NCBI GenBank assembly: GCA_016744415.1
Contig: JADGEL010000003.1
Coordinates: forward strand, 434,001-498,000
Source: Flavobacteriaceae bacterium
Lineage (GTDB): Bacteria > Bacteroidota > Bacteroidia > Flavobacteriales > Flavobacteriaceae
DNA: 64,000 nt
Direction: 5' to 3'
The first letter of the stretch is position 1, and every line of letters starts with the position of its first letter. The translations under genes and the position numbers were made by a program. The notes below the pieces were generated by a model. The model searched no databases. It saw only the letters and a list, made by a program, of their open reading frames with translations, and was not told where the DNA came from. Below, piece after piece: positions 1-64,000 of this stretch.

Positions 1-723
1 GTCAGTTGCACTGAAATAGTTGTTTACAAAGAAGTTACTTGGTGATGCTAATACATCTACATTTGATGCTGTTTTAAATCCACCATCAACCACATCTTCG
101 ATTCTACTCATAAGAATATCATGACCATCTTGTGATAGACTTGAAATTGTAGGGTCAGTAAATATTTGATTTGCAGGCTCACTTGAGTAAGTCCAATTTG
201 AGCTTCCTTGCGCTATGTCTCCAATATTATTATTCCATGATCCAGCGGTTGCAGGATTCCATCCAGACATACCCCATTTTAAAGCTTGTGTATCGCTATA
301 ACCATACATACGCATCAACGAAGTTGCATAACAAGCTGTTTGACCAGTATAACAAACCATTAAAATCGGTTTACCATTCGCATTTGCAGCTTCTGTTAAA
401 ATATTTTCAAAAGCAATATTTTTTGCTCCTTGTATATGTCCTGAGTTAAAAGCATCTCCACTTCTTATGTCAAGAATATAATATTTATCTAAAAAAGCAT
501 CTAAATCTGCATCTGCTGGAGCACCAACAACAAATTTTATTGTACCGCCTGGACCCGATAAAATATTATTAAGATCCAATTGATTGGCAACCATATAATC
601 TTTCAATAATGAAAATGCTGGTGTAACCTCTCCACCTCCTAAATCATCACCTCTATCACATGATGTAAGAAACAATGCTGGTATTAATAAAAACCCTATT
701 ACTATTAATTTTAAATTTTTCAT
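1..723 (-). CDS. Rhodanese-domain lipoprotein (partial, C-terminus beyond window)
   Basis: Open on the minus strand from an ATG at 723 to the window edge without a stop, giving the first 241 residues. The N-terminus is a lipoprotein signal with lipobox LTSC (Cys22), so the protein should be anchored facing the periplasm or surface. A rhodanese domain follows: DIRSGDAFNSGHIQGAKN around 85-102, then the active-site loop CYTGQT with Cys124, then the KWGMSGW motif. It is a clear paralogue of the next gene upstream (same KWGMS-W and CYSGQ layout), which carries two rhodanese domains, so the missing part probably holds a second one. The 35-base gap to that gene suggests one operon. Expected role: sulfane-sulfur transfer outside the cytoplasm; the substrate is unknown. 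Confidence 0.85.
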   Translation of the reverse strand, partial: MKNLKLIVIGFLLIPALFLTSCDRGDDLGGGEVTPAFSLLKDYMVANQLDLNNILSGPGGTIKFVVGAPADADLDAFLDKYYILDIRSGDAFNSGHIQGAKNIAFENILTEAANANGKPILMVCYTGQTACYATSLMRMYGYSDTQALKWGMSGWNPATAGSWNNNIGDIAQGSSNWTYSSEPANQIFTDPTISSLSQDGHDILMSRIEDVVDGGFKTASNVDVLASPSNFFVNNYFSATD

Positions 724-758
724 GATTAAATCTTTTATATTATTTGTTTTAATTTTTA

Positions 759-1763
759 CTATTCAATTACTGGATACATATTTATTTCTTTTTTTGAAAA
801 AGCATCTTTTTTATTTGCTTTCAACACTTTATTCATAAAACTATTTGCTCCATAAGCAATATTACTAGAGTCATACCCTAGTATGTTTAAATAAGCCACT
901 ACATGAGCTGCTCTTTGACCCGTTAAACAATATATTGCTATCTTCTTATCTACTGGAAGTGTATTTAAATCAACTGTAGAAGATAGAGAGGTACTTGGTT
1001 CATATTGAATAGCACCTGGTATATGTCCCATATTATATACATCCTCTGTATTATAATTAACTATATAATACTCACTTGGATTTTCAAACACTACGGGGGA
1101 CTTAAGAATATATTCTTTATATGGTGTTGCAAAAGCTTTTTCTAATCTTACTCTTAAAATATCTTTTGCCTCTGTTTTACCAGTATTAATAACTGGATAA
1201 ACTCCTACATCTGATTTAATATTTGCTGTAGTCTCAACTTTATCTGCAAAGTTATTAGTCGTGTTTTTAGTCCATGAATTTTCTGCAAAATCAGTTCTCC
1301 AAGAGCTCATTCCCCATTTCATACTATAAACATTATCATAACCCGCAATTCTTAACAAACCTGTATAATAAGCTGCAGATTGACCTGAGTAACAAATCAT
1401 CACAATTTTATCAAAATCATTTGGGCTAATTTCACTTTCAAAATAAGTAAGCAAATCTGATGCTTTAACGTTTTTAGCATTTTTTATATGGCCAAATTCA
1501 AACCAACTATCGCTACGTATATCTATTAATAGGTAGTTAGAATTTTTATAATTTTTTTTGACTTCATCTGCATTTATTATTGCAGTCGAAGCATCCGTAT
1601 TTATAAAAACTCCATTGGATTCCATATATTCTAAAAGCACCTCAAACTCACTGGGTGGATTTAAAGTTACATTTTCAAAATTTGTAGAATTACTTGTAAA
1701 ACCGCTTGAAAAAGCAACTGTAGAAATAATTAGGGTTACTAAAAAAAATGATAATTTTTTCAT
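759..1763 (-). CDS. Exported tandem-rhodanese sulfurtransferase
   Basis: 334 residues with an N-terminal signal peptide (about 1-20, no lipobox Cys) and two rhodanese domains. Domain 1 has LLIDIRSDSWFEFGHI near 78-93 and the loop CYSGQSA with Cys124. Domain 2 has IVNYNTEDVYNMGHIPGA near 234-251 and the loop CLTGQRA with Cys279. Both domains keep the catalytic Cys, unlike most tandem rhodaneses, in which only one is active. First gene of an operon with the downstream rhodanese lipoprotein. Two perfect copies of the island's GTAAC-N4-GTTAC palindrome lie about 120 bases upstream. Likely a periplasmic sulfane-sulfur carrier or thiosulfate/polysulfide sulfurtransferase; the exact donor and acceptor cannot be read from sequence. 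Confidence 0.9.
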   Translation of the reverse strand: MKKLSFFLVTLIISTVAFSSGFTSNSTNFENVTLNPPSEFEVLLEYMESNGVFINTDASTAIINADEVKKNYKNSNYLLIDIRSDSWFEFGHIKNAKNVKASDLLTYFESEISPNDFDKIVMICYSGQSAAYYTGLLRIAGYDNVYSMKWGMSSWRTDFAENSWTKNTTNNFADKVETTANIKSDVGVYPVINTGKTEAKDILRVRLEKAFATPYKEYILKSPVVFENPSEYYIVNYNTEDVYNMGHIPGAIQYEPSTSLSSTVDLNTLPVDKKIAIYCLTGQRAAHVVAYLNILGYDSSNIAYGANSFMNKVLKANKKDAFSKKEINMYPVIE

Positions 1764-1839
1764 AATTTAAGGTTTAATATTTAACTAATTGTTTGTTCTA
1801 ATTTGAAGTAAAATTAAATCTCAAGCCCAATGTTATTTA

Positions 1840-1851
1840 TGATATTTGTCA
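1840..1851. promoter_or_regulatory. Imperfect Fnr-like box
   Basis: TGAT-ATTT-GTCA, one base off the TGAT-N4-ATCA pattern seen at 8574 and 23028. Its centre is about 82 bases upstream of the exported rhodanese start and 42 bases from the centre of the nearest TGTAAC-type palindrome. The same spacing occurs in front of the molybdoenzyme operon. Weak on its own. Confidence 0.3.
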
Positions 1852-1880
1852 TTTTTTACAATATGTAATCATTATACACA

Positions 1881-1917
1881 GTAACAATTGTTACAATTAT
1901 ATGTAACAATTGTTACA
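1881..1917. promoter_or_regulatory. Tandem Crp/Fnr-type operators upstream of the exported rhodanese operon
   Basis: GTAACAATTGTTAC at 1881-1894 and TGTAACAATTGTTACA at 1902-1917 are two perfect palindromes with centres 22 bases apart, about two helical turns. Half-sites TGTAA and TTACA separated by six bases match the Crp/Fnr dimer geometry. Similar sites precede the other sulfur genes in the window, and a Crp/Fnr regulator is encoded at 23076-23708; the pairing is inferred. Confidence 0.75.
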
Positions 1918-2218
1918 TGTGATTTTTCTATGACAAGAGTGAATTTTGAAAATTATTTAAATTGTAAAAGTCTAAACTACAACAAGTTAAGTTAATTGTT
2001 TTTATAAGAGTTACTTTTATATTAAAACAAAATTTTGACCGACCTTCTTATTTTCTAAACAAAAAAAAATTATCGAAATTCTGGAAGAAAAAACATTTTA
2101 GCATCGTTCTTTTTATGGAAGTTTTATGGAATATTCCGAATGATTTGATGTGATATTTTTCAATTCAGCAAGTCAAAAAAAATAAATTGATATATAAAAT
2201 TATTAAATGAATTGAATA
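1918..2218. other. Intergenic, no gene seen
   Basis: AT-rich stretch between the operators and the terminator of the pseudo-rhodanese operon. No plausible coding frame or RNA structure was recognised by eye. Confidence 0.5.
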
Positions 2219-2254
2219 AAAAAGATGCCTTATGAAAATCATAAGACATCTTTT
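2219..2254 (-). terminator. Intrinsic terminator of the psr-like operon
   Basis: Stem of about 15 pairs with one mismatch (AAGATG-C-CTTATGA against TCATAAG-A-CATCTT) around a three-base loop, followed by T residues on the minus strand. It lies 40-75 bases beyond the stop at 2296 and closes the operon that starts at 8529. Confidence 0.7.
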
Positions 2255-2295
2255 AAAATCTAACATAAAAACTATAATTATAAAAAAAACACTAT

Positions 2296-2910
2296 TTAAC
2301 ACCCTCCTTCAGGAACGCGTTTTTTCTTTTTTGGAGCCGTAATTACTTTTTTAGGCTTTTTCTTCTCTTTTACAACAACTGGCTCTTTATCCATCAAGCT
2401 TTTTAAAACTTTTGCATAATTTACCGTAGGCCTTTCTAAATTAACATCTTTTACTTGGAATTGGTTGTTAACAAAACTAGTTTCTATACAAAGAATCTTT
2501 GCGTTCTCATATCCCAACTGATAAAGTAACATCCACGCACTATTGGCTTCATCTGGGTGCTCTCCGTATAAAATTGCTATTTTACTCACATCACTTATTT
2601 CTTTTAGAAATGAGCTACTCTCTTTTTCAAAAACATTTATAGTCGATATGTTTATTGCTCCATCTAAATGACCTTTCGCATATTCATAATTACTACGAAT
2701 ATCAATAATTTCATAATCTGTCTCAACTAACTGTTCAAAATCATTTTGAGATATTATATAATCTTTTTCAACAATTTTTTCTAGAGTCTCTTCGGCACTT
2801 TTTTCAAAAACATACTCTGGTTTTTTAAAAGTCAATACTGCTATTACAACTACAAGTAAAAATAAAACTGCAGAAATTGACACCCTCTTTGTTCTTTCTA
2901 ATTCTTTCAT
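2296..2910 (-). CDS. Membrane-anchored pseudo-rhodanese with C-terminal VPEGGC arm (paralogue 2)
   Basis: 204 residues. A short basic N-terminus and one membrane segment (about 11-28) predict an N-in/C-out anchor with the rest in the periplasm. Residues about 55-150 have the rhodanese fold signature (EIIDIRSNYEYAKGHLDGAINI at 67-88). The catalytic loop reads YGEHPDEA (115-122) with no cysteine, so classical sulfurtransferase activity is not expected. A Lys/Pro-rich tail from about 180 ends in KKKKRVPEGGC, placing Cys204 at the very C-terminus; the only other Cys is 141. The tail is almost identical to that of the neighbouring paralogue although the bodies differ. Last gene of the operon with the YeeE pair and the PsrABC-like enzyme. 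Inferred: a sulfur-binding carrier arm, by analogy with the GGCGG arm of SoxY; homology to SoxY is not claimed. Confidence 0.85.
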   Translation of the reverse strand: MKELERTKRVSISAVLFLLVVVIAVLTFKKPEYVFEKSAEETLEKIVEKDYIISQNDFEQLVETDYEIIDIRSNYEYAKGHLDGAINISTINVFEKESSSFLKEISDVSKIAILYGEHPDEANSAWMLLYQLGYENAKILCIETSFVNNQFQVKDVNLERPTVNYAKVLKSLMDKEPVVVKEKKKPKKVITAPKKKKRVPEGGC

Positions 2911-2954
2911 GATTTACATTTATTATATGAAACGTCTCTTTAACAGCTAAATCG

Positions 2955-3623
2955 TTAACAACCTCCTTCTGGAACTCTTTTTTTCTTTTTCTTAACTGTA
3001 ATAACTTTTTTAGTTGATTTTTTCTCAACTTTAATTTTAGCTTTTGTTTCTGTTTTAGGAACACCAACTCCAAAATACATTCCTGCAGCTTTTCTAAAAG
3101 AATACAACTCAAATTCCTTCTGAGAATCTGTTTCTTTTGGCATCTGAGGATCTATAATTGTATTAAACCATTCATTTAACCCACCACTTAAAACATAAAG
3201 GTTTTTATAGTCAAGCCTATTACCAAGCATCCATACTTCATTTGCATAAAAGTTGTCATTTGAATAAAGAACAACATCGTAAACATCTTGATTTAAAAAG
3301 TCGTTAAATTCTTCATCAAAAAACTTTTCAAGAGGAATGTTGATTGCATTAGGCAAAGTAAACTCTTCATACTCTTTTTTTGAGCGCGTATCAACAAGTA
3401 ACAAGGTTGGGTCTTGATTTATAATCCTATCTGCTAATTGATCAGTACTAATGTATCTCTCGCTGCTTACAGCTTGTTTTACAAATACCAGAGGGCTCAC
3501 ACCTTCACTTCTTGTTTGCTTAGGCAATAAGACCAAGACTCCTGCAAGCACTACTAATATTAGTGCCAATATTTGATATTGCCTTGTGATAATTATTTTT
3601 TTTGATTTATACTTTTTTGACAT
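2955..3623 (-). CDS. Membrane-anchored pseudo-rhodanese with C-terminal VPEGGC arm (paralogue 1)
   Basis: 222 residues. Basic N-terminus, one membrane segment (about 17-34), then a periplasmic rhodanese-fold domain at about 57-160 (LLLVDTRSKKEYEEF at 74-88; YVLSGGLNEW at 143-152). At the active-site position the sequence is LYSNDNFYA, with Ser121 where Cys is expected. The whole protein has a single cysteine, Cys222, the last residue of the tail KKVITVKKKKKRVPEGGC. Codons for the shared RVPEGGC end differ synonymously from those of the paralogue (AGA/CGC, CCA/CCT, GGT/GGG), which points to selection on the protein tail and not to recent duplication. Twelve bases downstream of a YeeE-like gene, so co-transcribed. 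Function inferred: scaffold plus covalent sulfur carrier for the adjacent Mo enzyme or transporters. Confidence 0.87.
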   Translation of the reverse strand: MSKKYKSKKIIITRQYQILALILVVLAGVLVLLPKQTRSEGVSPLVFVKQAVSSERYISTDQLADRIINQDPTLLLVDTRSKKEYEEFTLPNAINIPLEKFFDEEFNDFLNQDVYDVVLYSNDNFYANEVWMLGNRLDYKNLYVLSGGLNEWFNTIIDPQMPKETDSQKEFELYSFRKAAGMYFGVGVPKTETKAKIKVEKKSTKKVITVKKKKKRVPEGGC

Positions 3624-3635
3624 GGCTATATAATT

Positions 3636-4226
3636 TTAGTAAAATACTTTTTTAACTTTTTTCCTTACTATATCTGAAATAACAAAAGATACTAATGCTA
3701 TGATGGTAAAGATGAAAATAATCCAATAAGGAGATATATCTAATGTATCAACTAAGGTGATATTTCCCAAATTTGAACCTACAAACAAAGGCTCTAAAAC
3801 ATCAAACAATTCAGCAAAAATGAATATTCCTATCATTAAACCTATGGTAAAAACAATACCATCTATCTTACCAATAGCAACGGCACATAAACTTGTTCCT
3901 GGGCAAAATCCTCCTGCTAAAAATCCAACTCCCATAACCATTCCTCCAATTATTGCTGCCCATAAATAGGTTGGATGGACATATAGTTGAGTAATATCAA
4001 CCAAATTTAAATAATCCATATAAAATATTCCTAATACTGCAACAACTGCTGAAGTAAAAAATACTTTTAGTACTACAAAGTCATAGCCATAAAAAACACC
4101 TGCCAATTTTCTTGAAGATGAAAATCCAGAAGCTTCTAATATGTAGCCGAAAGCCATACCTATTAAGATTGCTATTACGTAGTTCCACTCTAGTGGAATT
4201 AGTCCGTTAGGAATTAATGGTCCCAT
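3636..4226 (-). CDS. YeeE/YedE-type sulfur transporter subunit (half-size, GFCPGTSLC type)
   Basis: 196 residues, hydrophobic, with about five membrane segments and the YeeE/YedE motif GGFCPGTSLC (Cys108, Cys114). YeeE/YedE proteins move thiosulfate or related sulfur species through a pore lined by conserved cysteines. In many bacteria the protein is split into two half-size partners; the partner here is the next gene upstream (ending at 4250). A 23-base gap separates the two and 12 bases separate it from the pseudo-rhodanese downstream. Substrate unproven; the context suggests thiosulfate, sulfite or a sulfane-sulfur compound. Confidence 0.88.
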   Translation of the reverse strand: MGPLIPNGLIPLEWNYVIAILIGMAFGYILEASGFSSSRKLAGVFYGYDFVVLKVFFTSAVVAVLGIFYMDYLNLVDITQLYVHPTYLWAAIIGGMVMGVGFLAGGFCPGTSLCAVAIGKIDGIVFTIGLMIGIFIFAELFDVLEPLFVGSNLGNITLVDTLDISPYWIIFIFTIIALVSFVISDIVRKKVKKVFY

Positions 4227-4249
4227 AATTTATTTTGTTTATTAATTTA

Positions 4250-4786
4250 TTAAATCCAATTTTTTCTAAAAAAGTATGCTACTATAAATCCAGTTCCAAA
4301 AATGGAGAGCATTGTAATAAAACCACCTGTTGATAAAACTGCCATACCGCTTAATGCTGCACCACTTGTACACCCTCTTGCTATTTGCGCTCCTAAACCA
4401 AATAAGATACCTCCACCTAAAGCAAAAAGCAATCGTCTTTTACTTGTGATTTTTGGAGAATGATCTATTTTCCATTTTATACGACCTGTAAAAGCTCCTG
4501 ATAAAAATGCTCCAAACAATACGCCAATAGCTTCATAAACTAACCAATTATTCATTGGCGATTTATCTTCACTAAGAAATTTGCTATAATATTCATTACT
4601 ATGAGCGTGTGTTGTTGCTACTGTATCAACAATTGTTACAACACCACTTTTTAATGCTCCACTAGCTCCTAATCCTCTACCTGTCAAATAAAATGTTAGG
4701 ATGATTAAAAGACCCATTAAAAACCCACCAAAATATGGATTCCAATAAACATGTCTGTTTTTTTGTTTTTTATTTTTCATCATCAT
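4250..4786 (-). CDS. YeeE/YedE-type sulfur transporter subunit (half-size, RGCTSG type)
   Basis: 178 residues with about four membrane segments and the conserved ARGCTSGAALSG motif (Cys139), the signature of the first half of YeeE/YedE. A hydrophilic loop containing HAHSNEYYSKF lies after the first hydrophobic region. Three consecutive Met codons leave the start uncertain by one or two residues. It begins 3 bases after the stop of the NrfD-like gene, so it belongs to the same operon. Pairs with the GFCPGTSLC protein to make one transporter (inferred from the recurring pairing, also seen at 21978-22959). Confidence 0.87.
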   Translation of the reverse strand: MMMKNKKQKNRHVYWNPYFGGFLMGLLIILTFYLTGRGLGASGALKSGVVTIVDTVATTHAHSNEYYSKFLSEDKSPMNNWLVYEAIGVLFGAFLSGAFTGRIKWKIDHSPKITSKRRLLFALGGGILFGLGAQIARGCTSGAALSGMAVLSTGGFITMLSIFGTGFIVAYFFRKNWI

Positions 4787-4789
4787 AAT

Positions 4790-5731
4790 TTAGTATAAAT
4801 ATCTTGTTATTTGACCTGCTTCTACCATCACCATCCTAAATACAAGTCCACCCATTAATATTAAAATAGCTGGTATTGCTATTGGAATTTTATAACCCAT
4901 TAGCTCGACTCCTTCTAGTAATGCTGGGAAAATCAATCCGAGTATAACTACAAATACAAAGAACATAACTGTATATGACCCTCCAAAAATTAAATTAAGA
5001 GCCTCTAATTGTACTTCTGATCCTGCATACATTCCCATCAACATATGAATGATTAAAAATATTTCTAAAATAATAAGAAACAAATCAATTTTACTAATCA
5101 TACTTTGTTCATAATGGTGTTTAGAAAGTAATAAAATAACTGCTGCTCCAGTTGATAATCCTGAGACTAAGAATAAGGGACCTAAAATTGCATTATTCCA
5201 TAAAGGGCGCGAATTAAAGGCTGATAACAATATACCTGTATAGATTCCTAATATAATAGCTAATGGTAACATTACCAATGCCATTGTCTTCCTGTTCTTA
5301 ATAAAAAAGGCTTCCCATTTTTTAATAAAATCATATTTCCAATCCCATTTAGGAAACATTTCAGTGAAATAACTAAATACCCAAAAAATTGAAATAAAAG
5401 TTATAATTAATAAAACCCAAGCTCCCCAAGACATTGGAGATTCAATTCGGATTGTTGTATACAATCTCCACACATATAGCTTATGTGTTAAGTCATAAAA
5501 TAATGCAGCTAAACCAACACTTAAAGCAATTGGTACAACCAACATAGCTTGTTTAACAGTTGCTTGGAATTGTTTTTCTTTTTTTAAAATAGTAACTAAA
5601 GCTGCGAAAACCATTATTCCCGCTGCCAATCCTCCTAAAAATAGATATAAAGAAATTGGGAAATGCCAAACCTCTAAGGATGGATCAATATTTGGAATGT
5701 TTCGTCCACTAATGAATATTTCTTCTTTCAT
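4790..5731 (-). CDS. psrC: NrfD/PsrC-type quinone-interacting membrane subunit
   Basis: 313 residues, very hydrophobic, with about eight to nine membrane segments. The N-terminal region (LEVWHFPISLYLFLGGLAAG) is typical of the NrfD/PsrC family. These subunits exchange electrons with the quinone pool and pass them to the four-cluster ferredoxin subunit. Third gene of the 8529-to-2296 operon, 12 bases after the PsrB-like gene. Direction of electron flow (quinol-driven reduction of a sulfur compound, or quinone reduction) cannot be read from the sequence. The symbol is given by family resemblance. Confidence 0.85.
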   Translation of the reverse strand: MKEEIFISGRNIPNIDPSLEVWHFPISLYLFLGGLAAGIMVFAALVTILKKEKQFQATVKQAMLVVPIALSVGLAALFYDLTHKLYVWRLYTTIRIESPMSWGAWVLLIITFISIFWVFSYFTEMFPKWDWKYDFIKKWEAFFIKNRKTMALVMLPLAIILGIYTGILLSAFNSRPLWNNAILGPLFLVSGLSTGAAVILLLSKHHYEQSMISKIDLFLIILEIFLIIHMLMGMYAGSEVQLEALNLIFGGSYTVMFFVFVVILGLIFPALLEGVELMGYKIPIAIPAILILMGGLVFRMVMVEAGQITRYLY

Positions 5732-5743
5732 GATTGAGATTTG

Positions 5744-6277
5744 TTATGTTAAATAATACACATTTGGTTTTGTCCCAGATTCTGGTGCTAATACCTTTTG
5801 TGTTCTTGTTTTTAATAATTGTGATACTTCACTTTTAGGATCATCTAAATCACCGAAATACATACATTTTGTTGGACAAACCGAAACGCAAGCAGGCAAT
5901 TGTCCTTTCTCAAGTCTGTGATAGCAAAAAGTACATTTATCGACATATCCATCAGGATGCTGGAATCTAGCATCATAAGGGCAAGACTCAATACAAGCCC
6001 CACAACCTATACACTCATCTTCTGTAACTAATACAACTCCGCCTTCAACAATATGACTAGCCCCTGTTGGACAAGTCCTTACACAAGGAGCGTTATCGCA
6101 ATGATTACATCTCTCTGATTTCAATTCTAGGTCTACTGTTGGATATGCCCCAGTTACTGTTTCAGTAACCCAATCTCTACAATATCCTACGGGTACATTA
6201 TTTTCGGTTTGACATGCAACTACGCAGTCACTACATCCAACACATTTTAATGTGTCTATTACCATTGCATATCTCAT
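5744..6277 (-). CDS. psrB: PsrB/PhsB-type four [4Fe-4S] ferredoxin subunit
   Basis: 177 residues with four cysteine groups typical of DMSO-reductase-family electron-transfer subunits: CVGCSDCVVAC, CNHCDNAPCVRTC, CIGCGACIESC and CTFC...ACVSVC. It should bind four [4Fe-4S] clusters and link the catalytic subunit to the membrane subunit. No signal peptide of its own, as usual for subunits exported together with a Tat-bearing partner. Its ATG overlaps the stop of the catalytic gene by four bases (ATGA), showing translational coupling. Confidence 0.9.
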   Translation of the reverse strand: MRYAMVIDTLKCVGCSDCVVACQTENNVPVGYCRDWVTETVTGAYPTVDLELKSERCNHCDNAPCVRTCPTGASHIVEGGVVLVTEDECIGCGACIESCPYDARFQHPDGYVDKCTFCYHRLEKGQLPACVSVCPTKCMYFGDLDDPKSEVSQLLKTRTQKVLAPESGTKPNVYYLT

Positions 6278-8529
6278 ACTATAGCTTCTTTATGTGGATT
6301 TTCAGTTCTAAATTTTACGAAATTACCTCTCATTCCTGTTCCTCCCATTAATGGATCTACAGTTACTTTAGTAATTAATTCTGTGTCACTCATTCCTTTA
6401 CCAAATGCTCTTGAAAGTTTTTTATTATTATGACCAAAACCATGATACATATAAACTGAGTCCCATCTAATACGCTCTGTTACTCTCACTTTAATTGAAA
6501 AAGTAGAAATAATTCCGTCTTGATTCTCTAACCATACTTCTTGATTATTTTTCAATCCTTCAACTCGCGCTACTTTAGGATTTACCCAAAGTTTGTTTTC
6601 ATCCATTAAATCACTTAAATTCGGATTGTTAATTGTTCTACTAAAAGTATGCATAGGAGAACGTCCGTAATTCAATCTATAAAAACCTTGTTCTGGATGG
6701 TCGTGTGATGTATAAACTGGCATAGGATCAAAACCTTGATCCGCTAATTCTGGCGAATAAAATTCAATTTTACCAGTGTTAGTAGGAAACTCATATGGCT
6801 GCCCTTTTTCTAAGAACATTGATCCTGATTTACGCTCAAACATTTTAACTCCAATCTTCTCCATTTCTTCTAAAGAAGTTCCCATCTTTTCTAATTGCCA
6901 AGAGATTACATCTTTAAAATCATCGTAAGCAAAATAGTCCCCTAAGCCTAATTTCTCACCAATCTGTTTAGACATCCACCAAGCAGGTTTAGAATTGTAT
7001 TTAGGTTTAGCTGCTGGCATTCTCAATGCAATAGATGGTTCTCTATTGGTAGCAGATCTTATTCCGTCATAACGTTCTAGATAAGTACATTCTGGTAAAA
7101 CAACATCTGCATAACCTGTAATTTCCATTGGCATCGTATCCATAACAACTATGAATTCTACAGCTTCCATCGCTTTTTCTATTATCTCTCGTTGTGGAAC
7201 AGTACTCACTAAATTAGTTCCTGCAACAAACCAACCTTTTATTGGATACTTATCATTTTCGCCAGGGATTGATGCGTTAATTACTTCATTTGTAATACCC
7301 ATTTCCGCAAAAGGATATTTTTCACCAATCTCTTTCCATCCCCATTTTGGATGTGGATATGGTGGGTGTGGATATTTTGGAACTTTTATTTTTTCTTTAA
7401 AGTAGAATCCACCTCGGTTACCCCAAGAACCTAATAAGCCATTAAGCATTGCAACTGCTCTTCCCCTTTGTGAGTCATCTCCGTACCATGTAACGTGTCG
7501 TCCTGGATGAACAATAGTTGATGGTGCAGAGGCTGCCATTGCTCTTGCCGTTTTACGAATTTCTTCTGGCTTAATAGTTGTAATTCCGTAAGCCCACTCA
7601 GGGGTAAAATCTTTAACGTGTTCTTTTAACTCATCAAAACCGTATCCATATTGTTTTACATATTCCTTATTATAAATATCTTCATAAATTAAAACATGCA
7701 TCCATGAAAGTAACAATGCTAAATCAGTTGAAGGTTTTATTGCTAGCCAGTGTTTTGATTTACTCGCTGCTGTAGAAAATCTTGGATCAACAGTAATAAT
7801 AGTTGCGCCATTATCAATTGCTTCAGACATTTCTTGAACTTGAGAGTTGTGCATATTCTCTCCTATATGAGCTCCAATTAGCACTAAGCATTTTGTATCT
7901 CTAATATCTGTAGGCTCTGGTGAGCCAACCCATGATCCAAAGGTTAGTCCAAATCCTGTTTCTCTTGGCCCTCTACATTGTGCATAAGCAGGTTCAGCAA
8001 TTGTATCAGAACCATATGCTTTAAATAGATGTTCTAGATGGCTTCCTGGAGAACCATGTTTTAATAACGCCATACTTTCAGCACCATAGTTGTCTTTTAT
8101 TCCTTGCATTTTTGATGCAACAAGTGTAAGAGCTTCTTCCCAACTTGCTTCTCTAAAGGTGTCTTCTGAACCTACGTTTTTAACTCTAATTAAAGGTGTT
8201 TTTAGACGATCTTTATCAGCATACATTCCAACACCTCCAGTACCTCTTGGACAAAGACGCCCATAACAATGTGGGTCAGTTTCATTTCCAATTAACTGCT
8301 TAATATTATCATCTTCATCTGTATATGCCCATGCAGCACATTTCCAAAAGCATACTTCGCAGTAAGTTGCTGTTCGCTTTAAATTTCTAGCACTTGTTGC
8401 AAGTAAATTATTCTCTGTCAAGCTTTGACCTATAGATTTAAAAGCTGTTCCGAAAAGGGCAACACCTGCTGCTCCAAAGGAGGAGATTTTAATAAATGAT
8501 CTTCTAGAAGTAGTCATAGTTTTATTCAT
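6274..8529 (-). CDS. psrA: Tat-exported molybdopterin oxidoreductase, polysulfide/thiosulfate reductase type
   Basis: 751 residues. N-terminal Tat signal SRRSFIK (Arg9-Arg10) followed by a hydrophobic stretch, so the enzyme acts in the periplasm. A [4Fe-4S] site is formed by Cys57, Cys60, Cys64 and Cys93. AQCRGPRETGF places Cys185 where the Mo-coordinating cysteine is expected. The molybdopterin-binding and C-terminal dinucleotide-binding regions are intact, and length fits PsrA/PhsA (about 750-770), not TtrA (over 1000). With the PsrB and PsrC-like genes it forms a complete three-subunit enzyme. Preceded by an Fnr-like box and a perfect TGTAAC-N4-GTTACA palindrome shared with the divergent cytochrome gene. 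Possible substrates are polysulfide, thiosulfate or tetrathionate; the exact one is unresolved. Confidence 0.88.
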   Translation of the reverse strand: MNKTMTTSRRSFIKISSFGAAGVALFGTAFKSIGQSLTENNLLATSARNLKRTATYCEVCFWKCAAWAYTDEDDNIKQLIGNETDPHCYGRLCPRGTGGVGMYADKDRLKTPLIRVKNVGSEDTFREASWEEALTLVASKMQGIKDNYGAESMALLKHGSPGSHLEHLFKAYGSDTIAEPAYAQCRGPRETGFGLTFGSWVGSPEPTDIRDTKCLVLIGAHIGENMHNSQVQEMSEAIDNGATIITVDPRFSTAASKSKHWLAIKPSTDLALLLSWMHVLIYEDIYNKEYVKQYGYGFDELKEHVKDFTPEWAYGITTIKPEEIRKTARAMAASAPSTIVHPGRHVTWYGDDSQRGRAVAMLNGLLGSWGNRGGFYFKEKIKVPKYPHPPYPHPKWGWKEIGEKYPFAEMGITNEVINASIPGENDKYPIKGWFVAGTNLVSTVPQREIIEKAMEAVEFIVVMDTMPMEITGYADVVLPECTYLERYDGIRSATNREPSIALRMPAAKPKYNSKPAWWMSKQIGEKLGLGDYFAYDDFKDVISWQLEKMGTSLEEMEKIGVKMFERKSGSMFLEKGQPYEFPTNTGKIEFYSPELADQGFDPMPVYTSHDHPEQGFYRLNYGRSPMHTFSRTINNPNLSDLMDENKLWVNPKVARVEGLKNNQEVWLENQDGIISTFSIKVRVTERIRWDSVYMYHGFGHNNKKLSRAFGKGMSDTELITKVTVDPLMGGTGMRGNFVKFRTENPHKEAIV

Positions 8530-8573
8530 TTTAATGATGGTGTAAAGATATTTTAATCTATTACTTTAAAACA

Positions 8574-8585
8574 TGATAAAAATCA
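8574..8585. promoter_or_regulatory. Fnr-like box TGAT-AAAA-ATCA
   Basis: TGAT-N4-ATCA matches the core half-site spacing of the Fnr consensus. Centre 50 bases upstream of the molybdoenzyme ATG: an activator at -41.5 would put transcription start about 9 bases before that ATG. Inference from spacing only. Confidence 0.45.
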
Positions 8586-8614
8586 GTTAACACATTGATT
8601 ATCATGTTTTTATA

Positions 8615-8630
8615 TGTAACCTAGGTTACA
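8615..8630. promoter_or_regulatory. Crp/Fnr-type operator TGTAACCTAGGTTACA in the divergent promoter
   Basis: A perfect 16-base palindrome, extended to 20 bases by flanking TA pairs, between the divergent molybdoenzyme operon and dodecahaem cytochrome. An activator bound here at -41.5 would place the plus-strand start near 8664, which fits translation of the cytochrome from 8731 and not from 8656. Confidence 0.75.
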
Positions 8631-8730
8631 TAATAAAAAAACTAATTATAGTAAAATGTATATCAGAAGTTTAGCTAATAAAATAGTTTATAGAAATAAT
8701 TTAATTGTAAATTTGTTTCTTAAACTAATT

Positions 8731-10617
8731 ATGAAAAATAAAAAAAATAGCCTTATTTATATATTAGCAGTCGCTATTCCTCTAATTATTTTTCTCATAT
8801 TTAAGACAAGTTTAAAAACTCAATTCTCTGATGTTGATGTTGAATACGTTTCTATAAATAATATAGGAGAAGAATCTTGTCTACAATGCCACCAAGACAC
8901 AAAAGGATATTCAAAATATCACAATCCTGAACTTATAGGGTGCATCTCCTGCCATCTTGGAAACCCAAATACTGAGATAAAAGAAGATTCTCATAATGGG
9001 ATGGTTTTGATTCCAGGCAACCTATCTGATGCTACTCATACTTGTGGAAAATGTCATGCAGATGAACTGCGTAAAATAGAACACTCCTTAATGACTACAA
9101 ATAGTGGTTTGATTGCTGTGGATAAATATTTTTTTGGTGAAGCAGATTCTCTTGATTACCACTATCATATCAAGAATATTAAAGACTCTCCATCTGATAA
9201 GCATATTAGAGATCTTTGTGCTAATTGCCATTTAGGGGCAGAGAAAAAAGAATTTGGAGAAATCAATCAATTAAGCAGAGGAGGCGGTTGCAATGCTTGT
9301 CATTTAAATTATACCAAAAATTCAAAAAGCGATTTGGAAAACTATTTTGCATCAGGAAAAACAAATTTACCAACTTTTCATCCTTCTACAGATGTATTCA
9401 TGAGTAACACCCACTGCTTTGGTTGTCATAGTAGATCTAGTAGAATTTCTACTAATTATGAAGGTTGGCAAGAAACACTCTTAGATGCATCTGAAGTTGT
9501 CGGTAAAAGTAATTTTAAAGTTTTTGAAGATGAAAGAGTATATACATATAAAGGAGAAGATATTCATCATACCAAAGGAATGCTGTGTATTGATTGCCAC
9601 TCATCGCATGAAGTTATGGGTGATGGAAAAACCTATTCACATGAAGAGCAAGCTGTAAAGTTACAATGCGCAGATTGTCATTTTAATGAAAAGCCGAATA
9701 CAATTGCATATGGTGACTTAGATAATGAGAGTTTGTTAGTTTTTTTGCATAGAGAATATACACATACTGATAAACCAATATTAGTTGCAGAAAAAGATAA
9801 ACATCCATTAGTTAATACTTTTGTAGATTCTCTAGGGAATGCGTTTCTAATTGGCAAAAAAGATGGAACTCTTTTTGATTTAAAACCTCAATCTGAAATA
9901 TGTTCAAAAGATAATACTCATAAAAATGTTAGCTGTTCTACTTGTCATTCTTCTTGGACTTCTAGATGTATAGGGTGCCATAATGAGTTTGATAAAAATG
10001 AAGCCAATGCTTTTGACTTATTAGATAAAAAATATGTAACAGGACAATGGAAAGAATATATAGCTGAGTTTTCTTCATCACAACCAGCTATGGGAGTTAG
10101 AGAAAATGATGAGGGAAAACATATTGAACCAGCCATACCTGGAATGATAATGACTATTGATAAGGGAAGTTATACTGGTAAAGAAAACGATAATTTATTT
10201 CACAGATTATACGCTCCTAATTCACCCCATACAACTACCAAAGAAGTTAGAGATTGTAAATCTTGCCACAGTAGTTCAGCAACGCTAGGCTACGGAAATG
10301 GGGAGTTAGTTTATACAATAAATAATGGATTAGGAAAATGGGTGTTCACTCCAGAGTATGAAAAAAATCCAAATGATGGATTACCAGAGGATGCATGGAT
10401 TCCATTTATGAAAGAAGTTGATAAAGATATTGTCAATTCTACTCGAATAGATTTTAGACCTTTTACAGTCAAAGAGCAACAGCAACTTTTATTAGTTGGG
10501 GCTTGTTTACAGTGTCATAATGACGACTCTAAAATCATGAAAGAAAGCTTAGTAGAAGGAATAACTCCTTTATTGAAAAAGTTAGACAATCAATGTATCC
10601 TCCCAACTTGGGAATAA
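8731..10617 (+). CDS. Dodecahaem c-type cytochrome, membrane-anchored
   Basis: Twelve CxxCH haem-c motifs are visible in order: CLQCH, CISCH, CGKCH, CANCH, CNACH, CFGCH, CIDCH, CADCH, CSTCH, CIGCH, CKSCH, CLQCH. The protein is 628 residues from ATG 8731. An in-frame ATG at 8656 would add 25 residues, but 8731 starts directly before a basic stretch and a membrane anchor (KNKKNSLIYILAVAIPLIIF) and suits the operator position. The haem domain should be periplasmic. It is divergently transcribed from the Psr-like operon with a shared regulatory region, so it probably exchanges electrons with that enzyme or with another island enzyme. I do not recognise a named family; it is not an obvious NrfA (no CxxCK), MccA or octahaem tetrathionate reductase. 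A possible electron sink, store or catalytic multihaem enzyme. Confidence 0.85.
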   Translation: MKNKKNSLIYILAVAIPLIIFLIFKTSLKTQFSDVDVEYVSINNIGEESCLQCHQDTKGYSKYHNPELIGCISCHLGNPNTEIKEDSHNGMVLIPGNLSDATHTCGKCHADELRKIEHSLMTTNSGLIAVDKYFFGEADSLDYHYHIKNIKDSPSDKHIRDLCANCHLGAEKKEFGEINQLSRGGGCNACHLNYTKNSKSDLENYFASGKTNLPTFHPSTDVFMSNTHCFGCHSRSSRISTNYEGWQETLLDASEVVGKSNFKVFEDERVYTYKGEDIHHTKGMLCIDCHSSHEVMGDGKTYSHEEQAVKLQCADCHFNEKPNTIAYGDLDNESLLVFLHREYTHTDKPILVAEKDKHPLVNTFVDSLGNAFLIGKKDGTLFDLKPQSEICSKDNTHKNVSCSTCHSSWTSRCIGCHNEFDKNEANAFDLLDKKYVTGQWKEYIAEFSSSQPAMGVRENDEGKHIEPAIPGMIMTIDKGSYTGKENDNLFHRLYAPNSPHTTTKEVRDCKSCHSSSATLGYGNGELVYTINNGLGKWVFTPEYEKNPNDGLPEDAWIPFMKEVDKDIVNSTRIDFRPFTVKEQQQLLLVGACLQCHNDDSKIMKESLVEGITPLLKKLDNQCILPTWE

Positions 10618-10630
10618 ACTACAAATAAAA

Positions 10631-10657
10631 AGAGATGAAATACTAGACTTCATCTCT
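10631..10657. terminator. Hairpin between convergent cytochrome and sqr
   Basis: AGAGATGAA and TTCATCTCT form a nine-pair stem with a nine-base loop in the 67-base gap between convergent genes. AT-rich flanks allow termination on either strand; no long T-run. Confidence 0.5.
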
Positions 10658-10684
10658 ATATATATTAATTAAACTAAGAATTAA

Positions 10685-12025
10685 TTAAAAATTGTATCCT
10701 TTTAACATCAAGTTCCAATACATAAATGGTAAACCATGTCTTTTCAATATCCACATTGGGTAACTTGCTTTACCAGTATTAAAGAATTTACTTAACAATG
10801 GGTCAGACATTCTAACACCATCATAACCAAACTCAGCCAATAACATTTTATTAGGGGAAACTACTAATGGACAAGAAGAATAACCATTGTATTCTTTACA
10901 ATCTGCTTCTTCACCACCCATTAAACTTAATATGTTTTTTACAACAACAGGAGCTTGCTTTCTAATAGCAGCACCTGTACGTGCAGTTGGTAAATCGGTA
11001 ACATCTCCAACGCCAAATACATTAGGGTATTTTGTAGATTGCATAGAGTGTTTATCTACTGCCATCCAACCTTTATTAGGCCCATCTTGGTTCGCTAATT
11101 TGGTTTTTTGAAACCATGTTGGAGCAGATTGAGGTGGTGCCAAATGCAGCATATCATATTTAATAATATAATGTGTTCCTTCTTTTGTCATTTTAAAAGG
11201 AGAGTTCACTTCTTGCACTTCACGTCTTACACCATCTTCCCAAACTTGACCAATACAGCCTGCAGCATTCCGTTCATCGTTTACCACATAATTATCACTT
11301 CCATTGGGCAGCTCTAAACGTACATAATGTGCTTCTTTTTTCTCTCCATTAATTTCTACAAGTTTATAACCATAACGTTGTTTAATATGATATTTAACTA
11401 GATAATTTTCAAGTTCATCTTTAAAAGGTTGAACTCCAAAAATCATTGTTCCGGGAGTTGCAAAAATGATATTAGTATGCTCTTCTAATTGATCTTTAGC
11501 TATACGGTCTCCCATTAAATACATGATTTTTTGAGGAGCACCTGGACATTTTATTGGCGAAGCTGGTTGGGTGAACAAAGCATTACCTCCTTTAAACTTT
11601 TGCATTAACTCCCAAGTATACTCAGGGTCAACATAATTAGAGCATACTCCGTTCTTACCAAAGGCTTCTTTTAGCCCTTTTATACCGTCAAGATTTATTT
11701 GAATACCAGTAGCATTCACTAAATAATCATAGGTTAATTTATCTCCACTTTCTAAGATTACTTCATTGTCATCTGGTTGAATATCAGCAACCTTTTCTTT
11801 AATCCAAGATACTCCAGAAGGAATGAAATTCTTTTCAGGTCTTTGTGTATCTTCATAATCCATTAACCCAGCACCAACTAAGGTATTTGCTGGTTGGTAG
11901 TAATGTGTTTCTGTAGGATCTATAATTGCGATATCTAGTCCTTTCTTTGCTTTTTTTAGCTGAGCTGCAACCATAATACCTCCAGTTCCCCCACCTATAA
12001 TTACTATTTGATGATGTAATCCCAT
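10685..12025 (-). CDS. sqr: Type II sulfide:quinone oxidoreductase
   Basis: 446 residues. N-terminal FAD-binding motif IVIIGGGTGGIMVAAQL and a second flavin region near 337-345 (VFGVGDVTDLP). Conserved cysteines: Cys128 (GVCSNY), Cys160 in PIKCPGAPQKIMYL, Cys385 in SSCPLVVSP. The KCxGAPQK and SCPLV motifs are those of the type II SQR group that includes the mitochondrial enzyme. SQR oxidises sulfide to a protein persulfide, reduces quinone and hands the sulfur to a small acceptor. The persulfide dioxygenase just upstream is the natural next step. Its own promoter region contains a TGTAAC-N4-GTTACA site, and a terminator isolates it from the upstream gene. Confidence 0.92.
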   Translation of the reverse strand: MGLHHQIVIIGGGTGGIMVAAQLKKAKKGLDIAIIDPTETHYYQPANTLVGAGLMDYEDTQRPEKNFIPSGVSWIKEKVADIQPDDNEVILESGDKLTYDYLVNATGIQINLDGIKGLKEAFGKNGVCSNYVDPEYTWELMQKFKGGNALFTQPASPIKCPGAPQKIMYLMGDRIAKDQLEEHTNIIFATPGTMIFGVQPFKDELENYLVKYHIKQRYGYKLVEINGEKKEAHYVRLELPNGSDNYVVNDERNAAGCIGQVWEDGVRREVQEVNSPFKMTKEGTHYIIKYDMLHLAPPQSAPTWFQKTKLANQDGPNKGWMAVDKHSMQSTKYPNVFGVGDVTDLPTARTGAAIRKQAPVVVKNILSLMGGEEADCKEYNGYSSCPLVVSPNKMLLAEFGYDGVRMSDPLLSKFFNTGKASYPMWILKRHGLPFMYWNLMLKGYNF

Positions 12026-12179
12026 AAATATATATTTAAATTATTTTTTTGATTTACTTTTATTATTAGCTCAAAATCAATTTCTAAAAAGCTAATATTA
12101 TATAAAAATTTATATTGCAAATAAAGATACTGCTTTTTATTAATAATTAACAAAATTAATACTTGTTATGATCTCTATA

Positions 12180-12195
12180 TGTAACATAGGTTACA
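12180..12195. promoter_or_regulatory. Crp/Fnr-type operator upstream of sqr
   Basis: TGTAAC-ATAG-GTTACA, both outer half-sites perfect, centre about 162 bases upstream of the sqr ATG. Distance is larger than for the other sites, implying a long leader if it activates at -41.5. Confidence 0.65.
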
Positions 12196-12242
12196 ATAAA
12201 CGATAATATAGTATTTAATTTTTTACATCACTAATAATCAAT

Positions 12243-12267
12243 AAAAAAAGCGGCTAAAAGCCGCTTT
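12243..12267 (-). terminator. Intrinsic terminator after the persulfide dioxygenase gene
   Basis: AAAGCGGCT / AGCCGCTTT forms a perfect nine-pair GC-rich stem with a three-base loop and a run of seven T on the minus strand. It lies about 25 bases past the stop codon. Confidence 0.9.
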
Positions 12268-12291
12268 AAAAAATTTAAAATTATACTATAA

Positions 12292-13713
12292 CTACAACAT
12301 TGTTGTTGGACAAACAAATTCTGACAATGGAGCATTTGTTTCTTGAATATCAATAAAACCTCCTCTTACATCAGTAACTTTTTCTACACCATTTGCCATA
12401 AATATTGAGGCAGCGATTAAAGATCTAAAGCCTGATGCACAATGCAAGAAATATTCTTTTGAAGCATCAATCTCAGCAAAATTAGAATGGATAAAATCTA
12501 ACGGAAAATTTTCTACGCCAATAACGTGTTCAGAATTATATTCAGACTCTCTTCGTACATCAACAGGTTTTTCTATTTTTCCTGCTGCTAACATATCTAC
12601 AAATTTTGAAGCTGATACAGATCCTATTTTATCTATCAAAAATCCATGAGCTAACCAATCATGAATACCTCCTGCTAAATACCCTAAAGTATTATCATAC
12701 CCTACCCTAGAAAAACGAGTTGCTATTTCATTAACACGCAATTCATCATCAGAAATAAAAATTATTTTTTGATTGATATCAGCAATTAGCGCTCCTACCC
12801 ATGGTGCAAAACTATCGTCTATACCAATATACCAAGCACCAGGAACAGTCCCTTCATTTGTAAACGCATCTTTAGATCGTGTATCAATAACCAAAACATC
12901 CTTTTGCTCACTCATTTCTTTAAAAGTAATTGGGTCAAGTGGCGTAGTTCCTTTATGCAAAATCTCATCAATACTTGTATTGATAGTCTTGTTCATTCTA
13001 ACATTATTGGGGAAATATTGTGGTGGTGGTTTTAATCCAGTTGTCACCTCAATAACAAATTCTTCCTTAGTCATATCAGCTCTCAATGCATAATTTGTTT
13101 TCTTTTGGTTTCCTAAAGTGTCAAAAGTTTCTGAACTCATATTTTTACCACAGGCAGATCCTGCACCGTGATTTGGATATACAATAATATCATCAGGAAG
13201 CTTCATTATTTTATTTCGAAGTGAATCGAATAAATGTCCTGCTAAATCCGCTTCAGTTAATGTGCCTTGTTTCACTGCTAAGTCTGGACGTCCAACATCA
13301 CCAATAAATAAAGCATCACCTGTAAGAATACAAGGAGTATTTCCGTTTTCATCAGTAATTAAATATGAAGACGATTCCATTGTATGTCCGGGAGTATGCA
13401 TTAAGGTAATTTTACCATTACCAATTTTAAAATCTTCACCATCTGCTCCATTATAGATATCATATTCTGCTGTAGCATTTGGGCCAAATACTATTTTAGC
13501 TCCAGTTTTTTGAGCTAAGTCATATTGTCCTGAAACAAAATCAGCATGAAAGTGAGTTAGAAAAATATATTTAATTTTTGCACCATCTGCCTCAGCCATT
13601 CTTAAATAGGGTTCTGTTTCTCTTAAAGGATCTACAATTGCCACTTCTCCATTAGACTCAATATAATAAGCCATCTCTGCTAGGCATCCTGTAAATAGTT
13701 GTTCAACTTTCAT
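12292..13713 (-). CDS. CstB-like persulfide dioxygenase fused to pseudo-rhodanese and rhodanese
   Basis: 473 residues in three parts. Residues 1-240 are a metallo-beta-lactamase-fold persulfide dioxygenase: THFHADF (His54), HTPGHT (His106/His110), TGDALFIGD (Asp133), giving the 2-His-1-Asp iron site. Residues about 255-360 are a rhodanese fold (VLVIDTRSKDAF) whose active loop is FISDDELRVN, without Cys. Residues about 370-465 are a rhodanese with active Cys425 (HCASGFRS). The order dioxygenase / pseudo-rhodanese / rhodanese is that of CstB, which converts low-molecular-weight persulfides to thiosulfate. Cytoplasmic, no signal. Acts after SQR. An operator lies 70 bases upstream and a strong terminator downstream, so it is a single-gene unit. 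Confidence 0.9.
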   Translation of the reverse strand: MKVEQLFTGCLAEMAYYIESNGEVAIVDPLRETEPYLRMAEADGAKIKYIFLTHFHADFVSGQYDLAQKTGAKIVFGPNATAEYDIYNGADGEDFKIGNGKITLMHTPGHTMESSSYLITDENGNTPCILTGDALFIGDVGRPDLAVKQGTLTEADLAGHLFDSLRNKIMKLPDDIIVYPNHGAGSACGKNMSSETFDTLGNQKKTNYALRADMTKEEFVIEVTTGLKPPPQYFPNNVRMNKTINTSIDEILHKGTTPLDPITFKEMSEQKDVLVIDTRSKDAFTNEGTVPGAWYIGIDDSFAPWVGALIADINQKIIFISDDELRVNEIATRFSRVGYDNTLGYLAGGIHDWLAHGFLIDKIGSVSASKFVDMLAAGKIEKPVDVRRESEYNSEHVIGVENFPLDFIHSNFAEIDASKEYFLHCASGFRSLIAASIFMANGVEKVTDVRGGFIDIQETNAPLSEFVCPTTML

Positions 13714-13783
13714 CTTCTGTGTTTATATAGGTTAATACTAATTTGTGAATTTTATAAAATTAAGATTTATTTTAAATACACAT

Positions 13784-13799
13784 TGTAACTTTTGTTACA
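13784..13799. promoter_or_regulatory. Crp/Fnr-type operator upstream of the persulfide dioxygenase
   Basis: TGTAAC-TTTT-GTTACA (extended to TTGTAAC/GTTACAA), centre 78 bases upstream of the ATG at 13713. Half-sites are perfect inverted repeats. Confidence 0.7.
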
Positions 13800-13822
13800 A
13801 TTCTTACTTTTTTATGATTTTA

Positions 13823-15541
13823 TTAATTCTTTTGTTTCAAATACTTATTTAAATTATCTTTTTGATATCCAGTACGGTACCAATCAATTGCATCTTGAAT
13901 ACTCATAAAAAACAGATTGACATCTGCTTTTTCCATAAACCCTGATTTAATCATTTTATCTCTCGTTGGACCTTTTAATCCTGTAAAGGCAATCTTAATT
14001 TTCTTTTGTTTAAAATACTCCAACACTTCGAATAAAGCATAAATGGCACTACTATCTAAGCTACTGATGCTTTCTCCGTCAATAATCAACATTTTTAGTT
14101 TATCTCCTTTATAAGCTTCAAATTCATAAAGCTTATCTTTAAAAAATGTAGTATTTGCAAAATGTAATTGTGAATCAAATCGAACTATTAAAAGATCATC
14201 TTCAATTTCAACATCTTTAAATCGTCTTCTATTTCTATAAAAATGGGTATTTGGAATTTTTCCTAAAATAGCAATATGAGGCTTTGTATTTTTATAAATT
14301 AACATTCCTAAAGATAAAATTACACCGACTAATATCCCTTCTTTAATTCCGACAGTTGCTGTTGTAATCAAAGTAATATTTAAAATGATCAGATCTCTTT
14401 TTGAGTATTTCAGCAATTGCTTAGGAAAACTAAAATCTAACAATCCAAACACTGCTACAATAATAATTGCTGCTAAAACAGTTTTAGGTAAATAGTAAAA
14501 AACAGGAGTTAAAAACAACAGCGTAAGCGCAACAATAAAAGCTGATATTAATGATGCTAAGGGTGTTTTGGCTTCTGCTTGCTCATTTACTGCAGTTCTT
14601 GAAAAACCACCTGTTGCTGGATACGTTTGGAAGAATGACCCAACCAAATTTCCCAACCCTAAAGCTATTAATTCTTGATTTGGCACTACTTTGTATTCGG
14701 TATGTTTTGTCTCAATTGCTTTTGCCACAGAGACGGCTTCTAAAAATGCAATGAATGATAATGTAAAAGCGATTGGTAATAAGTCAGATAGAATCTGGAT
14801 ATCGAAATGTGGAATTCTAAATTCTGGCAACCCTTGAGGAATTTTACCAATAATTGCAACTCCCATTTGATCTAAACGAAAAAGCTTTACAGCAGCAATC
14901 GATATAATTACAACGATTAATGCGGCAGGAATTTTCCTTGCATATTTTTTTATTAAAATGATAGTAATGATTGATAAGGCTCCTACGATAAATGTTATCC
15001 AATGAATTTCATTTATATGTCTAAAAGCTTCGGAGAGTAAATTTTGAAGTCGATTATTTCTTGCAATATCAATTCCTAATAAATTTTTTAATTGGCTCAG
15101 ACCAATTATTAAAGATGCTGCAGAAGTAAAACCACTAATCACAGGTTTTGATAAAAAGTTAACTAAAAACCCAAGGCGAAACATTCCGAAGGCAATTTGC
15201 AACACTCCCATCATCAATGCTAAAAGAATTGCAAATTCTACAAATTGATCTGTTCCTATTTGTGCTAAAGTTGCAACACCTGCTGCTACAATTAATGAAT
15301 CCATTGCCACTGGCCCTACTGCTAATTGTCTAGACGTTCCAAAAATTGCATATACAATTTGCGGAATCATAGCCGTATACAACCCATAAATTGGTGGTAA
15401 CCCTGCGATGAGTGCGTATGCAATACCTTGTGGAATTAACATTACTCCTACTGTTAATCCAGCAATAATATCTCCTTTAAGCCAATCTTTTTTATAATTA
15501 GGAAGCCAATCAAAAATCGGCAACATACTTTTTAAAACCAT
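13823..15541 (-). CDS. SulP-family anion transporter with STAS domain
   Basis: 572 residues. N-terminal membrane part (about 25-430) with the SulP features MLIPQGIAYALIAGLPPIYGLYTAMIP and QTYPATGGFSRTAVN, followed by a cytoplasmic STAS domain (about 440-555, LLIVRFDSQLHFANTTFF; IIDGESISSLDSSAIYAL). SulP proteins carry sulfate, bicarbonate or other anions. Between the persulfide dioxygenase and a second SulP gene in a sulfur-oxidation island, export of sulfate or sulfite, or bicarbonate supply, are both possible. Separated by about 90 bases from the neighbour on each side; a degenerate operator lies upstream. Confidence 0.9.
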   Translation of the reverse strand: MVLKSMLPIFDWLPNYKKDWLKGDIIAGLTVGVMLIPQGIAYALIAGLPPIYGLYTAMIPQIVYAIFGTSRQLAVGPVAMDSLIVAAGVATLAQIGTDQFVEFAILLALMMGVLQIAFGMFRLGFLVNFLSKPVISGFTSAASLIIGLSQLKNLLGIDIARNNRLQNLLSEAFRHINEIHWITFIVGALSIITIILIKKYARKIPAALIVVIISIAAVKLFRLDQMGVAIIGKIPQGLPEFRIPHFDIQILSDLLPIAFTLSFIAFLEAVSVAKAIETKHTEYKVVPNQELIALGLGNLVGSFFQTYPATGGFSRTAVNEQAEAKTPLASLISAFIVALTLLFLTPVFYYLPKTVLAAIIIVAVFGLLDFSFPKQLLKYSKRDLIILNITLITTATVGIKEGILVGVILSLGMLIYKNTKPHIAILGKIPNTHFYRNRRRFKDVEIEDDLLIVRFDSQLHFANTTFFKDKLYEFEAYKGDKLKMLIIDGESISSLDSSAIYALFEVLEYFKQKKIKIAFTGLKGPTRDKMIKSGFMEKADVNLFFMSIQDAIDWYRTGYQKDNLNKYLKQKN

Positions 15542-15604
15542 TTATAGTTTTCTAATAGGTTAGTTCTAAGTTATGCAAAATTAAATAAATTGAAATTAAT
15601 ATTT

Positions 15605-15620
15605 TGTAACTAATAGCACA
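15605..15620. promoter_or_regulatory. Degenerate Crp/Fnr-type site upstream of a sulP gene
   Basis: TGTAAC-TAAT-AGCACA: one perfect half-site, the other matching only CACA-like. Centre 71 bases upstream of the ATG, close to the position of the operator in front of the dioxygenase gene. Weak. Confidence 0.35.
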
Positions 15621-15630
15621 AAGAAAATTA

Positions 15631-17352
15631 TCAATTTGTTCTCTTACAATCTTCAAAAGCTTGAATCTTACAAGGAGTTTTAATTTTTTTATGAATTTCT
15701 GTAATAGCAATTCTTTTATCTTTATAGAAAATATTGGCCCCTACCATTTCTTTAAACCCTCCTTTTTGTATTACATCTTGACTTACAAGTTTAAGTCCTG
15801 AAAAATAAATTCCACCCCTATTTTCTTGCCATTTAATAATTTCATGAGTTAACCATTCAGCAGCTGCTAAATCGATAAAATTAATACCATCTGCAGCAAT
15901 TAACACATGCAGTATCTCATTTTGATCATAAAGGTTAGATAAGTAATCAGAAATTTTTTCTATTGAACCAAAATAGAGCGACCCATCAATTCGAAGTATT
16001 TTCATACTAGAGCATTCTAGAGCGTCACTATCTCTAATAGTATTAATTAATCTTTTTTCTTTATCTATTGCTAAAGTTGCAATATTGGGCTTAGATGTTT
16101 TTTCCATATAAAAGAAAAATGAAGCAAAAATTCCAGCCAGCAAAGCAAATTCTAAATCAAAGAATAAGGTTCCTAATAATGTGATTACAAGCACAATTAG
16201 CTCACGGCCACTACTTTTAAAAACCTGTTTAATATGATAAAAATCTATTAAGTTATAACCGACCAATAGTATGATTCCGCCCATCGCTGCTTTGGGTAAA
16301 TAAGAAGCAAAACCAGCAAGTAATAATAAAACTATCATTAAAAAAATGGATGCAAAAATTCCAGCCATCGGTGTTTTAGCTCCTGCTTGGTGATTAACTC
16401 CAGATCGAGTAAATGAACCTGAACCAGCGTAACTTGAGAAAAAACTAGCAATCATATTAGATAATCCTTGACCTATAAATTCTTGATTCCCATTTATTTT
16501 TTGATGTGTGTGAAGTGCTATTGATCGTCCAATAGCTACAGCTTCAATTAATCCTAATAAGGCTAATACCATAGCCCCCGAACTTAATTTAGCTACATTA
16601 ACATAAGAAAGGTCTGGAGCTCTAAAAGGAGGTAGATTAGAAGGGATATCACCTACGGTTTGTATTCCATTAACTTCTCCGCCTAATAAAATTGCAATAA
16701 TACTACCCACAACCATTGCTACAAGCATATAATATCTAGACAATCGTTTTATCAAAAATTTAATGACTAATGCTATTCCTAAAGTTCCCATAGCAACCGA
16801 AAAAACATGCCAATTTGTCTCAGATATATGATTAAAAATATGCAATACAATTTCTGGAATTGAGCTTCCTTGCGGAACTTTTATTCCAAAAACATGTTTT
16901 AATTGCTTAAATGCAATTAATATTCCAGCTCCAGCTGTAAATCCTATAATAACTGAATGGGAAACAAAATTTACTAATTTCCCCATTTTTAACAAACCCA
17001 TGATAAACTGAAAAAATCCTGCCAAAAAAGTCAGTACTAATGCTAAGGATACAAATACTTCAAGATCTGTCTCTGGACTAACAAATTTAATTAATGTAGA
17101 ATATACAACAATAGAAATAGCTGTTGTAGGCCCAGAAATTAAATGGTAAGAAGAACCAAATAAAGCAGCAACTATAGGGGTGATCATTGCCGTATAAAAT
17201 CCATAAATTGGAGGCAAACCAGCAATCATTGCAAAAGCTACGGCTTGTGGAATAACAATAATAGTTCCTGTGATTCCCGCAATTAAATCATCTTTCCACG
17301 ATTTTTTTGCAAGAGGTAACCATGTTAAGAAAGGAAATATTTTATTTAGCAT
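15631..17352 (-). CDS. SulP-family anion transporter with STAS domain (second copy)
   Basis: 573 residues with the same layout as its neighbour: membrane part with IPQAVAFAMIAGLPPIYGFYTAMI near 35-58 and SSYAGSGSFTRSGVN near 303-317, then a STAS domain from about 445 (MKILRIDGSLYFGSIEKI; LIAADGINFIDLAAAEWL). The two proteins are clearly diverged, so this is an old duplication or two independent transporters with different substrates. The C-terminus carries a short Cys-containing tail (PCKIQAFEDCKRTN). It follows the SoeA-like gene, with a strong hairpin terminator in the 68-base gap, so it probably has its own promoter; no TGTAAC palindrome was found there. Confidence 0.9.
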   Translation of the reverse strand: MLNKIFPFLTWLPLAKKSWKDDLIAGITGTIIVIPQAVAFAMIAGLPPIYGFYTAMITPIVAALFGSSYHLISGPTTAISIVVYSTLIKFVSPETDLEVFVSLALVLTFLAGFFQFIMGLLKMGKLVNFVSHSVIIGFTAGAGILIAFKQLKHVFGIKVPQGSSIPEIVLHIFNHISETNWHVFSVAMGTLGIALVIKFLIKRLSRYYMLVAMVVGSIIAILLGGEVNGIQTVGDIPSNLPPFRAPDLSYVNVAKLSSGAMVLALLGLIEAVAIGRSIALHTHQKINGNQEFIGQGLSNMIASFFSSYAGSGSFTRSGVNHQAGAKTPMAGIFASIFLMIVLLLLAGFASYLPKAAMGGIILLVGYNLIDFYHIKQVFKSSGRELIVLVITLLGTLFFDLEFALLAGIFASFFFYMEKTSKPNIATLAIDKEKRLINTIRDSDALECSSMKILRIDGSLYFGSIEKISDYLSNLYDQNEILHVLIAADGINFIDLAAAEWLTHEIIKWQENRGGIYFSGLKLVSQDVIQKGGFKEMVGANIFYKDKRIAITEIHKKIKTPCKIQAFEDCKRTN

Positions 17353-17381
17353 TTGTCAATTTAGTGATTTTGATAATAAAA

Positions 17382-17411
17382 ATGAGATTCCCGCTTTCGC
17401 GGGAATCTCAT
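17382..17411 (-). terminator. Strong hairpin terminator, also a copy of a dispersed GC-rich palindrome
   Basis: A perfect 13-pair stem around GATTCCCGC-TTTC-GCGGGAATC, followed by ATTTTTATT on the minus strand. It lies directly after the SoeA-like stop. The same core ATTCCCGC-TTTT-GCGGGAAT recurs at 56451-56470, so this may be a REP-like element serving as a terminator. Confidence 0.8.
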
Positions 17412-17420
17412 ATACTATAA

Positions 17421-20312
17421 TTATTCTTCTTTTTTATCTATATAATAAGTAGATTTATCTGGAGTAAATGCACGCTTAAACCAAAGGGGTCTTCTTTCAC
17501 CATTAGGCCCAGGCGCTGGTCGTGTCATTTTCATCCATTCTTTATATACCTCATGAGATTTGTTCGTATCTACAAAAATATCTCCGTAGTTTTCTTCTAC
17601 TCCGGGTTTTTCAATCCGAACTCGTTGATGCCAACAATGCATTCCACTAATAGGATCAGGATGTACTGCGTGTGTTATATTTTGATGAACTCCACCATCT
17701 TTCCAAAAAATACGTTTAGAATCTTTATCGTCAGATTCAAAAGGTTTAATTCCAGAAATGGTATTCATTTTCCAACCACCTTTTCCATCTCCTTCAATAT
17801 TTACAGTATTAGTAGCCCAACGATTTCCTGTTTTATCTTGTGGTCTTCTCCAGCGTCCAATATGATGCGAACAAGCAACCACCCCTGGTTTCATACCTTG
17901 AGTAACCCAAACTTTATCGATAAAATACCCGATATCGGTATTCATTTTTACTAAGTCTCCTGTTTTGAAGCCCCATTTAGCAGCATCATCTGGATGCATC
18001 CAAATTGGATTTCGGTTAGAGATTTCAACCAACCATTTAGCATTTCCAGAACGTGAGTGAATTAATGTAGGTAATCTAAAAGTAGGAACCAATACATATT
18101 CTCCTTTAGATTTATCTAGGTTGTCATTATGAATATGACTCTTTAAATATTGTGGAACTGCATATTCTGGCCATTTCCAATCGACCATCGTTTGCGAATA
18201 AAATTCGTTTTTACGAGAAGGTGTAGGGAAACCAACCATGGCTTTTCCATTAATCATTACTCCTATATCTTTTCCGTTTTTACGAACTACATCATTTACC
18301 GAATCAACTTCAGAACCTTCTAATTGCTCTTTAGTTAATAGGGTTTCATTCTTTTTATATGATTCTCCTTTTTCAATTTCAAAAGTCCCATACTTCTGCA
18401 TATACTCTAATTCTGTTACCCCTTCTTTTTTAGCAGTAGCAGGCAATCCAGGAACACGTTCAAAAATATATTGGTAATATTCTCCAATTTTTATTTTCTT
18501 TCCTGGTCTATATGGCGATTCAAAATGCTTACGAATTCCCATACTTCCATCAGGGTCAATTCGCCATGACAATTCAATCCAAAATTCATCTTCTTCCCAA
18601 ACTTCTCCTGGATTTGTTTCGTAAGTAAATTCAACATCTTTACCATTTCTTCGAGCTGCCTCACGTAAAACAGGCTGTCTAAATGCTACCCAAGTTCCGC
18701 CATGTGTAGCGTATGAATTTATATCATGCCTTTCTGATGCTAATCCCATTGGCAACACAAAATCTGCATAAAAAGCAGTTTCATTCCAAGTTGGAGTTAA
18801 CGCTGTATGCAATCCAAATTTATCTTCATCTTGAAACATTTCCATCCAAGTAAATCCATCAGGATAGGTCCAAACAGGGTTGAATACTCTGGAGAAATAT
18901 ACATCCATTTTCCCTCTACCTTCTTTTAAGAAATGTGGCAATAACTGACTCATTTCAAAAAATGCTAAAGGATATTCTTTAGGAAAATGTAGTTCGTTCC
19001 ATTTCATTTGTGGTTTTGGAGGATTAGGCTGTGTAGGGCTAAATTTATTCCAAGAATTTGGAGATGTCCCTCCCTTTGCACCTACAGCTCCAGTTAATAC
19101 TGTTAAGAAATGTAAGCAACGTGCAACTCCCCAACCACCTAAATTAGATGCTCCTGCTGCTCTCCAGTTATGTGAGGCAAATCGTTCGCCAGCATCACCA
19201 ATTAATCGAGCAATCTCAACAACAGTTTCTGCTTTTACACCTGATTCACTTTCAGCATATTCTGGAGTAAATTCTTTGTACTCTTCAATCATTGCAACGA
19301 TGTAGTTTTCGAAAGTAACTTCCTTATCGCTATGCAATGCTTTTAAATATTCTTGCCAATTGGTCCAATTTTCAAGATAGTCTCTATTGTACAATCCTTC
19401 TTCTAAAATTATCAAAGCCATTGCAAGTAAAACGGCGGCTTCAGTTCCTGGATACGTAGGCATCCAATAATCTGACATCGAAGCTGTATTAGATAATCTA
19501 GGGTCCATTGTTGCTAACTTAGCCCCTTTCATTTTTCCTTCTATAATTCTTTGTGCGTGCGGGTTAAAATAATGTCCTGACTCTAAATGTGCCGAAATTA
19601 ATAAGATAAACTTTGCATTGGAATGATCTGGAGATGGTCTATCGTAACCATACCAAATATTATAACCAAAACGTGCTCCTGAAGAACAGATATTGGTATG
19701 TGAATTATGACCATCGATTCCCCATCCTTGAAGAATCCAATTCATAAACTTTTCATGACCCGGACGCCCAACGTGATATGCAATTTCATTGTGACGATCT
19801 TCTTTTATTGCTTTTCTAATTCTCAAAGCAATGGTATCCAAAGCTTCATCCCAAGTAACACGTTCCCAATCTCCATCGCCACGTTTTCCTTTTCGTTTTA
19901 AAGGAAATAAAATACGATCTGGGTCGGTTATTTGATTAATAGTCGCGGGGCCTTTAGCGCAGTTTCTGCCTCTACTTCCTGGATGCTGTGGGTTTCCTTC
20001 AAACTTCTTAACTACCTGTGTTTCCTTGTCGATAAAAGCTGTTAATCCACAAGCAGATTCACAATTAAAACAGGTGGTCGGTACAATTTGATATGTCGTT
20101 TTTTTCTTTTTTGGCCATACTTTTGGATCGTATTCTTCCCAATTATCCCACTTTTCTGGTGGTGGAAAATTCTCATACATTTGAGCAACTTCTTCATCGC
20201 TAAACTGACGCATATCACCATCAAATTCCTGATATTTTTCTTTGTGCAGATTTGGAATAAGTCCTATTTTTTCTGCTATTCCTTCAATAAATGATGCTTT
20301 TTTATATCCCAT
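17421..20312 (-). CDS. soeA: SoeA-like cytoplasmic molybdopterin oxidoreductase (sulfite dehydrogenase type)
   Basis: 963 residues, no Tat or Sec signal, so cytoplasmic. An N-terminal extension of about 75 residues precedes the [4Fe-4S] site Cys81, Cys84, Cys88, Cys118 (TTCFNCESACG; RNCAKGPA). ICSSGARFGY offers Cys209 as the Mo ligand. The length, the lack of a signal, and the partner with fused iron-sulfur and membrane parts match SoeABC, which oxidises sulfite to sulfate and reduces quinone. Seventeen bases downstream of the SoeBC-like gene and followed by a terminator. A related anaerobic reductase (for example a polysulfide or arsenate-type enzyme) is the alternative; the local SQR and dioxygenase favour sulfite oxidation. 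Confidence 0.83.
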   Translation of the reverse strand: MGYKKASFIEGIAEKIGLIPNLHKEKYQEFDGDMRQFSDEEVAQMYENFPPPEKWDNWEEYDPKVWPKKKKTTYQIVPTTCFNCESACGLTAFIDKETQVVKKFEGNPQHPGSRGRNCAKGPATINQITDPDRILFPLKRKGKRGDGDWERVTWDEALDTIALRIRKAIKEDRHNEIAYHVGRPGHEKFMNWILQGWGIDGHNSHTNICSSGARFGYNIWYGYDRPSPDHSNAKFILLISAHLESGHYFNPHAQRIIEGKMKGAKLATMDPRLSNTASMSDYWMPTYPGTEAAVLLAMALIILEEGLYNRDYLENWTNWQEYLKALHSDKEVTFENYIVAMIEEYKEFTPEYAESESGVKAETVVEIARLIGDAGERFASHNWRAAGASNLGGWGVARCLHFLTVLTGAVGAKGGTSPNSWNKFSPTQPNPPKPQMKWNELHFPKEYPLAFFEMSQLLPHFLKEGRGKMDVYFSRVFNPVWTYPDGFTWMEMFQDEDKFGLHTALTPTWNETAFYADFVLPMGLASERHDINSYATHGGTWVAFRQPVLREAARRNGKDVEFTYETNPGEVWEEDEFWIELSWRIDPDGSMGIRKHFESPYRPGKKIKIGEYYQYIFERVPGLPATAKKEGVTELEYMQKYGTFEIEKGESYKKNETLLTKEQLEGSEVDSVNDVVRKNGKDIGVMINGKAMVGFPTPSRKNEFYSQTMVDWKWPEYAVPQYLKSHIHNDNLDKSKGEYVLVPTFRLPTLIHSRSGNAKWLVEISNRNPIWMHPDDAAKWGFKTGDLVKMNTDIGYFIDKVWVTQGMKPGVVACSHHIGRWRRPQDKTGNRWATNTVNIEGDGKGGWKMNTISGIKPFESDDKDSKRIFWKDGGVHQNITHAVHPDPISGMHCWHQRVRIEKPGVEENYGDIFVDTNKSHEVYKEWMKMTRPAPGPNGERRPLWFKRAFTPDKSTYYIDKKEE

Positions 20313-20329
20313 TTTTTGATTTTATATTT

Positions 20330-21946
20330 TTAAGCGAGCGGAACTCTCTGTGGAGCTTCTACCCAGATTTTTTCAGTTGCGTAAATTCCCAATAATATGA
20401 ATACTGCCGCCAAAGTCAACGTTATTGCGCTTGGCATTAATACTAATAATGCTAACGGCAAAACGTTTCCAATACCTACAACTCCAAACCAGAATAGATT
20501 TTTATATCTTCCTTTGGTAATCATTTTTACAACAGTATGTGATGATGTGCTTGGGTGTGTCATTGTTAATTCAGTAGCCATAGTAAATAAGTTTACTGAT
20601 AAAGCAATAATCATCACCATTCCTAAAATTGACATCCAATCTTCAGTTCCTGAAACTAATAATACCAAAGCAAATATTGCTGCTCCTGCCATTACACTAT
20701 GCACTAACATATGCAATGCTAATGATGGGCTTTGCCAGAAATCACGTCCTTTTGCTTGTGCAAATAAGAAGGCTGTGTAGATGGCTAACATTATTGCAAA
20801 GAAAGCTGTAACCCAAAGTAGAATTGTTTCTCCAACATGGATATCAAAATAAGTCATTGCCCCCCAAATGGTTACTAACAATCCAAAAATAGTGATGGTG
20901 TATCCTCCTTTAACTAACCAAGAATTCCATTGTGGTCTTAATAAAACATTTAGGAATCGATCGGGTCTGTCTAAATCCATTACCAAGAATAGCCCTGTTA
21001 AGGACAAGAATACTAATGATATGCTTGCTGACCATAATTTAGTAGTATCAGATAAATCATAACCCAAAAACATAGCGATAAACGGAATTAAAAATGCTCC
21101 TGCTGCTACTGCTTTAGTAGTAACGTAAGCTGAAACTTCCCATCCCCAAAGAATTCCTTTGTCTGGTGTATCATATACTCTACGCGCTTTTCCGGTAAGA
21201 ACATCAATATAATTTGGATTTTCGGTTTCTTTCTTTTGATATGCTGATTCTATTTCGTTATCAATAGTCATCTGCAACAAATCAACATCTTCATTTGTAT
21301 GCATCATTTTCTCAGCTGCTTTCGCAAAATGACCTACACCACGCGCCTGAGAATTCCAAAGCCCTGGCCCTGATTTATCTGTAGCTTCAGGGTTCAGTGA
21401 TGCATCATCTCCATCAATATAAAATAGATTTGGATTGGTTCCTTTTTCAGGCTTCCTAACTTTAACTTGCTGTCTTGCTAATAAATGAGAAATTTCTGTA
21501 TTCGGGTTTTCCATATCACCTGCAATAATTGCATGTTCTGGACAAACCGAAACACATGCTGGTTCTCGTCCCACATCTACTCTGTGTGCGCAATAATTAC
21601 ATTTTGCTGCTGTGTGTGTGTCTGGATCTATATACAACGCATCGTAAGGGCACGCTTGCATACAAGATTTACAACCAATACAACGGTTATTGTCAAAATC
21701 TACAATGCCATCTTCTCGAGTATATAATGCTTCCACCGGACAGATGGTCACACATGGTGCATCTGTACAATGATTACAACGCATTACTGAAAAAATTCTT
21801 CGAGTATCTGGAAATACACCCTTTTCAACTTGCTTAACATAGGTTCTGTTGACACCAACAGGCACATCATGTTCCGATTTACAAGCTGTGGTACAAGCAT
21901 GACAACCAATACATTTTCGATTGTCAATAACAAAACCGTACTTCAT
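20330..21946 (-). CDS. Fused four-cluster ferredoxin and NrfD-type membrane subunit (SoeB-SoeC fusion)
   Basis: 538 residues. Residues 1-195 hold four cysteine groups (CIGCHACTTAC from Cys12; CNHCTDAPCVTIC; CIGCKSCMQAC; CNYC...ACVSVC) for four [4Fe-4S] clusters. A linker of about 65 residues follows, then from about 260 an NrfD-like hydrophobic domain with about eight membrane segments and DLDRPDRFLNVLLRPQWNSW, typical of the DmsC/NrfD group. One polypeptide therefore does the job of both SoeB and SoeC. The iron-sulfur part should face the cytoplasm with the SoeA-like subunit. Operon order from 22959: YeeE half, YeeE half, this gene, soeA. Confidence 0.87.
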   Translation of the reverse strand: MKYGFVIDNRKCIGCHACTTACKSEHDVPVGVNRTYVKQVEKGVFPDTRRIFSVMRCNHCTDAPCVTICPVEALYTREDGIVDFDNNRCIGCKSCMQACPYDALYIDPDTHTAAKCNYCAHRVDVGREPACVSVCPEHAIIAGDMENPNTEISHLLARQQVKVRKPEKGTNPNLFYIDGDDASLNPEATDKSGPGLWNSQARGVGHFAKAAEKMMHTNEDVDLLQMTIDNEIESAYQKKETENPNYIDVLTGKARRVYDTPDKGILWGWEVSAYVTTKAVAAGAFLIPFIAMFLGYDLSDTTKLWSASISLVFLSLTGLFLVMDLDRPDRFLNVLLRPQWNSWLVKGGYTITIFGLLVTIWGAMTYFDIHVGETILLWVTAFFAIMLAIYTAFLFAQAKGRDFWQSPSLALHMLVHSVMAGAAIFALVLLVSGTEDWMSILGMVMIIALSVNLFTMATELTMTHPSTSSHTVVKMITKGRYKNLFWFGVVGIGNVLPLALLVLMPSAITLTLAAVFILLGIYATEKIWVEAPQRVPLA

Positions 21947-21977
21947 ATTTTATAAGTTTTTTTGGTTGATTTATATT

Positions 21978-22391
21978 TTAATGTGGCAGTTTACTTTTTA
22001 TCGCATGGTATAGTAAGACTCCTAATAGTCCTCCTAGAATTACAATAATTATTGCCATTGCTCCTCTACCTAATAAAATGAACATTGGACCTGGGCAAGC
22101 TCCGGCTAGCCCCCAACCGAGTCCGAAAATGATACCTCCAAAAATATTTCTAGAGAAACCTTTCTTTTTAGGTTCGATTTCTATTTGTTTTCCTACGTAT
22201 GATTTTATCATTCCTTTATTAAAAAAATAAAAGACTATTATACCTAATGCAACTGCAGAACCAATTACTCCATACATATGAAAAGATTGGAACTTAAACA
22301 TTTCGTAAATACGATACCATGAAATAACTTCAGCTTTACTCAGAATAATTCCAAACAGCACTCCAATTATTAAAAATTTCATGTTTTTCAT
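21978..22391 (-). CDS. YeeE/YedE-type half transporter (GACPGPMFIL type)
   Basis: 137 residues with about four membrane segments and the conserved GLAGACPGPMFILLGRG motif, equivalent to GFCPGTSLC in the copy at 3636-4226. Ten bases downstream of its RGCTSG/GGCTSG-type partner. Together they should form one thiosulfate/sulfur-compound transporter next to the SoeA-like enzyme. It is shorter than the other copy and poorly similar to it, so the two pairs are probably not a recent duplication. Confidence 0.87.
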   Translation of the reverse strand: MKNMKFLIIGVLFGIILSKAEVISWYRIYEMFKFQSFHMYGVIGSAVALGIIVFYFFNKGMIKSYVGKQIEIEPKKKGFSRNIFGGIIFGLGWGLAGACPGPMFILLGRGAMAIIIVILGGLLGVLLYHAIKSKLPH

Positions 22392-22401
22392 GTTATTCGT
22401 T

Positions 22402-22959
22402 TTAAAAAATGAGTGGTAAAATAAACCAAGTTGTAATTAATCCACCGATAAAAAATCCGATGACAGATATTAAGGAAGGCATTTCTAAATTACTCAATCC
22501 TACAATTGCGTGACCAGATGTGCAACCTCCTGCATATCGAGAACCAAATCCAACCAAAACACCTGCAATTAATAAGATTGAAAATCCTTTTAATGTAAAT
22601 AAAGTCTCAATGCTGAACATCTCATCTGGAAGGTATTTCATCCCTACATTTTGAAATCCTAATTCAGATAATTCTTGAATTGTTTCTTGGCTAACTACTA
22701 CTGCAACTTCTGGTGTTAGCCAATGATAAGAAATAAATCCTCCTATCACAGCACCACCAAGGAACATTAAATTCCAACCATTTTTTTTCCAATCAAAATT
22801 AAAAAATCCAATAAACTTTCCAGCACCTCCCATGGCACACATGGTCTCTAAGTTAGAAGACACTCCAAATTTCTTTCCGAAATAAAAGAGTAAAAACATC
22901 ACCAAGGTAATTAACGGACCAGCAATATACCATGGCCACGGTTGAAGAATGATATCCAT
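22402..22959 (-). CDS. YeeE/YedE-type half transporter (AGGCTSGHA type)
   Basis: 185 residues with about five membrane segments and the YeeE motif YAGGCTSGHAIVGLSNL near 142-158. First gene of the operon 22959-to-17421 (YeeE pair, SoeBC fusion, SoeA). The promoter region contains a double TGTAAC palindrome 31-63 bases upstream and an Fnr-like box, so the operon is likely under the control of the adjacent Crp/Fnr regulator. Confidence 0.88.
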   Translation of the reverse strand: MDIILQPWPWYIAGPLITLVMFLLFYFGKKFGVSSNLETMCAMGGAGKFIGFFNFDWKKNGWNLMFLGGAVIGGFISYHWLTPEVAVVVSQETIQELSELGFQNVGMKYLPDEMFSIETLFTLKGFSILLIAGVLVGFGSRYAGGCTSGHAIVGLSNLEMPSLISVIGFFIGGLITTWFILPLIF

Positions 22960-22989
22960 AAGTAAATTTATATTTGCTAAATATAAGAA

Positions 22990-23022
22990 TGTAACATTTG
23001 TTACTCAGTAACAAATGTTACA
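22990..23022. promoter_or_regulatory. Double Crp/Fnr-type operator, itself a 15+15 inverted repeat
   Basis: TGTAACATTTGTTAC (22990-23004), a TCA spacer, then its exact reverse complement (23008-23022). Each arm contains a GTAAC-N4-GTTAC site, with centres 17 bases apart. The distal site centred at 23014.5 would act at -41.5 for a start about 14 bases before the ATG at 22959. Confidence 0.75.
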
Positions 23023-23027
23023 AAACA

Positions 23028-23039
23028 TGATATTTATCA
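23028..23039. promoter_or_regulatory. Fnr-like box TGAT-ATTT-ATCA
   Basis: Part of the larger inverted repeat CATGATA-TT-TATCATG. Matches TGAT-N4-ATCA as at 8574. Located between the regulator gene's stop and the double operator, about 74 bases upstream of the YeeE-type gene. Confidence 0.45.
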
Positions 23040-23075
23040 TGCTTTACTTATAAAAAATGATACTGAAAGTAATAT

Positions 23076-23708
23076 TTATGATTCTAATAAAACAATCTTA
23101 TTTCGTTGTAATTCGATTACCTTCTTATTTTCTAATGCTTTTAAAAGTCTAGAAATTACGACTCTAGAAGTATTTAAGTCATAGGCTATTTCTTGATGGG
23201 TACTAGAAACAATATTGCTATTAGTTATTTTAGATTTATCTTGAAGGTATTTAAGTAACCTTTTATCTAAATTTAAAAATGCAATATTATCAATGGTATC
23301 TAACAATTCTAACAATCTATTGTGGTAACTAGCAAAAACAAAATTCCTCCATGATTTATATTTACTTGTCCACTCTTCCATCTTTTGAACAGGAATCATA
23401 TATAGACAAGAATCAACTTCTGCAACTGCTCTAATTTTACTTTGACCCTGTCCAATACAACAAGAAAGTGTCATTGCACAGGTATCTCCTTTTTCTAAAA
23501 AGTATAAGAATAATTCATTGCCATCACCATCTTCTCGCAGGATTTTGATTGCACCACTTATCAGTAATGGCATAGACTTAACATAAGCTCCAATTTCAAT
23601 CAATTTATCATCCTTCCTAACTTCCTTATAAACACCTACTTCTTCAATTTCTTTTAAAAGTGCATCTTCAAAAAGGGAACCATAATTTATTTTTATCTCT
23701 TTAAACAT
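23076..23708 (-). CDS. Crp/Fnr-family transcriptional regulator
   Basis: 210 residues: N-terminal cyclic-nucleotide-type sensor domain (LISGAIKILREDGDGNELFLYFLEKGD at about 49-75), a long dimer helix, and a C-terminal helix-turn-helix (STHQEIAYDLNTSRVVISRLLKALE). The sensor domain has a cysteine cluster, CAMTLSCCIG (Cys77, Cys83, Cys84), plus Cys101. There is no Fnr-type N-terminal cysteine set for an iron-sulfur cluster. It is the only Crp/Fnr-type regulator in the window and borders the island in which the TGTAAC-N4-GTTACA palindromes occur, so it is the likely binder. What it senses is unknown; persulfide, nitric oxide or redox state acting on the cysteines is a guess. The same sensor motif also occurs in other Bacteroidota Crp/Fnr proteins. 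Confidence 0.9.
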   Translation of the reverse strand: MFKEIKINYGSLFEDALLKEIEEVGVYKEVRKDDKLIEIGAYVKSMPLLISGAIKILREDGDGNELFLYFLEKGDTCAMTLSCCIGQGQSKIRAVAEVDSCLYMIPVQKMEEWTSKYKSWRNFVFASYHNRLLELLDTIDNIAFLNLDKRLLKYLQDKSKITNSNIVSSTHQEIAYDLNTSRVVISRLLKALENKKVIELQRNKIVLLES

Positions 23709-23945
23709 GATGTAAAAATAATCATTAATATTAAAAAATCGATATTTCTAGATTCTAATAGCAAATTAATTTTTTATTACTTTTTCTAACAAATATTTAT
23801 ATTTAAAAAATGAATGTCCTAACAAAAGATTTTCATTGTATAGTTCCTTTACTCTTTTTAAGTATGAAGCAATAATAATTCGGAAAATTCATTTTAAAAA
23901 CTATTAAACTATTGTTAATAGTTATCACTCATTAGTATTATTTTG

Positions 23946-23953
23946 TACTTTTG
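23946..23953 (+). promoter_or_regulatory. Bacteroidota -7 box TACTTTTG before the HYC_CC_PP gene
   Basis: TACTTTTG matches TANNTTTG and sits 8 bases before the ATG at 23962, implying an almost leaderless mRNA. No TTG at the usual 19-base distance was found, so only half of the promoter is supported. Confidence 0.4.
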
Positions 23954-23961
23954 CCTTTGCA

Positions 23962-24372
23962 ATGAAACACGTATTTTATAAAATATTATCTTTTTTAATG
24001 TCATTAGTAGTTCTGTTTTCTACAATGTCATTTACTGTTGATAGGCACTATTGTGGAGATACTTTGGTTGATACTGCTCTTTTTGAAAAAGCAGATTCAT
24101 GTGGAATGAAGATGATGAAATCTTCTTCTGAAGATAAAAAAATTAGTGCTAAAAATTGTTGCAGAAATGAAGTGCATTTTATTGGTGGGAATGAAGTAGA
24201 ACAGCTTGCTATTCAAAAAGCAGAATTACCAAACGTTTATTTTGCAATTGCTTTTATTTCAACCTTTCAAAAATTATCTTTTTCAGATCCTTCTGAAAAA
24301 CCATTTCATCTTTATAAACCGCCTCTGGCAAATAAAGACATTACTGTACTTTTCGAGAATTTCAGAATTTGA
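23962..24372 (+). CDS. HYC_CC_PP family exported protein
   Basis: 136 residues with an N-terminal signal (about 1-25). The family's three landmarks are visible: HYC (DRHYCGD, near 29-32), CC (KNCCRNE, near 65-69) and PP (YKPPLAN, near 118-122). Family members lie upstream of TonB receptors and HMA-domain proteins in Bacteroidota, as here, and are suspected to take part in metal (copper-type) handling; the function is not established. The extra cysteines (Cys near 47) and Met-rich CGMKMM add possible metal ligands. First gene of a plus-strand cluster 23962-27072. Confidence 0.85.
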   Translation: MKHVFYKILSFLMSLVVLFSTMSFTVDRHYCGDTLVDTALFEKADSCGMKMMKSSSEDKKISAKNCCRNEVHFIGGNEVEQLAIQKAELPNVYFAIAFISTFQKLSFSDPSEKPFHLYKPPLANKDITVLFENFRI

Positions 24373-24467
24373 TTTTTTATTTAAACTAAGATGACGGCTT
24401 ATTTATAGCTATCAGAACAAGCAAACTACGATTTGCAAACAAATGTTTATTTACAAAAATTAAAAAA

Positions 24468-26705
24468 ATGAAGAATAGAATTATATTAATAATAATTGCA
24501 CTATTTCCAATGATATCTTTTAGTCAAGATACTTTAAAAGGAATGGCAATGACCAATGAAAATGGCCAGATTAGTGGTATACCTGGAGCCACCGTATATT
24601 GGCTAGATACAGAAATTGGAACCACAACGAACGACAAAGGTTGGTTTACTATCAAATACAAACCAGAATTCACAAAATTGGTAATAAGTTTTATAGGGTA
24701 TAAAACAGATACAATAAATGTAACTTCTCTAAATCAAGAAATTCATCATATACTAAAGGATGAAAGTGAATTAGATGAAATTGTAATTGAATCAAGAAGT
24801 AAAACAACAAGTTTTTCTTATTTATCAACAACAAATATCATTAAAGTTTCATCAGAAGAATTGTTAAAAGCAGCTTGTTGCAATTTATCTGAGAGTTTTG
24901 AAACAAATCCATCTATCGATGTTAATTTTTCTGATGCCGTTACTGGTACTAAGCAAATTCAAATGCTTGGGCTAAATAGTCCTTATCTACTAATTACACA
25001 AGAAAACATTCCTTCAGTTAGAGGAGCTTCTCAAGCATACGGATTAACATTCACTCCAGGCACTTGGATAGAAAGCATACAAATTACGAAAGGTACAGGA
25101 AGTGTTGTAAATGGATACGAAAGTATTGCTGGACAAATAAATGCTGAGTTAGTAAAACCACTTACCGATGAAAAATTATTTGTTAATCTGTACGGGGCAA
25201 ATAATGGACGCTTAGAATTAAACACACATTTTAATCAGATACTTTCTGACAAATGGAGTACGGGAATCTATTTACACGCAAATAACAGGTCAAAAGAAAA
25301 TGATCATAATGGCGACAATTTTCTAGATATGCCAATTGGCAATCAAATCAATGTAATGAATCGTTGGCAATACCAAAATGCAGAAACAGGTTGGGTTGGT
25401 TTTTTAAATCTAAGATATTTAAATGATGAAAAGCAAGGAGGTGAATTAAACTTTAACCCTGATACAGATAAATTGACTACCAATGCTTGGGGAAGTGAGA
25501 TTAATACAAATAGGTTTGACGCTGCAGTAAAAATCGGCTATGTATTCCCTGAAATACCATATCAGAGTTTTGGATTTCAGACAGCATATAGTAAGCATAA
25601 ACAAGAATCATATTATGGGTTAAGAACTTATGACATAGAACAAGAAAGTGTCTATTCTAGCTTTTTGCTTAACTCAATTATTGGAGATACACGAAATAAA
25701 TTTAAGACCGGAATTACCTTTACTTATGATCGTTATAGCGAAATGGTTGAACTCGTAGATTATGGGCGGACTGAAAATTCTATTGGAGGATTTTTCGAAT
25801 ATTCGTATGACAATTTAGACGAGTTTAGTTTAACCGCAGGAATTAGAGTGGACCAGCATAATAAGCTAGGATTCTTTATAACCCCAAGAATACATTTACG
25901 ATATTCCCCTTGGGAAAAAGGAGTATTTAGAGCGTCTTTTGGTCGAGGTAAAAGAAGTGCAAATGTTTTTGCTGAAAATCAACAATTATTCGCCTCTAAT
26001 AGAACTATAAATTTGATTGATTCTGGTGGTAAAATTTATGGATTAGATCCTGAATCAGCGTGGAACTATGGAGTAAGTTTTTTACAAGGATTTAATTTGT
26101 TTGGCAGAAAAGGTGATATTTTAATCGATTTTTACAGAACAGATTTCACAAATCAAGTGGTAGTAGATTGGGAAAATCCACAAGAAATTTCATTCTATAA
26201 TTTAGATGGAAAAAGTGTTGCCAATAGTTTTCAAACTGAAATAAGTTATAATGCTTTTAACAACTTTGATTTAAAATTATCCTACAAATTTTATGATGTA
26301 ACTACTGATTATTCCTCGGGAAACAATAGTAAGCCACTGACACCAAATCATCGATTTTTTGTAAATATTGGATATAAAACTCCTGTCAAAAACAATAGTT
26401 ATTGGATGTTTGATGCTACCTATAATTTAGTAGGCAAACAGCGTTTTCCAAATACAGAGTCCAATCCGACTGAATATCAAAGACCAGAATATAGTCCTAC
26501 AACTAATTTACTAAATGCACAAATTACTCGAATTTTTTCCCCTAAATTTGAAATGTATATAGGAGGAGAAAATATAACTGGTACAACTCAAGAGAATCCA
26601 ATTATTTCGGCAGGCAATCCGTTTAACCCCTATTTTGATAGTACTATGGTATATGCTCCAATAAATGGTGCAAATTTTTATACCGGATTAAGATTTAAAC
26701 TTTAA
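24468..26705 (+). CDS. TonB-dependent outer-membrane receptor with carboxypeptidase-like extension
   Basis: 745 residues. Signal peptide (about 1-19), a carboxypeptidase-regulatory-like domain (about 22-95, GIPGATVYWLDTEIGTTTNDKGWFTIKY), a plug domain (about 110-215, including AACCNLSESFETNPSIDVNF and the SVVNGYESIAGQIN region) and a C-terminal beta-barrel ending in NGANFYTGLRFKL. No SusD partner, so not a typical glycan receptor. The CC motif in the plug (KAACCNLSESF) and the neighbours HYC_CC_PP and HMA proteins suggest a metal or metal-chelate ligand, copper being the best guess. Likely co-transcribed with the HMA gene 10 bases downstream. Confidence 0.9.
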   Translation: MKNRIILIIIALFPMISFSQDTLKGMAMTNENGQISGIPGATVYWLDTEIGTTTNDKGWFTIKYKPEFTKLVISFIGYKTDTINVTSLNQEIHHILKDESELDEIVIESRSKTTSFSYLSTTNIIKVSSEELLKAACCNLSESFETNPSIDVNFSDAVTGTKQIQMLGLNSPYLLITQENIPSVRGASQAYGLTFTPGTWIESIQITKGTGSVVNGYESIAGQINAELVKPLTDEKLFVNLYGANNGRLELNTHFNQILSDKWSTGIYLHANNRSKENDHNGDNFLDMPIGNQINVMNRWQYQNAETGWVGFLNLRYLNDEKQGGELNFNPDTDKLTTNAWGSEINTNRFDAAVKIGYVFPEIPYQSFGFQTAYSKHKQESYYGLRTYDIEQESVYSSFLLNSIIGDTRNKFKTGITFTYDRYSEMVELVDYGRTENSIGGFFEYSYDNLDEFSLTAGIRVDQHNKLGFFITPRIHLRYSPWEKGVFRASFGRGKRSANVFAENQQLFASNRTINLIDSGGKIYGLDPESAWNYGVSFLQGFNLFGRKGDILIDFYRTDFTNQVVVDWENPQEISFYNLDGKSVANSFQTEISYNAFNNFDLKLSYKFYDVTTDYSSGNNSKPLTPNHRFFVNIGYKTPVKNNSYWMFDATYNLVGKQRFPNTESNPTEYQRPEYSPTTNLLNAQITRIFSPKFEMYIGGENITGTTQENPIISAGNPFNPYFDSTMVYAPINGANFYTGLRFKL

Positions 26706-26715
26706 TAATTAAACC

Positions 26716-27072
26716 ATGAAAAAACTATTTTTATTTTTAGGTATTGTATTGATTACTTTATCAGCAACAGCACAAAATAAAAACGCCAAAGTATCATTTG
26801 AAGTAGATGGTATTTGTGGTATGTGTAAAAAACGAATTGAAAAAGCAGCATTAAATACTAAGGGAGTAAAATATGCATCTTGGGATGTTAAAACCCATAT
26901 GCTATCCTTAATAATTGACGAACGAAAAACAGCTGTTAAAACAGTGCAAGAAAACGTAGCTGCAGTTGGTCATAGCACTAAAGAAGTTGCCACTACAGAA
27001 GAGGCTTATAACAACCTAGATCCTTGCTGTAAGTATAAAGATGAGGAAATAGTAAAGGATCATGAAAAATAA
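26716..27072 (+). CDS. Exported heavy-metal-associated (HMA) domain protein
   Basis: 118 residues with a signal peptide (about 1-20, ending SATAQ). The HMA fold follows with the metal site GICGMCKKRIEKAA (Cys34, Cys37; the family pattern is CxxC). A second cysteine pair, DPCCKYKDEE (Cys104, Cys105), lies near the C-terminus. Expected to bind a soft metal such as Cu(I) in the periplasm and pass it on. Ten bases after the TonB receptor gene and followed by a strong hairpin terminator. Confidence 0.88.
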   Translation: MKKLFLFLGIVLITLSATAQNKNAKVSFEVDGICGMCKKRIEKAALNTKGVKYASWDVKTHMLSLIIDERKTAVKTVQENVAAVGHSTKEVATTEEAYNNLDPCCKYKDEEIVKDHEK

Positions 27073-27105
27073 AGTCCTTTAAAAAAGTAATTTAAATATT
27101 GCTAC

Positions 27106-27145
27106 GATTGAAAATAGAAATTTCTTTGAATTTCTATTTTCAATC
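27106..27145 (+). terminator. Long hairpin terminator of the metal cluster
   Basis: A perfect 17-pair stem (GATTGAAAATAGAAATT against its complement) with a six-base loop, 33 bases after the HMA stop. AT-rich, with no long T-run, but placed as expected. Confidence 0.7.
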
Positions 27146-27201
27146 TTTGGAAAAAGAATGTTAACTTGTGGAGAAGTGAAGATAACAAAAAATTTGAACT
27201 T

Positions 27202-27759
27202 ATGGAATCAAAAATAAAGAGTCTAAAAAGTATTTTAATCTTAACACTTTTTATGTTGAGTATCATTTTTATGAATGGACAAACTTATGTTGTTGAAACC
27301 GGAACTACATTTTTCAAGGCCAAAGTTTCAATTAATTCTTATTCGGGAATTTCAGATAAATTAACTGGCTCTATTAATTTTGAAACTGGCGAAATAGAAT
27401 TTTCTATTCCTGCCTCATCAATTATAACGAAGAGTAAAAAGAGAAATAAGCATATGTATGAGCTCATAAAAGTTGATGAATATACTACAGTTACTTTTAA
27501 AGGTAACCTGATAGATTTTTATGATGCGGATCAGGAAAAACAAACACTAAAGGTAAGAGGTAATTTTACACTTGCTGGTGCTACAAAAGAAATTGAGTTA
27601 AGTATTGACTTAACTCCTGAGCAAAATGGATTACGTCTTCATGCAGATTGGACTTTATTAATTACTGATTATGATATAGAACCACCAACAAAAGCATTCA
27701 TGACAGTTAAGGATAAGCATGAAATGACTGTTGATGCTTTTATGGTTAAAAAAAATTGA
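27202..27759 (+). CDS. YceI-like exported lipid-binding domain protein
   Basis: 185 residues from ATG 27202, which directly begins a signal peptide (MESKIKSLKSILILTLFMLSII...NGQ). An in-frame ATG at 27166 would add 12 polar residues ahead of the signal and is less likely. The body has the YceI layout: alternating strands, FKAKVSINSYSGISDKLTGS near the start, GTTFFKAK, TVTFKGN, LKVRGNFTLAGATKEIEL near 115-135, ending VDAFMVKK. YceI proteins bind polyprenoid or amphiphilic ligands in the periplasm. Role here unknown; a separate unit behind the metal cluster. Confidence 0.78.
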   Translation: MESKIKSLKSILILTLFMLSIIFMNGQTYVVETGTTFFKAKVSINSYSGISDKLTGSINFETGEIEFSIPASSIITKSKKRNKHMYELIKVDEYTTVTFKGNLIDFYDADQEKQTLKVRGNFTLAGATKEIELSIDLTPEQNGLRLHADWTLLITDYDIEPPTKAFMTVKDKHEMTVDAFMVKKN

Positions 27760-27838
27760 TTTTTATTTTTCAAAACTTACATCAGTAAATTCACTTAATT
27801 TGATATTTTTGCAATCTAAATTATTAAATACTAATTCC

Positions 27839-28522
27839 ATGAAAAAAATATTTTTATTCTTAACTCTTTTTATAGCGTTTTCATCTGTTGCTCAAAATTC
27901 AAATCAAGTAGAACTTGAAAAGCAAAAATTAAAACAAGCTTTGATTTATGGTGACCAATCAACTGCTACGAATATGATGTATAATATCATTGCATTAGAA
28001 GGAGATAAAAGTGTTTACAAAGATAGTTTGGCATATTTGTACTTTAATAGACGTAGTTACTTATCTTGCTTTTTAGCAACTGAAGACGCCTTGAAAAATA
28101 ATCCTAACAACATTGAGCTATTAGAAATGAATGCATTCTCTATAGAATCTTTAGGCGCTTTTGACAAAGCGATTGAGAGTTATCAAAAGTTGTTGATTTC
28201 ATCAAACAATAATTTTCATGCATACAAAATAGCTTCTTTACAATTTGAATTGAAAAAATTTAATGAAGCATATGTTTCAATAAAAAAGGCTGAGTCATTA
28301 CCTGATAGTGGAATTGAAAATATTACTTTTTCTGTAAACCAAAATTACAATCAACCTGTTCCATTAAAGGCTGCAATTGTTTACCTAAAAGGGTTAACAG
28401 AATTGAATCTTGATGATAAGGCAGCTACAAAAGTAAGTATGCAAAAAGCAATACAATTGTTTCCTGAGTTTGTATTGGCTAAAGAAGTTTTATCTAACTT
28501 AGAAGTAAAACCTAAAGAATAG
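27839..28522 (+). CDS. Exported tetratricopeptide-repeat protein
   Basis: 227 residues from ATG 27839, which starts a clean signal peptide (MKKIFLFLTLFIAFSSVAQ). A longer in-frame reading from 27731 would put 36 unrelated residues in front and overlap the YceI gene, so it is rejected. Helical repeats of the TPR type are visible (ATEDALKNNPNNIELLEMNAFSIESLGAFDKAIESYQKLL, followed by two weaker units). Probably a protein-protein interaction scaffold in the periplasm. A TANNTTTG-like box (TATTTTTG) lies 28 bases upstream. No specific partner can be named. Confidence 0.8.
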   Translation: MKKIFLFLTLFIAFSSVAQNSNQVELEKQKLKQALIYGDQSTATNMMYNIIALEGDKSVYKDSLAYLYFNRRSYLSCFLATEDALKNNPNNIELLEMNAFSIESLGAFDKAIESYQKLLISSNNNFHAYKIASLQFELKKFNEAYVSIKKAESLPDSGIENITFSVNQNYNQPVPLKAAIVYLKGLTELNLDDKAATKVSMQKAIQLFPEFVLAKEVLSNLEVKPKE

Positions 28523-28526
28523 ATTT

Positions 28527-29891
28527 TTATTTTAATCCAAAAAATAACTTAATCAGTTTTAATTTTAATGGAGTCTGTGGATAGTATTTTAAATTAGGTT
28601 CTATCCAAGTAGGCTTGTCTAAGATACTTTTGTAATGCGAAAAAGCCTTAAATCCTTCTTCGCCATGATAAGAACCCATACCACTATCTCCCACTCCACC
28701 AAATCCAAAATTAGGATTTGAAATGTGCATGACTGCCTCATTAACACAACCACCTCCAAAAGAAATCTCGCTTAGAATCTTATTTTTTGTAGACATACTT
28801 TTTGTAAACACATAACAAGACAAAGGCTTCGGAAGATTTTTTATTTTCTCAATAACTTCATTTAAGTCATCATAATAAATAATAGGCAAAATTGGCCCAA
28901 ATATTTCTTCTTCCATAATTTCATCATCAAAGGTAATATTGTCTAAGATAGTTGGTTCTATCACTCTTTCTTCAATACTATAACCACCGCCCAAATACAC
29001 TTTCTCTTTATCTATTAGTTTAACCAAACGTTCTGTATTTCTTTTATTTACAATCTGAACATAGTTCTTGTTATCAGGATTAAAATGACAACTTTCGATT
29101 TCATTTTTTAATAAATTCAAAAATTTATCCTTTATACTTTTATGAACCAATAAATAATCTGGTGCAATACAGGTTTGTCCTGCATTTAAAAATTTTGACC
29201 AAACCAATCTCTTTGCTGCAATTTTTAAATTAGCATTGGGAGTAATAAAAGCGGGGCTTTTTCCACCTAATTCTAAAGTAACTGGAGTTAAATGTTTTGC
29301 CGCTGCTTTATATACAATTTTACCAACAGTTGTACTTCCTGTAAAAAATATTTTATCAAACTTTTCTTTGAGTAGTTGCGTTGTTGTTTCAACTCCACCT
29401 TCCACAACTTTGAAAAAATTTGAATCAAAATTTGAGTTAATCATCTCAGCCATTACCTTACTTGTATTCACCGGAACCTCACTTGGTTTTAAAATAACGG
29501 TACATCCTGCAACGATGGCAGAAACTGCTGGAGCAAACGATAATTGATAGGGGTAATTCCATGCACCAATAACTAAAGACACCCCTAAAGGTTCAGGAAT
29601 TACATAACTCTTTGCAGGAAAATTAAGGAGATTCGTACGTTTTGTTTTGATACTTGCCCACTCATCAACTTTCTTAATAGCTTCTTTAATATCACTATAA
29701 ACCAATACCAATTCTGTAGTAAAAGTATCGAAAGATGATTTTTTAAAATCAGTATAAATAGCATCATACATTAATTGCTCATTTTCTTTAAGTACAGAAA
29801 GTAATTTTTTCAATTGCTGCTTTCTAAATTTAATATCTTTAGTAGTATTGCTATTAAAAAAAACACGTTGTGCATGTATGACATCTTGCAT
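28527..29891 (-). CDS. Aldehyde dehydrogenase, class 3 (fatty-aldehyde type)
   Basis: 454 residues of the NAD(P)-dependent aldehyde dehydrogenase superfamily, class 3 group: PLGVSLVIGAWNYPYQLSFAPAV near 100-122, GSTTVGK near 185, catalytic Glu in LELGGKSP near 209 and catalytic Cys in NAGQTCIAPDY near 243, EEEIFGPILP near 330. The C-terminus ends with a hydrophobic/basic stretch (LKLKLIKLFFGLK) that may contact the membrane, as in fatty-aldehyde dehydrogenases. Converts medium- or long-chain aldehydes to acids. Convergent with the TPR gene; stop codons are five bases apart. Confidence 0.9.
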   Translation of the reverse strand: MQDVIHAQRVFFNSNTTKDIKFRKQQLKKLLSVLKENEQLMYDAIYTDFKKSSFDTFTTELVLVYSDIKEAIKKVDEWASIKTKRTNLLNFPAKSYVIPEPLGVSLVIGAWNYPYQLSFAPAVSAIVAGCTVILKPSEVPVNTSKVMAEMINSNFDSNFFKVVEGGVETTTQLLKEKFDKIFFTGSTTVGKIVYKAAAKHLTPVTLELGGKSPAFITPNANLKIAAKRLVWSKFLNAGQTCIAPDYLLVHKSIKDKFLNLLKNEIESCHFNPDNKNYVQIVNKRNTERLVKLIDKEKVYLGGGYSIEERVIEPTILDNITFDDEIMEEEIFGPILPIIYYDDLNEVIEKIKNLPKPLSCYVFTKSMSTKNKILSEISFGGGCVNEAVMHISNPNFGFGGVGDSGMGSYHGEEGFKAFSHYKSILDKPTWIEPNLKYYPQTPLKLKLIKLFFGLK

Positions 29892-29986
29892 AAAACATAA
29901 ATTAATGATATTGCAAAATACGGAAAAATTAGATTTATTGTTTATTCAAATTTATTTAAGTGTGGTTGAATTATTACCGCAACAAA

Positions 29987-30013
29987 AAAGGCTCTGAATT
30001 TTTCAGAGCCTTT
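29987..30013 (-). terminator. Intrinsic terminator of the small membrane protein gene
   Basis: AAAGGCTCTGAA / TTCAGAGCCTTT: a 12-pair stem with a three-base loop and an A-run (T-run on the minus strand), about 20 bases beyond the stop at 30035. Confidence 0.85.
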
Positions 30014-30034
30014 ATATATTCGTATCAGTTGCTA

Positions 30035-30214
30035 TTATTCTTCAAATACAGCATCAGCTTGTTTATCTTGTTTTCTATATTTCCATTCTTCTCTTAAATA
30101 TCCAACAATCCAATAAGGGATTACAAAAGAAATTAAGAAAATCATCAACCAAAACCCTGTAGTAAATATAGCCAAGAAAAGTAAGAACCCTGAATATTGA
30201 GAAAAGTCCAACAT
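30035..30214 (-). CDS. Small membrane protein, 59 residues
   Basis: A short minus-strand frame, ATG at 30214 to TAA at 30035, coding MLDFSQYSGFLLFLAIF... with two adjoining hydrophobic stretches (about 9-21 and 22-39) and a charged C-terminal tail (REEWKYRKQDKQADAVFEE). It is closed by its own strong terminator, which supports a real gene. No family recognised. Probably an inner-membrane protein with a cytoplasmic acidic/basic tail; it could be an accessory peptide of a membrane complex. Divergent from the fumarase gene. Confidence 0.7.
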   Translation of the reverse strand: MLDFSQYSGFLLFLAIFTTGFWLMIFLISFVIPYWIVGYLREEWKYRKQDKQADAVFEE

Positions 30215-30338
30215 GTTTTATTCGTTTTTTATAAGTTGCTACAAAACTACTATTTATTTTCTATTTAATAAAACAAGTTTTTATTTTTTTTCCTTTATCC
30301 TTTCCTAAATAAACACTTAATTATCTTTTATAAAAAGA

Positions 30339-30368
30339 TTGCAAATAATATTCATCTTCGTAAATTTG
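30339..30368 (+). promoter_or_regulatory. Bacteroidota promoter of the fumarase gene
   Basis: TTG at 30339-30341, 19 bases, then TAAATTTG at 30361-30368. This matches the TTG-N19-TANNTTTG consensus of the Bacteroidota primary sigma factor. The ATG is 23 bases further on. Confidence 0.75.
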
Positions 30369-30391
30369 TAACTCATTAAAATTCTTTACAT

Positions 30392-31789
30392 ATGAAATTC
30401 AGAATAGAAAAAGATACTATGGGTAACGTTGAAGTTCCTGCAGATAAATATTGGGGCGCACAAACTGAACGTTCTCGTAATAATTTTAAAATAGGTGCTG
30501 CCGCTTCCATGCCATTAGAAGTGGTTTATGGCTTTGCTTATCTCAAAAAAGCGGCTGCTTTTGCCAATTGCGAATTGGGCGTATTACCATCAGATAAAAG
30601 AGATTTAATTGCACAAGTTTGCGAAGAAATTTTAGAAGGTAAGTTAGATGACCAATTTCCGCTAGTTATTTGGCAAACAGGTTCCGGAACACAAAGTAAT
30701 ATGAATACCAATGAAGTAATTGCCAACAGAGCACATGAAATTGCTGGTAAAGTAATTGGTGAAGGAGAAAAAACAATTCAACCAAATGACGATGTCAATA
30801 AATCACAATCATCAAATGATACTTTCCCAACTGGGATGCACATTGCATGTTATAAAATGGTGGTAGAAACTACCATCCCTGGTATTGAAAAATTACGTGA
30901 TACTTTTCAAAATAAATCAGAAGACTTTAAAGACGTTGTTAAAATTGGACGTACTCATTTAATGGATGCTACTCCCCTAACTTTGGGTCAAGAGTTTTCT
31001 GGTTATGTATCTCAATTAAATCACGGAATTAAAGCATTGAAAAATACTTTAGCTCATTTATCTGAATTGGCTTTGGGTGGAACCGCGGTTGGAACAGGAC
31101 TAAATACTCCTGCAGGATATGACGTTGTCGTTGCAAAATACATTGCTGAATTTACAGAACACCCTTTTATTACTGCCGAAAATAAATTTGAAGCATTAGC
31201 TGCTCACGATGCAATTGTAGAAACACATGGAGCATTGAAACAATTGGCAGTATCATTAAATAAAATTGCCAATGATATTCGAATGATGGCTTCTGGGCCA
31301 CGTTCAGGAATTGGAGAATTGATTATTCCTGCCAATGAACCTGGTTCATCTATTATGCCAGGAAAAGTAAATCCTACACAATCTGAAGCCCTGACAATGG
31401 TTTGTGCTCAGGTAATGGGTAACGATGTTGCCATAACTGTTGGCGGTACACAAGGACATTACGAATTAAATGTTTTTAAACCGATGATGGCTTCCAACTT
31501 ATTACAATCTGCAAGATTGATTGGTGATTCTTGTGTTTCCTTTAATGATAATTGTGCTGTCGGAATTGAACCGAATCATAAAATAATCAAAGAATTATTA
31601 AATAACTCTTTGATGTTAGTTACAGCTTTAAATACCAAAATTGGTTACTATAAAGCTGCTGAAATTGCAAATACGGCACATGCAAACGGAACAACATTGA
31701 GAGTAGAAGCAGTACGTTTAGGATATGTTACCGAAGAAGAATATGATGCTTGGGTGATTCCTGCGAATATGACTGGTGGATTGAAATAA
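30392..31789 (+). CDS. fumC: Fumarate hydratase, class II
   Basis: 465 residues, the normal length for class II fumarase. Signature [13 protein letters not shown] near 320-332, substrate-binding [15 protein letters not shown] near 98-112 and the [20 protein letters not shown] region near 187-206. No iron-sulfur cysteines, as expected. Converts fumarate to malate in the citric acid cycle, cytoplasmic. Single gene with its own promoter and a hairpin downstream. Confidence 0.96.
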
Positions 31790-31804
31790 GAAATAGTATT
31801 TGAT

Positions 31805-31838
31805 GACCGAAGATGAAGCTTGATGTTTTTTCTTCGGT
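31805..31838 (+). terminator. Probable terminator after fumC
   Basis: ACCGAAGA and TCTTCGGT form an eight-pair stem with a long AT-rich loop, followed by TTTTCTTTCTT. Sixteen bases after the fumC stop. Confidence 0.55.
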
Positions 31839-31926
31839 TTTCTTTCTTCTAACATCAAACCTTCTAAATTAAATTGAGGCATTCTAATTAGTTTTCTAAA
31901 CTCAAACTTTAGTATTTTCGTAAAAT

Positions 31927-33168
31927 ATGACAACACTCATCATTAACATCAAAGAATTAGTCCAAATTAGAGAAGCAGGAATTAATAAAGTTTCTGGTAA
32001 AGACATGAAAGTTTTACCAAGACTTAAAAATGCCTTTCTTTTAATTGAAAATGATTTGATTGCTGATTATGGCATGATGAAAAATCTTCCAAAAATAAAT
32101 GCTGATAATACGATTGACGCTACTGAAAAATTAGTATTACCTACTTGGTGCGATTCTCATACTCACATTGTTTTTGCAGGAAACAGAGAACAAGAGTTTG
32201 TTGCTCGAATCAATGGAGCAAGCTATGAGGAAATTGCAAATAATGGCGGAGGGATTTTAAATTCTGCCAAAAAACTACAAGAAACTTCAGAAGATGATTT
32301 GTATCAACAATCAGCAAAAAGATTGGAAGAAGTAATGCAATTAGGAACAGGTGCTGTAGAAATAAAATCTGGATATGGTTTGACTTTAGATGCAGAATTG
32401 AAAATGTTGCGCGTCATTAAAAAGTTAAATAAAAACTATCCTATTGAAATTAAGTCTACCTTTTTAGGAGCACATGCGATTCCGACAGAATTTAACAAAA
32501 ACTCATCTGGGTATGTAGATTTTGTTATTGAAACTATTCTACCTAAAGTAGCTGAAGAAAAGTTAGCAGAATTCATAGATGTCTTTTGCGAGACAGGTTA
32601 TTTTACGGTTGATGATACTAACAAATTATTAACCGCAGCAAAAGAATATGGCTTAATCCCTAAAATTCATGTTAATCAATTTACAGCAATTGGAGGGGTT
32701 CAAGCGGGTGTTGAACACAATGCTTTGTCTGTTGATCATTTAGAAGTGATGCGTAATGAAGATATCGAAGTATTAAAAAATTCTAATACTATGCCTGTGG
32801 CATTACCACTTTGTTCACATTTTTTGAGCATTCCCTATACTCCTGCTCGCAAATTGATTGATAAAGGATTACCACTAGCTTTAGCAACTGACTTTAACCC
32901 AGGGTCAACACCTTCAGGGAATATGAATCAAGTGGTATCTGAAGCTTGTATTAAAATGAATATGACTCCTGAAGAAGCAATCAATGCGGCAACAATTAAT
33001 GGAGCTTATGCAATGAATGTTCAAAAAACTCATGGAAGTATCACTATAGGAAAAAAAGCAAATCTGATTATTACCAAAGAAGTTCCAAGCATTGGATTTT
33101 TACCCTATGCCTTTGGCTCAAATAATATTGATATTGTTTTAATTAATGGGATAGTCGTAACACTGTAA
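31927..33168 (+). CDS. hutI: Imidazolonepropionase
   Basis: 413 residues of the amidohydrolase superfamily. Metal-binding CDSHTHIVFAGNREQEF near 75-92, GTGAVEIKSGYGL near 140, HVNQFTAIGGVQAGVEHNALSVDHLE near 248-273, LATDFNPGSTPSGNM near 319-333. It converts 4-imidazolone-5-propanoate to N-formimidoyl-glutamate in histidine degradation. The other hut genes are not next to it, so the pathway must be completed elsewhere. Its 3' end overlaps the convergent sugar transferase gene by 26 bases. Confidence 0.95.
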   Translation: MTTLIINIKELVQIREAGINKVSGKDMKVLPRLKNAFLLIENDLIADYGMMKNLPKINADNTIDATEKLVLPTWCDSHTHIVFAGNREQEFVARINGASYEEIANNGGGILNSAKKLQETSEDDLYQQSAKRLEEVMQLGTGAVEIKSGYGLTLDAELKMLRVIKKLNKNYPIEIKSTFLGAHAIPTEFNKNSSGYVDFVIETILPKVAEEKLAEFIDVFCETGYFTVDDTNKLLTAAKEYGLIPKIHVNQFTAIGGVQAGVEHNALSVDHLEVMRNEDIEVLKNSNTMPVALPLCSHFLSIPYTPARKLIDKGLPLALATDFNPGSTPSGNMNQVVSEACIKMNMTPEEAINAATINGAYAMNVQKTHGSITIGKKANLIITKEVPSIGFLPYAFGSNNIDIVLINGIVVTL

Positions 33169-33748
33169 TATAGATATATCTAATATCTTTTTTCAGATTC
33201 CACTCTTTTATATACACTTTATTTATCTCAACCTTTTGAGGCCAAAGAACGGTATCATTATATTCAACAGGGCTTTCTTGTTGCCCTAAAATATCTTCTT
33301 CATCAGAAAATTTAATTGTTGCAGGACCTGTAATTCCGGGTTTTACAGATAAAATAATTCGATCATCACCTTCCAATTTATCAGCATACCCCTCAACGTC
33401 TGGTCTTGGCCCCACAAAACTCATATCACCAAGCAACACATTAATTAGTTGTGGCAATTCATCCATTTTACTTCTACGCAAAAACCTTCCGAATTTTGTA
33501 ACTCTCAAATCATTAGCAGTCGTAATATGATGAGTTGCATCATTAACACGCATCGACTTAATTTTATAAAGCTTAAATAACTTAGCATCCTTACCTACTC
33601 TATTTTGAGAAAATATTCCGAATGATTTTGTAGAAAATGATGCGATGACAATAAATACCAGCATAGGTATAAGAAAAATAACCAAGCCGATTATTCCTAA
33701 AAAAATATCAAAAATTCTTTTGCTTATTTGTTGTTTTTTAGACAACAT
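33143..33748 (-). CDS. Polyprenyl-phosphate sugar-1-phosphate transferase (bacterial sugar transferase)
   Basis: 201 residues. One membrane segment at about 15-36, then the bacterial sugar transferase domain: SQNRVGKDAKLFKLYKIKSMRV near 47-68, RRSKMDELPQLINVLLGDMSFVGPRP near 91-116, KPGITGPATI near 134. This monotopic form transfers a sugar phosphate from a nucleotide sugar to undecaprenyl phosphate, starting a glycan chain. Last gene of the wza-wzc operon; its ATG abuts the stop of the oxidoreductase gene. It overlaps hutI by 26 bases at its 3' end. Confidence 0.93.
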   Translation of the reverse strand: MLSKKQQISKRIFDIFLGIIGLVIFLIPMLVFIVIASFSTKSFGIFSQNRVGKDAKLFKLYKIKSMRVNDATHHITTANDLRVTKFGRFLRRSKMDELPQLINVLLGDMSFVGPRPDVEGYADKLEGDDRIILSVKPGITGPATIKFSDEEDILGQQESPVEYNDTVLWPQKVEINKVYIKEWNLKKDIRYIYITVLRLSH

Positions 33749-34767
33749 TAGTTGGCGCTTTGGTAAATTCGTTCAATAATATCAACAATTTTCATCCCCT
33801 CTAAAGCATTGGTAGTAATCGATTTTTTACCTTGTAAAACATCAACTACATTCTGAATTACAAAATGATGATTTTGAGCAGATCCTTTATAGTCACCATA
33901 ATCATTCCCCGGGTTCGTCGGTTCTAAAGTTGGCATTTCATAATCTTTGATGTGACAAAATTCTACTTCATTCATATATTGACCTCCAATTTTAACAGCT
34001 CCATTTTCGGCAATAATGGTCATAGAACTTTCCATGTTTTTATTCCACAATGCAGTTGAAAAATTATAACTCCCTACTCCTCCATTTACAAATTCAAAAT
34101 TGACAATTCCTGCATCTTCAAAATCTGTTAACTTTTGATGCTTAAAATCTTTTATAATCGATTTGATATTGGTTACATCCCCAAACAACCAATACATGAT
34201 ATCAATAAAATGAGAAAATTGAGTAAATAAGGTTCCACCATCTAATTTTTTATCACCATGCCAAGAACCTTCAGTGTAATAACGTTCATCACGATTCCAA
34301 AAACTGTTGATATGAACTGAATAAATATCGCCCAAAGTTTTATTTTCAATTAATCCTTTAATCCAAACAGAAGGTGGCGAATACCTGTTCTGCATTACAG
34401 CGAAAATTTGTTTACCTACATTCAGGGCTTTAAAAATTACAGCTTCCGCATCAGCTTTAGATAGGGCCAAAGGTTTTTCTATAACAACATTATTTCCGGC
34501 TTCCAGAGCTTTTATTGCTTGTTGAGCATGAAACCCGTTGGGTGTAGCAATAGTAACAACATCAACCTGTATATCACTTAGTAAAAAATCTTCTAAGGTT
34601 AAAAAAAAAGGAAGTTCATATTGCCCAATGTTTAGTGTATGTCTTGGCTTAATATCAACTAATGCAACCAGTTCTGCATTAGAGTTTCTATTAATCATCT
34701 CAGCATGTCGCTTACCAATATGCCCACAACCAACTACAGCAAATTTTATTTTTTTATTCTGATTCAA
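33748..34767 (-). CDS. Gfo/Idh/MocA-family sugar oxidoreductase
   Basis: 339 residues. N-terminal Rossmann motif KFAVVGCGHIGKRHAEMI, catalytic region VVIEKPLALSKADAEAVI (Lys in EKP) near 92-110, and C-terminal domain with ERYYTEGSWHGDKKLDGGTLFTQFSHFID near 160-188. That last motif is typical of WlbA/WbpB-type dehydrogenases acting on UDP-N-acetylglucosaminuronic acid, so a nucleotide-sugar substrate for surface glycan is likely. Overlaps the stop/start with the sugar transferase gene by one base, and follows wzc by 3 bases. Confidence 0.88.
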   Translation of the reverse strand: MNQNKKIKFAVVGCGHIGKRHAEMINRNSNAELVALVDIKPRHTLNIGQYELPFFLTLEDFLLSDIQVDVVTIATPNGFHAQQAIKALEAGNNVVIEKPLALSKADAEAVIFKALNVGKQIFAVMQNRYSPPSVWIKGLIENKTLGDIYSVHINSFWNRDERYYTEGSWHGDKKLDGGTLFTQFSHFIDIMYWLFGDVTNIKSIIKDFKHQKLTDFEDAGIVNFEFVNGGVGSYNFSTALWNKNMESSMTIIAENGAVKIGGQYMNEVEFCHIKDYEMPTLEPTNPGNDYGDYKGSAQNHHFVIQNVVDVLQGKKSITTNALEGMKIVDIIERIYQSAN

Positions 34768-34770
34768 TTC

Positions 34771-37206
34771 TTATGATTTTTTAAAAATTCTTTTGAAGAA
34801 AGGCTTTTTTTCCTCTTCTTGATACCCTTTCCCGTATCCATAACCGTATCCATAACCGTATCCATAACCAAAGCCAGCCTTGATTTTAAAGTCATTCAAA
34901 ACAATACTTACATTAGAAATTTCTTTTTTAATGTATTTATCATTTATCATTTTTAACATTCCTTTTTGCGTAAAGTTTTGTCGAACTACATACAAAGTTA
35001 CATCGGCATATTTAATAAGCTCAAAAGCGTCAGCAACCAAACCAATAGGTGGTGTGTCTAAAATAATGTATTCATATCGCTCTTTTAAATAATCAATCAA
35101 TTCATCTGTAGCAGGACTCATAATTAGCTCAGAAGGATTCGGGGGAATAGGTCCAGCACTAATCATATCTAAATTTTCGACCTGTGTCTTTTGGATAATT
35201 TCTTCTTTAGTTTTTTGACCAATTAAATAATTAACTACCCCAATATTATTTTTTAAACCAAAATCTCCAAATATTTTTGGTTTTCGCAAGTCTAAACCTA
35301 CTAAAATTGTTTTTTTTCCGCTCAATGCAAAAACTGTTGCCATATTAATAGATGCAAACGTTTTACCTTCACCACCAACAGATGATGTTACTACCACTGT
35401 TTTAGTCTGTCCTATTTTACTTCTACTAAATAAAAAGTGAACATTAGAACGCAATGCTCTAAAAGCCTCTGCAACTGATGATTTAGGCTTTAATACTACT
35501 GCCAAATTATTCTTTGCTTCATTTCTGCCAACAACTCCTAAAACAGGAATTGGAGATAATTTTTCAATGTTTTCTACTGTTTGAATCTTAGTATCAAAAA
35601 TTTCCTTTGTAACAATAACAAACAATGGTAATATGATACTCAACAAAACACCTACCATATAATTAAAACCAGTTCTTGGTTTATTTGATTTCTGTCCAGT
35701 ATCTTTTGCTTTATCTAAAATTGTAATGTCAGACACACTTGCTGCAATTGCAATATCAGCCTCGTATCTTTTTTGGAGTAAATATTTATAGTTACTCTCA
35801 GTCATTGTATATTTACGCTGATAATTCAATAATTGCTGTTCCTTTTCTGGCAACTTTTGCAATTGAGAATTGTAAATACCTAAACGCCTGTTACTATTTT
35901 TAATATCTAATTCAATAATTTTCTTAAGTGATGAAATATTTTCTAACAACACATTTTTGACTGTTAGAATTTCTTGGTTTAAAGAAACCAGAGAGGGATG
36001 ATTTTCAGTAACCTCAGATTCTAATTTTATTTTTGTTGTAGATAATTGTGTCAACGCACTCACCTCAGAGCTTATTGAACCATCCATAACATTAACAATA
36101 GCAGGTGCAGGAATACTTGTAAAACTATGATGTGTTTTAATATAGCTTTCAAGGTTTTGATAATATTCCAATTGATCTACTAATTCAAAATGTTTTTGAT
36201 CTAAACCAGAAGTATTTGAAAATATTTGAGAGCCTTCAACAGATAAATCATAGATTCCTTTTTCTTGTTTATAATCACCTATATCATCTTCTATCAAGCG
36301 TAAACTGTCTTTGGTGTTCTCAAATTGCTCATCGATAAACTCTAAGGTTTGATAGGCGTAATTGGTTTTGTCTTTTAATTGATTTTCAGATAAGACTTCA
36401 ACTGTTTTGTTGAGATAATCAACTATGCGTTTTTTATTGGGGCCAACTAAAGTTACACTTAACAAGGCTGTGTTTTTAATTGGTGTAGCTCTTACTCTTT
36501 GATAGCTTCCTACAACAGAATTGATACTTTTAAATCGTATCATATATGAAGAACCCGCAACAGCTTTCATTTCTCCTGTTGATTTCAACGCCAAATTTAA
36601 AAATGGTAATTGTAATTCTTCGTCTAACTTAAATTGTTGTGAAAATATTGAATTTGAAATTGAATAATCCAAAACTTTATCTTTATCATAATTTAGTAAT
36701 TTTACAGATGCTCTATCTCCAAAGTCAACTGAAAGATTATAATTATAATCATCTATAAAATCAATTCTAATTAAAGTGTTTAATAATTGAAATTGATTTG
36801 GCTCTAAAATTACTTTAAATGGAGTTTTACCATAAACATCTTCAATTCTAAATTGTCCTTCATTTAAATACTCAATATAAAATTGCAATTTTCTTACAAC
36901 AGCTTCATTGTGTGTCCTAGAACTTAAATATCTTCTAATACCTTCTACCTTATCACTAACACCTCCCCAGTTAAATGCAATGCTCGTTCCTGTAGAAAAA
37001 AGAGGGTTTTGCTTTTCGGAAACAGAAATAGTTGCACTCAAGCCAAACTGTTTTTGGCTTGATATATTAATGTAATAGGCAATTACCAAACCTATTGGAA
37101 TGGTTACCAAAAACCATTTCCAATGGTCTAAAACTCTAAATAAATAATCTTTAATATCAGAGATGCTCTCGTCAGAATTTTTTATAAAATTAAAATCTCC
37201 CTCCAT
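34771..37206 (-). CDS. wzc: Wzc-type polysaccharide co-polymerase with tyrosine autokinase domain
   Basis: 811 residues. Wzz-type N-terminal domain with a membrane segment near 34-50, a long periplasmic part with coiled-coil stretches (about 270-500), and a second membrane segment near 520-540. The C-terminal BY-kinase has Walker A VVTSSVGGEGKTFASINMA, Walker A' ILVGLDLRKPKIFG and Walker B YIILDTPPIG. The C-terminus carries a YG-repeat (GFGYGYGYGYGYGYGKGY), the tyrosine cluster for autophosphorylation, encoded partly by a 12-base tandem repeat. Regulates chain length and export with Wza, whose gene lies 6 bases upstream. Confidence 0.94.
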   Translation of the reverse strand: MEGDFNFIKNSDESISDIKDYLFRVLDHWKWFLVTIPIGLVIAYYINISSQKQFGLSATISVSEKQNPLFSTGTSIAFNWGGVSDKVEGIRRYLSSRTHNEAVVRKLQFYIEYLNEGQFRIEDVYGKTPFKVILEPNQFQLLNTLIRIDFIDDYNYNLSVDFGDRASVKLLNYDKDKVLDYSISNSIFSQQFKLDEELQLPFLNLALKSTGEMKAVAGSSYMIRFKSINSVVGSYQRVRATPIKNTALLSVTLVGPNKKRIVDYLNKTVEVLSENQLKDKTNYAYQTLEFIDEQFENTKDSLRLIEDDIGDYKQEKGIYDLSVEGSQIFSNTSGLDQKHFELVDQLEYYQNLESYIKTHHSFTSIPAPAIVNVMDGSISSEVSALTQLSTTKIKLESEVTENHPSLVSLNQEILTVKNVLLENISSLKKIIELDIKNSNRRLGIYNSQLQKLPEKEQQLLNYQRKYTMTESNYKYLLQKRYEADIAIAASVSDITILDKAKDTGQKSNKPRTGFNYMVGVLLSIILPLFVIVTKEIFDTKIQTVENIEKLSPIPVLGVVGRNEAKNNLAVVLKPKSSVAEAFRALRSNVHFLFSRSKIGQTKTVVVTSSVGGEGKTFASINMATVFALSGKKTILVGLDLRKPKIFGDFGLKNNIGVVNYLIGQKTKEEIIQKTQVENLDMISAGPIPPNPSELIMSPATDELIDYLKERYEYIILDTPPIGLVADAFELIKYADVTLYVVRQNFTQKGMLKMINDKYIKKEISNVSIVLNDFKIKAGFGYGYGYGYGYGYGKGYQEEEKKPFFKRIFKKS
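34832..34870. repeat. 12-base tandem repeat in the wzc tyrosine tail
   Basis: About three copies of CCGTATCCATAA (minus-strand YG codons) in a row. Being a multiple of three, slippage would change the number of tyrosines without a frameshift. Confidence 0.8.
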
Positions 37207-37212
37207 GTCAAA

Positions 37213-37995
37213 TTATATTGTTTTAATCAATAAAATTGTACTTACCAAAACTGCAAAAACAGAAGCTATTGTTGTAAAAGTTTGTAAGCCTGTTGTTCCA
37301 AAACCCCAGCTTTTACGCTGTAATGCTTCAACATAAATAACATCATTGGGTTGCACAAAAAATTGTTCGTCATCAAAAACGGCTATGTCTGTCATATCAA
37401 TTGTATAGCGTTCAACCCCATTAATTGCCTTTCTTAAAACTGTCACATTTTGTCGGTTACCAAATTGGCTAATTTCACCGGCATTAGCAATTGCCTCAAT
37501 AATTGTAACTTGGCTTTGTAATAAATTTAATGTACCAGGTGAGCCTACTTCACCGGTAACCACAAACTTAATTCCTGATAATTTCACTGTAACAAAAATA
37601 GATTCAGAGTTTTTAATGAAACTTTTTAGCTCGAATTCAATTTTTTCTCTCACCTCTCTTTCGGTATATCCTAACACGTTTAATTCACCAATATAAGGAA
37701 TCCTAATATTTCCATGTGTATTGATAGTATAGCCATCAAAATACAAACCATCACCTTTAGTAGAAACAGTACCTTCAGTTTTAGATGCACTGAATAGCGA
37801 AACCAATTCTGGATTTTCAGATTTTATTTGAATAGACAATACATCATTCACTTGCAAACGATAGGGCTCGTTATTAAGCTTATACATTTCACCTTTAGAA
37901 GTTGGTTCTCCTTGAAAATAGTTGGTTTTTTTAGTAGGTAAGCAAGAAGATAAACTTATGACTATAAGGGTTAGAACTAAATATATTTTCTTCAT
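37213..37995 (-). CDS. wza: Wza-type polysaccharide export lipoprotein
   Basis: 260 residues. Lipoprotein signal with lipobox LSSC (Cys18), polysaccharide export domain with YRLQVNDVLSIQIKSENPELVSLF near 45-70, then SLBB-type segments (VTGEVGSPGTLNLLQSQVTIIEAIANAGEISQFGNRQNVTVLR near 152-194). It ends with a membrane segment (about 238-258), as in many Bacteroidota Wza proteins. Forms the outer-membrane exit for exopolysaccharide. First gene of the four-gene operon running to 33143. Confidence 0.92.
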   Translation of the reverse strand: MKKIYLVLTLIVISLSSCLPTKKTNYFQGEPTSKGEMYKLNNEPYRLQVNDVLSIQIKSENPELVSLFSASKTEGTVSTKGDGLYFDGYTINTHGNIRIPYIGELNVLGYTEREVREKIEFELKSFIKNSESIFVTVKLSGIKFVVTGEVGSPGTLNLLQSQVTIIEAIANAGEISQFGNRQNVTVLRKAINGVERYTIDMTDIAVFDDEQFFVQPNDVIYVEALQRKSWGFGTTGLQTFTTIASVFAVLVSTILLIKTI

Positions 37996-38124
37996 TTCAA
38001 GGATAATTAATTTGGCTTAATATGTTGATTTACATGCAAACATTAATAGTAGTATGGCAAATATAATTTTTAATCACTAACAAAAATAATTTTTCTATTA
38101 TTTTCGCATAGAATTTGAGCCTCT

Positions 38125-38901
38125 ATGATTTTTAAATTAACATCTTATCTGCAATTTTTAAAAAAATCAACCAATCAACATGGAGTACACTCTCCTTTCG
38201 TTTTTGATTTATTAACGAAGTGTTTTTATAAAAAAACAGCTATAACTAAACTCAAATTGATAACTGACTATCGGAATGATTTATTGCAAAATAAAAATAA
38301 AATTGAAATAACAGATTTTGGTAAAGGTTCTAAAATCTTTAAAAGTAATTTTAGACCTATTTTTAAAATTGCAAAAGTAGCAGGTATTACAAAAAAAAGA
38401 TCAAAATTACTCATCCGATTGGTTGCATACCTAAAACCAAACAACATCTTAGAAATAGGAACCTCACTCGGAATAGGAACTGCAAGCATGCATATTGGTA
38501 ACCCTAAAAGCAACATCACAACATTAGAAGGATGCCCACAAACAATGAAGGTAGCAAAAAATCAATTTAAAAAATTTGATTTTAATTCGGTTATTTTTGT
38601 TGAAGGTCCTTTTAAAACTACACTCCCAAATTGCTTAAAAAACAAAACCTACGATCTCATCTATTTTGATGGTAATCACCAAAAACAACCCACACTAGAA
38701 TATTTTGAACAATGTTTAAATACAATTCACAACAATTCGGTTTTTATTTTTGATGACATATATTGGTCTAAAGAAATGGCTGATACTTGGGAAGAGATAA
38801 AAAAACATCCTAAAGTTACGGTAACAATTGACACTTATTTTTGGGGATTTGTTTTCTTTAGAAAAGAACAAACTAAAGAACATTTTACTATCAGAGTTTA
38901 A
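38125..38901 (+). CDS. Class I SAM-dependent methyltransferase (O-methyltransferase type)
   Basis: 258 residues. The SAM-binding motif NILEIGTSLGIGTASMHIG lies near 111-129, then ITTLEGCPQTMKVAKNQF (motif II) and YDLIYFDGNHQKQPTLEYF near 177-195, where Asp binds substrate or metal. Resembles the O-methyltransferase / class I group found in Flavobacteria. Substrate unknown. Sixteen bases before the adenosyltransferase gene, with which it is probably co-transcribed. Confidence 0.8.
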   Translation: MIFKLTSYLQFLKKSTNQHGVHSPFVFDLLTKCFYKKTAITKLKLITDYRNDLLQNKNKIEITDFGKGSKIFKSNFRPIFKIAKVAGITKKRSKLLIRLVAYLKPNNILEIGTSLGIGTASMHIGNPKSNITTLEGCPQTMKVAKNQFKKFDFNSVIFVEGPFKTTLPNCLKNKTYDLIYFDGNHQKQPTLEYFEQCLNTIHNNSVFIFDDIYWSKEMADTWEEIKKHPKVTVTIDTYFWGFVFFRKEQTKEHFTIRV

Positions 38902-38917
38902 TTACTAATTTTGACAT

Positions 38918-39493
38918 ATGAAAATTTATACAAAAACTGGAGATAAGGGGAGCACTTCATTATATGGAGGAACAAGAGTTTCAAAGGATCACATCCGAAT
39001 TGAAGCCTATGGTACCGTTGATGAACTCAATGCAAACATTGGCTTGGTTAGAGAACAACAAATCGATGACTTAACTTCAAAGAGTCTGCTTAAAATTCAA
39101 AATGAATTATTTACGCTTGGGGCAATGTTGGCAACTCCTAAAGAAAAAGAAGCCTTAAAAAGTGGAAAGGAACGATTAAACATTCCAAAAATAACTGAAC
39201 AATCAATTTCTTATTTAGAAGAGCAGATTGATAAAATAAACCTTGCACTTCCTGAAATGAAACATTTTGTTTTACCTGGAGGCCACACAACTGTGTCATA
39301 TTGTCACATAGCGAGATGCGTATGCCGAAGGGCAGAGCGTATTTGCGTAACCCTAAACTCTTTAGAAGAAATTAACATACATATTATCATGTATTTAAAC
39401 CGACTTTCTGACTACCTTTTTGTGCTGGCACGAAAGTTGACTTACGATAATCATTGTGAAGAAATCCCTTGGATTCCTACTCATAAAAAATAA
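38918..39493 (+). CDS. pduO: Cob(I)alamin adenosyltransferase, PduO type
   Basis: 191 residues. N-terminal KIYTKTGDKGSTSLYGGTRVSKDH binds ATP, then YGTVDELNANIGL; the C-terminal helical part has HFVLPGGHTTVSYCHIARCVCRRAER and LNRLSDYLFVLAR. Transfers the adenosyl group of ATP to cobalamin, making adenosylcobalamin. A cobalamin-type ABC transporter pair lies 20 kb away (58984-60836), but no cobalamin synthesis gene is present, so salvage is likely. Confidence 0.94.
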   Translation: MKIYTKTGDKGSTSLYGGTRVSKDHIRIEAYGTVDELNANIGLVREQQIDDLTSKSLLKIQNELFTLGAMLATPKEKEALKSGKERLNIPKITEQSISYLEEQIDKINLALPEMKHFVLPGGHTTVSYCHIARCVCRRAERICVTLNSLEEINIHIIMYLNRLSDYLFVLARKLTYDNHCEEIPWIPTHKK

Positions 39494-39528
39494 GTTCTTA
39501 ACATTTTAAAAAAAATAGTTGAAATAGC

Positions 39529-39558
39529 TTGGCTATTTATGCAAAAAAATTACTTTTG
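39529..39558 (+). promoter_or_regulatory. Bacteroidota promoter of the DUF2795-like gene
   Basis: TTG at 39529-39531, 19 bases, then TACTTTTG at 39551-39558. A full match to TTG-N19-TANNTTTG, 27 bases before the ATG. Confidence 0.78.
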
Positions 39559-39584
39559 CAAAATATAAAAAAACATATTTAACT

Positions 39585-39806
39585 ATGTATTGGACATTAG
39601 AACTAGCATCTTATTTAGCAGATGCACCTTGGCCAGCAACCAAAGACGAACTTGTAGATTACTCAATTAGAACTGGAGCACCTTTAGAAGTTGCTGAAAA
39701 TTTACAAGATCTTGAAGATGAAGGAGAATCATATGATTCTATTATTGAAATTTGGCCAGATTACCCGACCGAAGATGATTATCTTTGGAACGAAGAAGAA
39801 TACTAA
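39585..39806 (+). CDS. DUF2795-like small acidic protein
   Basis: 73 residues, strongly acidic at the C-terminus. The N-terminal part (YWTLELASYLADAPWPATKDELVDYSIRTGAPLEVAENLQDLEDE) has the layout of DUF2795, a small helical domain of unknown function. No signal, so cytoplasmic. Has a complete promoter and its own terminator, and therefore is a monocistronic, probably well-expressed gene. In Flavobacteria this gene is commonly near secA, as here. Confidence 0.85.
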   Translation: MYWTLELASYLADAPWPATKDELVDYSIRTGAPLEVAENLQDLEDEGESYDSIIEIWPDYPTEDDYLWNEEEY

Positions 39807-39826
39807 ACACACACAAAAAATAATCT

Positions 39827-39850
39827 AAAAAGTCTCAATTGAGGCTTTTT
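39827..39850 (+). terminator. Intrinsic terminator
   Basis: AAAAAGTCTC / GAGGCTTTTT stem with one G-T pair and a four-base loop, followed by further T residues, 21 bases after the stop. Confidence 0.85.
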
Positions 39851-39889
39851 TTTTGCTTAATTTTGAGCAACTAAAATACGAAATGAATT

Positions 39890-42800
39890 ATGGAGTTATT
39901 GAATTCAATCTTAAAGGTTTTTGTTGGAGACAAGAAGAAAAAAGATCTTAAAGTATTATTACCTATTGTAGAAAAAATCAATGCTTTTGAAAGTACTATA
40001 GCCTCTTTATCTAACGATGGCTTAAGAAATAAAACACTAGAGTTTAAAACTAAAATAAAGGATGCCACTGCTCCTTTTCAAAAGGAAATTGAAACTTTAG
40101 AAAACGAAGCTAAAACTACCAATATTGACCGTAAAGAAGAAATTTACAATCAAATTGATAAACTACAAGATGAATCATACGAAGCTTCAGAAAAAACATT
40201 AGAAGAAATTCTACCAGAAGCTTTTGCATTGATTAAAGAAACTGCAAAAAGATTTACTCAAAATAAAACTATCGAAGTTGTTGCAAATCCGTATGATAGA
40301 GAATTATCAGCAAGTAAAGACAATGTTGAATTAAACGATACCAAAGCTATTTATCACAATACTTGGGATGCTACAGGAAAGCAAATTACTTGGGACATGA
40401 TTCACTACGATGTGCAATTAATTGGTGGTTCCGTATTGCACCAGGGTAAAATTGCTGAGATGATGACGGGTGAAGGTAAAACCTTGGTAGCAACCTTACC
40501 AATTTACTTGAATGCCTTATCAGGCAAAGGTGTACACGTTGTAACTGTAAATGATTATTTAGCAAAACGTGATGCGGCGTGGATGGCTCCAATATTTGAA
40601 TTTCATGGATTAAGTATTGATTGTATCGATTACCATCAACCAAATTCAGATGCGCGTAGAGCTGCGTATAATGCAGATATTACTTACGGAACCAACAACG
40701 AATTTGGTTTTGATTATTTGCGTGATAATATGGCGCACTCACCAAAAGATTTAGTACAACGCCCACACAATTATGCTATTGTTGATGAGGTAGATTCTGT
40801 TTTAATTGATGATGCACGTACACCGTTGATTATCTCTGGAGCAATTCCACAAGGTGATCGTCATGAGTTTAATGAGCTAAAACCAAGTGTAGATACATTA
40901 GTAAATATTCAACGTAAATATCTACTTGGTGTTTTATCAGAAGCTAAAAAAGCAATTACTGAAGGCGATACCAAAGAAGGTGGATTTAAACTATTAAGAG
41001 TTTATCGTGGGTTGCCAAAAAACAAGGCTTTGATTAAGTTTTTAAGTCAAGATGGGGTAAAACAATTATTGCAAAAAACAGAGAATACTTATATGGCAGA
41101 TAACAATCGTGAGATGCCAAAGGTTGATGAAGAGTTATATTTTACGATTGAAGAAAAAAATAATTCAATAGAATTAACTGATAAAGGTGTAGCACATTTA
41201 TCTAAAGATCATAACGATAATGATTTCTTTGTAATGCCAGATTTAAGTACAGATATTGGAAAACTTGACAATGAAGATTTATCTCCAGAAGAGCTTACTA
41301 AAAGAAAAGAAGAAATATATCGCGATTATGGTGTAAAGAGTGAACGTATCCATACCATGAACCAATTACTCAAAGCATATACCCTATTTGAAAAAGATGT
41401 GGAGTATGTGGTTATGGAAAACAAAATTTTAATTGTTGATGAGCAAACGGGTCGTATTATGGATGGTCGTCGCTATTCTGACGGATTACATCAAGCATTA
41501 GAAGCTAAAGAAAATGTGAAGATTGAAGCGGCTACACAAACTTTTGCTACCGTAACTTTACAAAACTACTTTAGAATGTATCGCAAATTATCTGGTATGA
41601 CGGGTACTGCAGTTACTGAAGCTGGTGAATTTTGGGAAATCTACAAATTAGATGTAATTGAAATCCCTACAAACAAACCATTGGTTCGTGATGATCGTGA
41701 AGATTTAGTTTACAAAACAGCACGTGAAAAATACAATGCCGTAATTGATGAAGTTACAAATTTAGTTGAGCAAGGAAGACCTGTATTAGTAGGTACAACT
41801 TCGGTTGAGATTTCAGAATTGTTAGGTCGCATGCTTTCAATGCGAAAAATAAGACACAACGTTTTGAATGCAAAATTGCATAAGAAAGAAGCAGATATTG
41901 TTGCCGAAGCAGGAGATCCTGGAGTGGTAACTATTGCAACAAATATGGCAGGTCGTGGTACGGATATAAAATTATCTGACGAAGTTTTAGCAGCAGGTGG
42001 TTTAGCAATTATTGGTACAGAACGTCATGATTCTCGTCGAGTAGATAGACAGTTACGGGGTAGAGCAGGACGACAAGGGGATGTTGGGTCATCACAGTTT
42101 TATGTATCGCTAGAGGATAACTTAATGCGTCTATTTAATAGTGAACGTGTTGCTAAAATGATGGATAAAATGGGATTGGGAGAAGGTGAAGTGATTCAGC
42201 ACTCTATGATTTCTAAATCTATTGAAAGAGCACAAAAGAAGGTTGAAGAAAACAACTTTGGAATTCGTAAAAACCTATTAGAGTATGATGATGTAATGAA
42301 TTCGCAACGTGAAGTTGTGTACAAGCGTCGCCGTCATGCATTGTATGGCGAACGTTTACAAGTTGATATTGTGAACATGGTATTTGATACTTGTGCAAAT
42401 TTAGTGTCTGAAAATAAAGCTCATGATGATTATAACAACTTTGAATTTGAGTTGATTCGCTTCTCCTCTACTTCATCTCCTTTTAGTGAAGAAGAATTTA
42501 AAAGTAAATCTGTTGAGGAATTAACAGACGAATTGTACAGCATTATCTACAAACATTATCAAGATAAAATAGAGCGCAATGCTGTAGCTGCTTTTCCTGT
42601 TATTAAAGATGTTTATGAAAAACAGGGCAATCAATATGAACGTATTGTTGTACCGTTTACTGATGGATCAAAAACAATACAAGTTGTTACCAATTTAAAA
42701 GAAGCATACGAATCAAACGGAAAAGTATTAATTACTGATTTTGAAAAAAATGTAACGCTTGCTATTATTGATGATACTTGGAAAGACCATTTACGTCAAA

Positions 42801-43225
42801 TGGATGAGTTAAAAATGTCAGTAAGAAATGCACAATACGAACAAAAAGATCCATTACTGATTTATAAGTTTGAGTCGTTTGAGTTGTTTCAAAATATGTT
42901 GACAAAGGTCAATAAAGAAGTCTTATCATTCTTATTTAAAGGAGAATTACCTTCACAAAGTGCACAACAAGTTTCTGCTGCTCGTGAGCCAAAGAGAGAT
43001 AAAGTACAATTGACGAAAGAAGATTATGCTAGCCAAACACAAACAAGTACTAATCAACAACAAGCACAACAACCTGTTGAAACCTTTGTACGTACCGAAC
43101 GTAAAATTGGAAGAAATGATAGAGTGACCATTAAAAATGTGATGAGTGGCGAAAACAAACAAGTAAAATATAAACAAGCAATTCCGTTGATTGATAAAGG
43201 TGAATGGGTTTTGACCGAGGATTAA
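39890..43225 (+). CDS. secA: Preprotein translocase motor SecA
   Basis: 1111 residues, longer than the proteobacterial protein (about 900), as usual in Bacteroidota, which carry insertions in the first nucleotide-binding fold. Walker A MMTGEGKTLV at 191-200, Walker B IVDEVDSVLIDDA near 294, FATNMAGRGTDIKL-type motif (ATNMAGRGTDIKL) near 683-695, RQLRGRAGRQGD near 719. ATPase that drives proteins through SecYEG. The C-terminus ends QAIPLIDKGEWVLTED and lacks the zinc-binding CxCxSGxxxxxCH motif, again normal in this phylum. Confidence 0.97.
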   Translation: MELLNSILKVFVGDKKKKDLKVLLPIVEKINAFESTIASLSNDGLRNKTLEFKTKIKDATAPFQKEIETLENEAKTTNIDRKEEIYNQIDKLQDESYEASEKTLEEILPEAFALIKETAKRFTQNKTIEVVANPYDRELSASKDNVELNDTKAIYHNTWDATGKQITWDMIHYDVQLIGGSVLHQGKIAEMMTGEGKTLVATLPIYLNALSGKGVHVVTVNDYLAKRDAAWMAPIFEFHGLSIDCIDYHQPNSDARRAAYNADITYGTNNEFGFDYLRDNMAHSPKDLVQRPHNYAIVDEVDSVLIDDARTPLIISGAIPQGDRHEFNELKPSVDTLVNIQRKYLLGVLSEAKKAITEGDTKEGGFKLLRVYRGLPKNKALIKFLSQDGVKQLLQKTENTYMADNNREMPKVDEELYFTIEEKNNSIELTDKGVAHLSKDHNDNDFFVMPDLSTDIGKLDNEDLSPEELTKRKEEIYRDYGVKSERIHTMNQLLKAYTLFEKDVEYVVMENKILIVDEQTGRIMDGRRYSDGLHQALEAKENVKIEAATQTFATVTLQNYFRMYRKLSGMTGTAVTEAGEFWEIYKLDVIEIPTNKPLVRDDREDLVYKTAREKYNAVIDEVTNLVEQGRPVLVGTTSVEISELLGRMLSMRKIRHNVLNAKLHKKEADIVAEAGDPGVVTIATNMAGRGTDIKLSDEVLAAGGLAIIGTERHDSRRVDRQLRGRAGRQGDVGSSQFYVSLEDNLMRLFNSERVAKMMDKMGLGEGEVIQHSMISKSIERAQKKVEENNFGIRKNLLEYDDVMNSQREVVYKRRRHALYGERLQVDIVNMVFDTCANLVSENKAHDDYNNFEFELIRFSSTSSPFSEEEFKSKSVEELTDELYSIIYKHYQDKIERNAVAAFPVIKDVYEKQGNQYERIVVPFTDGSKTIQVVTNLKEAYESNGKVLITDFEKNVTLAIIDDTWKDHLRQMDELKMSVRNAQYEQKDPLLIYKFESFELFQNMLTKVNKEVLSFLFKGELPSQSAQQVSAAREPKRDKVQLTKEDYASQTQTSTNQQQAQQPVETFVRTERKIGRNDRVTIKNVMSGENKQVKYKQAIPLIDKGEWVLTED

Positions 43226-43252
43226 TAGAATTATAGATTATTAGATATTTAG

Positions 43253-43280
43253 AAAAGACTCAACTTAGGTTGGGTCTTTT
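43253..43280 (+). terminator. Intrinsic terminator after secA
   Basis: AAAAGACTCAAC / GTTGGGTCTTTT stem with one G-T pair, a TTAG loop and seven T residues, 28 bases past the stop. Confidence 0.85.
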
Positions 43281-43286
43281 TTTAAA

Positions 43287-44009
43287 CTATTTAGTAATCA
43301 ATTCTTTAATTCCAGATATTTCAGATTCGAATAAAGCTTTTAATTTCATTTCAGTTTTACTCAATGAAAGTATTTGATAAGTATTTGTATCAAATGCCCA
43401 ATCTCCACTAAAAAATAAAAAGAAGTTGTTCTGAAACTCTCCTACATACCAATAGCCAACATCATTATCGTTTTCAAAATAATTGTTTTTTACAGTTCTG
43501 AGTGATTTAGTTTCATCATATTTATAAAAATCTTTCTTAAAATTTAATTCTAAATATCGCTTTAAAATTCCTACAGAATCATACAGTCCATTTTCTGACA
43601 CTTCCTGAAGTTTAGCATTCACTAAGAAATCAATAATTTCTTCTTTTGAAAAATTTAGTTTATGGTTTAAATCTAATCGCTTAAACACTTTAACTTCATC
43701 CTCCTTAGATTCGAATTCAATTTCATTATTATGAATAATTTTATAACCTACCTTTTCTCTTATTCCAAATAATTTAGTTGAAAATTTTTTTCTGAATTTA
43801 AATTGAGCATCAAAAATAGTGTCATTAAAAAGTATTTTAGCTTTACTATTATCAAAATCAAAAACAATCCCGCTCACATTTTGAGTCCATTCATAGCCAT
43901 ATTCTGGAGAACGGTCATTTGAATACATCCAAACGCCTTTGATTTCTTTTGATTTACAAGAAACCAAAAGAATACTAACTACGACTATAATTATACTTTT
44001 TTTTATCAT
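43287..44009 (-). CDS. Hypothetical lipoprotein
   Basis: 240 residues with lipobox LVSC (Cys18) after a basic/hydrophobic signal. The mature part opens with KGVWMYSNDRSPEYGYEWTQ, resembling lipocalin-like small lipoproteins that measure 'W...' strands, but no family is recognised. A C-terminal part contains many charged residues (FSKEEIIDFLVNAKLQEVS). It overlaps the upstream DUF58 gene by four bases, so it is the last gene of the MoxR operon, although its role there is unclear. Confidence 0.75.
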   Translation of the reverse strand: MIKKSIIIVVVSILLVSCKSKEIKGVWMYSNDRSPEYGYEWTQNVSGIVFDFDNSKAKILFNDTIFDAQFKFRKKFSTKLFGIREKVGYKIIHNNEIEFESKEDEVKVFKRLDLNHKLNFSKEEIIDFLVNAKLQEVSENGLYDSVGILKRYLELNFKKDFYKYDETKSLRTVKNNYFENDNDVGYWYVGEFQNNFFLFFSGDWAFDTNTYQILSLSKTEMKLKALFESEISGIKELITK

Positions 44010-45337
44010 ATAAGCCCCTTCGCTTTAAACTCTATATATTTATTAATCACATTTACGGTTAAGTATTTTGGCTTGGTTAAAATAGCATGCACACCTTTAT
44101 TCTGTAATTCTTTTGCAATTAGTCGTTTTTCATAAACAAATTTTTCAGCAATTGTTTTATGATATACATCCTGTAAATCTTCGACATTGGTTGTAATTAA
44201 ATCATCTAACTCTGTATTTTCAAAAAACACAACAACTAATAAATGCTGTTTTGCAATAGCCTTTAAAAAAGGCAATTGCCTTTTCATAGCACTCATATGT
44301 TCAAAATTTGAATATAAAATCAAGAGGCTTCTATGAGTGATTTTTCTTTTTATAATTGCATATAACAACCCGAAATCTGAATCAGTAAATTGAGTATCTA
44401 TATTATACAATGCCTCATTAATTACGTTTAAATGTGTTTTTTTGTTACTTGCATGAATAATGGTTTCAACTTTTTTAGAAAAAGTAAGTAATCCAGATTT
44501 GTCGTTTTTTCTTAATGCAATGTTTGAGAATGCTAAAGTAGAATTAATAGCATAATCTAATAATTTTAATTTTTCAAATGGCATTTTCATCATACGCCCT
44601 GTATCAATAATAGAATAAATAGGTTGTGATTTTTCATCCTGGTATTGATTTACCATTAAATCTCCACGCTTTGCAGTTGCTTTCCAGTTTATGGTACGCA
44701 CATCATCACCAGACACATATTCTTTTATCTGTTCAAATTCTAAAGTATGTCCAAGTCTTCTAATTTTTTTCATCCCAAATTCTGTCAATCTATTACTCAT
44801 TGCTAAGAATTCATACTTCTTCATTTGGATATATGAAGGATAAACCGATACCATGGCCTCATCATTAAATTGATAGCGTTTAGAAATCATTTTTAAAGGT
44901 GATGAAACAAAAATATTTAGTTTTCCAAAATGATATTCACCACGCTCTACAGGCTTTACATCATACTCAAAATTATAATCTTCATTAGATTTTATTGATA
45001 TCTTATATTCAAAATCTCGTTTTTGAAATTGTACGGGTAACTCATCAATAATTTTTGCATCAATAGCAAATGGATATTTATTTTGAAGTGTTATTGGAAC
45101 AGGGTTTATATCAGAATTAGAAAATTTTTCAGTCAATAATCGTCTTGCATTTAACCCAGTTTTAAATCGGAATAGTATTAAGATATCAACTAAAAATAAA
45201 GTCCAAGTAATTAAAAACAATACCCATGAAACAACATAGAAAATAGGGACCCAAAAAGATAGCAAGAACAAACCAGCAATAACTGCTAATGCCCTAAAAA
45301 ATCGTTCGTGTATGTATAATGCCTTTATAAGTTTCAT
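44006..45337 (-). CDS. DUF58 / von Willebrand-like domain protein of the MoxR system
   Basis: 443 residues. Two membrane segments at the N-terminus (about 15-55), a beta-rich region, then the DUF58 signature VSGDDVRTINWKATAKRGDLMVNQYQDE near 208-235, followed by a VWA-like segment (QPIYSIIDTGRMM). DUF58 proteins work with MoxR AAA+ ATPases encoded next door; the partner here is 52 bases upstream. Probable role in membrane-protein quality control or surface integrity; unproven. Confidence 0.88.
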   Translation of the reverse strand: MKLIKALYIHERFFRALAVIAGLFLLSFWVPIFYVVSWVLFLITWTLFLVDILILFRFKTGLNARRLLTEKFSNSDINPVPITLQNKYPFAIDAKIIDELPVQFQKRDFEYKISIKSNEDYNFEYDVKPVERGEYHFGKLNIFVSSPLKMISKRYQFNDEAMVSVYPSYIQMKKYEFLAMSNRLTEFGMKKIRRLGHTLEFEQIKEYVSGDDVRTINWKATAKRGDLMVNQYQDEKSQPIYSIIDTGRMMKMPFEKLKLLDYAINSTLAFSNIALRKNDKSGLLTFSKKVETIIHASNKKTHLNVINEALYNIDTQFTDSDFGLLYAIIKRKITHRSLLILYSNFEHMSAMKRQLPFLKAIAKQHLLVVVFFENTELDDLITTNVEDLQDVYHKTIAEKFVYEKRLIAKELQNKGVHAILTKPKYLTVNVINKYIEFKAKGLI

Positions 45338-45388
45338 TTTTAACTATGAGTTTCTCCTCGTTCCTTGTTCGAAATGACAAGTTATTAA

Positions 45389-46393
45389 TTATCTAGGCAC
45401 CTCTACAGATTGTACAATCATATCAATAACATTGTCTGTAGTTACACCTTCCATTTCTCTTTCAGGAGTTAAAATAATACGATGCCTTAATACCGGTAAT
45501 AATATTTTCTTGATATCTTCTGGAATCACAAAATCACGGCCATTAATTGCTGCAAACGCTTTTGAAGCATTTAAAACAGCAATACTTGCTCTTGGAGATG
45601 CGCCCAAAAACAAATGCGGGTGACTACGCGTCTTAAAAATAATTTCAGCGATATAATTCACAATTTTAGCATCTACTATTACCTCTTGCACTTTACTCTT
45701 ATAAATTAATAAATCTTCTTCAGTCAATACTGGCTCTATTAAAGTTTGAGGTAACACTCCTTTTCTATCATGATGTGTTTGTATAATTAAAACCTCTTCT
45801 TCTAAAGTTGGATATCCCACATCTATCTTAAACAAAAAACGGTCTAATTGGGCTTCTGGTAATGCATAAGTCCCTTCCTGCTCTATTGGGTTTTGAGTCC
45901 CTAACACCATAAACGGCGCGTCCATTTTATAGGTAGTTCCATCAATAGTTACTTGGCGCTCTTCCATCACTTCAAATAACGCTGCTTGGGTTTTTGCTGG
46001 GGCTCTATTTATTTCGTCAATCAAAACTAAGTTCGAGAAAATGGGCCCTGATTTAAATTCAAATTCTGAAGTTTTCATATTTAATATTGATGTTCCTAAA
46101 ATATCACTTGGCATTAAATCTGGTGTGAATTGGATTCTGCTAAAACCTGTTTTTACCGTTTTTGACAACAATTTAGCGGTAATTGTTTTGGCAACTCCAG
46201 GTACACCTTCTATCAACACATGCCCATCAGATAGCAATGCTACCAATAGTAAATCCATGAAATTTTCTTGCCCAATTATTATTTTCGACAACTCAGATTT
46301 TATTTGATTTACAGCTTCTTTCAACTTACTTAAATCTATCCTGTTTTCAAAGTTTAGATTCTCATCTTGATTTGTGTTTTCTTGATTTTTCAT
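45389..46393 (-). CDS. MoxR-family AAA+ ATPase
   Basis: 334 residues. Walker A GVPGVAKTITAKLL near 78-91, Walker B LVLIDEINRAPAKTQAALFEVMEE near 142-165, sensor 1 LGTQNPIEQEGTYALPEAQLDRF near 188-210, and a C-terminal lid. Chaperone-type ATPase that typically inserts metals or activates partner complexes together with DUF58/VWA proteins. Central gene of the operon 50209-to-43287. Cytoplasmic. Confidence 0.94.
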   Translation of the reverse strand: MKNQENTNQDENLNFENRIDLSKLKEAVNQIKSELSKIIIGQENFMDLLLVALLSDGHVLIEGVPGVAKTITAKLLSKTVKTGFSRIQFTPDLMPSDILGTSILNMKTSEFEFKSGPIFSNLVLIDEINRAPAKTQAALFEVMEERQVTIDGTTYKMDAPFMVLGTQNPIEQEGTYALPEAQLDRFLFKIDVGYPTLEEEVLIIQTHHDRKGVLPQTLIEPVLTEEDLLIYKSKVQEVIVDAKIVNYIAEIIFKTRSHPHLFLGASPRASIAVLNASKAFAAINGRDFVIPEDIKKILLPVLRHRIILTPEREMEGVTTDNVIDMIVQSVEVPR

Positions 46394-46401
46394 ATTCTTC
46401 T

Positions 46402-47595
46402 TTATTTTATCGAGGTTTTAAATTCCTCAATCAAAGCATTTAATTTTAATAATTCTTCCTTTGTGATAGTGTTTTTTATATGAACTTGATCACAATAATC
46501 AAACAATAATTTTATTTCTTTTTCTGACTTTCCACTTCTCGATGCAACGAATTTATAAAAAGTAACATCAATTTTATACGTTGGGATTCTCAATTTTAAA
46601 CGAATAAAATCTAACAAATAATCAATGCGATGTTCAGCAATATTTTTATGCTCTGATTTTTCGTAATACATATTTGCAATGGTTCTAGAAAATGCTAAGG
46701 TTTGATTTTTTAAAGGAGTAACAATCGGTATAAAACGCTGCTTACGTTTCCCTTCAAAAATTACAAATAATAACACTCCAATTAATACTGTGTAATATGC
46801 CCATTTTAAATTTGGTGAGCTCAATAAATAATGTAATGGCGATGAAATACCTGATTTTCCTGATTTATAATATTCATCCCAATAAATAATTCCATCATTT
46901 TTTAAATACGATAATACATTTGTTGCATGCTGACTATTTACATTTAAAATTCCATAATTAGTAAAAGCTTCAGGAAATGTATGTAAGTAAAAATTTCCTT
47001 TTCCATACTGATACTTGATAAAGTTAACTCCTTCTTCAGTACGCTCATCATCTCCATCAAAATACCCTGTGATTCCTAGAACTGTTGTTTTTAAAGTATC
47101 AATTTCTGTAAAAACTTGATTGCTAAATTTTCTATCATATGAATATTCAATTGCAGGAAAATTCTTATTTACCAACTTAAAAAAAGGCTTCTCTTTTAAA
47201 TTTGAAGTTACCAATTCTTCGGTTTTAATATTTAAGGTGTCTAACAAATAACGATGACAAGAAACAAAAACATCATTGCCTTTTTCAACAAAACTTAACA
47301 CCCTATTTATCTCTGCTTTATCAAAAGACACTTTATTATTTATAAAAATATAGGTGCCAACTTTGGTGGTGTCTTCTAAAAAAACAAAAGGTGGGATTTT
47401 AACATCTACAACTTTCGCATCAGGAAAAATGGCGTCTAATTCTGTACGTAATACAAAAGTGCCAAACGGAATTTTATCCTTTTTCGCATAACTCGGAAAC
47501 CAATTAATTGGTGTCGGCTTACTATATTCATAGAAAACAATCGCCAAAATTAAACTGACGAAAATGACCAAATATGTTTTTGTCTTTTTATCCAA
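46402..47595 (-). CDS. DUF4350-type membrane protein of the MoxR operon
   Basis: 397 residues. One N-terminal membrane segment (about 6-24), a periplasmic region at about 25-265 with a DUF4350-like glutamine-amidotransferase-type fold (FGTFVLRTELDAIFPDAKV; NKVSFDKAEINRVLSFVEKGNDVFVS), a second membrane segment near 268-286, then a cytoplasmic helical part (FSRTIANMYYEKSEHKNIAEHRIDYLLDFIRLKL). Domain assignment is by context and layout. Eight bases before moxR. Confidence 0.8.
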   Translation of the reverse strand: MDKKTKTYLVIFVSLILAIVFYEYSKPTPINWFPSYAKKDKIPFGTFVLRTELDAIFPDAKVVDVKIPPFVFLEDTTKVGTYIFINNKVSFDKAEINRVLSFVEKGNDVFVSCHRYLLDTLNIKTEELVTSNLKEKPFFKLVNKNFPAIEYSYDRKFSNQVFTEIDTLKTTVLGITGYFDGDDERTEEGVNFIKYQYGKGNFYLHTFPEAFTNYGILNVNSQHATNVLSYLKNDGIIYWDEYYKSGKSGISSPLHYLLSSPNLKWAYYTVLIGVLLFVIFEGKRKQRFIPIVTPLKNQTLAFSRTIANMYYEKSEHKNIAEHRIDYLLDFIRLKLRIPTYKIDVTFYKFVASRSGKSEKEIKLLFDYCDQVHIKNTITKEELLKLNALIEEFKTSIK

Positions 47596-47596
47596 T

Positions 47597-48328
47597 TTAT
47601 ATCAATTCAGCAGTTAGCTTATTAAAATTCGATTCAATTTTCACAAACTCAATTTCATTAATTTCAAAATTACCATACCATACAAAATCATACAATCGGG
47701 TTAAATCGCTAAACTTTAAAGTGATGCTTTTCACGTTTATTTCTTTAATATAATCTTCATTGGTTTTTTGTTGCTCGTAAACAATCAATTCATTCTCTTG
47801 CAGTTTTTGTAACACCAATAAATAATAATACCTCACCGCCAATCGATAGTTTTGTTGAGCTACAGCTTTAGCAATCAATTCATAAATATTTTTATTAGAG
47901 ATGATTTCTTCATCCTCAGTAATAAATACTTTTGCCTTTTCTGAATTACCAGAAATAATGCTATTGGTCTTCACTTTTAAGAAATATTTAATCGTCAAAA
48001 TCAATACGACCAAAAGCACTAAGTATGGGATTATCCTTAGCAAAACAAGTAAAATTCCTGCCGCTGATTCTACTCCAAAAAACCACGAAAGTATTTTTCT
48101 CAGTATGCGTTTTATCCAACTCCAGATTGTACCAAAAAAGCCTTCTTCTTGATTTACAACTGTATAGTCAAAATCTTCATCTGCTTTATATTCTGCTAAC
48201 TTATCTTTATCAAACTTTTTTATTTCAACACTACTATCCCTGTCAAAAGCAACCACAAGAGAGTCTTGCTGCGCTTGCACTGTAGTTGATAAAAGAAAAA
48301 ATAATATGTAAAAACAAAGGCGGCTCAT
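47597..48328 (-). CDS. DUF4129-type membrane protein of the MoxR operon
   Basis: 243 residues. Signal peptide (about 1-19, ending TVQAQ), a short periplasmic part, one membrane segment near 88-113, then a cytoplasmic DUF4129-like region (NIYELIAKAVAQQNYRLAVRYYYLLVLQKLQENELI near 148-183, DYVWYGNFEINEIEF-like near 213-228). DUF4129 is typical of MoxR/DUF58 operons. Its stop nearly abuts the next start. Confidence 0.82.
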   Translation of the reverse strand: MSRLCFYILFFLLSTTVQAQQDSLVVAFDRDSSVEIKKFDKDKLAEYKADEDFDYTVVNQEEGFFGTIWSWIKRILRKILSWFFGVESAAGILLVLLRIIPYLVLLVVLILTIKYFLKVKTNSIISGNSEKAKVFITEDEEIISNKNIYELIAKAVAQQNYRLAVRYYYLLVLQKLQENELIVYEQQKTNEDYIKEINVKSITLKFSDLTRLYDFVWYGNFEINEIEFVKIESNFNKLTAELI

Positions 48329-48331
48329 TCT

Positions 48332-49210
48332 TTACAAAGTACCTAGGCTATCAATCTGCTCAATGGTACCTGTTAAGTTTTTTTGTTCATTTAAATCAAA
48401 ATAAATAAATACAGTTGTGATTAAAGTGATTGATGATAATAAAAATTGGCCTATATAAGATAAGACCATCAAACCTAAATAAATTGGGTCAGAAAACAAA
48501 CCAAGCATAGCTGTTGGGTCATCTTGACCAATGTTTGTCATCACAGACCCCATTTGATAAATCATTGATGGTACTGAGAAAACCATCCCTAAAATACCAA
48601 CTAATATACCAACAACAATCATAACTCCAAAAGTTTCCCACCAATGGTCTTTTATTAAAGTGAAGCTATGACTTATTGCATCACCTACACTTTTACCTTC
48701 AAATACTAAAATTGAAGTTCCTAAACTCAAAACAACACCTAAATATATCCCTGGCAAAAAACAAAGCATTGCGCCTATCATAACAATTAACATCATTAAA
48801 ACTCCGAAACCAAAGAATTTCCAAAAGTTTTGATATACATTCTGTTTTATTTCATCAATATTAACAACCCCATTATTTTGGATATAACTTTTGATATAAT
48901 ACAATGAAGACATCTGAAGTAACACATAAAATACTATTCCTGCAAAAATAGCTACTGCCACAGCCAAAATCATTTCTAAACCATCAGTTGCTGAAAAATC
49001 ATTACCAGTCGAAACTCCTTCTACCATGCCGCCTATTGACATCATATAATAGCCTAATGCTATAATCAACACCACCAGTGCTGGACCTGATATTTTAATG
49101 ATTGTTCCAAAATAACCTTTCCAGTTTTGTCTAATAAATTGAAATGCATCTGTAATAATTGCACCTAAATCTCTGTGCTTTTTAAAATTGATTTGATTTA
49201 CTGTTTCCAT
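48332..49210 (-). CDS. Multi-pass membrane protein of the MoxR operon
   Basis: 292 residues with about six membrane segments and a motif FQFIRQNWKGYFGTI near the N-terminus and ISHSFTLIKDHWWETFGVMIVVGILVGIL near 180-208. Resembles DUF975/YciC-like or 'glycerophosphodiester phosphodiesterase membrane-region'-type proteins often found beside SpoIIM-like proteins. No catalytic residues recognised. Four bases from the DUF4129-type gene. Confidence 0.75.
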   Translation of the reverse strand: METVNQINFKKHRDLGAIITDAFQFIRQNWKGYFGTIIKISGPALVVLIIALGYYMMSIGGMVEGVSTGNDFSATDGLEMILAVAVAIFAGIVFYVLLQMSSLYYIKSYIQNNGVVNIDEIKQNVYQNFWKFFGFGVLMMLIVMIGAMLCFLPGIYLGVVLSLGTSILVFEGKSVGDAISHSFTLIKDHWWETFGVMIVVGILVGILGMVFSVPSMIYQMGSVMTNIGQDDPTAMLGLFSDPIYLGLMVLSYIGQFLLSSITLITTVFIYFDLNEQKNLTGTIEQIDSLGTL

Positions 49211-49249
49211 AAATTTCTAGTTGATTATTAATTTTTAAGCTATTTTTAT

Positions 49250-50209
49250 TTATTTCTTTTGCCTTTCAATTACTACCCTAGGGTAAATAACATAATAATA
49301 TATAATTATACTTAATGAGAGTACTATGATTAGTATTGCCAACCAATCTGGCATATCGGTATGACGCGTTACAAAGCCCTCTAAAAAACCTGCAACAATA
49401 AAAAATGGGATTGTACTTACCATAATCTTCAGTCCATCTTTTATACTTCTCTTAAACGATTCTAATCTAGTATATGTGCCAGGAAACAGGATGCCGTTTC
49501 CTAAAACAATTCCTGCACATCCTGCAATTACAATTACTGATATTTCTATTGTGCCATGAATCCAAATAGTCCTTGATGATTCCCATAACATTCCGTTGTC
49601 ATAGAAAAAATATAAAAACGAGCCTAACATTACTCCGTTACGCATCATTATAAAAATAGTACCTACAGAAAGTAAGATGCCCATTAAAAATGCATACATC
49701 GCCACTTTAATATTGTTAATGGTAATACTGATAAACATATTTAACTCATTTGCTTGCTTATACACCGCCATCGGATCTCTATTTTCAATATTTTCTAATG
49801 TCATATTTACATACCCATCACCTAAAATTAAACGAACAAAATCTGAATCAACAGATGCTGAATATGCCCCAACAATTGCAAAAAACACAAATACAATAAA
49901 TGAAATTGCCAATTGTTTTTGGTGATGATAAAAAGCTAACGGAAACTCTGTTTTAAAAAATAAAACAATTCTATTATTTCCTTCTTTTTTTGTTTTATAA
50001 ATTTTTTGATGCGCATTAGACGCAATAGAATTTAAATAAACTGCGGTATTGCTATTTGGATAAAAAGTTTTAGCATAACTCAAATCATCTGTAATTTCGA
50101 TATACAAATCAGAAAGTCTATCCGGAGAAATTTCTTTAGATTTTGCAAGCACGTCCTCAAACAATTGCCATCGTTCTTTATTCTTTTTCACAAAGGATGC
50201 TTCGCGCAT
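49250..50209 (-). CDS. SpoIIM-like (stage II sporulation protein M family) membrane protein
   Basis: 319 residues. A soluble N-terminal region (about 1-100, including SPDRLSDLYIEITDDLSYAKTFYPNS) is followed by about five membrane segments in the SpoIIM family layout (INNIKVAMYAFLMGILLSVGTIFIMMRNGVMLGSF; HGTIEISVIVIAGCAGIVLGNGILFPG). No sporulation is implied; in Bacteroidota the family occurs with RDD proteins and MoxR/DUF58. First gene of the operon and divergent from the RDD gene. Confidence 0.88.
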   Translation of the reverse strand: MREASFVKKNKERWQLFEDVLAKSKEISPDRLSDLYIEITDDLSYAKTFYPNSNTAVYLNSIASNAHQKIYKTKKEGNNRIVLFFKTEFPLAFYHHQKQLAISFIVFVFFAIVGAYSASVDSDFVRLILGDGYVNMTLENIENRDPMAVYKQANELNMFISITINNIKVAMYAFLMGILLSVGTIFIMMRNGVMLGSFLYFFYDNGMLWESSRTIWIHGTIEISVIVIAGCAGIVLGNGILFPGTYTRLESFKRSIKDGLKIMVSTIPFFIVAGFLEGFVTRHTDMPDWLAILIIVLSLSIIIYYYVIYPRVVIERQKK

Positions 50210-50334
50210 ATATTTTTCTGAAGTCTAGTTAGTTAATAAAAATGATATTTTTATTAATTGAAAAACAATCAAAAAAAGATTTTGTTATTCAATTATTAAA
50301 TATGATTTTTACTGTTCCTCAAATAAACGCAAAA

Positions 50335-51051
50335 ATGGATAATTTTCAAATAGAAACAGCACAAAATGTTGGCATCAACCAAAATGTTGCACATCTTACC
50401 ACACGCATAGGTTCTTATCTAATTGATGGTTTATTTATTGCGGCATACTATATTGCTATTTTACTTATTCTTGGTTCCATTGATGTAAACCCATTTGAAA
50501 ATATAGCTTTAGGAGCATTACTAGGTTTACCTATCTTTTTTTATAGCTTGACTTTTGAAATTTTGTGGAACGGACAAACTCCTGGTAAACGTATCAATAA
50601 AATTAGGGTCGTAAAAATTGACGGATCTAAACCAACCTTAGGAAGCTATTTATTGCGCTGGATTTTACGAATAATTGATATTAGCATTACATCTGGATCA
50701 GTGGCAATCTTAACCATTTTACTCAACGGAAAAGGACAACGTTTAGGTGATTTAGCTGCAAGCACTACAGTAATAAGTGAAAAAAAACGCGTGAGTATTA
50801 TAAATACTTTAGCTGTTGACATTCCTGCAGATTACAAACCAACGTATCCGCAGGTAACAACTTTATCAGACTCGGATATACAGACAATTAAAAACTTATA
50901 TCACAAAGCTAAAAGAGAAGGCAATCACAAAGTTATTTTAAAAATAAATATAAAACTAACCGAATTACTAGATACAAAACCAGAAGAACAACCTATTGAC
51001 TTTATTGCAACAATAATTAAAGATTATAATTATTACACACAAAATATGTAA
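50335..51051 (+). CDS. RDD-family membrane protein
   Basis: 238 residues from ATG 50335 (MDNFQIETAQNVGINQ), followed by an RDD domain (LTTRIGSYLIDGLFIAAYYIAILLILG; GQTPGKRINKIRVVKIDG; LRWILRIIDISI; KGQRLGDLAASTTVI). The in-frame ATGs at 50242 and 50302 would add 31 or 11 residues that do not resemble the family, so 50335 is preferred. About three membrane segments and a cytoplasmic C-terminal part (about 175-238). Divergent partner of the SpoIIM-like gene; function unknown. Confidence 0.8.
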   Translation: MDNFQIETAQNVGINQNVAHLTTRIGSYLIDGLFIAAYYIAILLILGSIDVNPFENIALGALLGLPIFFYSLTFEILWNGQTPGKRINKIRVVKIDGSKPTLGSYLLRWILRIIDISITSGSVAILTILLNGKGQRLGDLAASTTVISEKKRVSIINTLAVDIPADYKPTYPQVTTLSDSDIQTIKNLYHKAKREGNHKVILKINIKLTELLDTKPEEQPIDFIATIIKDYNYYTQNM

Positions 51052-51070
51052 AGCAAAACTAAATGGAAAC

Positions 51071-51108
51071 AAAAAACCCGAAATTGAGAATTCAATTTCG
51101 GGTTTTTT
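51071..51108. terminator. Bidirectional hairpin terminator between RDD and folE
   Basis: A perfect 17-pair stem built on AAACCCGAAATTGA with a GAAT loop, flanked by A and T runs, 20 bases from each of the two convergent stops. Confidence 0.9.
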
Positions 51109-51130
51109 AATATTTTAAGACTTAGTTTAA

Positions 51131-51820
51131 TTACTCAAATTTAGTCTCCATTTTGATATAATCTAAAAACTCTCTCTTAGTATCTTTGTTTTTAAACTTG
51201 CCACCAAACTCTGATGTTACGGTGCTACTGTCAATATCTTTTACACCTCTAGAATTTACACATAAATGTTTAGCATCAATCACACAAGCAACATCTTGGG
51301 TACCCAAGGCTTCTTGCAATGCCTGTACAACTTGCATTGTTAAACGCTCTTGTACCTGTGGTCTTTTTGCAAAATACTCTACAATACGATTCATTTTAGA
51401 AAGCCCTATTACATTCCCTTTAGAGATATATGCAATATGTGCTCTACCAACAATTGGTAACAGGTGATGCTCGCAAGTAGAATAAACAACAATGTTTTTT
51501 TCTACCAACATTTCACCATACTTGTAATTGTTATCAAAAGTTGATAAATGTGGTTTATTCTCAGGATTCAATCCCGAAAACAATTCATTTACAAAAGATT
51601 TTGCAACACGTTTTGGTGTACCTTGAAGGCTATCATCCGTCAAATCCATACCCAATGTATCTAAGATTTCATATACATTTTTTTGAATACGCTCAATCTT
51701 TTCAGCATCGGTCAAATCAAAAGCATCTGCACGCAAAGGTGTTTTTGCTGATGACCCCACGTGGTCTTCTCCTAAATCTTCAATATTTTTATTCCTCATT
51801 CCGTTTTTAACTTCAAACAT
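51131..51820 (-). CDS. folE: GTP cyclohydrolase I, FolE type
   Basis: 229 residues. Signatures VYSTCEHHLLPIVGRAHIAYI near 113-133 (zinc Cys and His), KMNRIVEYFAKRPQVQERLT near 142-161, and the second Cys in KHLCVNSRGVKD near 184-195. Makes dihydroneopterin triphosphate from GTP, first step of folate (or pteridine/queuosine) synthesis. The first 35 residues are a variable extension. Followed downstream by a terminator. Confidence 0.96.
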   Translation of the reverse strand: MFEVKNGMRNKNIEDLGEDHVGSSAKTPLRADAFDLTDAEKIERIQKNVYEILDTLGMDLTDDSLQGTPKRVAKSFVNELFSGLNPENKPHLSTFDNNYKYGEMLVEKNIVVYSTCEHHLLPIVGRAHIAYISKGNVIGLSKMNRIVEYFAKRPQVQERLTMQVVQALQEALGTQDVACVIDAKHLCVNSRGVKDIDSSTVTSEFGGKFKNKDTKREFLDYIKMETKFE

Positions 51821-51851
51821 AACTCTTGTTTATGGTCGGCAAATTTACAAA

Positions 51852-53216
51852 TTAATTCAGTGTTTTTATCAATTCACTTAAACTACATTCACTTTGATTG
51901 CTTGTATTCATATTTTTTAATGTAAACACCTCTCCTTCAACCTTTGCAACAACAAATTCAATAGCTCTATTACTCACATATTTCCACTGTTTCTTTTGTT
52001 GTTTGTTACTTAAAGCAACGTCCGGAAATATTTCGCATTTAATATTCTCTTTTCTTAATCTATTAATTGCTTTTAAGGATGATAATTGTTGCTGCTCATC
52101 AAAATTTAAAAACAATACTTTTGGTTTTGGCAATTCAACAGACTCAAATAAATTCAACTCTTCTAGCACTAAATAAATACGATCTAGTCCAAATGATATA
52201 CCTACACCACTCACATCTTTCAATCCAAAGATTCCGGTTAAATCGTCATAACGACCTCCTCCTCCTAAGGATCCTATCTTTACTTCTTTCGGAGCCGACA
52301 CTTCAAAAATAGCACCTGTATAATAATTAAGTCCTCTAGCCAACGTCACATCAATTTCTAAACTAGCTGATTGCAATCCTAAAGCTTCAATTGAATCAAT
52401 TACAAATTGTAATTCTTTAACTCCACTCAAACCTTCGTCGGAAGTTTGTAACATCCCTTTCAATTGATTTAATTTTTCTGAATTAGACCCCGAAAAATTA
52501 AACAAAGGCTGCACTTTATCAATTGCATCTTGAGTAATTCCTTTTGACAACATTTCATTAATTACGCCATCAACTCCAATCTTATCCAACTTATCCAACG
52601 CTACGGTAAAGTCTATTAATTTATCAGCGGCACCAATTACCTCAGCAATTCCTGACAGTATTTTTCTGTTGTTCATTTTGATACAAACCCCAGATAATTT
52701 TAACTTAGTAAATACATCATCATACAATTGGACAAAGGCTACTTCTTGCACTAAACTTTTGCTACCAACTACATCAGCATCACATTGGTAAAACTCTCTA
52801 AATCTTCCTTTTTGTGGTCTATCCGCTCTCCAAACTGGTTGAATCTGATAACGCTTAAAAGGGAAAGAAATATCGTTTTGGTGTTGCACCACATAACGTG
52901 CAAACGGAACCGTTAAATCATAACGTAAGGCTTTTTCGGAAATCTGACTTGTTACTTTTAAACTGTTCTTGTCATTCAATAATTGTACATCTGCTTTCTT
53001 TAAATAATCTCCAGAATTTAATATTTTAAAAATCAAACGGTCACCTTCTTCACCGTATTTCCCCATCAAAGTAGATGAGTTTTCAAAACTTGGAGTTTCG
53101 ATTGGTTGAAATCCGAAATTTTCAAAAGATGATTTTATGACGCTAAAAATGTAGTTGCGTTGTGCAACTTGCATTGGAGAAAAATCTCTAGTTCCTTTTG
53201 GAATACTTGGTTTCAT
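51852..53216 (-). CDS. hisS: Histidyl-tRNA synthetase
   Basis: 454 residues, class II synthetase. Motif 1 near 35-60, GYQPIETPSFE-like (FGFQPIETPSFENSS), motif 2 FKRYQIQPVWRADRPQKGRFREFYQCDADVVG near 118-150, histidine A loop LARGLNYYTGAIFEVS near 300-315, and motif 3 GIGISFGLDRIYLVLE-like (VSGVGISFGLDRIYLVLEEL). C-terminal anticodon-binding domain from about 365. Full length, cytoplasmic. Confidence 0.96.
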   Translation of the reverse strand: MKPSIPKGTRDFSPMQVAQRNYIFSVIKSSFENFGFQPIETPSFENSSTLMGKYGEEGDRLIFKILNSGDYLKKADVQLLNDKNSLKVTSQISEKALRYDLTVPFARYVVQHQNDISFPFKRYQIQPVWRADRPQKGRFREFYQCDADVVGSKSLVQEVAFVQLYDDVFTKLKLSGVCIKMNNRKILSGIAEVIGAADKLIDFTVALDKLDKIGVDGVINEMLSKGITQDAIDKVQPLFNFSGSNSEKLNQLKGMLQTSDEGLSGVKELQFVIDSIEALGLQSASLEIDVTLARGLNYYTGAIFEVSAPKEVKIGSLGGGGRYDDLTGIFGLKDVSGVGISFGLDRIYLVLEELNLFESVELPKPKVLFLNFDEQQQLSSLKAINRLRKENIKCEIFPDVALSNKQQKKQWKYVSNRAIEFVVAKVEGEVFTLKNMNTSNQSECSLSELIKTLN

Positions 53217-53321
53217 ATTTTTTATGTGATGTAAACAGCAATGAATTTAATTGCAAATATCCGAAAAATTAAATTGGATTTAATACTGTACTCTTGGAAT
53301 TTATTTTTGAAATTTGACGTT

Positions 53322-54050
53322 TTATTTACGAAGTAAATCTCTTGCTTTTTCTAAATCTTCTATGGTATCAATCCCTATAGGCTGCTGTGTTGTTTTTACC
53401 ATTTTTATTTTCATTCCGTTGGCAATAAATCGTAACTGTTCTAGCTTTTCTGTTTGTTCTAAATTGTTTATTGGCAATTGAGTTCCTTTTAATAAGGCTT
53501 CTTTTCTAAAGGCGTAAATTCCGATATGTTTAAAATAGTCAACCGATTGATTATCTCTTGAAAATGGAATCACAGACCTACTAAAATACAATGCACATTC
53601 ATTTACATCCGTCACTACTTTTACATTGTTTGGATTGTTAATTTCGTTTTCATCGTCTAACTTAAACATCAAAGAAGCAATGTCAATTTTAGTATCAACG
53701 TCATCAACAAAAACAGCTAATAAATCGCGTAAAGAAATATCATCAGTAAATGGTTCATCACCTTGAACATTAACCACAATATCGGCATCAATATTTTTAA
53801 TAGCTTCTGCAATTCTATCTGATCCAGATTGATGTTCTTCTATACTCATAATTGCTTTGCCTCCATTAGAAACAATCTCATCAAAAATCAATTCACTATC
53901 GGTAACTACATACACCTCGTCAAAAAGATTTGTTTTTTTTGCTGCTTCAAAGGTTCTGACAATTACAGATTTTCCGCCTAAATCTTGTAGTAATTTTCTA
54001 GGAAAACGTGCTGCTTCTAATCTTGCAGGAATCATGGCAATTACTTTCAT
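53322..54050 (-). CDS. kdsB: 3-deoxy-manno-octulosonate cytidylyltransferase
   Basis: 242 residues from ATG 54050 ([21 protein letters not shown]), the canonical start; an ATG 18 bases earlier would overlap the upstream gene and add MKRNKQ. Motifs: [27 protein letters not shown] near 92-100, [11 protein letters not shown] near 171. Activates KDO with CTP for lipopolysaccharide. Four bases after the YihY-like gene. Confidence 0.94.
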
Positions 54051-54054
54051 CTGT

Positions 54055-54987
54055 TTATTTCTTTTCAATTTTATGTTTTAACCTTAGGCGGTTCATAGAG
54101 GCATTCAACTCAAACCCAAGTAATAGTATGATGGAATTTAACCAAATAAAAAGCATTAAGATTAATAGGGTTCCTATTGAGCCATATAGCTGGTTATATT
54201 GAGCAAATTTTTCTACATAAATACCAAATAAATAGAACATTAATAAAGTAAGCAAGGTTGTTAAAATTGCTCCAGAAGTAAAGAAAGAACGTTTTCTTAA
54301 ATCTTTAACTCCATAATTATACAATATAGAAACGCCTGTATAAATCATTGCTATTAAAAACATGACCCTTCCAATTTCTATCCAAAACACATCATCACTT
54401 ACCCAACCACTTGCTTTTAAATTTGCGATTCCTACTTGAAAATATATCATCATAGCAATGGTAAAAAGTAAAAGCAATGACAAAATAATAGACACACCCA
54501 TAGCTATAAAAAATTGTTTGATAATACTTCGAGTTACCTTTACATGGTATGAATATTCGAAGCCTCCAAAAATGGCATTGACCCCATTAGTCATTAAAAA
54601 AATAGTTGTTACAAAACCAAAAGACAAAAGACCATTGTACCGGTTGTTAAAAATATCATTCACAACTCCATCAACAGAATCAGCTGTAGTTGGTGGCAGT
54701 GACTCTTTTAAAAAATCCATAAAATAATCTTGAAGTCCATCAATATTTAAAATTGGAATCAAGGTTAAAATAAAAAGTAAAAACGGAAATAACGCCATAA
54801 AGAAACTAAATGCAATTGCCCCTGCTCGAGATGTCAATGCTCCATTTACAATTCCGATAATATACATTTCTAGCAAGTCATATAAAGACATTCCTTGTAG
54901 TCCAGGTATTTTGATTTTCATGGTAAATTTTACCAACAATCTCAATACTGGAATTTTAAGCAAGTTATTTTCTATTTTTTTTGTCAT
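54055..54987 (-). CDS. YihY/BrkB-family membrane protein
   Basis: 310 residues with about six membrane segments and the family landmarks [26 protein letters not shown] near 55-80 and [30 protein letters not shown] near 269-298. The 'tRNA nuclease Rbn' label is historical; members are membrane proteins of unknown role. 33 bases after nadC, so probably one transcript through kdsB. Confidence 0.88.
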
Positions 54988-55019
54988 CCTTTAAAGGTGC
55001 AAAGTGTCAAAGTCTCTCA

Positions 55020-55880
55020 TTAAAAAGCTTTCAAACTCAAATCCATATTATAAATTGAATGTGTTAATGCTCCCGACGAAATATAGTCTACACCACATTC
55101 GGCATATTTTCTAAGTGTTTCCTCTGTGATTCCTCCACTTGATTCTGTTTGACATTTATTGCCAATTAATTCAACAGCCTTACGAGTATCTTCATAATTA
55201 AAATTATCTATCAAAATTCTGTGAACCCCTTCAGATTTTAATATTTCTTTAATCTCGTTAAGACTCCGTGCCTCTACAATTATTTTTAAATCGAGATGCA
55301 AATCATCTAAATAAGTATTTGTCTTTTCAATTGCTTTGGTTATTCCGCCAGCAAAATCGATATGATTGTCTTTGAGCATTATCATATCGTACAAAGCAAA
55401 GCGATGATTTTCTCCACCTCCAATTTTTACTGCCCATTTTTCGATAGCTCTAATTCCGGGAGTTGTTTTTCTAGTATCTAAAATTTTAGTATTTGTGCCT
55501 TTTAGTAAATCCATATAAAAAGCAGTTTTAGTTGCTATGGCACTCATGCGCTGCATAGCATTTAATACCAAACGCTCAGACTTTAAAATAGATTGCGAAC
55601 TCCCAGAGACAGTTAAAACAACATCTCCATGAGTTACTTCTACACCGTCTTGTATCAAAACATCAACCTGTAAATTTGTATCTACAAAATTAAAAATCAT
55701 TTTTGCAAATTCCACTCCCGCAATAACTCCAGTATCTTTTACCAATAGTTTTGCTTTGCCATTTTCTAACTCTGGAATACAAGCTAATGAACTATGATCG
55801 CCATCACCAACATCTTCTCTAATGGCATTTGTAATTATGAGTTGTAATTCTTTTTGAAACTGTTGTTCGGAAATCATCAA
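55020..55880 (-). CDS. nadC: Nicotinate-nucleotide pyrophosphorylase (quinolinate phosphoribosyltransferase)
   Basis: 286 residues. Motifs: EDVGDGDHSSLACIPE near 19-34, ERLVLNAMQRMSAIATKT near 102-119, LDTRKTTPGIRAIEKWAVKIGGGENHRFALYDMIMLKDNH near 133-172, ESSGGITEETLRKYAECGVDYISSGALTH near 246-274. Makes nicotinate mononucleotide from quinolinate in NAD synthesis. Divergent from rlmH. Confidence 0.96.
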   Translation of the reverse strand: MMISEQQFQKELQLIITNAIREDVGDGDHSSLACIPELENGKAKLLVKDTGVIAGVEFAKMIFNFVDTNLQVDVLIQDGVEVTHGDVVLTVSGSSQSILKSERLVLNAMQRMSAIATKTAFYMDLLKGTNTKILDTRKTTPGIRAIEKWAVKIGGGENHRFALYDMIMLKDNHIDFAGGITKAIEKTNTYLDDLHLDLKIIVEARSLNEIKEILKSEGVHRILIDNFNYEDTRKAVELIGNKCQTESSGGITEETLRKYAECGVDYISSGALTHSIYNMDLSLKAF

Positions 55881-55925
55881 TAATAAACTTTCGATTAGTA
55901 CAAAAATACCTTTTATCTTTACAAC

Positions 55926-56399
55926 ATGAAAATAAAACTACTCGCTATTGGTAAGACCGATGATAAAAATTTAATCCAGTTAATTGATACTTATCAAAAT
56001 AGGTTAAAGCATTATGTGAAATTTGAATTACAGCTAGTGCCCGATATCAAGAATGTTAAAAATTTATCAGAAAAACAGCAAAAGGAAAAAGAAGGAGAAT
56101 TGATTTTAAAGCAATTACAACCTACTGACCAACTCATTTTGTTAGACGAAAAAGGAAAAGAGTTTCGATCAAAAGAGTTTTCTAATTACTTACAAAAGAA
56201 AATGAATAGCGGAATTAAACAACTCGTTTTTGTAATTGGTGGTCCTTACGGATTTTCAGATACCGTTTACCAAAAAGCACAAGGTAAAGTGTCTTTTTCT
56301 AAAATGACCTTCTCTCATCAAATGATTCGACTATTTGTTGTTGAGCAAATTTATCGTGCATTTACCATTTTAAAAAACGAACCTTATCATCATGAGTAG
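55926..56399 (+). CDS. rlmH: 23S rRNA (pseudouridine-1915-N3)-methyltransferase
   Basis: 157 residues, typical size for RlmH. SPOUT-fold features: LILLDEKGKEFRSKEFSNYL near 77-96, FVIGGPYGFSDTVYQKAQ near 106-123 (SAM-binding knot), FSKMTFSHQMIRLFVVEQIYRAF near 130-152 and the C-terminal YHHE. Methylates pseudouridine 1915 in 23S rRNA. Followed by a hairpin terminator. Confidence 0.96.
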   Translation: MKIKLLAIGKTDDKNLIQLIDTYQNRLKHYVKFELQLVPDIKNVKNLSEKQQKEKEGELILKQLQPTDQLILLDEKGKEFRSKEFSNYLQKKMNSGIKQLVFVIGGPYGFSDTVYQKAQGKVSFSKMTFSHQMIRLFVVEQIYRAFTILKNEPYHHE

Positions 56400-56406
56400 A
56401 ATCCAA

Positions 56407-56440
56407 AAAAATCCAACAAGTTTAAACTCATCGGATTTTT
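56407..56440 (+). terminator. Terminator after rlmH
   Basis: AAAAATCC / GGATTTTT arms around an inner palindrome (AGTTTAAACT), starting 8 bases after the stop and ending in a T-run. Confidence 0.75.
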
Positions 56441-56446
56441 CTTAAT

Positions 56447-56515
56447 TGTCATTCCCGCTTTTGCGGGAATCTATTTTATTATTTTATGGATTCCCATTTT
56501 CATGGAAAAGACAGA
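56447..56515. repeat. REP-like inverted-repeat element
   Basis: ATTCCCGC-TTTT-GCGGGAAT at 56451-56470, then a second, decayed hairpin (TTCCCAT-TTTC-ATGGAA, 56491-56507); the outer ends TGTCATT and GGAAAAGACA are related. The GC-rich core matches the hairpin at 17382-17411. It looks like a member of a dispersed palindromic intergenic family. No gene lies here. Confidence 0.55.
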
Positions 56516-56521
56516 CTAATA

Positions 56522-57805
56522 TTAACTTACTGCTTCTAATGCTTGATTAACATCCCAAATAATGTCTTTTACATCTTCTACACCAATTGACAATCTCACT
56601 AATTTATCAGTAATATTCATACGCTCTTTTTGCTCAGCATCTACTCCAGCATGTGTCATCGAATTTGGATGTTGCACCAAACTTTCTGTTCCTCCTAAAC
56701 TCACTGCTACTTTCATCAACTGCAACGCATTTATAAATTGGAATGCTTCTTTTTCGCCTCCCTTAATATTAAAAGAAATCATTCCTCCAGGAGCAGAACA
56801 TTGCTTTTTATAGATAGTGTATTGCTCAGAACCTTCTGGCAACAAACCTAAATAGCTCACGCTTTCAACCTTGTCTTGCTTTGATAAATATACTGCAACT
56901 TCTTGTGCATTTTTTGTTTGTTGTGACATTCTCACTTTCAAAGTTTCTAAGCTTCGCATCAACAACCAAGCTGTATTAGGACTAATCATATTCCCTAAAA
57001 ATGTACGTAAAACTTTAACCCGATTCATCACTTCTTGGTTTCCTAAAACCGCACCAGCTATTACATCACTATGTCCGCCAATATATTTAGTAGCTGAATA
57101 AAGTACCAAATCTGCTCCATGTTTTAGTGGGTGTTGCCAAAGCGGTCCCATAAAGGTATTATCAACTGCTACTATTACTTTATTCTCATCAGTAGAAAAT
57201 TCTTTAGCCAATATAGAATACGCCTCAATATCAACCATATCATTGGTTGGGTTCCCAGGTGTTTCTAAATAAAACATTGCCAATTTATCTGCTTTACCAG
57301 ATTGCTCTATTATAGATTTTATCTCTTCAACAGATTGGTCCGCAAAAACTCCAATACTCTCAATTCCAATTTTTGACAAAAAGTGCTCAATAAAATGATT
57401 AGTCCCTCCATAAGTTGGATGTGTATATACCAATAAATCTCCTGGTTTTAAAAACTCTAAGAATACGGTACTAATTGCAGCCATTCCACTTTCAAAAGTA
57501 GCACAGTCATCTGCTTCATCCCATAAACACAAACGTTTTTCTAGAATTTCTAAATTTGGATTATTGATTCGGCTATAAATTAACCCCATTTCTTCTGAGG
57601 CTTCTTTTTCTCTAATTCCGTAAGCAACTTCAAAGAATGCTTTTCCTTCTTCAGCTGTATTAAATACAAAAGTAGAGGTGTTAAATATTGGACATTTGAT
57701 AGACCCTTCGGACAAAGATGGTTTGTAACCGTGAGACATCATTTTACTTTCTGGACTAAATTTATGTGAGTTCATCATGATAATATTTTTATCAAAAGTA
57801 CTCAT
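56522..57805 (-). CDS. PLP-dependent Cys/Met metabolism enzyme (methionine gamma-lyase / cystathionine type)
   Basis: 427 residues of the trans-sulfuration enzyme family. PLP lysine in LYSATKYIGGHSDVIAG near 228-244, phosphate-binding ESGMAAIS near 99-106, TPGNPTNDMVD near 184-194 and VDNTFMGPLWQHPLKHGADL near 210-229. Could split methionine to methanethiol, or act as cystathionine gamma-synthase/lyase; sequence alone does not decide. Divergent from an Lrp/AsnC regulator, which probably controls it. The first residues before MMNSHKFSPES may not all be translated. Confidence 0.9.
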   Translation of the reverse strand: MSTFDKNIIMMNSHKFSPESKMMSHGYKPSLSEGSIKCPIFNTSTFVFNTAEEGKAFFEVAYGIREKEASEEMGLIYSRINNPNLEILEKRLCLWDEADDCATFESGMAAISTVFLEFLKPGDLLVYTHPTYGGTNHFIEHFLSKIGIESIGVFADQSVEEIKSIIEQSGKADKLAMFYLETPGNPTNDMVDIEAYSILAKEFSTDENKVIVAVDNTFMGPLWQHPLKHGADLVLYSATKYIGGHSDVIAGAVLGNQEVMNRVKVLRTFLGNMISPNTAWLLMRSLETLKVRMSQQTKNAQEVAVYLSKQDKVESVSYLGLLPEGSEQYTIYKKQCSAPGGMISFNIKGGEKEAFQFINALQLMKVAVSLGGTESLVQHPNSMTHAGVDAEQKERMNITDKLVRLSIGVEDVKDIIWDVNQALEAVS

Positions 57806-57844
57806 TAAAGTAATATCTTCTTTATATTACGCCTAATTTGGATT

Positions 57845-57858
57845 ATTACACTAGTAAT
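57845..57858. promoter_or_regulatory. Palindrome in the divergent PLP-enzyme / lrp region
   Basis: ATTAC-ACTA-GTAAT in the 123-base divergent promoter, 40 bases upstream of the PLP-enzyme gene. A candidate site for the adjacent Lrp-type regulator; weak evidence. Confidence 0.35.
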
Positions 57859-57928
57859 ACTATTTTTACAGATTATATATCTTACGCTATTGACTTGCGA
57901 AAGATGAAATAGAAAAATATTCTGCCTT

Positions 57929-58387
57929 ATGCTAGATCAAACAGATAAAAACATTTTAAAACACTTACAATCCAACGGAAAAATCACCATCAAAAAGTTA
58001 GCATCTAAACTAAATTTAACGGCTACCCCAATTTTTGAACGTATCAAGCGGTTAGAAAATGAGGGGTATATATCATCATATAAAGCTATTTTGAATCGAA
58101 AAAAAATAGGATTACAACTGGTTGCTTTTTGTAATATTTCTCTCAAAAGTCATGAAACTAACTATATTTCAAAATTCGAAAAAGATATTTTACAATTTGA
58201 CGAAGTGATTGAGTGTTATCATATTGCCGGTATGTTTGACTATTTAATAAAGGTGATGGTTTTTGATATGGATGCTTACCAACATTTTGTAGCTAAAAAG
58301 CTTGCCTCAATTGAAAATTTAGGGCAAGTGCAATCTGCATTTGTCATGACCGAAGTTAAATCTGAATTGAATCTTCCAGTACATTAA
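57929..58387 (+). CDS. Lrp/AsnC-family transcriptional regulator
   Basis: 152 residues. N-terminal helix-turn-helix (LDQTDKNILKHLQSNGKITIKKLASKLNLTATPIFERIKRLENEGYI, about 2-48) and a C-terminal RAM ligand-binding domain (ECYHIAGMFDYLIKVMVFDMDAYQHFVAKKL near 91-121). Responds to amino acids. Divergent from the PLP-dependent sulfur amino acid enzyme, so that gene is the likely target. Confidence 0.94.
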   Translation: MLDQTDKNILKHLQSNGKITIKKLASKLNLTATPIFERIKRLENEGYISSYKAILNRKKIGLQLVAFCNISLKSHETNYISKFEKDILQFDEVIECYHIAGMFDYLIKVMVFDMDAYQHFVAKKLASIENLGQVQSAFVMTEVKSELNLPVH

Positions 58388-58396
58388 AATTAGTAT

Positions 58397-58404
58397 TACA
58401 TTTG
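58397..58404 (+). promoter_or_regulatory. Possible -7 box for rdgB
   Basis: TACATTTG matches TANNTTTG, 4 bases before the rdgB ATG and so almost leaderless; no TTG at 19 bases upstream. Weak. Confidence 0.3.
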
Positions 58405-58408
58405 TTTT

Positions 58409-58987
58409 ATGAAAATAGTTTTTGCTACAAATAACCCCAATAAATTAGAAGAGGCTCAAGAGTTACTTCCTTTTTTTAATATAGTGGGTTTAAAAGATAT
58501 TGGTTGCAATGAAGATATTCCTGAAACTGAAAATACATTGAAAGGAAATGCCAAACTCAAAGCTACATTTGTAAAAGAAAAGTTTGGTGTCAATTGTTTT
58601 TCTGATGACACTGGTTTAGAAGTTGAGGTTTTGGATGGTGCACCAGGAGTTTTTTCTGCTCGTTATGCAGGAGCATCTGCAAATGCTGAAGAAAACATGA
58701 ATAAATTATTAGTTGCTCTAAAAAACAAAACAAATAGAAAGGCACAATTTAGAACGGTAATTGCGCTAGCTTTTGATGGTGAAGAATTTACTTTTGAAGG
58801 CATTTGTAAAGGCACAATATTAGAAAATAAAGTTGGAGAAAAAGGATTTGGATACGACCCTATTTTTATACCAGAAGATTCTGATAAAACATTTGCTGAA
58901 ATGTCTATGGAAGAAAAAAGCACTATTTCTCATAGAGGAAAAGCAATTAAAAAACTAGTTACCTTTTTGCACACACTTCGATTTTGA
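58409..58987 (+). CDS. rdgB: XTP/dITP diphosphatase
   Basis: 192 residues. Motifs: VFATNNPNKLEEAQELL near 3-19, FSDDTGLEVEVLDGAPGVFSARYAG near 66-90, GKGTILENKVGEKGFGYDPIFIPE-like (CKGTILENKVGEKGFGYDPIFIPEDSDKTFAEM) near 132-164, SHRGKAIKKL near 174. Removes non-canonical purine nucleotides. Its stop overlaps the TTG start of the permease gene. Confidence 0.95.
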   Translation: MKIVFATNNPNKLEEAQELLPFFNIVGLKDIGCNEDIPETENTLKGNAKLKATFVKEKFGVNCFSDDTGLEVEVLDGAPGVFSARYAGASANAEENMNKLLVALKNKTNRKAQFRTVIALAFDGEEFTFEGICKGTILENKVGEKGFGYDPIFIPEDSDKTFAEMSMEEKSTISHRGKAIKKLVTFLHTLRF

Positions 58988-60012
58988 ATCTACAAAAATC
59001 ATATCATATTACTTTTGTGTTTCTTATTATTTCGCTTATTGCTATTTGGTTTTTAAATATTAGTCTCGGCTCTATTTCAATACCATTTAAAGATATATTC
59101 TCTTCAATTTTCGAAGGCACTGCAAGTAAAGATTCTTGGTATACCATTGTTGTAAATGTTAGAATCCCAAAAGCCATTGCAGCAATTATGGTGGGTGCAG
59201 GATTATCAGTCAGCGGTTTATTAATGCAAACTCTTTTTAGAAATCCACTTGCAGGCCCTTTTGTTTTAGGGATTAGCTCTGGGGCGAGTTTAGGAGTTGC
59301 ATTGTTGATATTAGGAACTTCTCTTTTTGGTGGATTAGCCTTTTTAACCATCTCAAATTTTGGAATGGCAATAGCTGCGAGTTTGGGCTCCTTTTTAGTC
59401 TTATCAGCAGTATTAATAGCTGCAAATAAAATTAGAAACACCATGTCGATATTAATCATCGGATTAATGTTTGGTAGCTTAACCTCGGCAATAATAAGTG
59501 TACTTGCCTATTTTAGTAGTGCCGAACAATTGCAACAATTTATTTTTTGGGGATTTGGAAGCTTAGGGAATTTAAGCTGGAATGAACTCGCTATATTTAG
59601 TAGCTTATTTTTTGTTGGAATTGTTTTTGTATTATTTATTATTAAACCCTTAAACAGCATGTTGCTCGGTGAAAATTATGCAAAAAGCATGGGAGTTAAT
59701 CTAAAAAAAACTCGAAATATCATTTTGATAATTACAAGTATTTTAACTGGTGTCATCACTGCCTTTTCGGGACCTATTGCGTTTGTAGGCTTAGCTGTAC
59801 CTCATTTAACAAAATTAATTTTTAACACTTCTGATCATAAAATATTAATTCCGGCAGTATTAATTTGTGGAGCAATTTTAATGTTGATTGCAGATATGAT
59901 TGCGCAATTGCCTTTAAGTGAATATACACTACCAATCAATGCGATTACCTCTTTATTTGGAGCACCAATTGTGATTTGGTTATTGGTTAGAAAAAGAAAA
60001 ATTTATGTGTAA
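58984..60012 (+). CDS. FecCD-type ABC transporter permease (siderophore/cobalamin/haem)
   Basis: 342 residues with about nine to ten membrane segments and the family signature AGPFVLGISSGASLGVALL near 90-108 and VAVPHLTKLIF-like (GLAVPHLTKLIF) near 269-280. Starts with TTG that overlaps the rdgB stop TGA (TTGA). Substrate unknown: iron siderophore, haem or cobalamin. Works with the ATPase 26 bases downstream; no periplasmic binding protein is encoded next to it. Confidence 0.9.
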   Translation: MNLQKSYHITFVFLIISLIAIWFLNISLGSISIPFKDIFSSIFEGTASKDSWYTIVVNVRIPKAIAAIMVGAGLSVSGLLMQTLFRNPLAGPFVLGISSGASLGVALLILGTSLFGGLAFLTISNFGMAIAASLGSFLVLSAVLIAANKIRNTMSILIIGLMFGSLTSAIISVLAYFSSAEQLQQFIFWGFGSLGNLSWNELAIFSSLFFVGIVFVLFIIKPLNSMLLGENYAKSMGVNLKKTRNIILIITSILTGVITAFSGPIAFVGLAVPHLTKLIFNTSDHKILIPAVLICGAILMLIADMIAQLPLSEYTLPINAITSLFGAPIVIWLLVRKRKIYV

Positions 60013-60038
60013 GATTGAGAGATTAAACGATTAAATAT

Positions 60039-60836
60039 TTGAAAGATCCAAATAAACATAATATCCTAATAACTAAAAATTTAACTATTGGCTATGCTGA
60101 TAAGAAAAAGGAAACAATCATTGCATCTAATTTAAATATTGAATTGCGAAAAGGGAAATTTGTTTGTATTCTCGGTAAAAATGGAATAGGAAAATCTACG
60201 CTATTAAGAACGCTGTCAAAAGTACAGCCCATACTCTCAGGTAATATTCTAATACATGATAAAAAATTAAATTCTTATTCAGAAACTGAATTGTCTAAAA
60301 CCATGAGCTTAGTACTTACCGAAAAATTACCCGAAAGTAATTTAACTGTTTTTGAACTAATTGCCTTAGGAAGACAACCCTACACCAATTGGTTAGGTAC
60401 ATTAACAAAAAAGGATGTTGACAAAGTTTATGAAGCAATGTGCTTAACAAAAATTGAACACTTGTCACAAAAAAAATATTACGAATTAAGCGATGGACAG
60501 TTACAGCGCGTTCTAATTTCTAGAGCCTTATCACAAGAAACTGAATTGATTATTTTAGATGAACCTACAGCACATTTGGATGTTTTGTACAAAATGGAAT
60601 CCTTTAAATTATTGAAAGAACTGGCTTCTAAATTAAATAAAACTATCATTATTTCTACACACGAAATCCATTTGGCACTACAAACTGCAGACGAATTATG
60701 GTTGATGACAGATGATGAGTTTATTACTGGCACTCCAAAAAAATTAATAGAAAATAAAAGTATAGAAAAACTATTTTCACCTGAAACTGTGCATTTTGAT
60801 TTTAATCAGCAACAGTTTATTTTAAATCAAAAATGA
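60039..60836 (+). CDS. ABC transporter ATP-binding protein (FecE/BtuD type)
   Basis: 265 residues from a TTG start. Walker A LGKNGIGKSTLLRTL near 45-59, Q-loop near 90, signature LSDGQLQRVLISRAL near 151-165, Walker B LIILDEPTAHLDVL near 170-183, H-loop STHEIH near 206. ATPase partner of the FecCD permease just upstream. The permease, ATPase and rdgB probably form one transcript. Confidence 0.92.
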   Translation: MKDPNKHNILITKNLTIGYADKKKETIIASNLNIELRKGKFVCILGKNGIGKSTLLRTLSKVQPILSGNILIHDKKLNSYSETELSKTMSLVLTEKLPESNLTVFELIALGRQPYTNWLGTLTKKDVDKVYEAMCLTKIEHLSQKKYYELSDGQLQRVLISRALSQETELIILDEPTAHLDVLYKMESFKLLKELASKLNKTIIISTHEIHLALQTADELWLMTDDEFITGTPKKLIENKSIEKLFSPETVHFDFNQQQFILNQK

Positions 60837-60914
60837 ATAATGTTAAATCCCTTTTAACGAATTGGATAAAAATAAAATATTAGTATTTTTACAACCTTAC
60901 ACATCCCAAATAAC

Positions 60915-61958
60915 ATGAAAAAAATATTTATTGCCCTTATTGTTCTAGCCACCTTTTTAGCTTGTAAATCAAACATAAAAACCACAAGCACTGACTTGAC
61001 ATCTAGCTCTGAAATCATCACCAAATTTGGAAACACCATCAATACAGCTGATGTAAAAGAACATATTTATGTTTTAGCATCTGATGCATTTGAAGGAAGA
61101 CAAACTGGAGAAAGAGGCCAAAAAATGGCTGCTGAATATTTAGCAGATCAATATAAAAAGTTTGGTATATTAGGAATCAACGGGGCTGATGATTATTATC
61201 AATATATACCGGTTGAAGACTTAAATAACAAATCAGAAAACTCGTCAGAAAATGTAATTGCTTTTATTGAGGGGTCAGAAAAACCAAATGAAATTTTGGT
61301 AATTTCTTCACATTATGATCATTTGGGAATTCATGATAATGAAACTTTTTTTGGCGCTGATGATAATGCCTCAGGTACAACTGCTGTGTTAGAAATAGCA
61401 CAAGCTTTTGCTAACGCAAAAAAAGAAGGGTATGGTCCAAAACGCTCAATTTTATTCGTAAATTTTACGGGTGAAGAAAAAGGACTGTTAGGTTCAAAAT
61501 ATTTTTCTAATAACCCTGTATATCCTCTTAAAAATATGATTGCAGGCTTAAATATTGATATGATTGGCAGAATCGGAAAAGAACGCGAACCTAATGATGA
61601 CAATTATGTATATGTAATTGGTGCTAACAGGTTGAGCTCAGAATTGCACAACATTAACGAAAAGGCAAATACAACTTATACACATTTGGAATTGGATTAT
61701 ACCTATAATGAGCTAGATGACCCGAACAAATTTTACAACAGATCTGATCATTACAATTTAGCAAAACACAACATTCCCATTATATTTTACTTTAATGGAG
61801 TACACGCAGATTACCACAAAGCAACTGACACTAAAGAAAAAATTAATCTAGAATTATTGAAAAAACGTGCTCAATTGGTTTTTTATACTGCTTGGGAAAT
61901 TGTGAATAGAGAAGATAGGCTAGTAGTTGATAAGGCAAGTGTGTTAGTTAAGAGCTAA
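60915..61958 (+). CDS. M28-family metallopeptidase lipoprotein
   Basis: 347 residues. Lipobox FLAC (Cys17). Metal and catalytic residues of M28: SSHYDHLGIHD near 135-145 (His), GADDNASGTTAVLE near 150-163 (Asp), FTGEEKGLLGSKYF near 187-200 (Glu-Glu), NIDMIGR near 215-221 (Asp) and SDHYNLAKHNIPIIFYF near 277-293 (His). Zinc aminopeptidase at the outer membrane or in the periplasm. Confidence 0.92.
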   Translation: MKKIFIALIVLATFLACKSNIKTTSTDLTSSSEIITKFGNTINTADVKEHIYVLASDAFEGRQTGERGQKMAAEYLADQYKKFGILGINGADDYYQYIPVEDLNNKSENSSENVIAFIEGSEKPNEILVISSHYDHLGIHDNETFFGADDNASGTTAVLEIAQAFANAKKEGYGPKRSILFVNFTGEEKGLLGSKYFSNNPVYPLKNMIAGLNIDMIGRIGKEREPNDDNYVYVIGANRLSSELHNINEKANTTYTHLELDYTYNELDDPNKFYNRSDHYNLAKHNIPIIFYFNGVHADYHKATDTKEKINLELLKKRAQLVFYTAWEIVNREDRLVVDKASVLVKS

Positions 61959-62004
61959 GAGTTGAAAATTATGAATTAGGGTTTTGTTTTTTAACTTTGA
62001 AAAC

Positions 62005-63009
62005 TTAGTGCATTATTTTAAAAAGCACTTCTTTCAAAATATCGCCCTTAAGCAATGAAGATGCACCCACACCTTTACTTTTTAAATCGGCATCACGTAA
62101 CAATCCTATAATTTGTGAAACTTTACGCATCGGATAATTATGAGCAGCTTTGATATAATCATCCACAAAATAAGGATTCACTTTCAATGATTTTGCAACT
62201 GCACCTCTTGATTTATCCTTTAAACCATGGTATTGCAACACTTGAACAAAAAAACTGTGCAATAAAGAAACGGTCATTACAACTGGGTGGCTCTTTTGGT
62301 TATGCGCAAAATAATTGATGATTTGGTTTGCTTTAACTACTTGCTTCTCTCCTACTGCTTTTCGCAATTCAAATACATTAAAATCTTTGCTAATACCAAT
62401 ATTTTCTTCAATATGTTTTGCAGTGATAGTATTGTTCTCCGGAATTACAACCATCAACTTATCTAACTCATTACTTATTTTATTTAAATCATTGCCTAAA
62501 AACTCAACCAACATTTGAGTTGCTTTTGGTTCAATTTCATAATTTTTTCCTGCCAATACTTTTCGAATCCATTCTGCTATTTGATTATCATACATTTTTT
62601 TGCTCAAAAACAATTCTCCCGATTTAGCAACAGCCTTTGCTAATTTCTTACGTTTATCAAGTGTTTTATATTTATAACACATCACCAAAACAGTAGTTGG
62701 TGTTGGGTTGGTAGCATACGTCACTAAATTTTCAATAGTTCTTGATAATTCTTGAGCTTCTTTCACAACAATTACTTGTCGTTCAGCCATCATCGGAAAA
62801 CGTTTAGCGTTAGATACAATCTCTTCTATCGAAACATCGCGACCATAAAGCACCATTTGATTGAAGCCCTTTTCCTCTTCTGTTAAAATGGATTTTTCGA
62901 TATACTCCGAAATTTTATCAATATAGTATGGCTCTTCTCCCATTAAAAAATAAATGGGTTTGATATCTCCTCGTTTTATATCAGCAACTATTTCTCTTAC
63001 TCCTACCAT
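62005..63009 (-). CDS. holA: DNA polymerase III subunit delta
   Basis: 334 residues. N-terminal GDIKPIYFLMGEEPYYIDKISEYIEKSIL near 14-42, a delta-type AAA+ fold, and C-terminal helices (KVSQIIGLLRDADLKSKGVGASSLLKGDILKEVLFKIM). Opens the sliding clamp in the clamp loader. Divergent from the HSDR_N-type gene, with 29 bases between the starts. Confidence 0.93.
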   Translation of the reverse strand: MVGVREIVADIKRGDIKPIYFLMGEEPYYIDKISEYIEKSILTEEEKGFNQMVLYGRDVSIEEIVSNAKRFPMMAERQVIVVKEAQELSRTIENLVTYATNPTPTTVLVMCYKYKTLDKRKKLAKAVAKSGELFLSKKMYDNQIAEWIRKVLAGKNYEIEPKATQMLVEFLGNDLNKISNELDKLMVVIPENNTITAKHIEENIGISKDFNVFELRKAVGEKQVVKANQIINYFAHNQKSHPVVMTVSLLHSFFVQVLQYHGLKDKSRGAVAKSLKVNPYFVDDYIKAAHNYPMRKVSQIIGLLRDADLKSKGVGASSLLKGDILKEVLFKIMH

Positions 63010-63038
63010 TAATAAATAAAAATTAGCATTTTTGCAGT

Positions 63039-63488
63039 ATGCACAAATTGAATTTACCTTCGTATCAATTCAAAATCAAAAGTAGCGAAAATAAGCAACT
63101 AATTTTTGATACACTCCGAAAAAAATATGTGGTCTTAACTCCCGAAGAATGGGTGCGTCAAAATTTTGTTCAATATCTGATTAAAGAGAAGAATTATCCC
63201 AGTTCTTTGATTGCCATAGAAAAGCAATTGACCATAAACACTTTAAAAAAGCGATTTGATATTTTAATTTTTAATACTAATGGTAGCTCAAAAATTATTG
63301 TTGAATGTAAAGCCCCTACAATTAAAATTACTCAAGACACATTTGATCAAATTGCGCGCTATAACTTAAAACTCAATGCTGATTATTTAGTTGTTACCAA
63401 CGGATTGACACATTTTTCTTGTGAACTTGACAACCTAAATGAAAAGTATATTTTCTTAAAAAAAATTCCTGAATACAGTCCCAAATAA
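63039..63488 (+). CDS. Type I restriction HsdR N-terminal-like nuclease-domain protein
   Basis: 149 residues. PD-(D/E)xK-like core: VLTPEEWVRQNFVQYLIKEKNYPSSLIAIEKQL near 32-64, RFDILIFNTNGSSKIIVECKAP near 72-93 (Asp, then Glu-x-Lys), DQIARYNLKLNADYLVVTNG near 103-122. This matches the stand-alone HSDR_N_2 domain found in Flavobacteria near holA; no restriction subunits lie nearby. A DNA-repair or nuclease role is possible but unproven. Confidence 0.87.
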   Translation: MHKLNLPSYQFKIKSSENKQLIFDTLRKKYVVLTPEEWVRQNFVQYLIKEKNYPSSLIAIEKQLTINTLKKRFDILIFNTNGSSKIIVECKAPTIKITQDTFDQIARYNLKLNADYLVVTNGLTHFSCELDNLNEKYIFLKKIPEYSPK

Positions 63489-63554
63489 ATTAACTCACTA
63501 GACTCTAACAGGTTATAAATAATTTAAAAATAAATAAAATAATTCCTTATATAA

Positions 63555-63584
63555 TTGTGGGAGAGAATATTTTTATTACTTTTG
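63555..63584 (+). promoter_or_regulatory. Bacteroidota promoter of the cold-shock gene
   Basis: TTG at 63555-63557, 19 bases, then TACTTTTG at 63577-63584; ATG 23 bases further. Complete TTG-N19-TANNTTTG match. Confidence 0.78.
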
Positions 63585-63607
63585 CAACTTAATATTATTT
63601 ATTTTTA

Positions 63608-63799
63608 ATGAAAAACGGTACAGTAAAATTCTTCAACGAATCTAAAGGATTTGGATTCATTATCGAAGAAGGTTCAAACAACGAGTACTTCGTACACATC
63701 TCTGGCTTAGTTGACAGAGTTGCAGAAGGAGACACAGTTGAATTTGAATTAAAAGAAGGGAAAAAAGGTTTAAACGCTATTGACGTTAAAGTAATCTAA
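63608..63799 (+). CDS. Cold-shock domain protein
   Basis: 63 residues. RNA-binding motifs KFFNESKGFGFI (RNP1-like) near 7-18 and EYFVHISGL (RNP2-like) near 26-34. Single OB-fold RNA chaperone of the CspA family. Own promoter and terminator. Confidence 0.95.
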   Translation: MKNGTVKFFNESKGFGFIIEEGSNNEYFVHISGLVDRVAEGDTVEFELKEGKKGLNAIDVKVI

Positions 63800-63826
63800 T
63801 CATTACTAATCTTTTTAGATCAAATC

Positions 63827-63856
63827 AAAGTCCATTTAATTATGGACTTTTTTTAT
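63827..63856 (+). terminator. Intrinsic terminator of the cold-shock gene
   Basis: AAAGTCCAT / ATGGACTTT stem with a six-base loop and a T-run, 28 bases after the stop. Confidence 0.88.
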
Positions 63857-63878
63857 GCCCAATATTTTCAATTAATGT

Positions 63879-64000
63879 ATGTTTGCAACATTGAAATTAG
63901 CGGTCGTCATATTAAATTGGAATGGTCAACAATTGTTACAACAATTTTTACCCTCTATACTCCAACATAGCAAAATTGCTCATTGCACTATTTATGTTGC
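63879..64000 (+). CDS. Family 2 glycosyltransferase (partial, N-terminus only)
   Basis: The first 40 residues reach the window edge: MFATLKLAVVILNWNGQQLL... The VVILNWNG motif is the GT-A start of family 2 glycosyltransferases. The start could instead be TTG at 63891 (MKLAVVILNWNG): a TATGTTTG box overlaps the ATG and would make that TTG nearly leaderless. No stop seen in the window. Confidence 0.75.
   Translation, partial: MFATLKLAVVILNWNGQQLLQQFLPSILQHSKIAHCTIYV

Follow-up and report, generated by a model that had tools for sequence, protein, structure and literature searches.

Membrane-tethered pseudo-rhodaneses with a cysteine-tipped C-terminal arm: candidate sulfur carriers associated with split YeeE pores in Bacteroidota

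Background

SoxY is a periplasmic protein that carries sulfur on a C-terminal Gly-Cys arm, and a C-terminal Cys arm also serves as the sulfur carrier in DsrC and TusE, DsrC being a cytoplasmic protein of another fold. Sud of Wolinella succinogenes is a periplasmic protein of rhodanese fold that feeds a Psr-type reductase and uses the Cys of its rhodanese loop. The two proteins described here, termed A and B, resemble SoxY in their conserved C-terminal Gly-Cys arm (tails at loci L054 and L055 end TGGCG or SGGCG), but their scaffold is a rhodanese rather than the SoxY fold, they are membrane-anchored or, in relatives, fused to a pore, and the arm is basic. They share a terminal Cys arm with DsrC and TusE, but differ from DsrC in fold and probably in location. 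The likeness to Sud lies in a rhodanese fold linked to a Psr-type reductase; in A and B, however, the loop Cys has given way to other residues, and it is the Cys at the tip of the tail that is conserved. A and B may work like SoxY or DsrC, yet they belong to neither family.

Pores of the YeeE type import thiosulfate or sulfur and contain Cys residues that are essential, and the PmpA and PmpB halves have been proposed to pair, according to the available part of PMC11582611. How such pores are offered sulfur on the periplasmic side is so far addressed by models in the case of SoxT (PMC11582611, section 11). The half pores that adjoin the arm proteins or are fused to them are of the same kind as YeeE/TsuA, SoxT and PmpA/PmpB, but a rhodanese arm fused to the pore is undescribed for these systems in the available part of that source. 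A carrier that is fused to or encoded beside the pore, and that has a single conserved Cys, would provide a directly testable answer to the question of sulfur presentation in these bacteria.

A cluster with the gene order MerR-psrABC-DUF395(x2)-rhodanese has been reported in Ca. Thermonerobacter, where the psrABC genes resemble most closely their counterparts in Melioribacter and Ignavibacterium (PMC6338057, available part). The last gene is labelled a rhodanese-related sulfurtransferase, and the missing catalytic Cys and the tail are not mentioned in the part of that paper available. Many of the distant Psr-type loci described below have the same gene order, and the likeness is one of gene order. 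On this partial text the operon was known before (PMC6338057) and the arm is apparently new. In literature outside subscription sources we found neither a Cys-tipped arm on a rhodanese nor a YeeE-rhodanese fusion with such an arm.

Organisation of the locus and architecture of A and B

The window (the whole 64,000-nucleotide stretch of DNA analysed) contains a minus-strand gene run PsrA-PsrB-PsrC-YeeE_b-YeeE_a-A-B, followed by a tandem rhodanese and then by a lipoprotein-type rhodanese (Table 1). The best NCBIfam model for PsrA is the thiosulfate reductase PhsA (469.9 bits, below the cut-off of 694), and on this profile match PsrA is a relative of PhsA that stays short of the PhsA family cut-off. 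Both YeeE halves score above the Pfam cut-off for PF04143 (Sulf_transp). YeeE_b matches the solved TsuA, and its GCTSG Cys aligns with TsuA residue 293 as counted by hand on the printed alignment; no TsuA match was given by YeeE_a. The closest named A protein, with 94% identity, is from a Urechidicola MAG. A DNA match to the operon was not found in plasmid records, and searching these with the YeeE_a-arm fusion returned two weak matches, which involve the pore part.

Table 1. Features of the arm-protein locus in the window
Feature	Position	Strand	Basis
Lipoprotein-type rhodanese, runs off window start	1..723	-	Pfam
Tandem rhodanese, without Cys tail in this genome	759..1763	-	Pfam
B, membrane-anchored pseudo-rhodanese, 204 aa, tail end RVPEGGC	2296..2910	-	ORF, Pfam, alignment
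Arm of B, residues 166-204 (approximate), last Cys codon at 2299-2301	2299..2415	-	sequence, alignment
A, membrane-anchored pseudo-rhodanese, 222 aa, sole Cys is the last residue	2955..3623	-	ORF, Pfam, alignment, model
Arm of A, residues 190-222, last Cys codon at 2958-2960	2958..3056	-	sequence, alignment, low pLDDT
A Ser121 codon, at the place of the rhodanese active-site Cys	3261..3263	-	alignment
YeeE_a, half YeeE/YedE pore with a GGFCPGT motif, N-terminal half of PF04143 matched	3636..4226	-	Pfam
YeeE_b, half YeeE/YedE pore, C-terminal half, GCTSG Cys	4250..4786	-	Pfam, alignment
NrfD/PsrC-like membrane subunit	4790..5731	-	profile scans
PsrB-like 4Fe-4S subunit	5744..6277	-	profile scans
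PsrA/PhsA-like molybdopterin catalytic subunit, twin-arginine-like start (SRRSFIK)	6274..8529	-	profile scans
ExtM-like multihaem cytochrome c, divergent	8656..10617	+	profile scan

Coordinates, frames, tails and the N-terminal membrane anchor of both open reading frames are as given in the initial annotation, which had also noted correctly that one of the two contains no Cys but the last; this protein is A, and B carries one further Cys. Both proteins end KKKKRVPEGGC and are then terminated by the stop codon, and the pseudo-active-site is represented by Ser121 in A and by a YGEHPDEA loop in B. The final seven codons, read from the sequence, differ at three places between the two genes, all of them synonymous, as had been claimed for RVPEGGC. 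When the 3.1-Mb genome of origin was searched for PEGGC followed by TRR, two places were found, exactly the A and B genes, and the reversed pattern gave none.

PF00581 (Rhodanese) is matched by 25/25 A proteins scanned and by B of the window, the E values for the two window proteins A and B being 9e-14 and 3e-13. The AlphaFold model of A (mean pLDDT 81) comprises a membrane-type helix at residues 13-31 and a well-predicted rhodanese body, and the best PDB matches of this model in Foldseek are solved rhodaneses. The tail from about residue 190 is modelled with low confidence, as expected of a flexible arm. A and B are members of the Rhodanese superfamily, as judged by the modelled fold for A and by profile for both.

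Membership of the SoxY family (SoxY domain PF13501) is ruled out by Pfam scans of A, B and 25 A homologues, which gave Rhodanese only, and membership of the catalytic rhodaneses (thiosulfate and 3-mercaptopyruvate sulfurtransferases) is rejected since the active-site Cys is missing. A C-terminal sorting or lipidation signal was likewise rejected, by inspection only, because the tail has no hydrophobic stretch.

Conservation in Flavobacteriaceae-type loci

Matches to A at E 1e-6 or better were obtained in 51/299 genomes of the same family (that of origin included). A itself is present in 25 of these 51, as judged by score, tail and context, the rest being weaker rhodanese matches. A was not found in the same-genus genome G113, nor in most genomes of the family, and other families of the same order and class yielded a strong match in 0/57 sampled genomes. 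As a unit the A/B pair is conserved, though patchily distributed: at the 24 loci besides that of the window, a partner gene directly follows A in 24/24, PsrABC is visible in 23/24 and the YeeE pair in 21/24 (L045 ends at a contig edge; L052 and L053 have no YeeE pair). A scan of named genomes, from which 80 loci were kept out of 238 confirmed, returned mostly Flavobacteriaceae. Named hosts include Lutibacter, Polaribacter, Lutimonas, Maribacter and Winogradskyella, together with a few MAGs named Bacteroidales or Bacteroidetes.

Ser121, Asn122 and Cys222 are among the invariant positions in the alignment of A proteins (n=25), and the last Cys is the only invariant Cys in that of B (n=23), from which L041 and L042, where B lacks an in-frame tail, were excluded. 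Across 105 Flavobacteriaceae-type loci, with identical A proteins counted once and reading frames that run off contig ends excluded, Cys is last or next to last in 92/92 unique intact A proteins and in 86/91 B proteins. The B exceptions are L041, L091 and L123, which have no tail, L042, which is frame-shifted in the tail, and L132, which is short; a DNA-level check that covered L041, L042 and L123 revealed no Cys tail just downstream of B in L041 and L123. By way of background, Cys occurs in the last two residues of 0/243 recognised neighbouring proteins and of 7/518 other ORFs of at least 200 aa, A-profile matches having been removed. In the tails of A and B this Cys ranks with the most conserved residues, and tail length and basic residues vary.

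The 86 A-B pairs from loci with both tails formed the base for the active-site, tail-match, codon and charge tests. The active-site position is occupied by Ser in 86/86 A proteins and is not Cys in 86/86 B proteins. With the distant proteins described below, 227/229 have no Cys at this position; close to it in the active-site loop, a Cys is seen in one A, one B and one additional distant protein.

Distant members in other classes of the phylum

A search of 395 genomes of the phylum with a profile of A (no more than nine candidates per genome were scored in profile searches) gave a match at 1e-8 in 82 genomes, the weak end of which resembles other rhodaneses. As a distant set we took all 60 places outside the family of origin scoring at least 50 bits in this search. 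Intact members are present at 57 of them, with Cys last in 51 and next to last in 6; the places dropped are L223, a 124-aa unrelated rhodanese without YeeE, and L219 and L225, broken reading frames in which the tail codons are present. Six more members (L264-L269), missed or scored lower by the first A profile, were found via their YeeE neighbour and have Cys last or next to last in 6/6, which brings the total to 63/63 intact distant members. The hosts belong to other classes of the same phylum, where 62/297 genomes are represented by our own count. Exactly one arm ORF is found in each of 57/57 distant loci, with no B, and on sequence evidence the A-type protein is the core of the family in Flavobacteriaceae and in other Bacteroidota classes.

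Typical distant tails end KKKKREGC, KKKKAAGGC, KRVVGGC or GGC plus one residue. The VPEGGC arm motif proposed in the initial annotation therefore holds as regards the terminal Cys; VP is local only, and the general motif is (E/G/D)GC or GGC plus a residue. Frequent loss of the terminal Cys among homologues, named there as evidence against the proposal, did not occur (A 92/92, distant 63/63, B 86/91). A blind search of the 395 genomes for KKK(K/R)EGC-TAA, a pattern that misses most family members, found 7 places, 7/7 of them at A-like loci, with 0 for the reversed control. The mean net charge of the last 20 residues is +4.3 in the 57 distant proteins versus +0.8 in all ORFs of at least 200 aa. 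The active-site Cys is missing in 55/57 distant members (the exceptions, with Cys, are L232 and L233; L264-L269 are outside this count), so that the idea of an inactive rhodanese as scaffold is borne out family-wide (86/86 A, 86/86 B, 55/57 distant).

Association with YeeE pores and exchangeable redox modules

The arm protein is fused to YeeE_a in 35/63 distant members, one such fusion having been scanned with Pfam. The redox modules accompanying the 63 members are OTR (35), PsrABC (22) and a triple rhodanese (5), with one locus at a contig end; 33 OTR loci have a cytochrome b561 and 2 do not. Among the first 57 distant loci OTR occurs in 30/57, with no Psr there. The OTR of L177 belongs to the octaheme tetrathionate reductase family (TIGR04315, 590 bits versus a cut-off of 375), and the other OTRs were assigned by phmmer similarity to it. 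For example, L172, L177, L179, L183, L185 and others have an operon composed of OTR, cytochrome b561, YeeE_b and a YeeE_a-rhodanese-arm fusion.

In the reverse direction, a YeeE_b profile detected 67 places above 180 bits in the 395 genomes, with an arm protein adjoining or fused at 67/67. Matched to loci by hand, these are the 63 intact distant members, 2 broken ones, the locus of the window and G032. Since the profile was built from arm-linked loci, the weight of 67/67 lies in the score gap, from 180 to 83 bits: the next YeeE matches score at most 83 bits, and two such loci that were fetched (L270 and L271) have no arm. Ordinary YeeE pairs without an arm are thus represented by L270, L271 and positions 21978-22959 of the window. 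Pore Cys motifs are present in 80/80 YeeE_a and 80/80 YeeE_b proteins.

Redox labels placed on a YeeE_b tree of 73 rows, in which the bootstrap is not fully settled and L264, L265 and most Flavobacteriaceae are left out, give 4 changes for Psr (3 forced) and 2 for OTR (2 forced) by well-supported branches. This suggests at least about two exchanges of the redox partner, with the arm retained. Pore and arm vary least from lineage to lineage; what changes is the enzyme, of a type acting on sulfur oxyanions or polysulfide. Linkage to psrABC and YeeE genes, as anticipated in the initial annotation, proved close in both directions (67/67 YeeE_b places; redox genes at 62/63). As to the partners it had named, YeeE stands as the most constant, in the form of a split pore, and Psr stands in part, being replaced by OTR in other lineages; further rhodaneses, suggested there as loaders, were not recognised beside most distant members.

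Two genomes retain A, B and PsrABC without the pore: G181 has no YeeE_b match at E 0.001, and G223 has no YeeE pair in the locus and weak YeeE matches elsewhere. YeeE therefore cannot be the sole partner, and G181 suggests that the arm can serve Psr alone, like Sud. The AlphaFold model of a fusion (mean pLDDT 73 overall) is poor in the pore part, and its best 50 Foldseek matches include no YeeE and are mostly rhodanese-type domains; owing to the poor pore part the model carries no information on contact between arm and pore.

MerR-type regulators adjoin many loci. ExtM-like multihaem cytochromes of about 900 aa are encoded upstream of the MerR regulator and psrABC in L170, L182 and L186, and that of L170, the sole one scanned, begins with a cytochrome b domain. 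Putative molybdenum-cofactor synthesis genes, recognised by sequence start or length, adjoin the Psr operon in L042, L043 and L044.

Matching tails within a genome

The tails of A and B from the same genome agree at 0.85, versus 0.62 when shuffled (best of 2000 shuffles 0.66), and the four residues before the last four agree at 0.86 within a genome versus 0.40 across genomes. Codon identity between the two tails is 0.63 versus 0.58 expected from the genomes' own codon usage. This closeness to expectation indicates that the equal tails are not mainly due to recent gene conversion, which we mostly reject as their cause, although a small excess remains. The very tail of A and B is also borne by the tandem rhodanese of L054 and L055, and in L041 the tandem rhodanese ends EGGC and B has no tail. 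Overall, a Cys in the last three residues is found in 5/53 unique tandem rhodaneses (L054, L055, L041, L048 and L111), the tail ends being GGCG, EGGC or APGCD. Tails that match within a genome, including that of the tandem rhodanese, behave as would a module recognised by a common partner.

Proposed function and alternatives

Lipobox-like starts occur in A of L052 and in B of L054 and L055, a fourth match to the regular expression, L081, having been set aside by eye as a plain anchor. A crude positive-inside test favours N-in for A (68/86) but gives no such signal for B (40/86) or for unfused distant proteins (12/27). The neighbouring PsrA has a twin-arginine-like start. We provisionally regard a periplasmic position of the arm proteins as likely.

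We lean, by a little over an even chance, towards A and B being periplasmic tethered sulfane-sulfur carriers of the swinging-arm type that serve the reductase and/or the YeeE pore. The N-terminal helix would hold A and B to the inner membrane, a task that elsewhere might fall to fusion with YeeE_a or to a lipoprotein-like start, and the rhodanese domain without its catalytic Cys would form a scaffold or docking body. A flexible basic arm of some 20-35 residues would present the single terminal Cys, which could take up sulfur, as a persulfide or S-thiosulfonate, at the periplasmic PsrABC-like enzyme or OTR and exchange it with the YeeE pore and/or the redox enzyme. We infer the periplasmic side, the sulfur cargo, the direction of flow and the partner of each step; movement of sulfane sulfur between enzyme and pore is the simplest reading. 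TusA, DsrC and DsrE were not found in the genome of origin (controls match in 11/14, 1/14 and 8/14 genomes, respectively), which leaves the arm as the only carrier candidate found there, and the lack of a TusA/DsrE-type acceptor argues against simple import. A SoxY search of the same genome gave no match, and no control genome matched either. In the available part of the Lutibacter profundi genome paper, polysulfide reductase and SQR are listed and thiosulfate gave no growth stimulation; a simple role in thiosulfate respiration is accordingly not favoured.

More tentatively, and with somewhat less than even confidence, we propose that these proteins form a hitherto overlooked class of tethered sulfur carriers, spread over several Bacteroidota classes, in which a dead rhodanese with a Cys-tipped basic arm would load or unload a split YeeE pore together with an interchangeable redox enzyme. 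As a further part of the same tentative proposal, the arm would be a portable module, present in some genomes on two or three rhodaneses at once. If so, a dead enzyme fold has found a second use as the body of an arm that carries sulfur, and annotators could recognise a sulfur module in Bacteroidota in which TusA, DsrC and DsrE are not found.

Other functions can be envisaged for the terminal Cys. It might act as a redox gate or sensor by forming a reversible disulfide with the reductase or with a Cys of the YeeE pore, which would thereby open or close, without any cargo, and a single conserved Cys adjoining a conserved pore Cys, the fusion of the arm to YeeE_a and the MerR-type regulators beside many loci would all suit such a role. 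We regard this as unlikely, although the least so of the alternatives: the arm is kept without YeeE (G181) and without Psr (OTR loci, 30/57), so that one fixed disulfide partner does not fit, and some Flavobacteriaceae have two or three arms per operon. A purely structural role is rather improbable, namely that the basic tail binds partners or acidic membrane and the Cys cross-links subunits, for example in an A-B disulfide. The single arm protein, without B, at 57/57 distant loci argues against this, as does the tail itself, in which Cys is among the best conserved residues while length and basic residues vary; nevertheless the likeness of the A and B tails in any one genome would be expected if both bind one partner, and the tail charge (+4.3 in 57 distant proteins versus +0.8 in ORFs of at least 200 aa) is in keeping with docking.

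A Lys-rich, Cys-tipped arm that binds chalcogen could alternatively serve in the handling of selenium or tellurium oxyanions or of metals. The combination of ExtM-like cytochrome, ExtI-like porin and rhodaneses is that of the Geobacter ext cluster, as described in the available part of PMC5877670, and all three occur in the Flavobacteriaceae operon, the porin in L034; both the cytochrome and the porin score below the NCBIfam cut-offs. However, the OTR and YeeE partners point to sulfur, and so does the best NCBIfam model of PsrA, thiosulfate reductase PhsA, albeit below cut-off; we give this option a similarly low probability to that of a structural tail. It is very hard to regard A and B as ordinary rhodanese sulfurtransferases with an incidental tail. 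The Pfam Rhodanese match is clear in 25/25 A proteins scanned and two distant members do have Cys at the active-site position, but that Cys is missing in 227/229 proteins and the terminal Cys is present in 92/92 and 63/63 A-type members.

Other sulfur-related genes in the vicinity

A second sulfur-looking region is located at positions 10685-22959 of the window. It encodes a metallo-beta-lactamase-rhodanese and, as judged by eye, an SQR/FCSD-like flavoprotein (Pyr_redox_2) and two putative SulP-like transporters. Further genes there code for a second molybdopterin enzyme, which has a fused FeS-NrfD subunit, and for a half-YeeE pair of the ordinary kind (DUF6691/Sulf_transp), which lacks an arm. 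In L034 (positions 13922-14968) and L057, an ExtI-like porin gene, of which that in L034 was scanned, lies between the lipoprotein rhodanese and a Crp-type regulator, an arrangement reminiscent of the Geobacter ext cluster. In the genome of origin this place is occupied by a 345-aa ORF.
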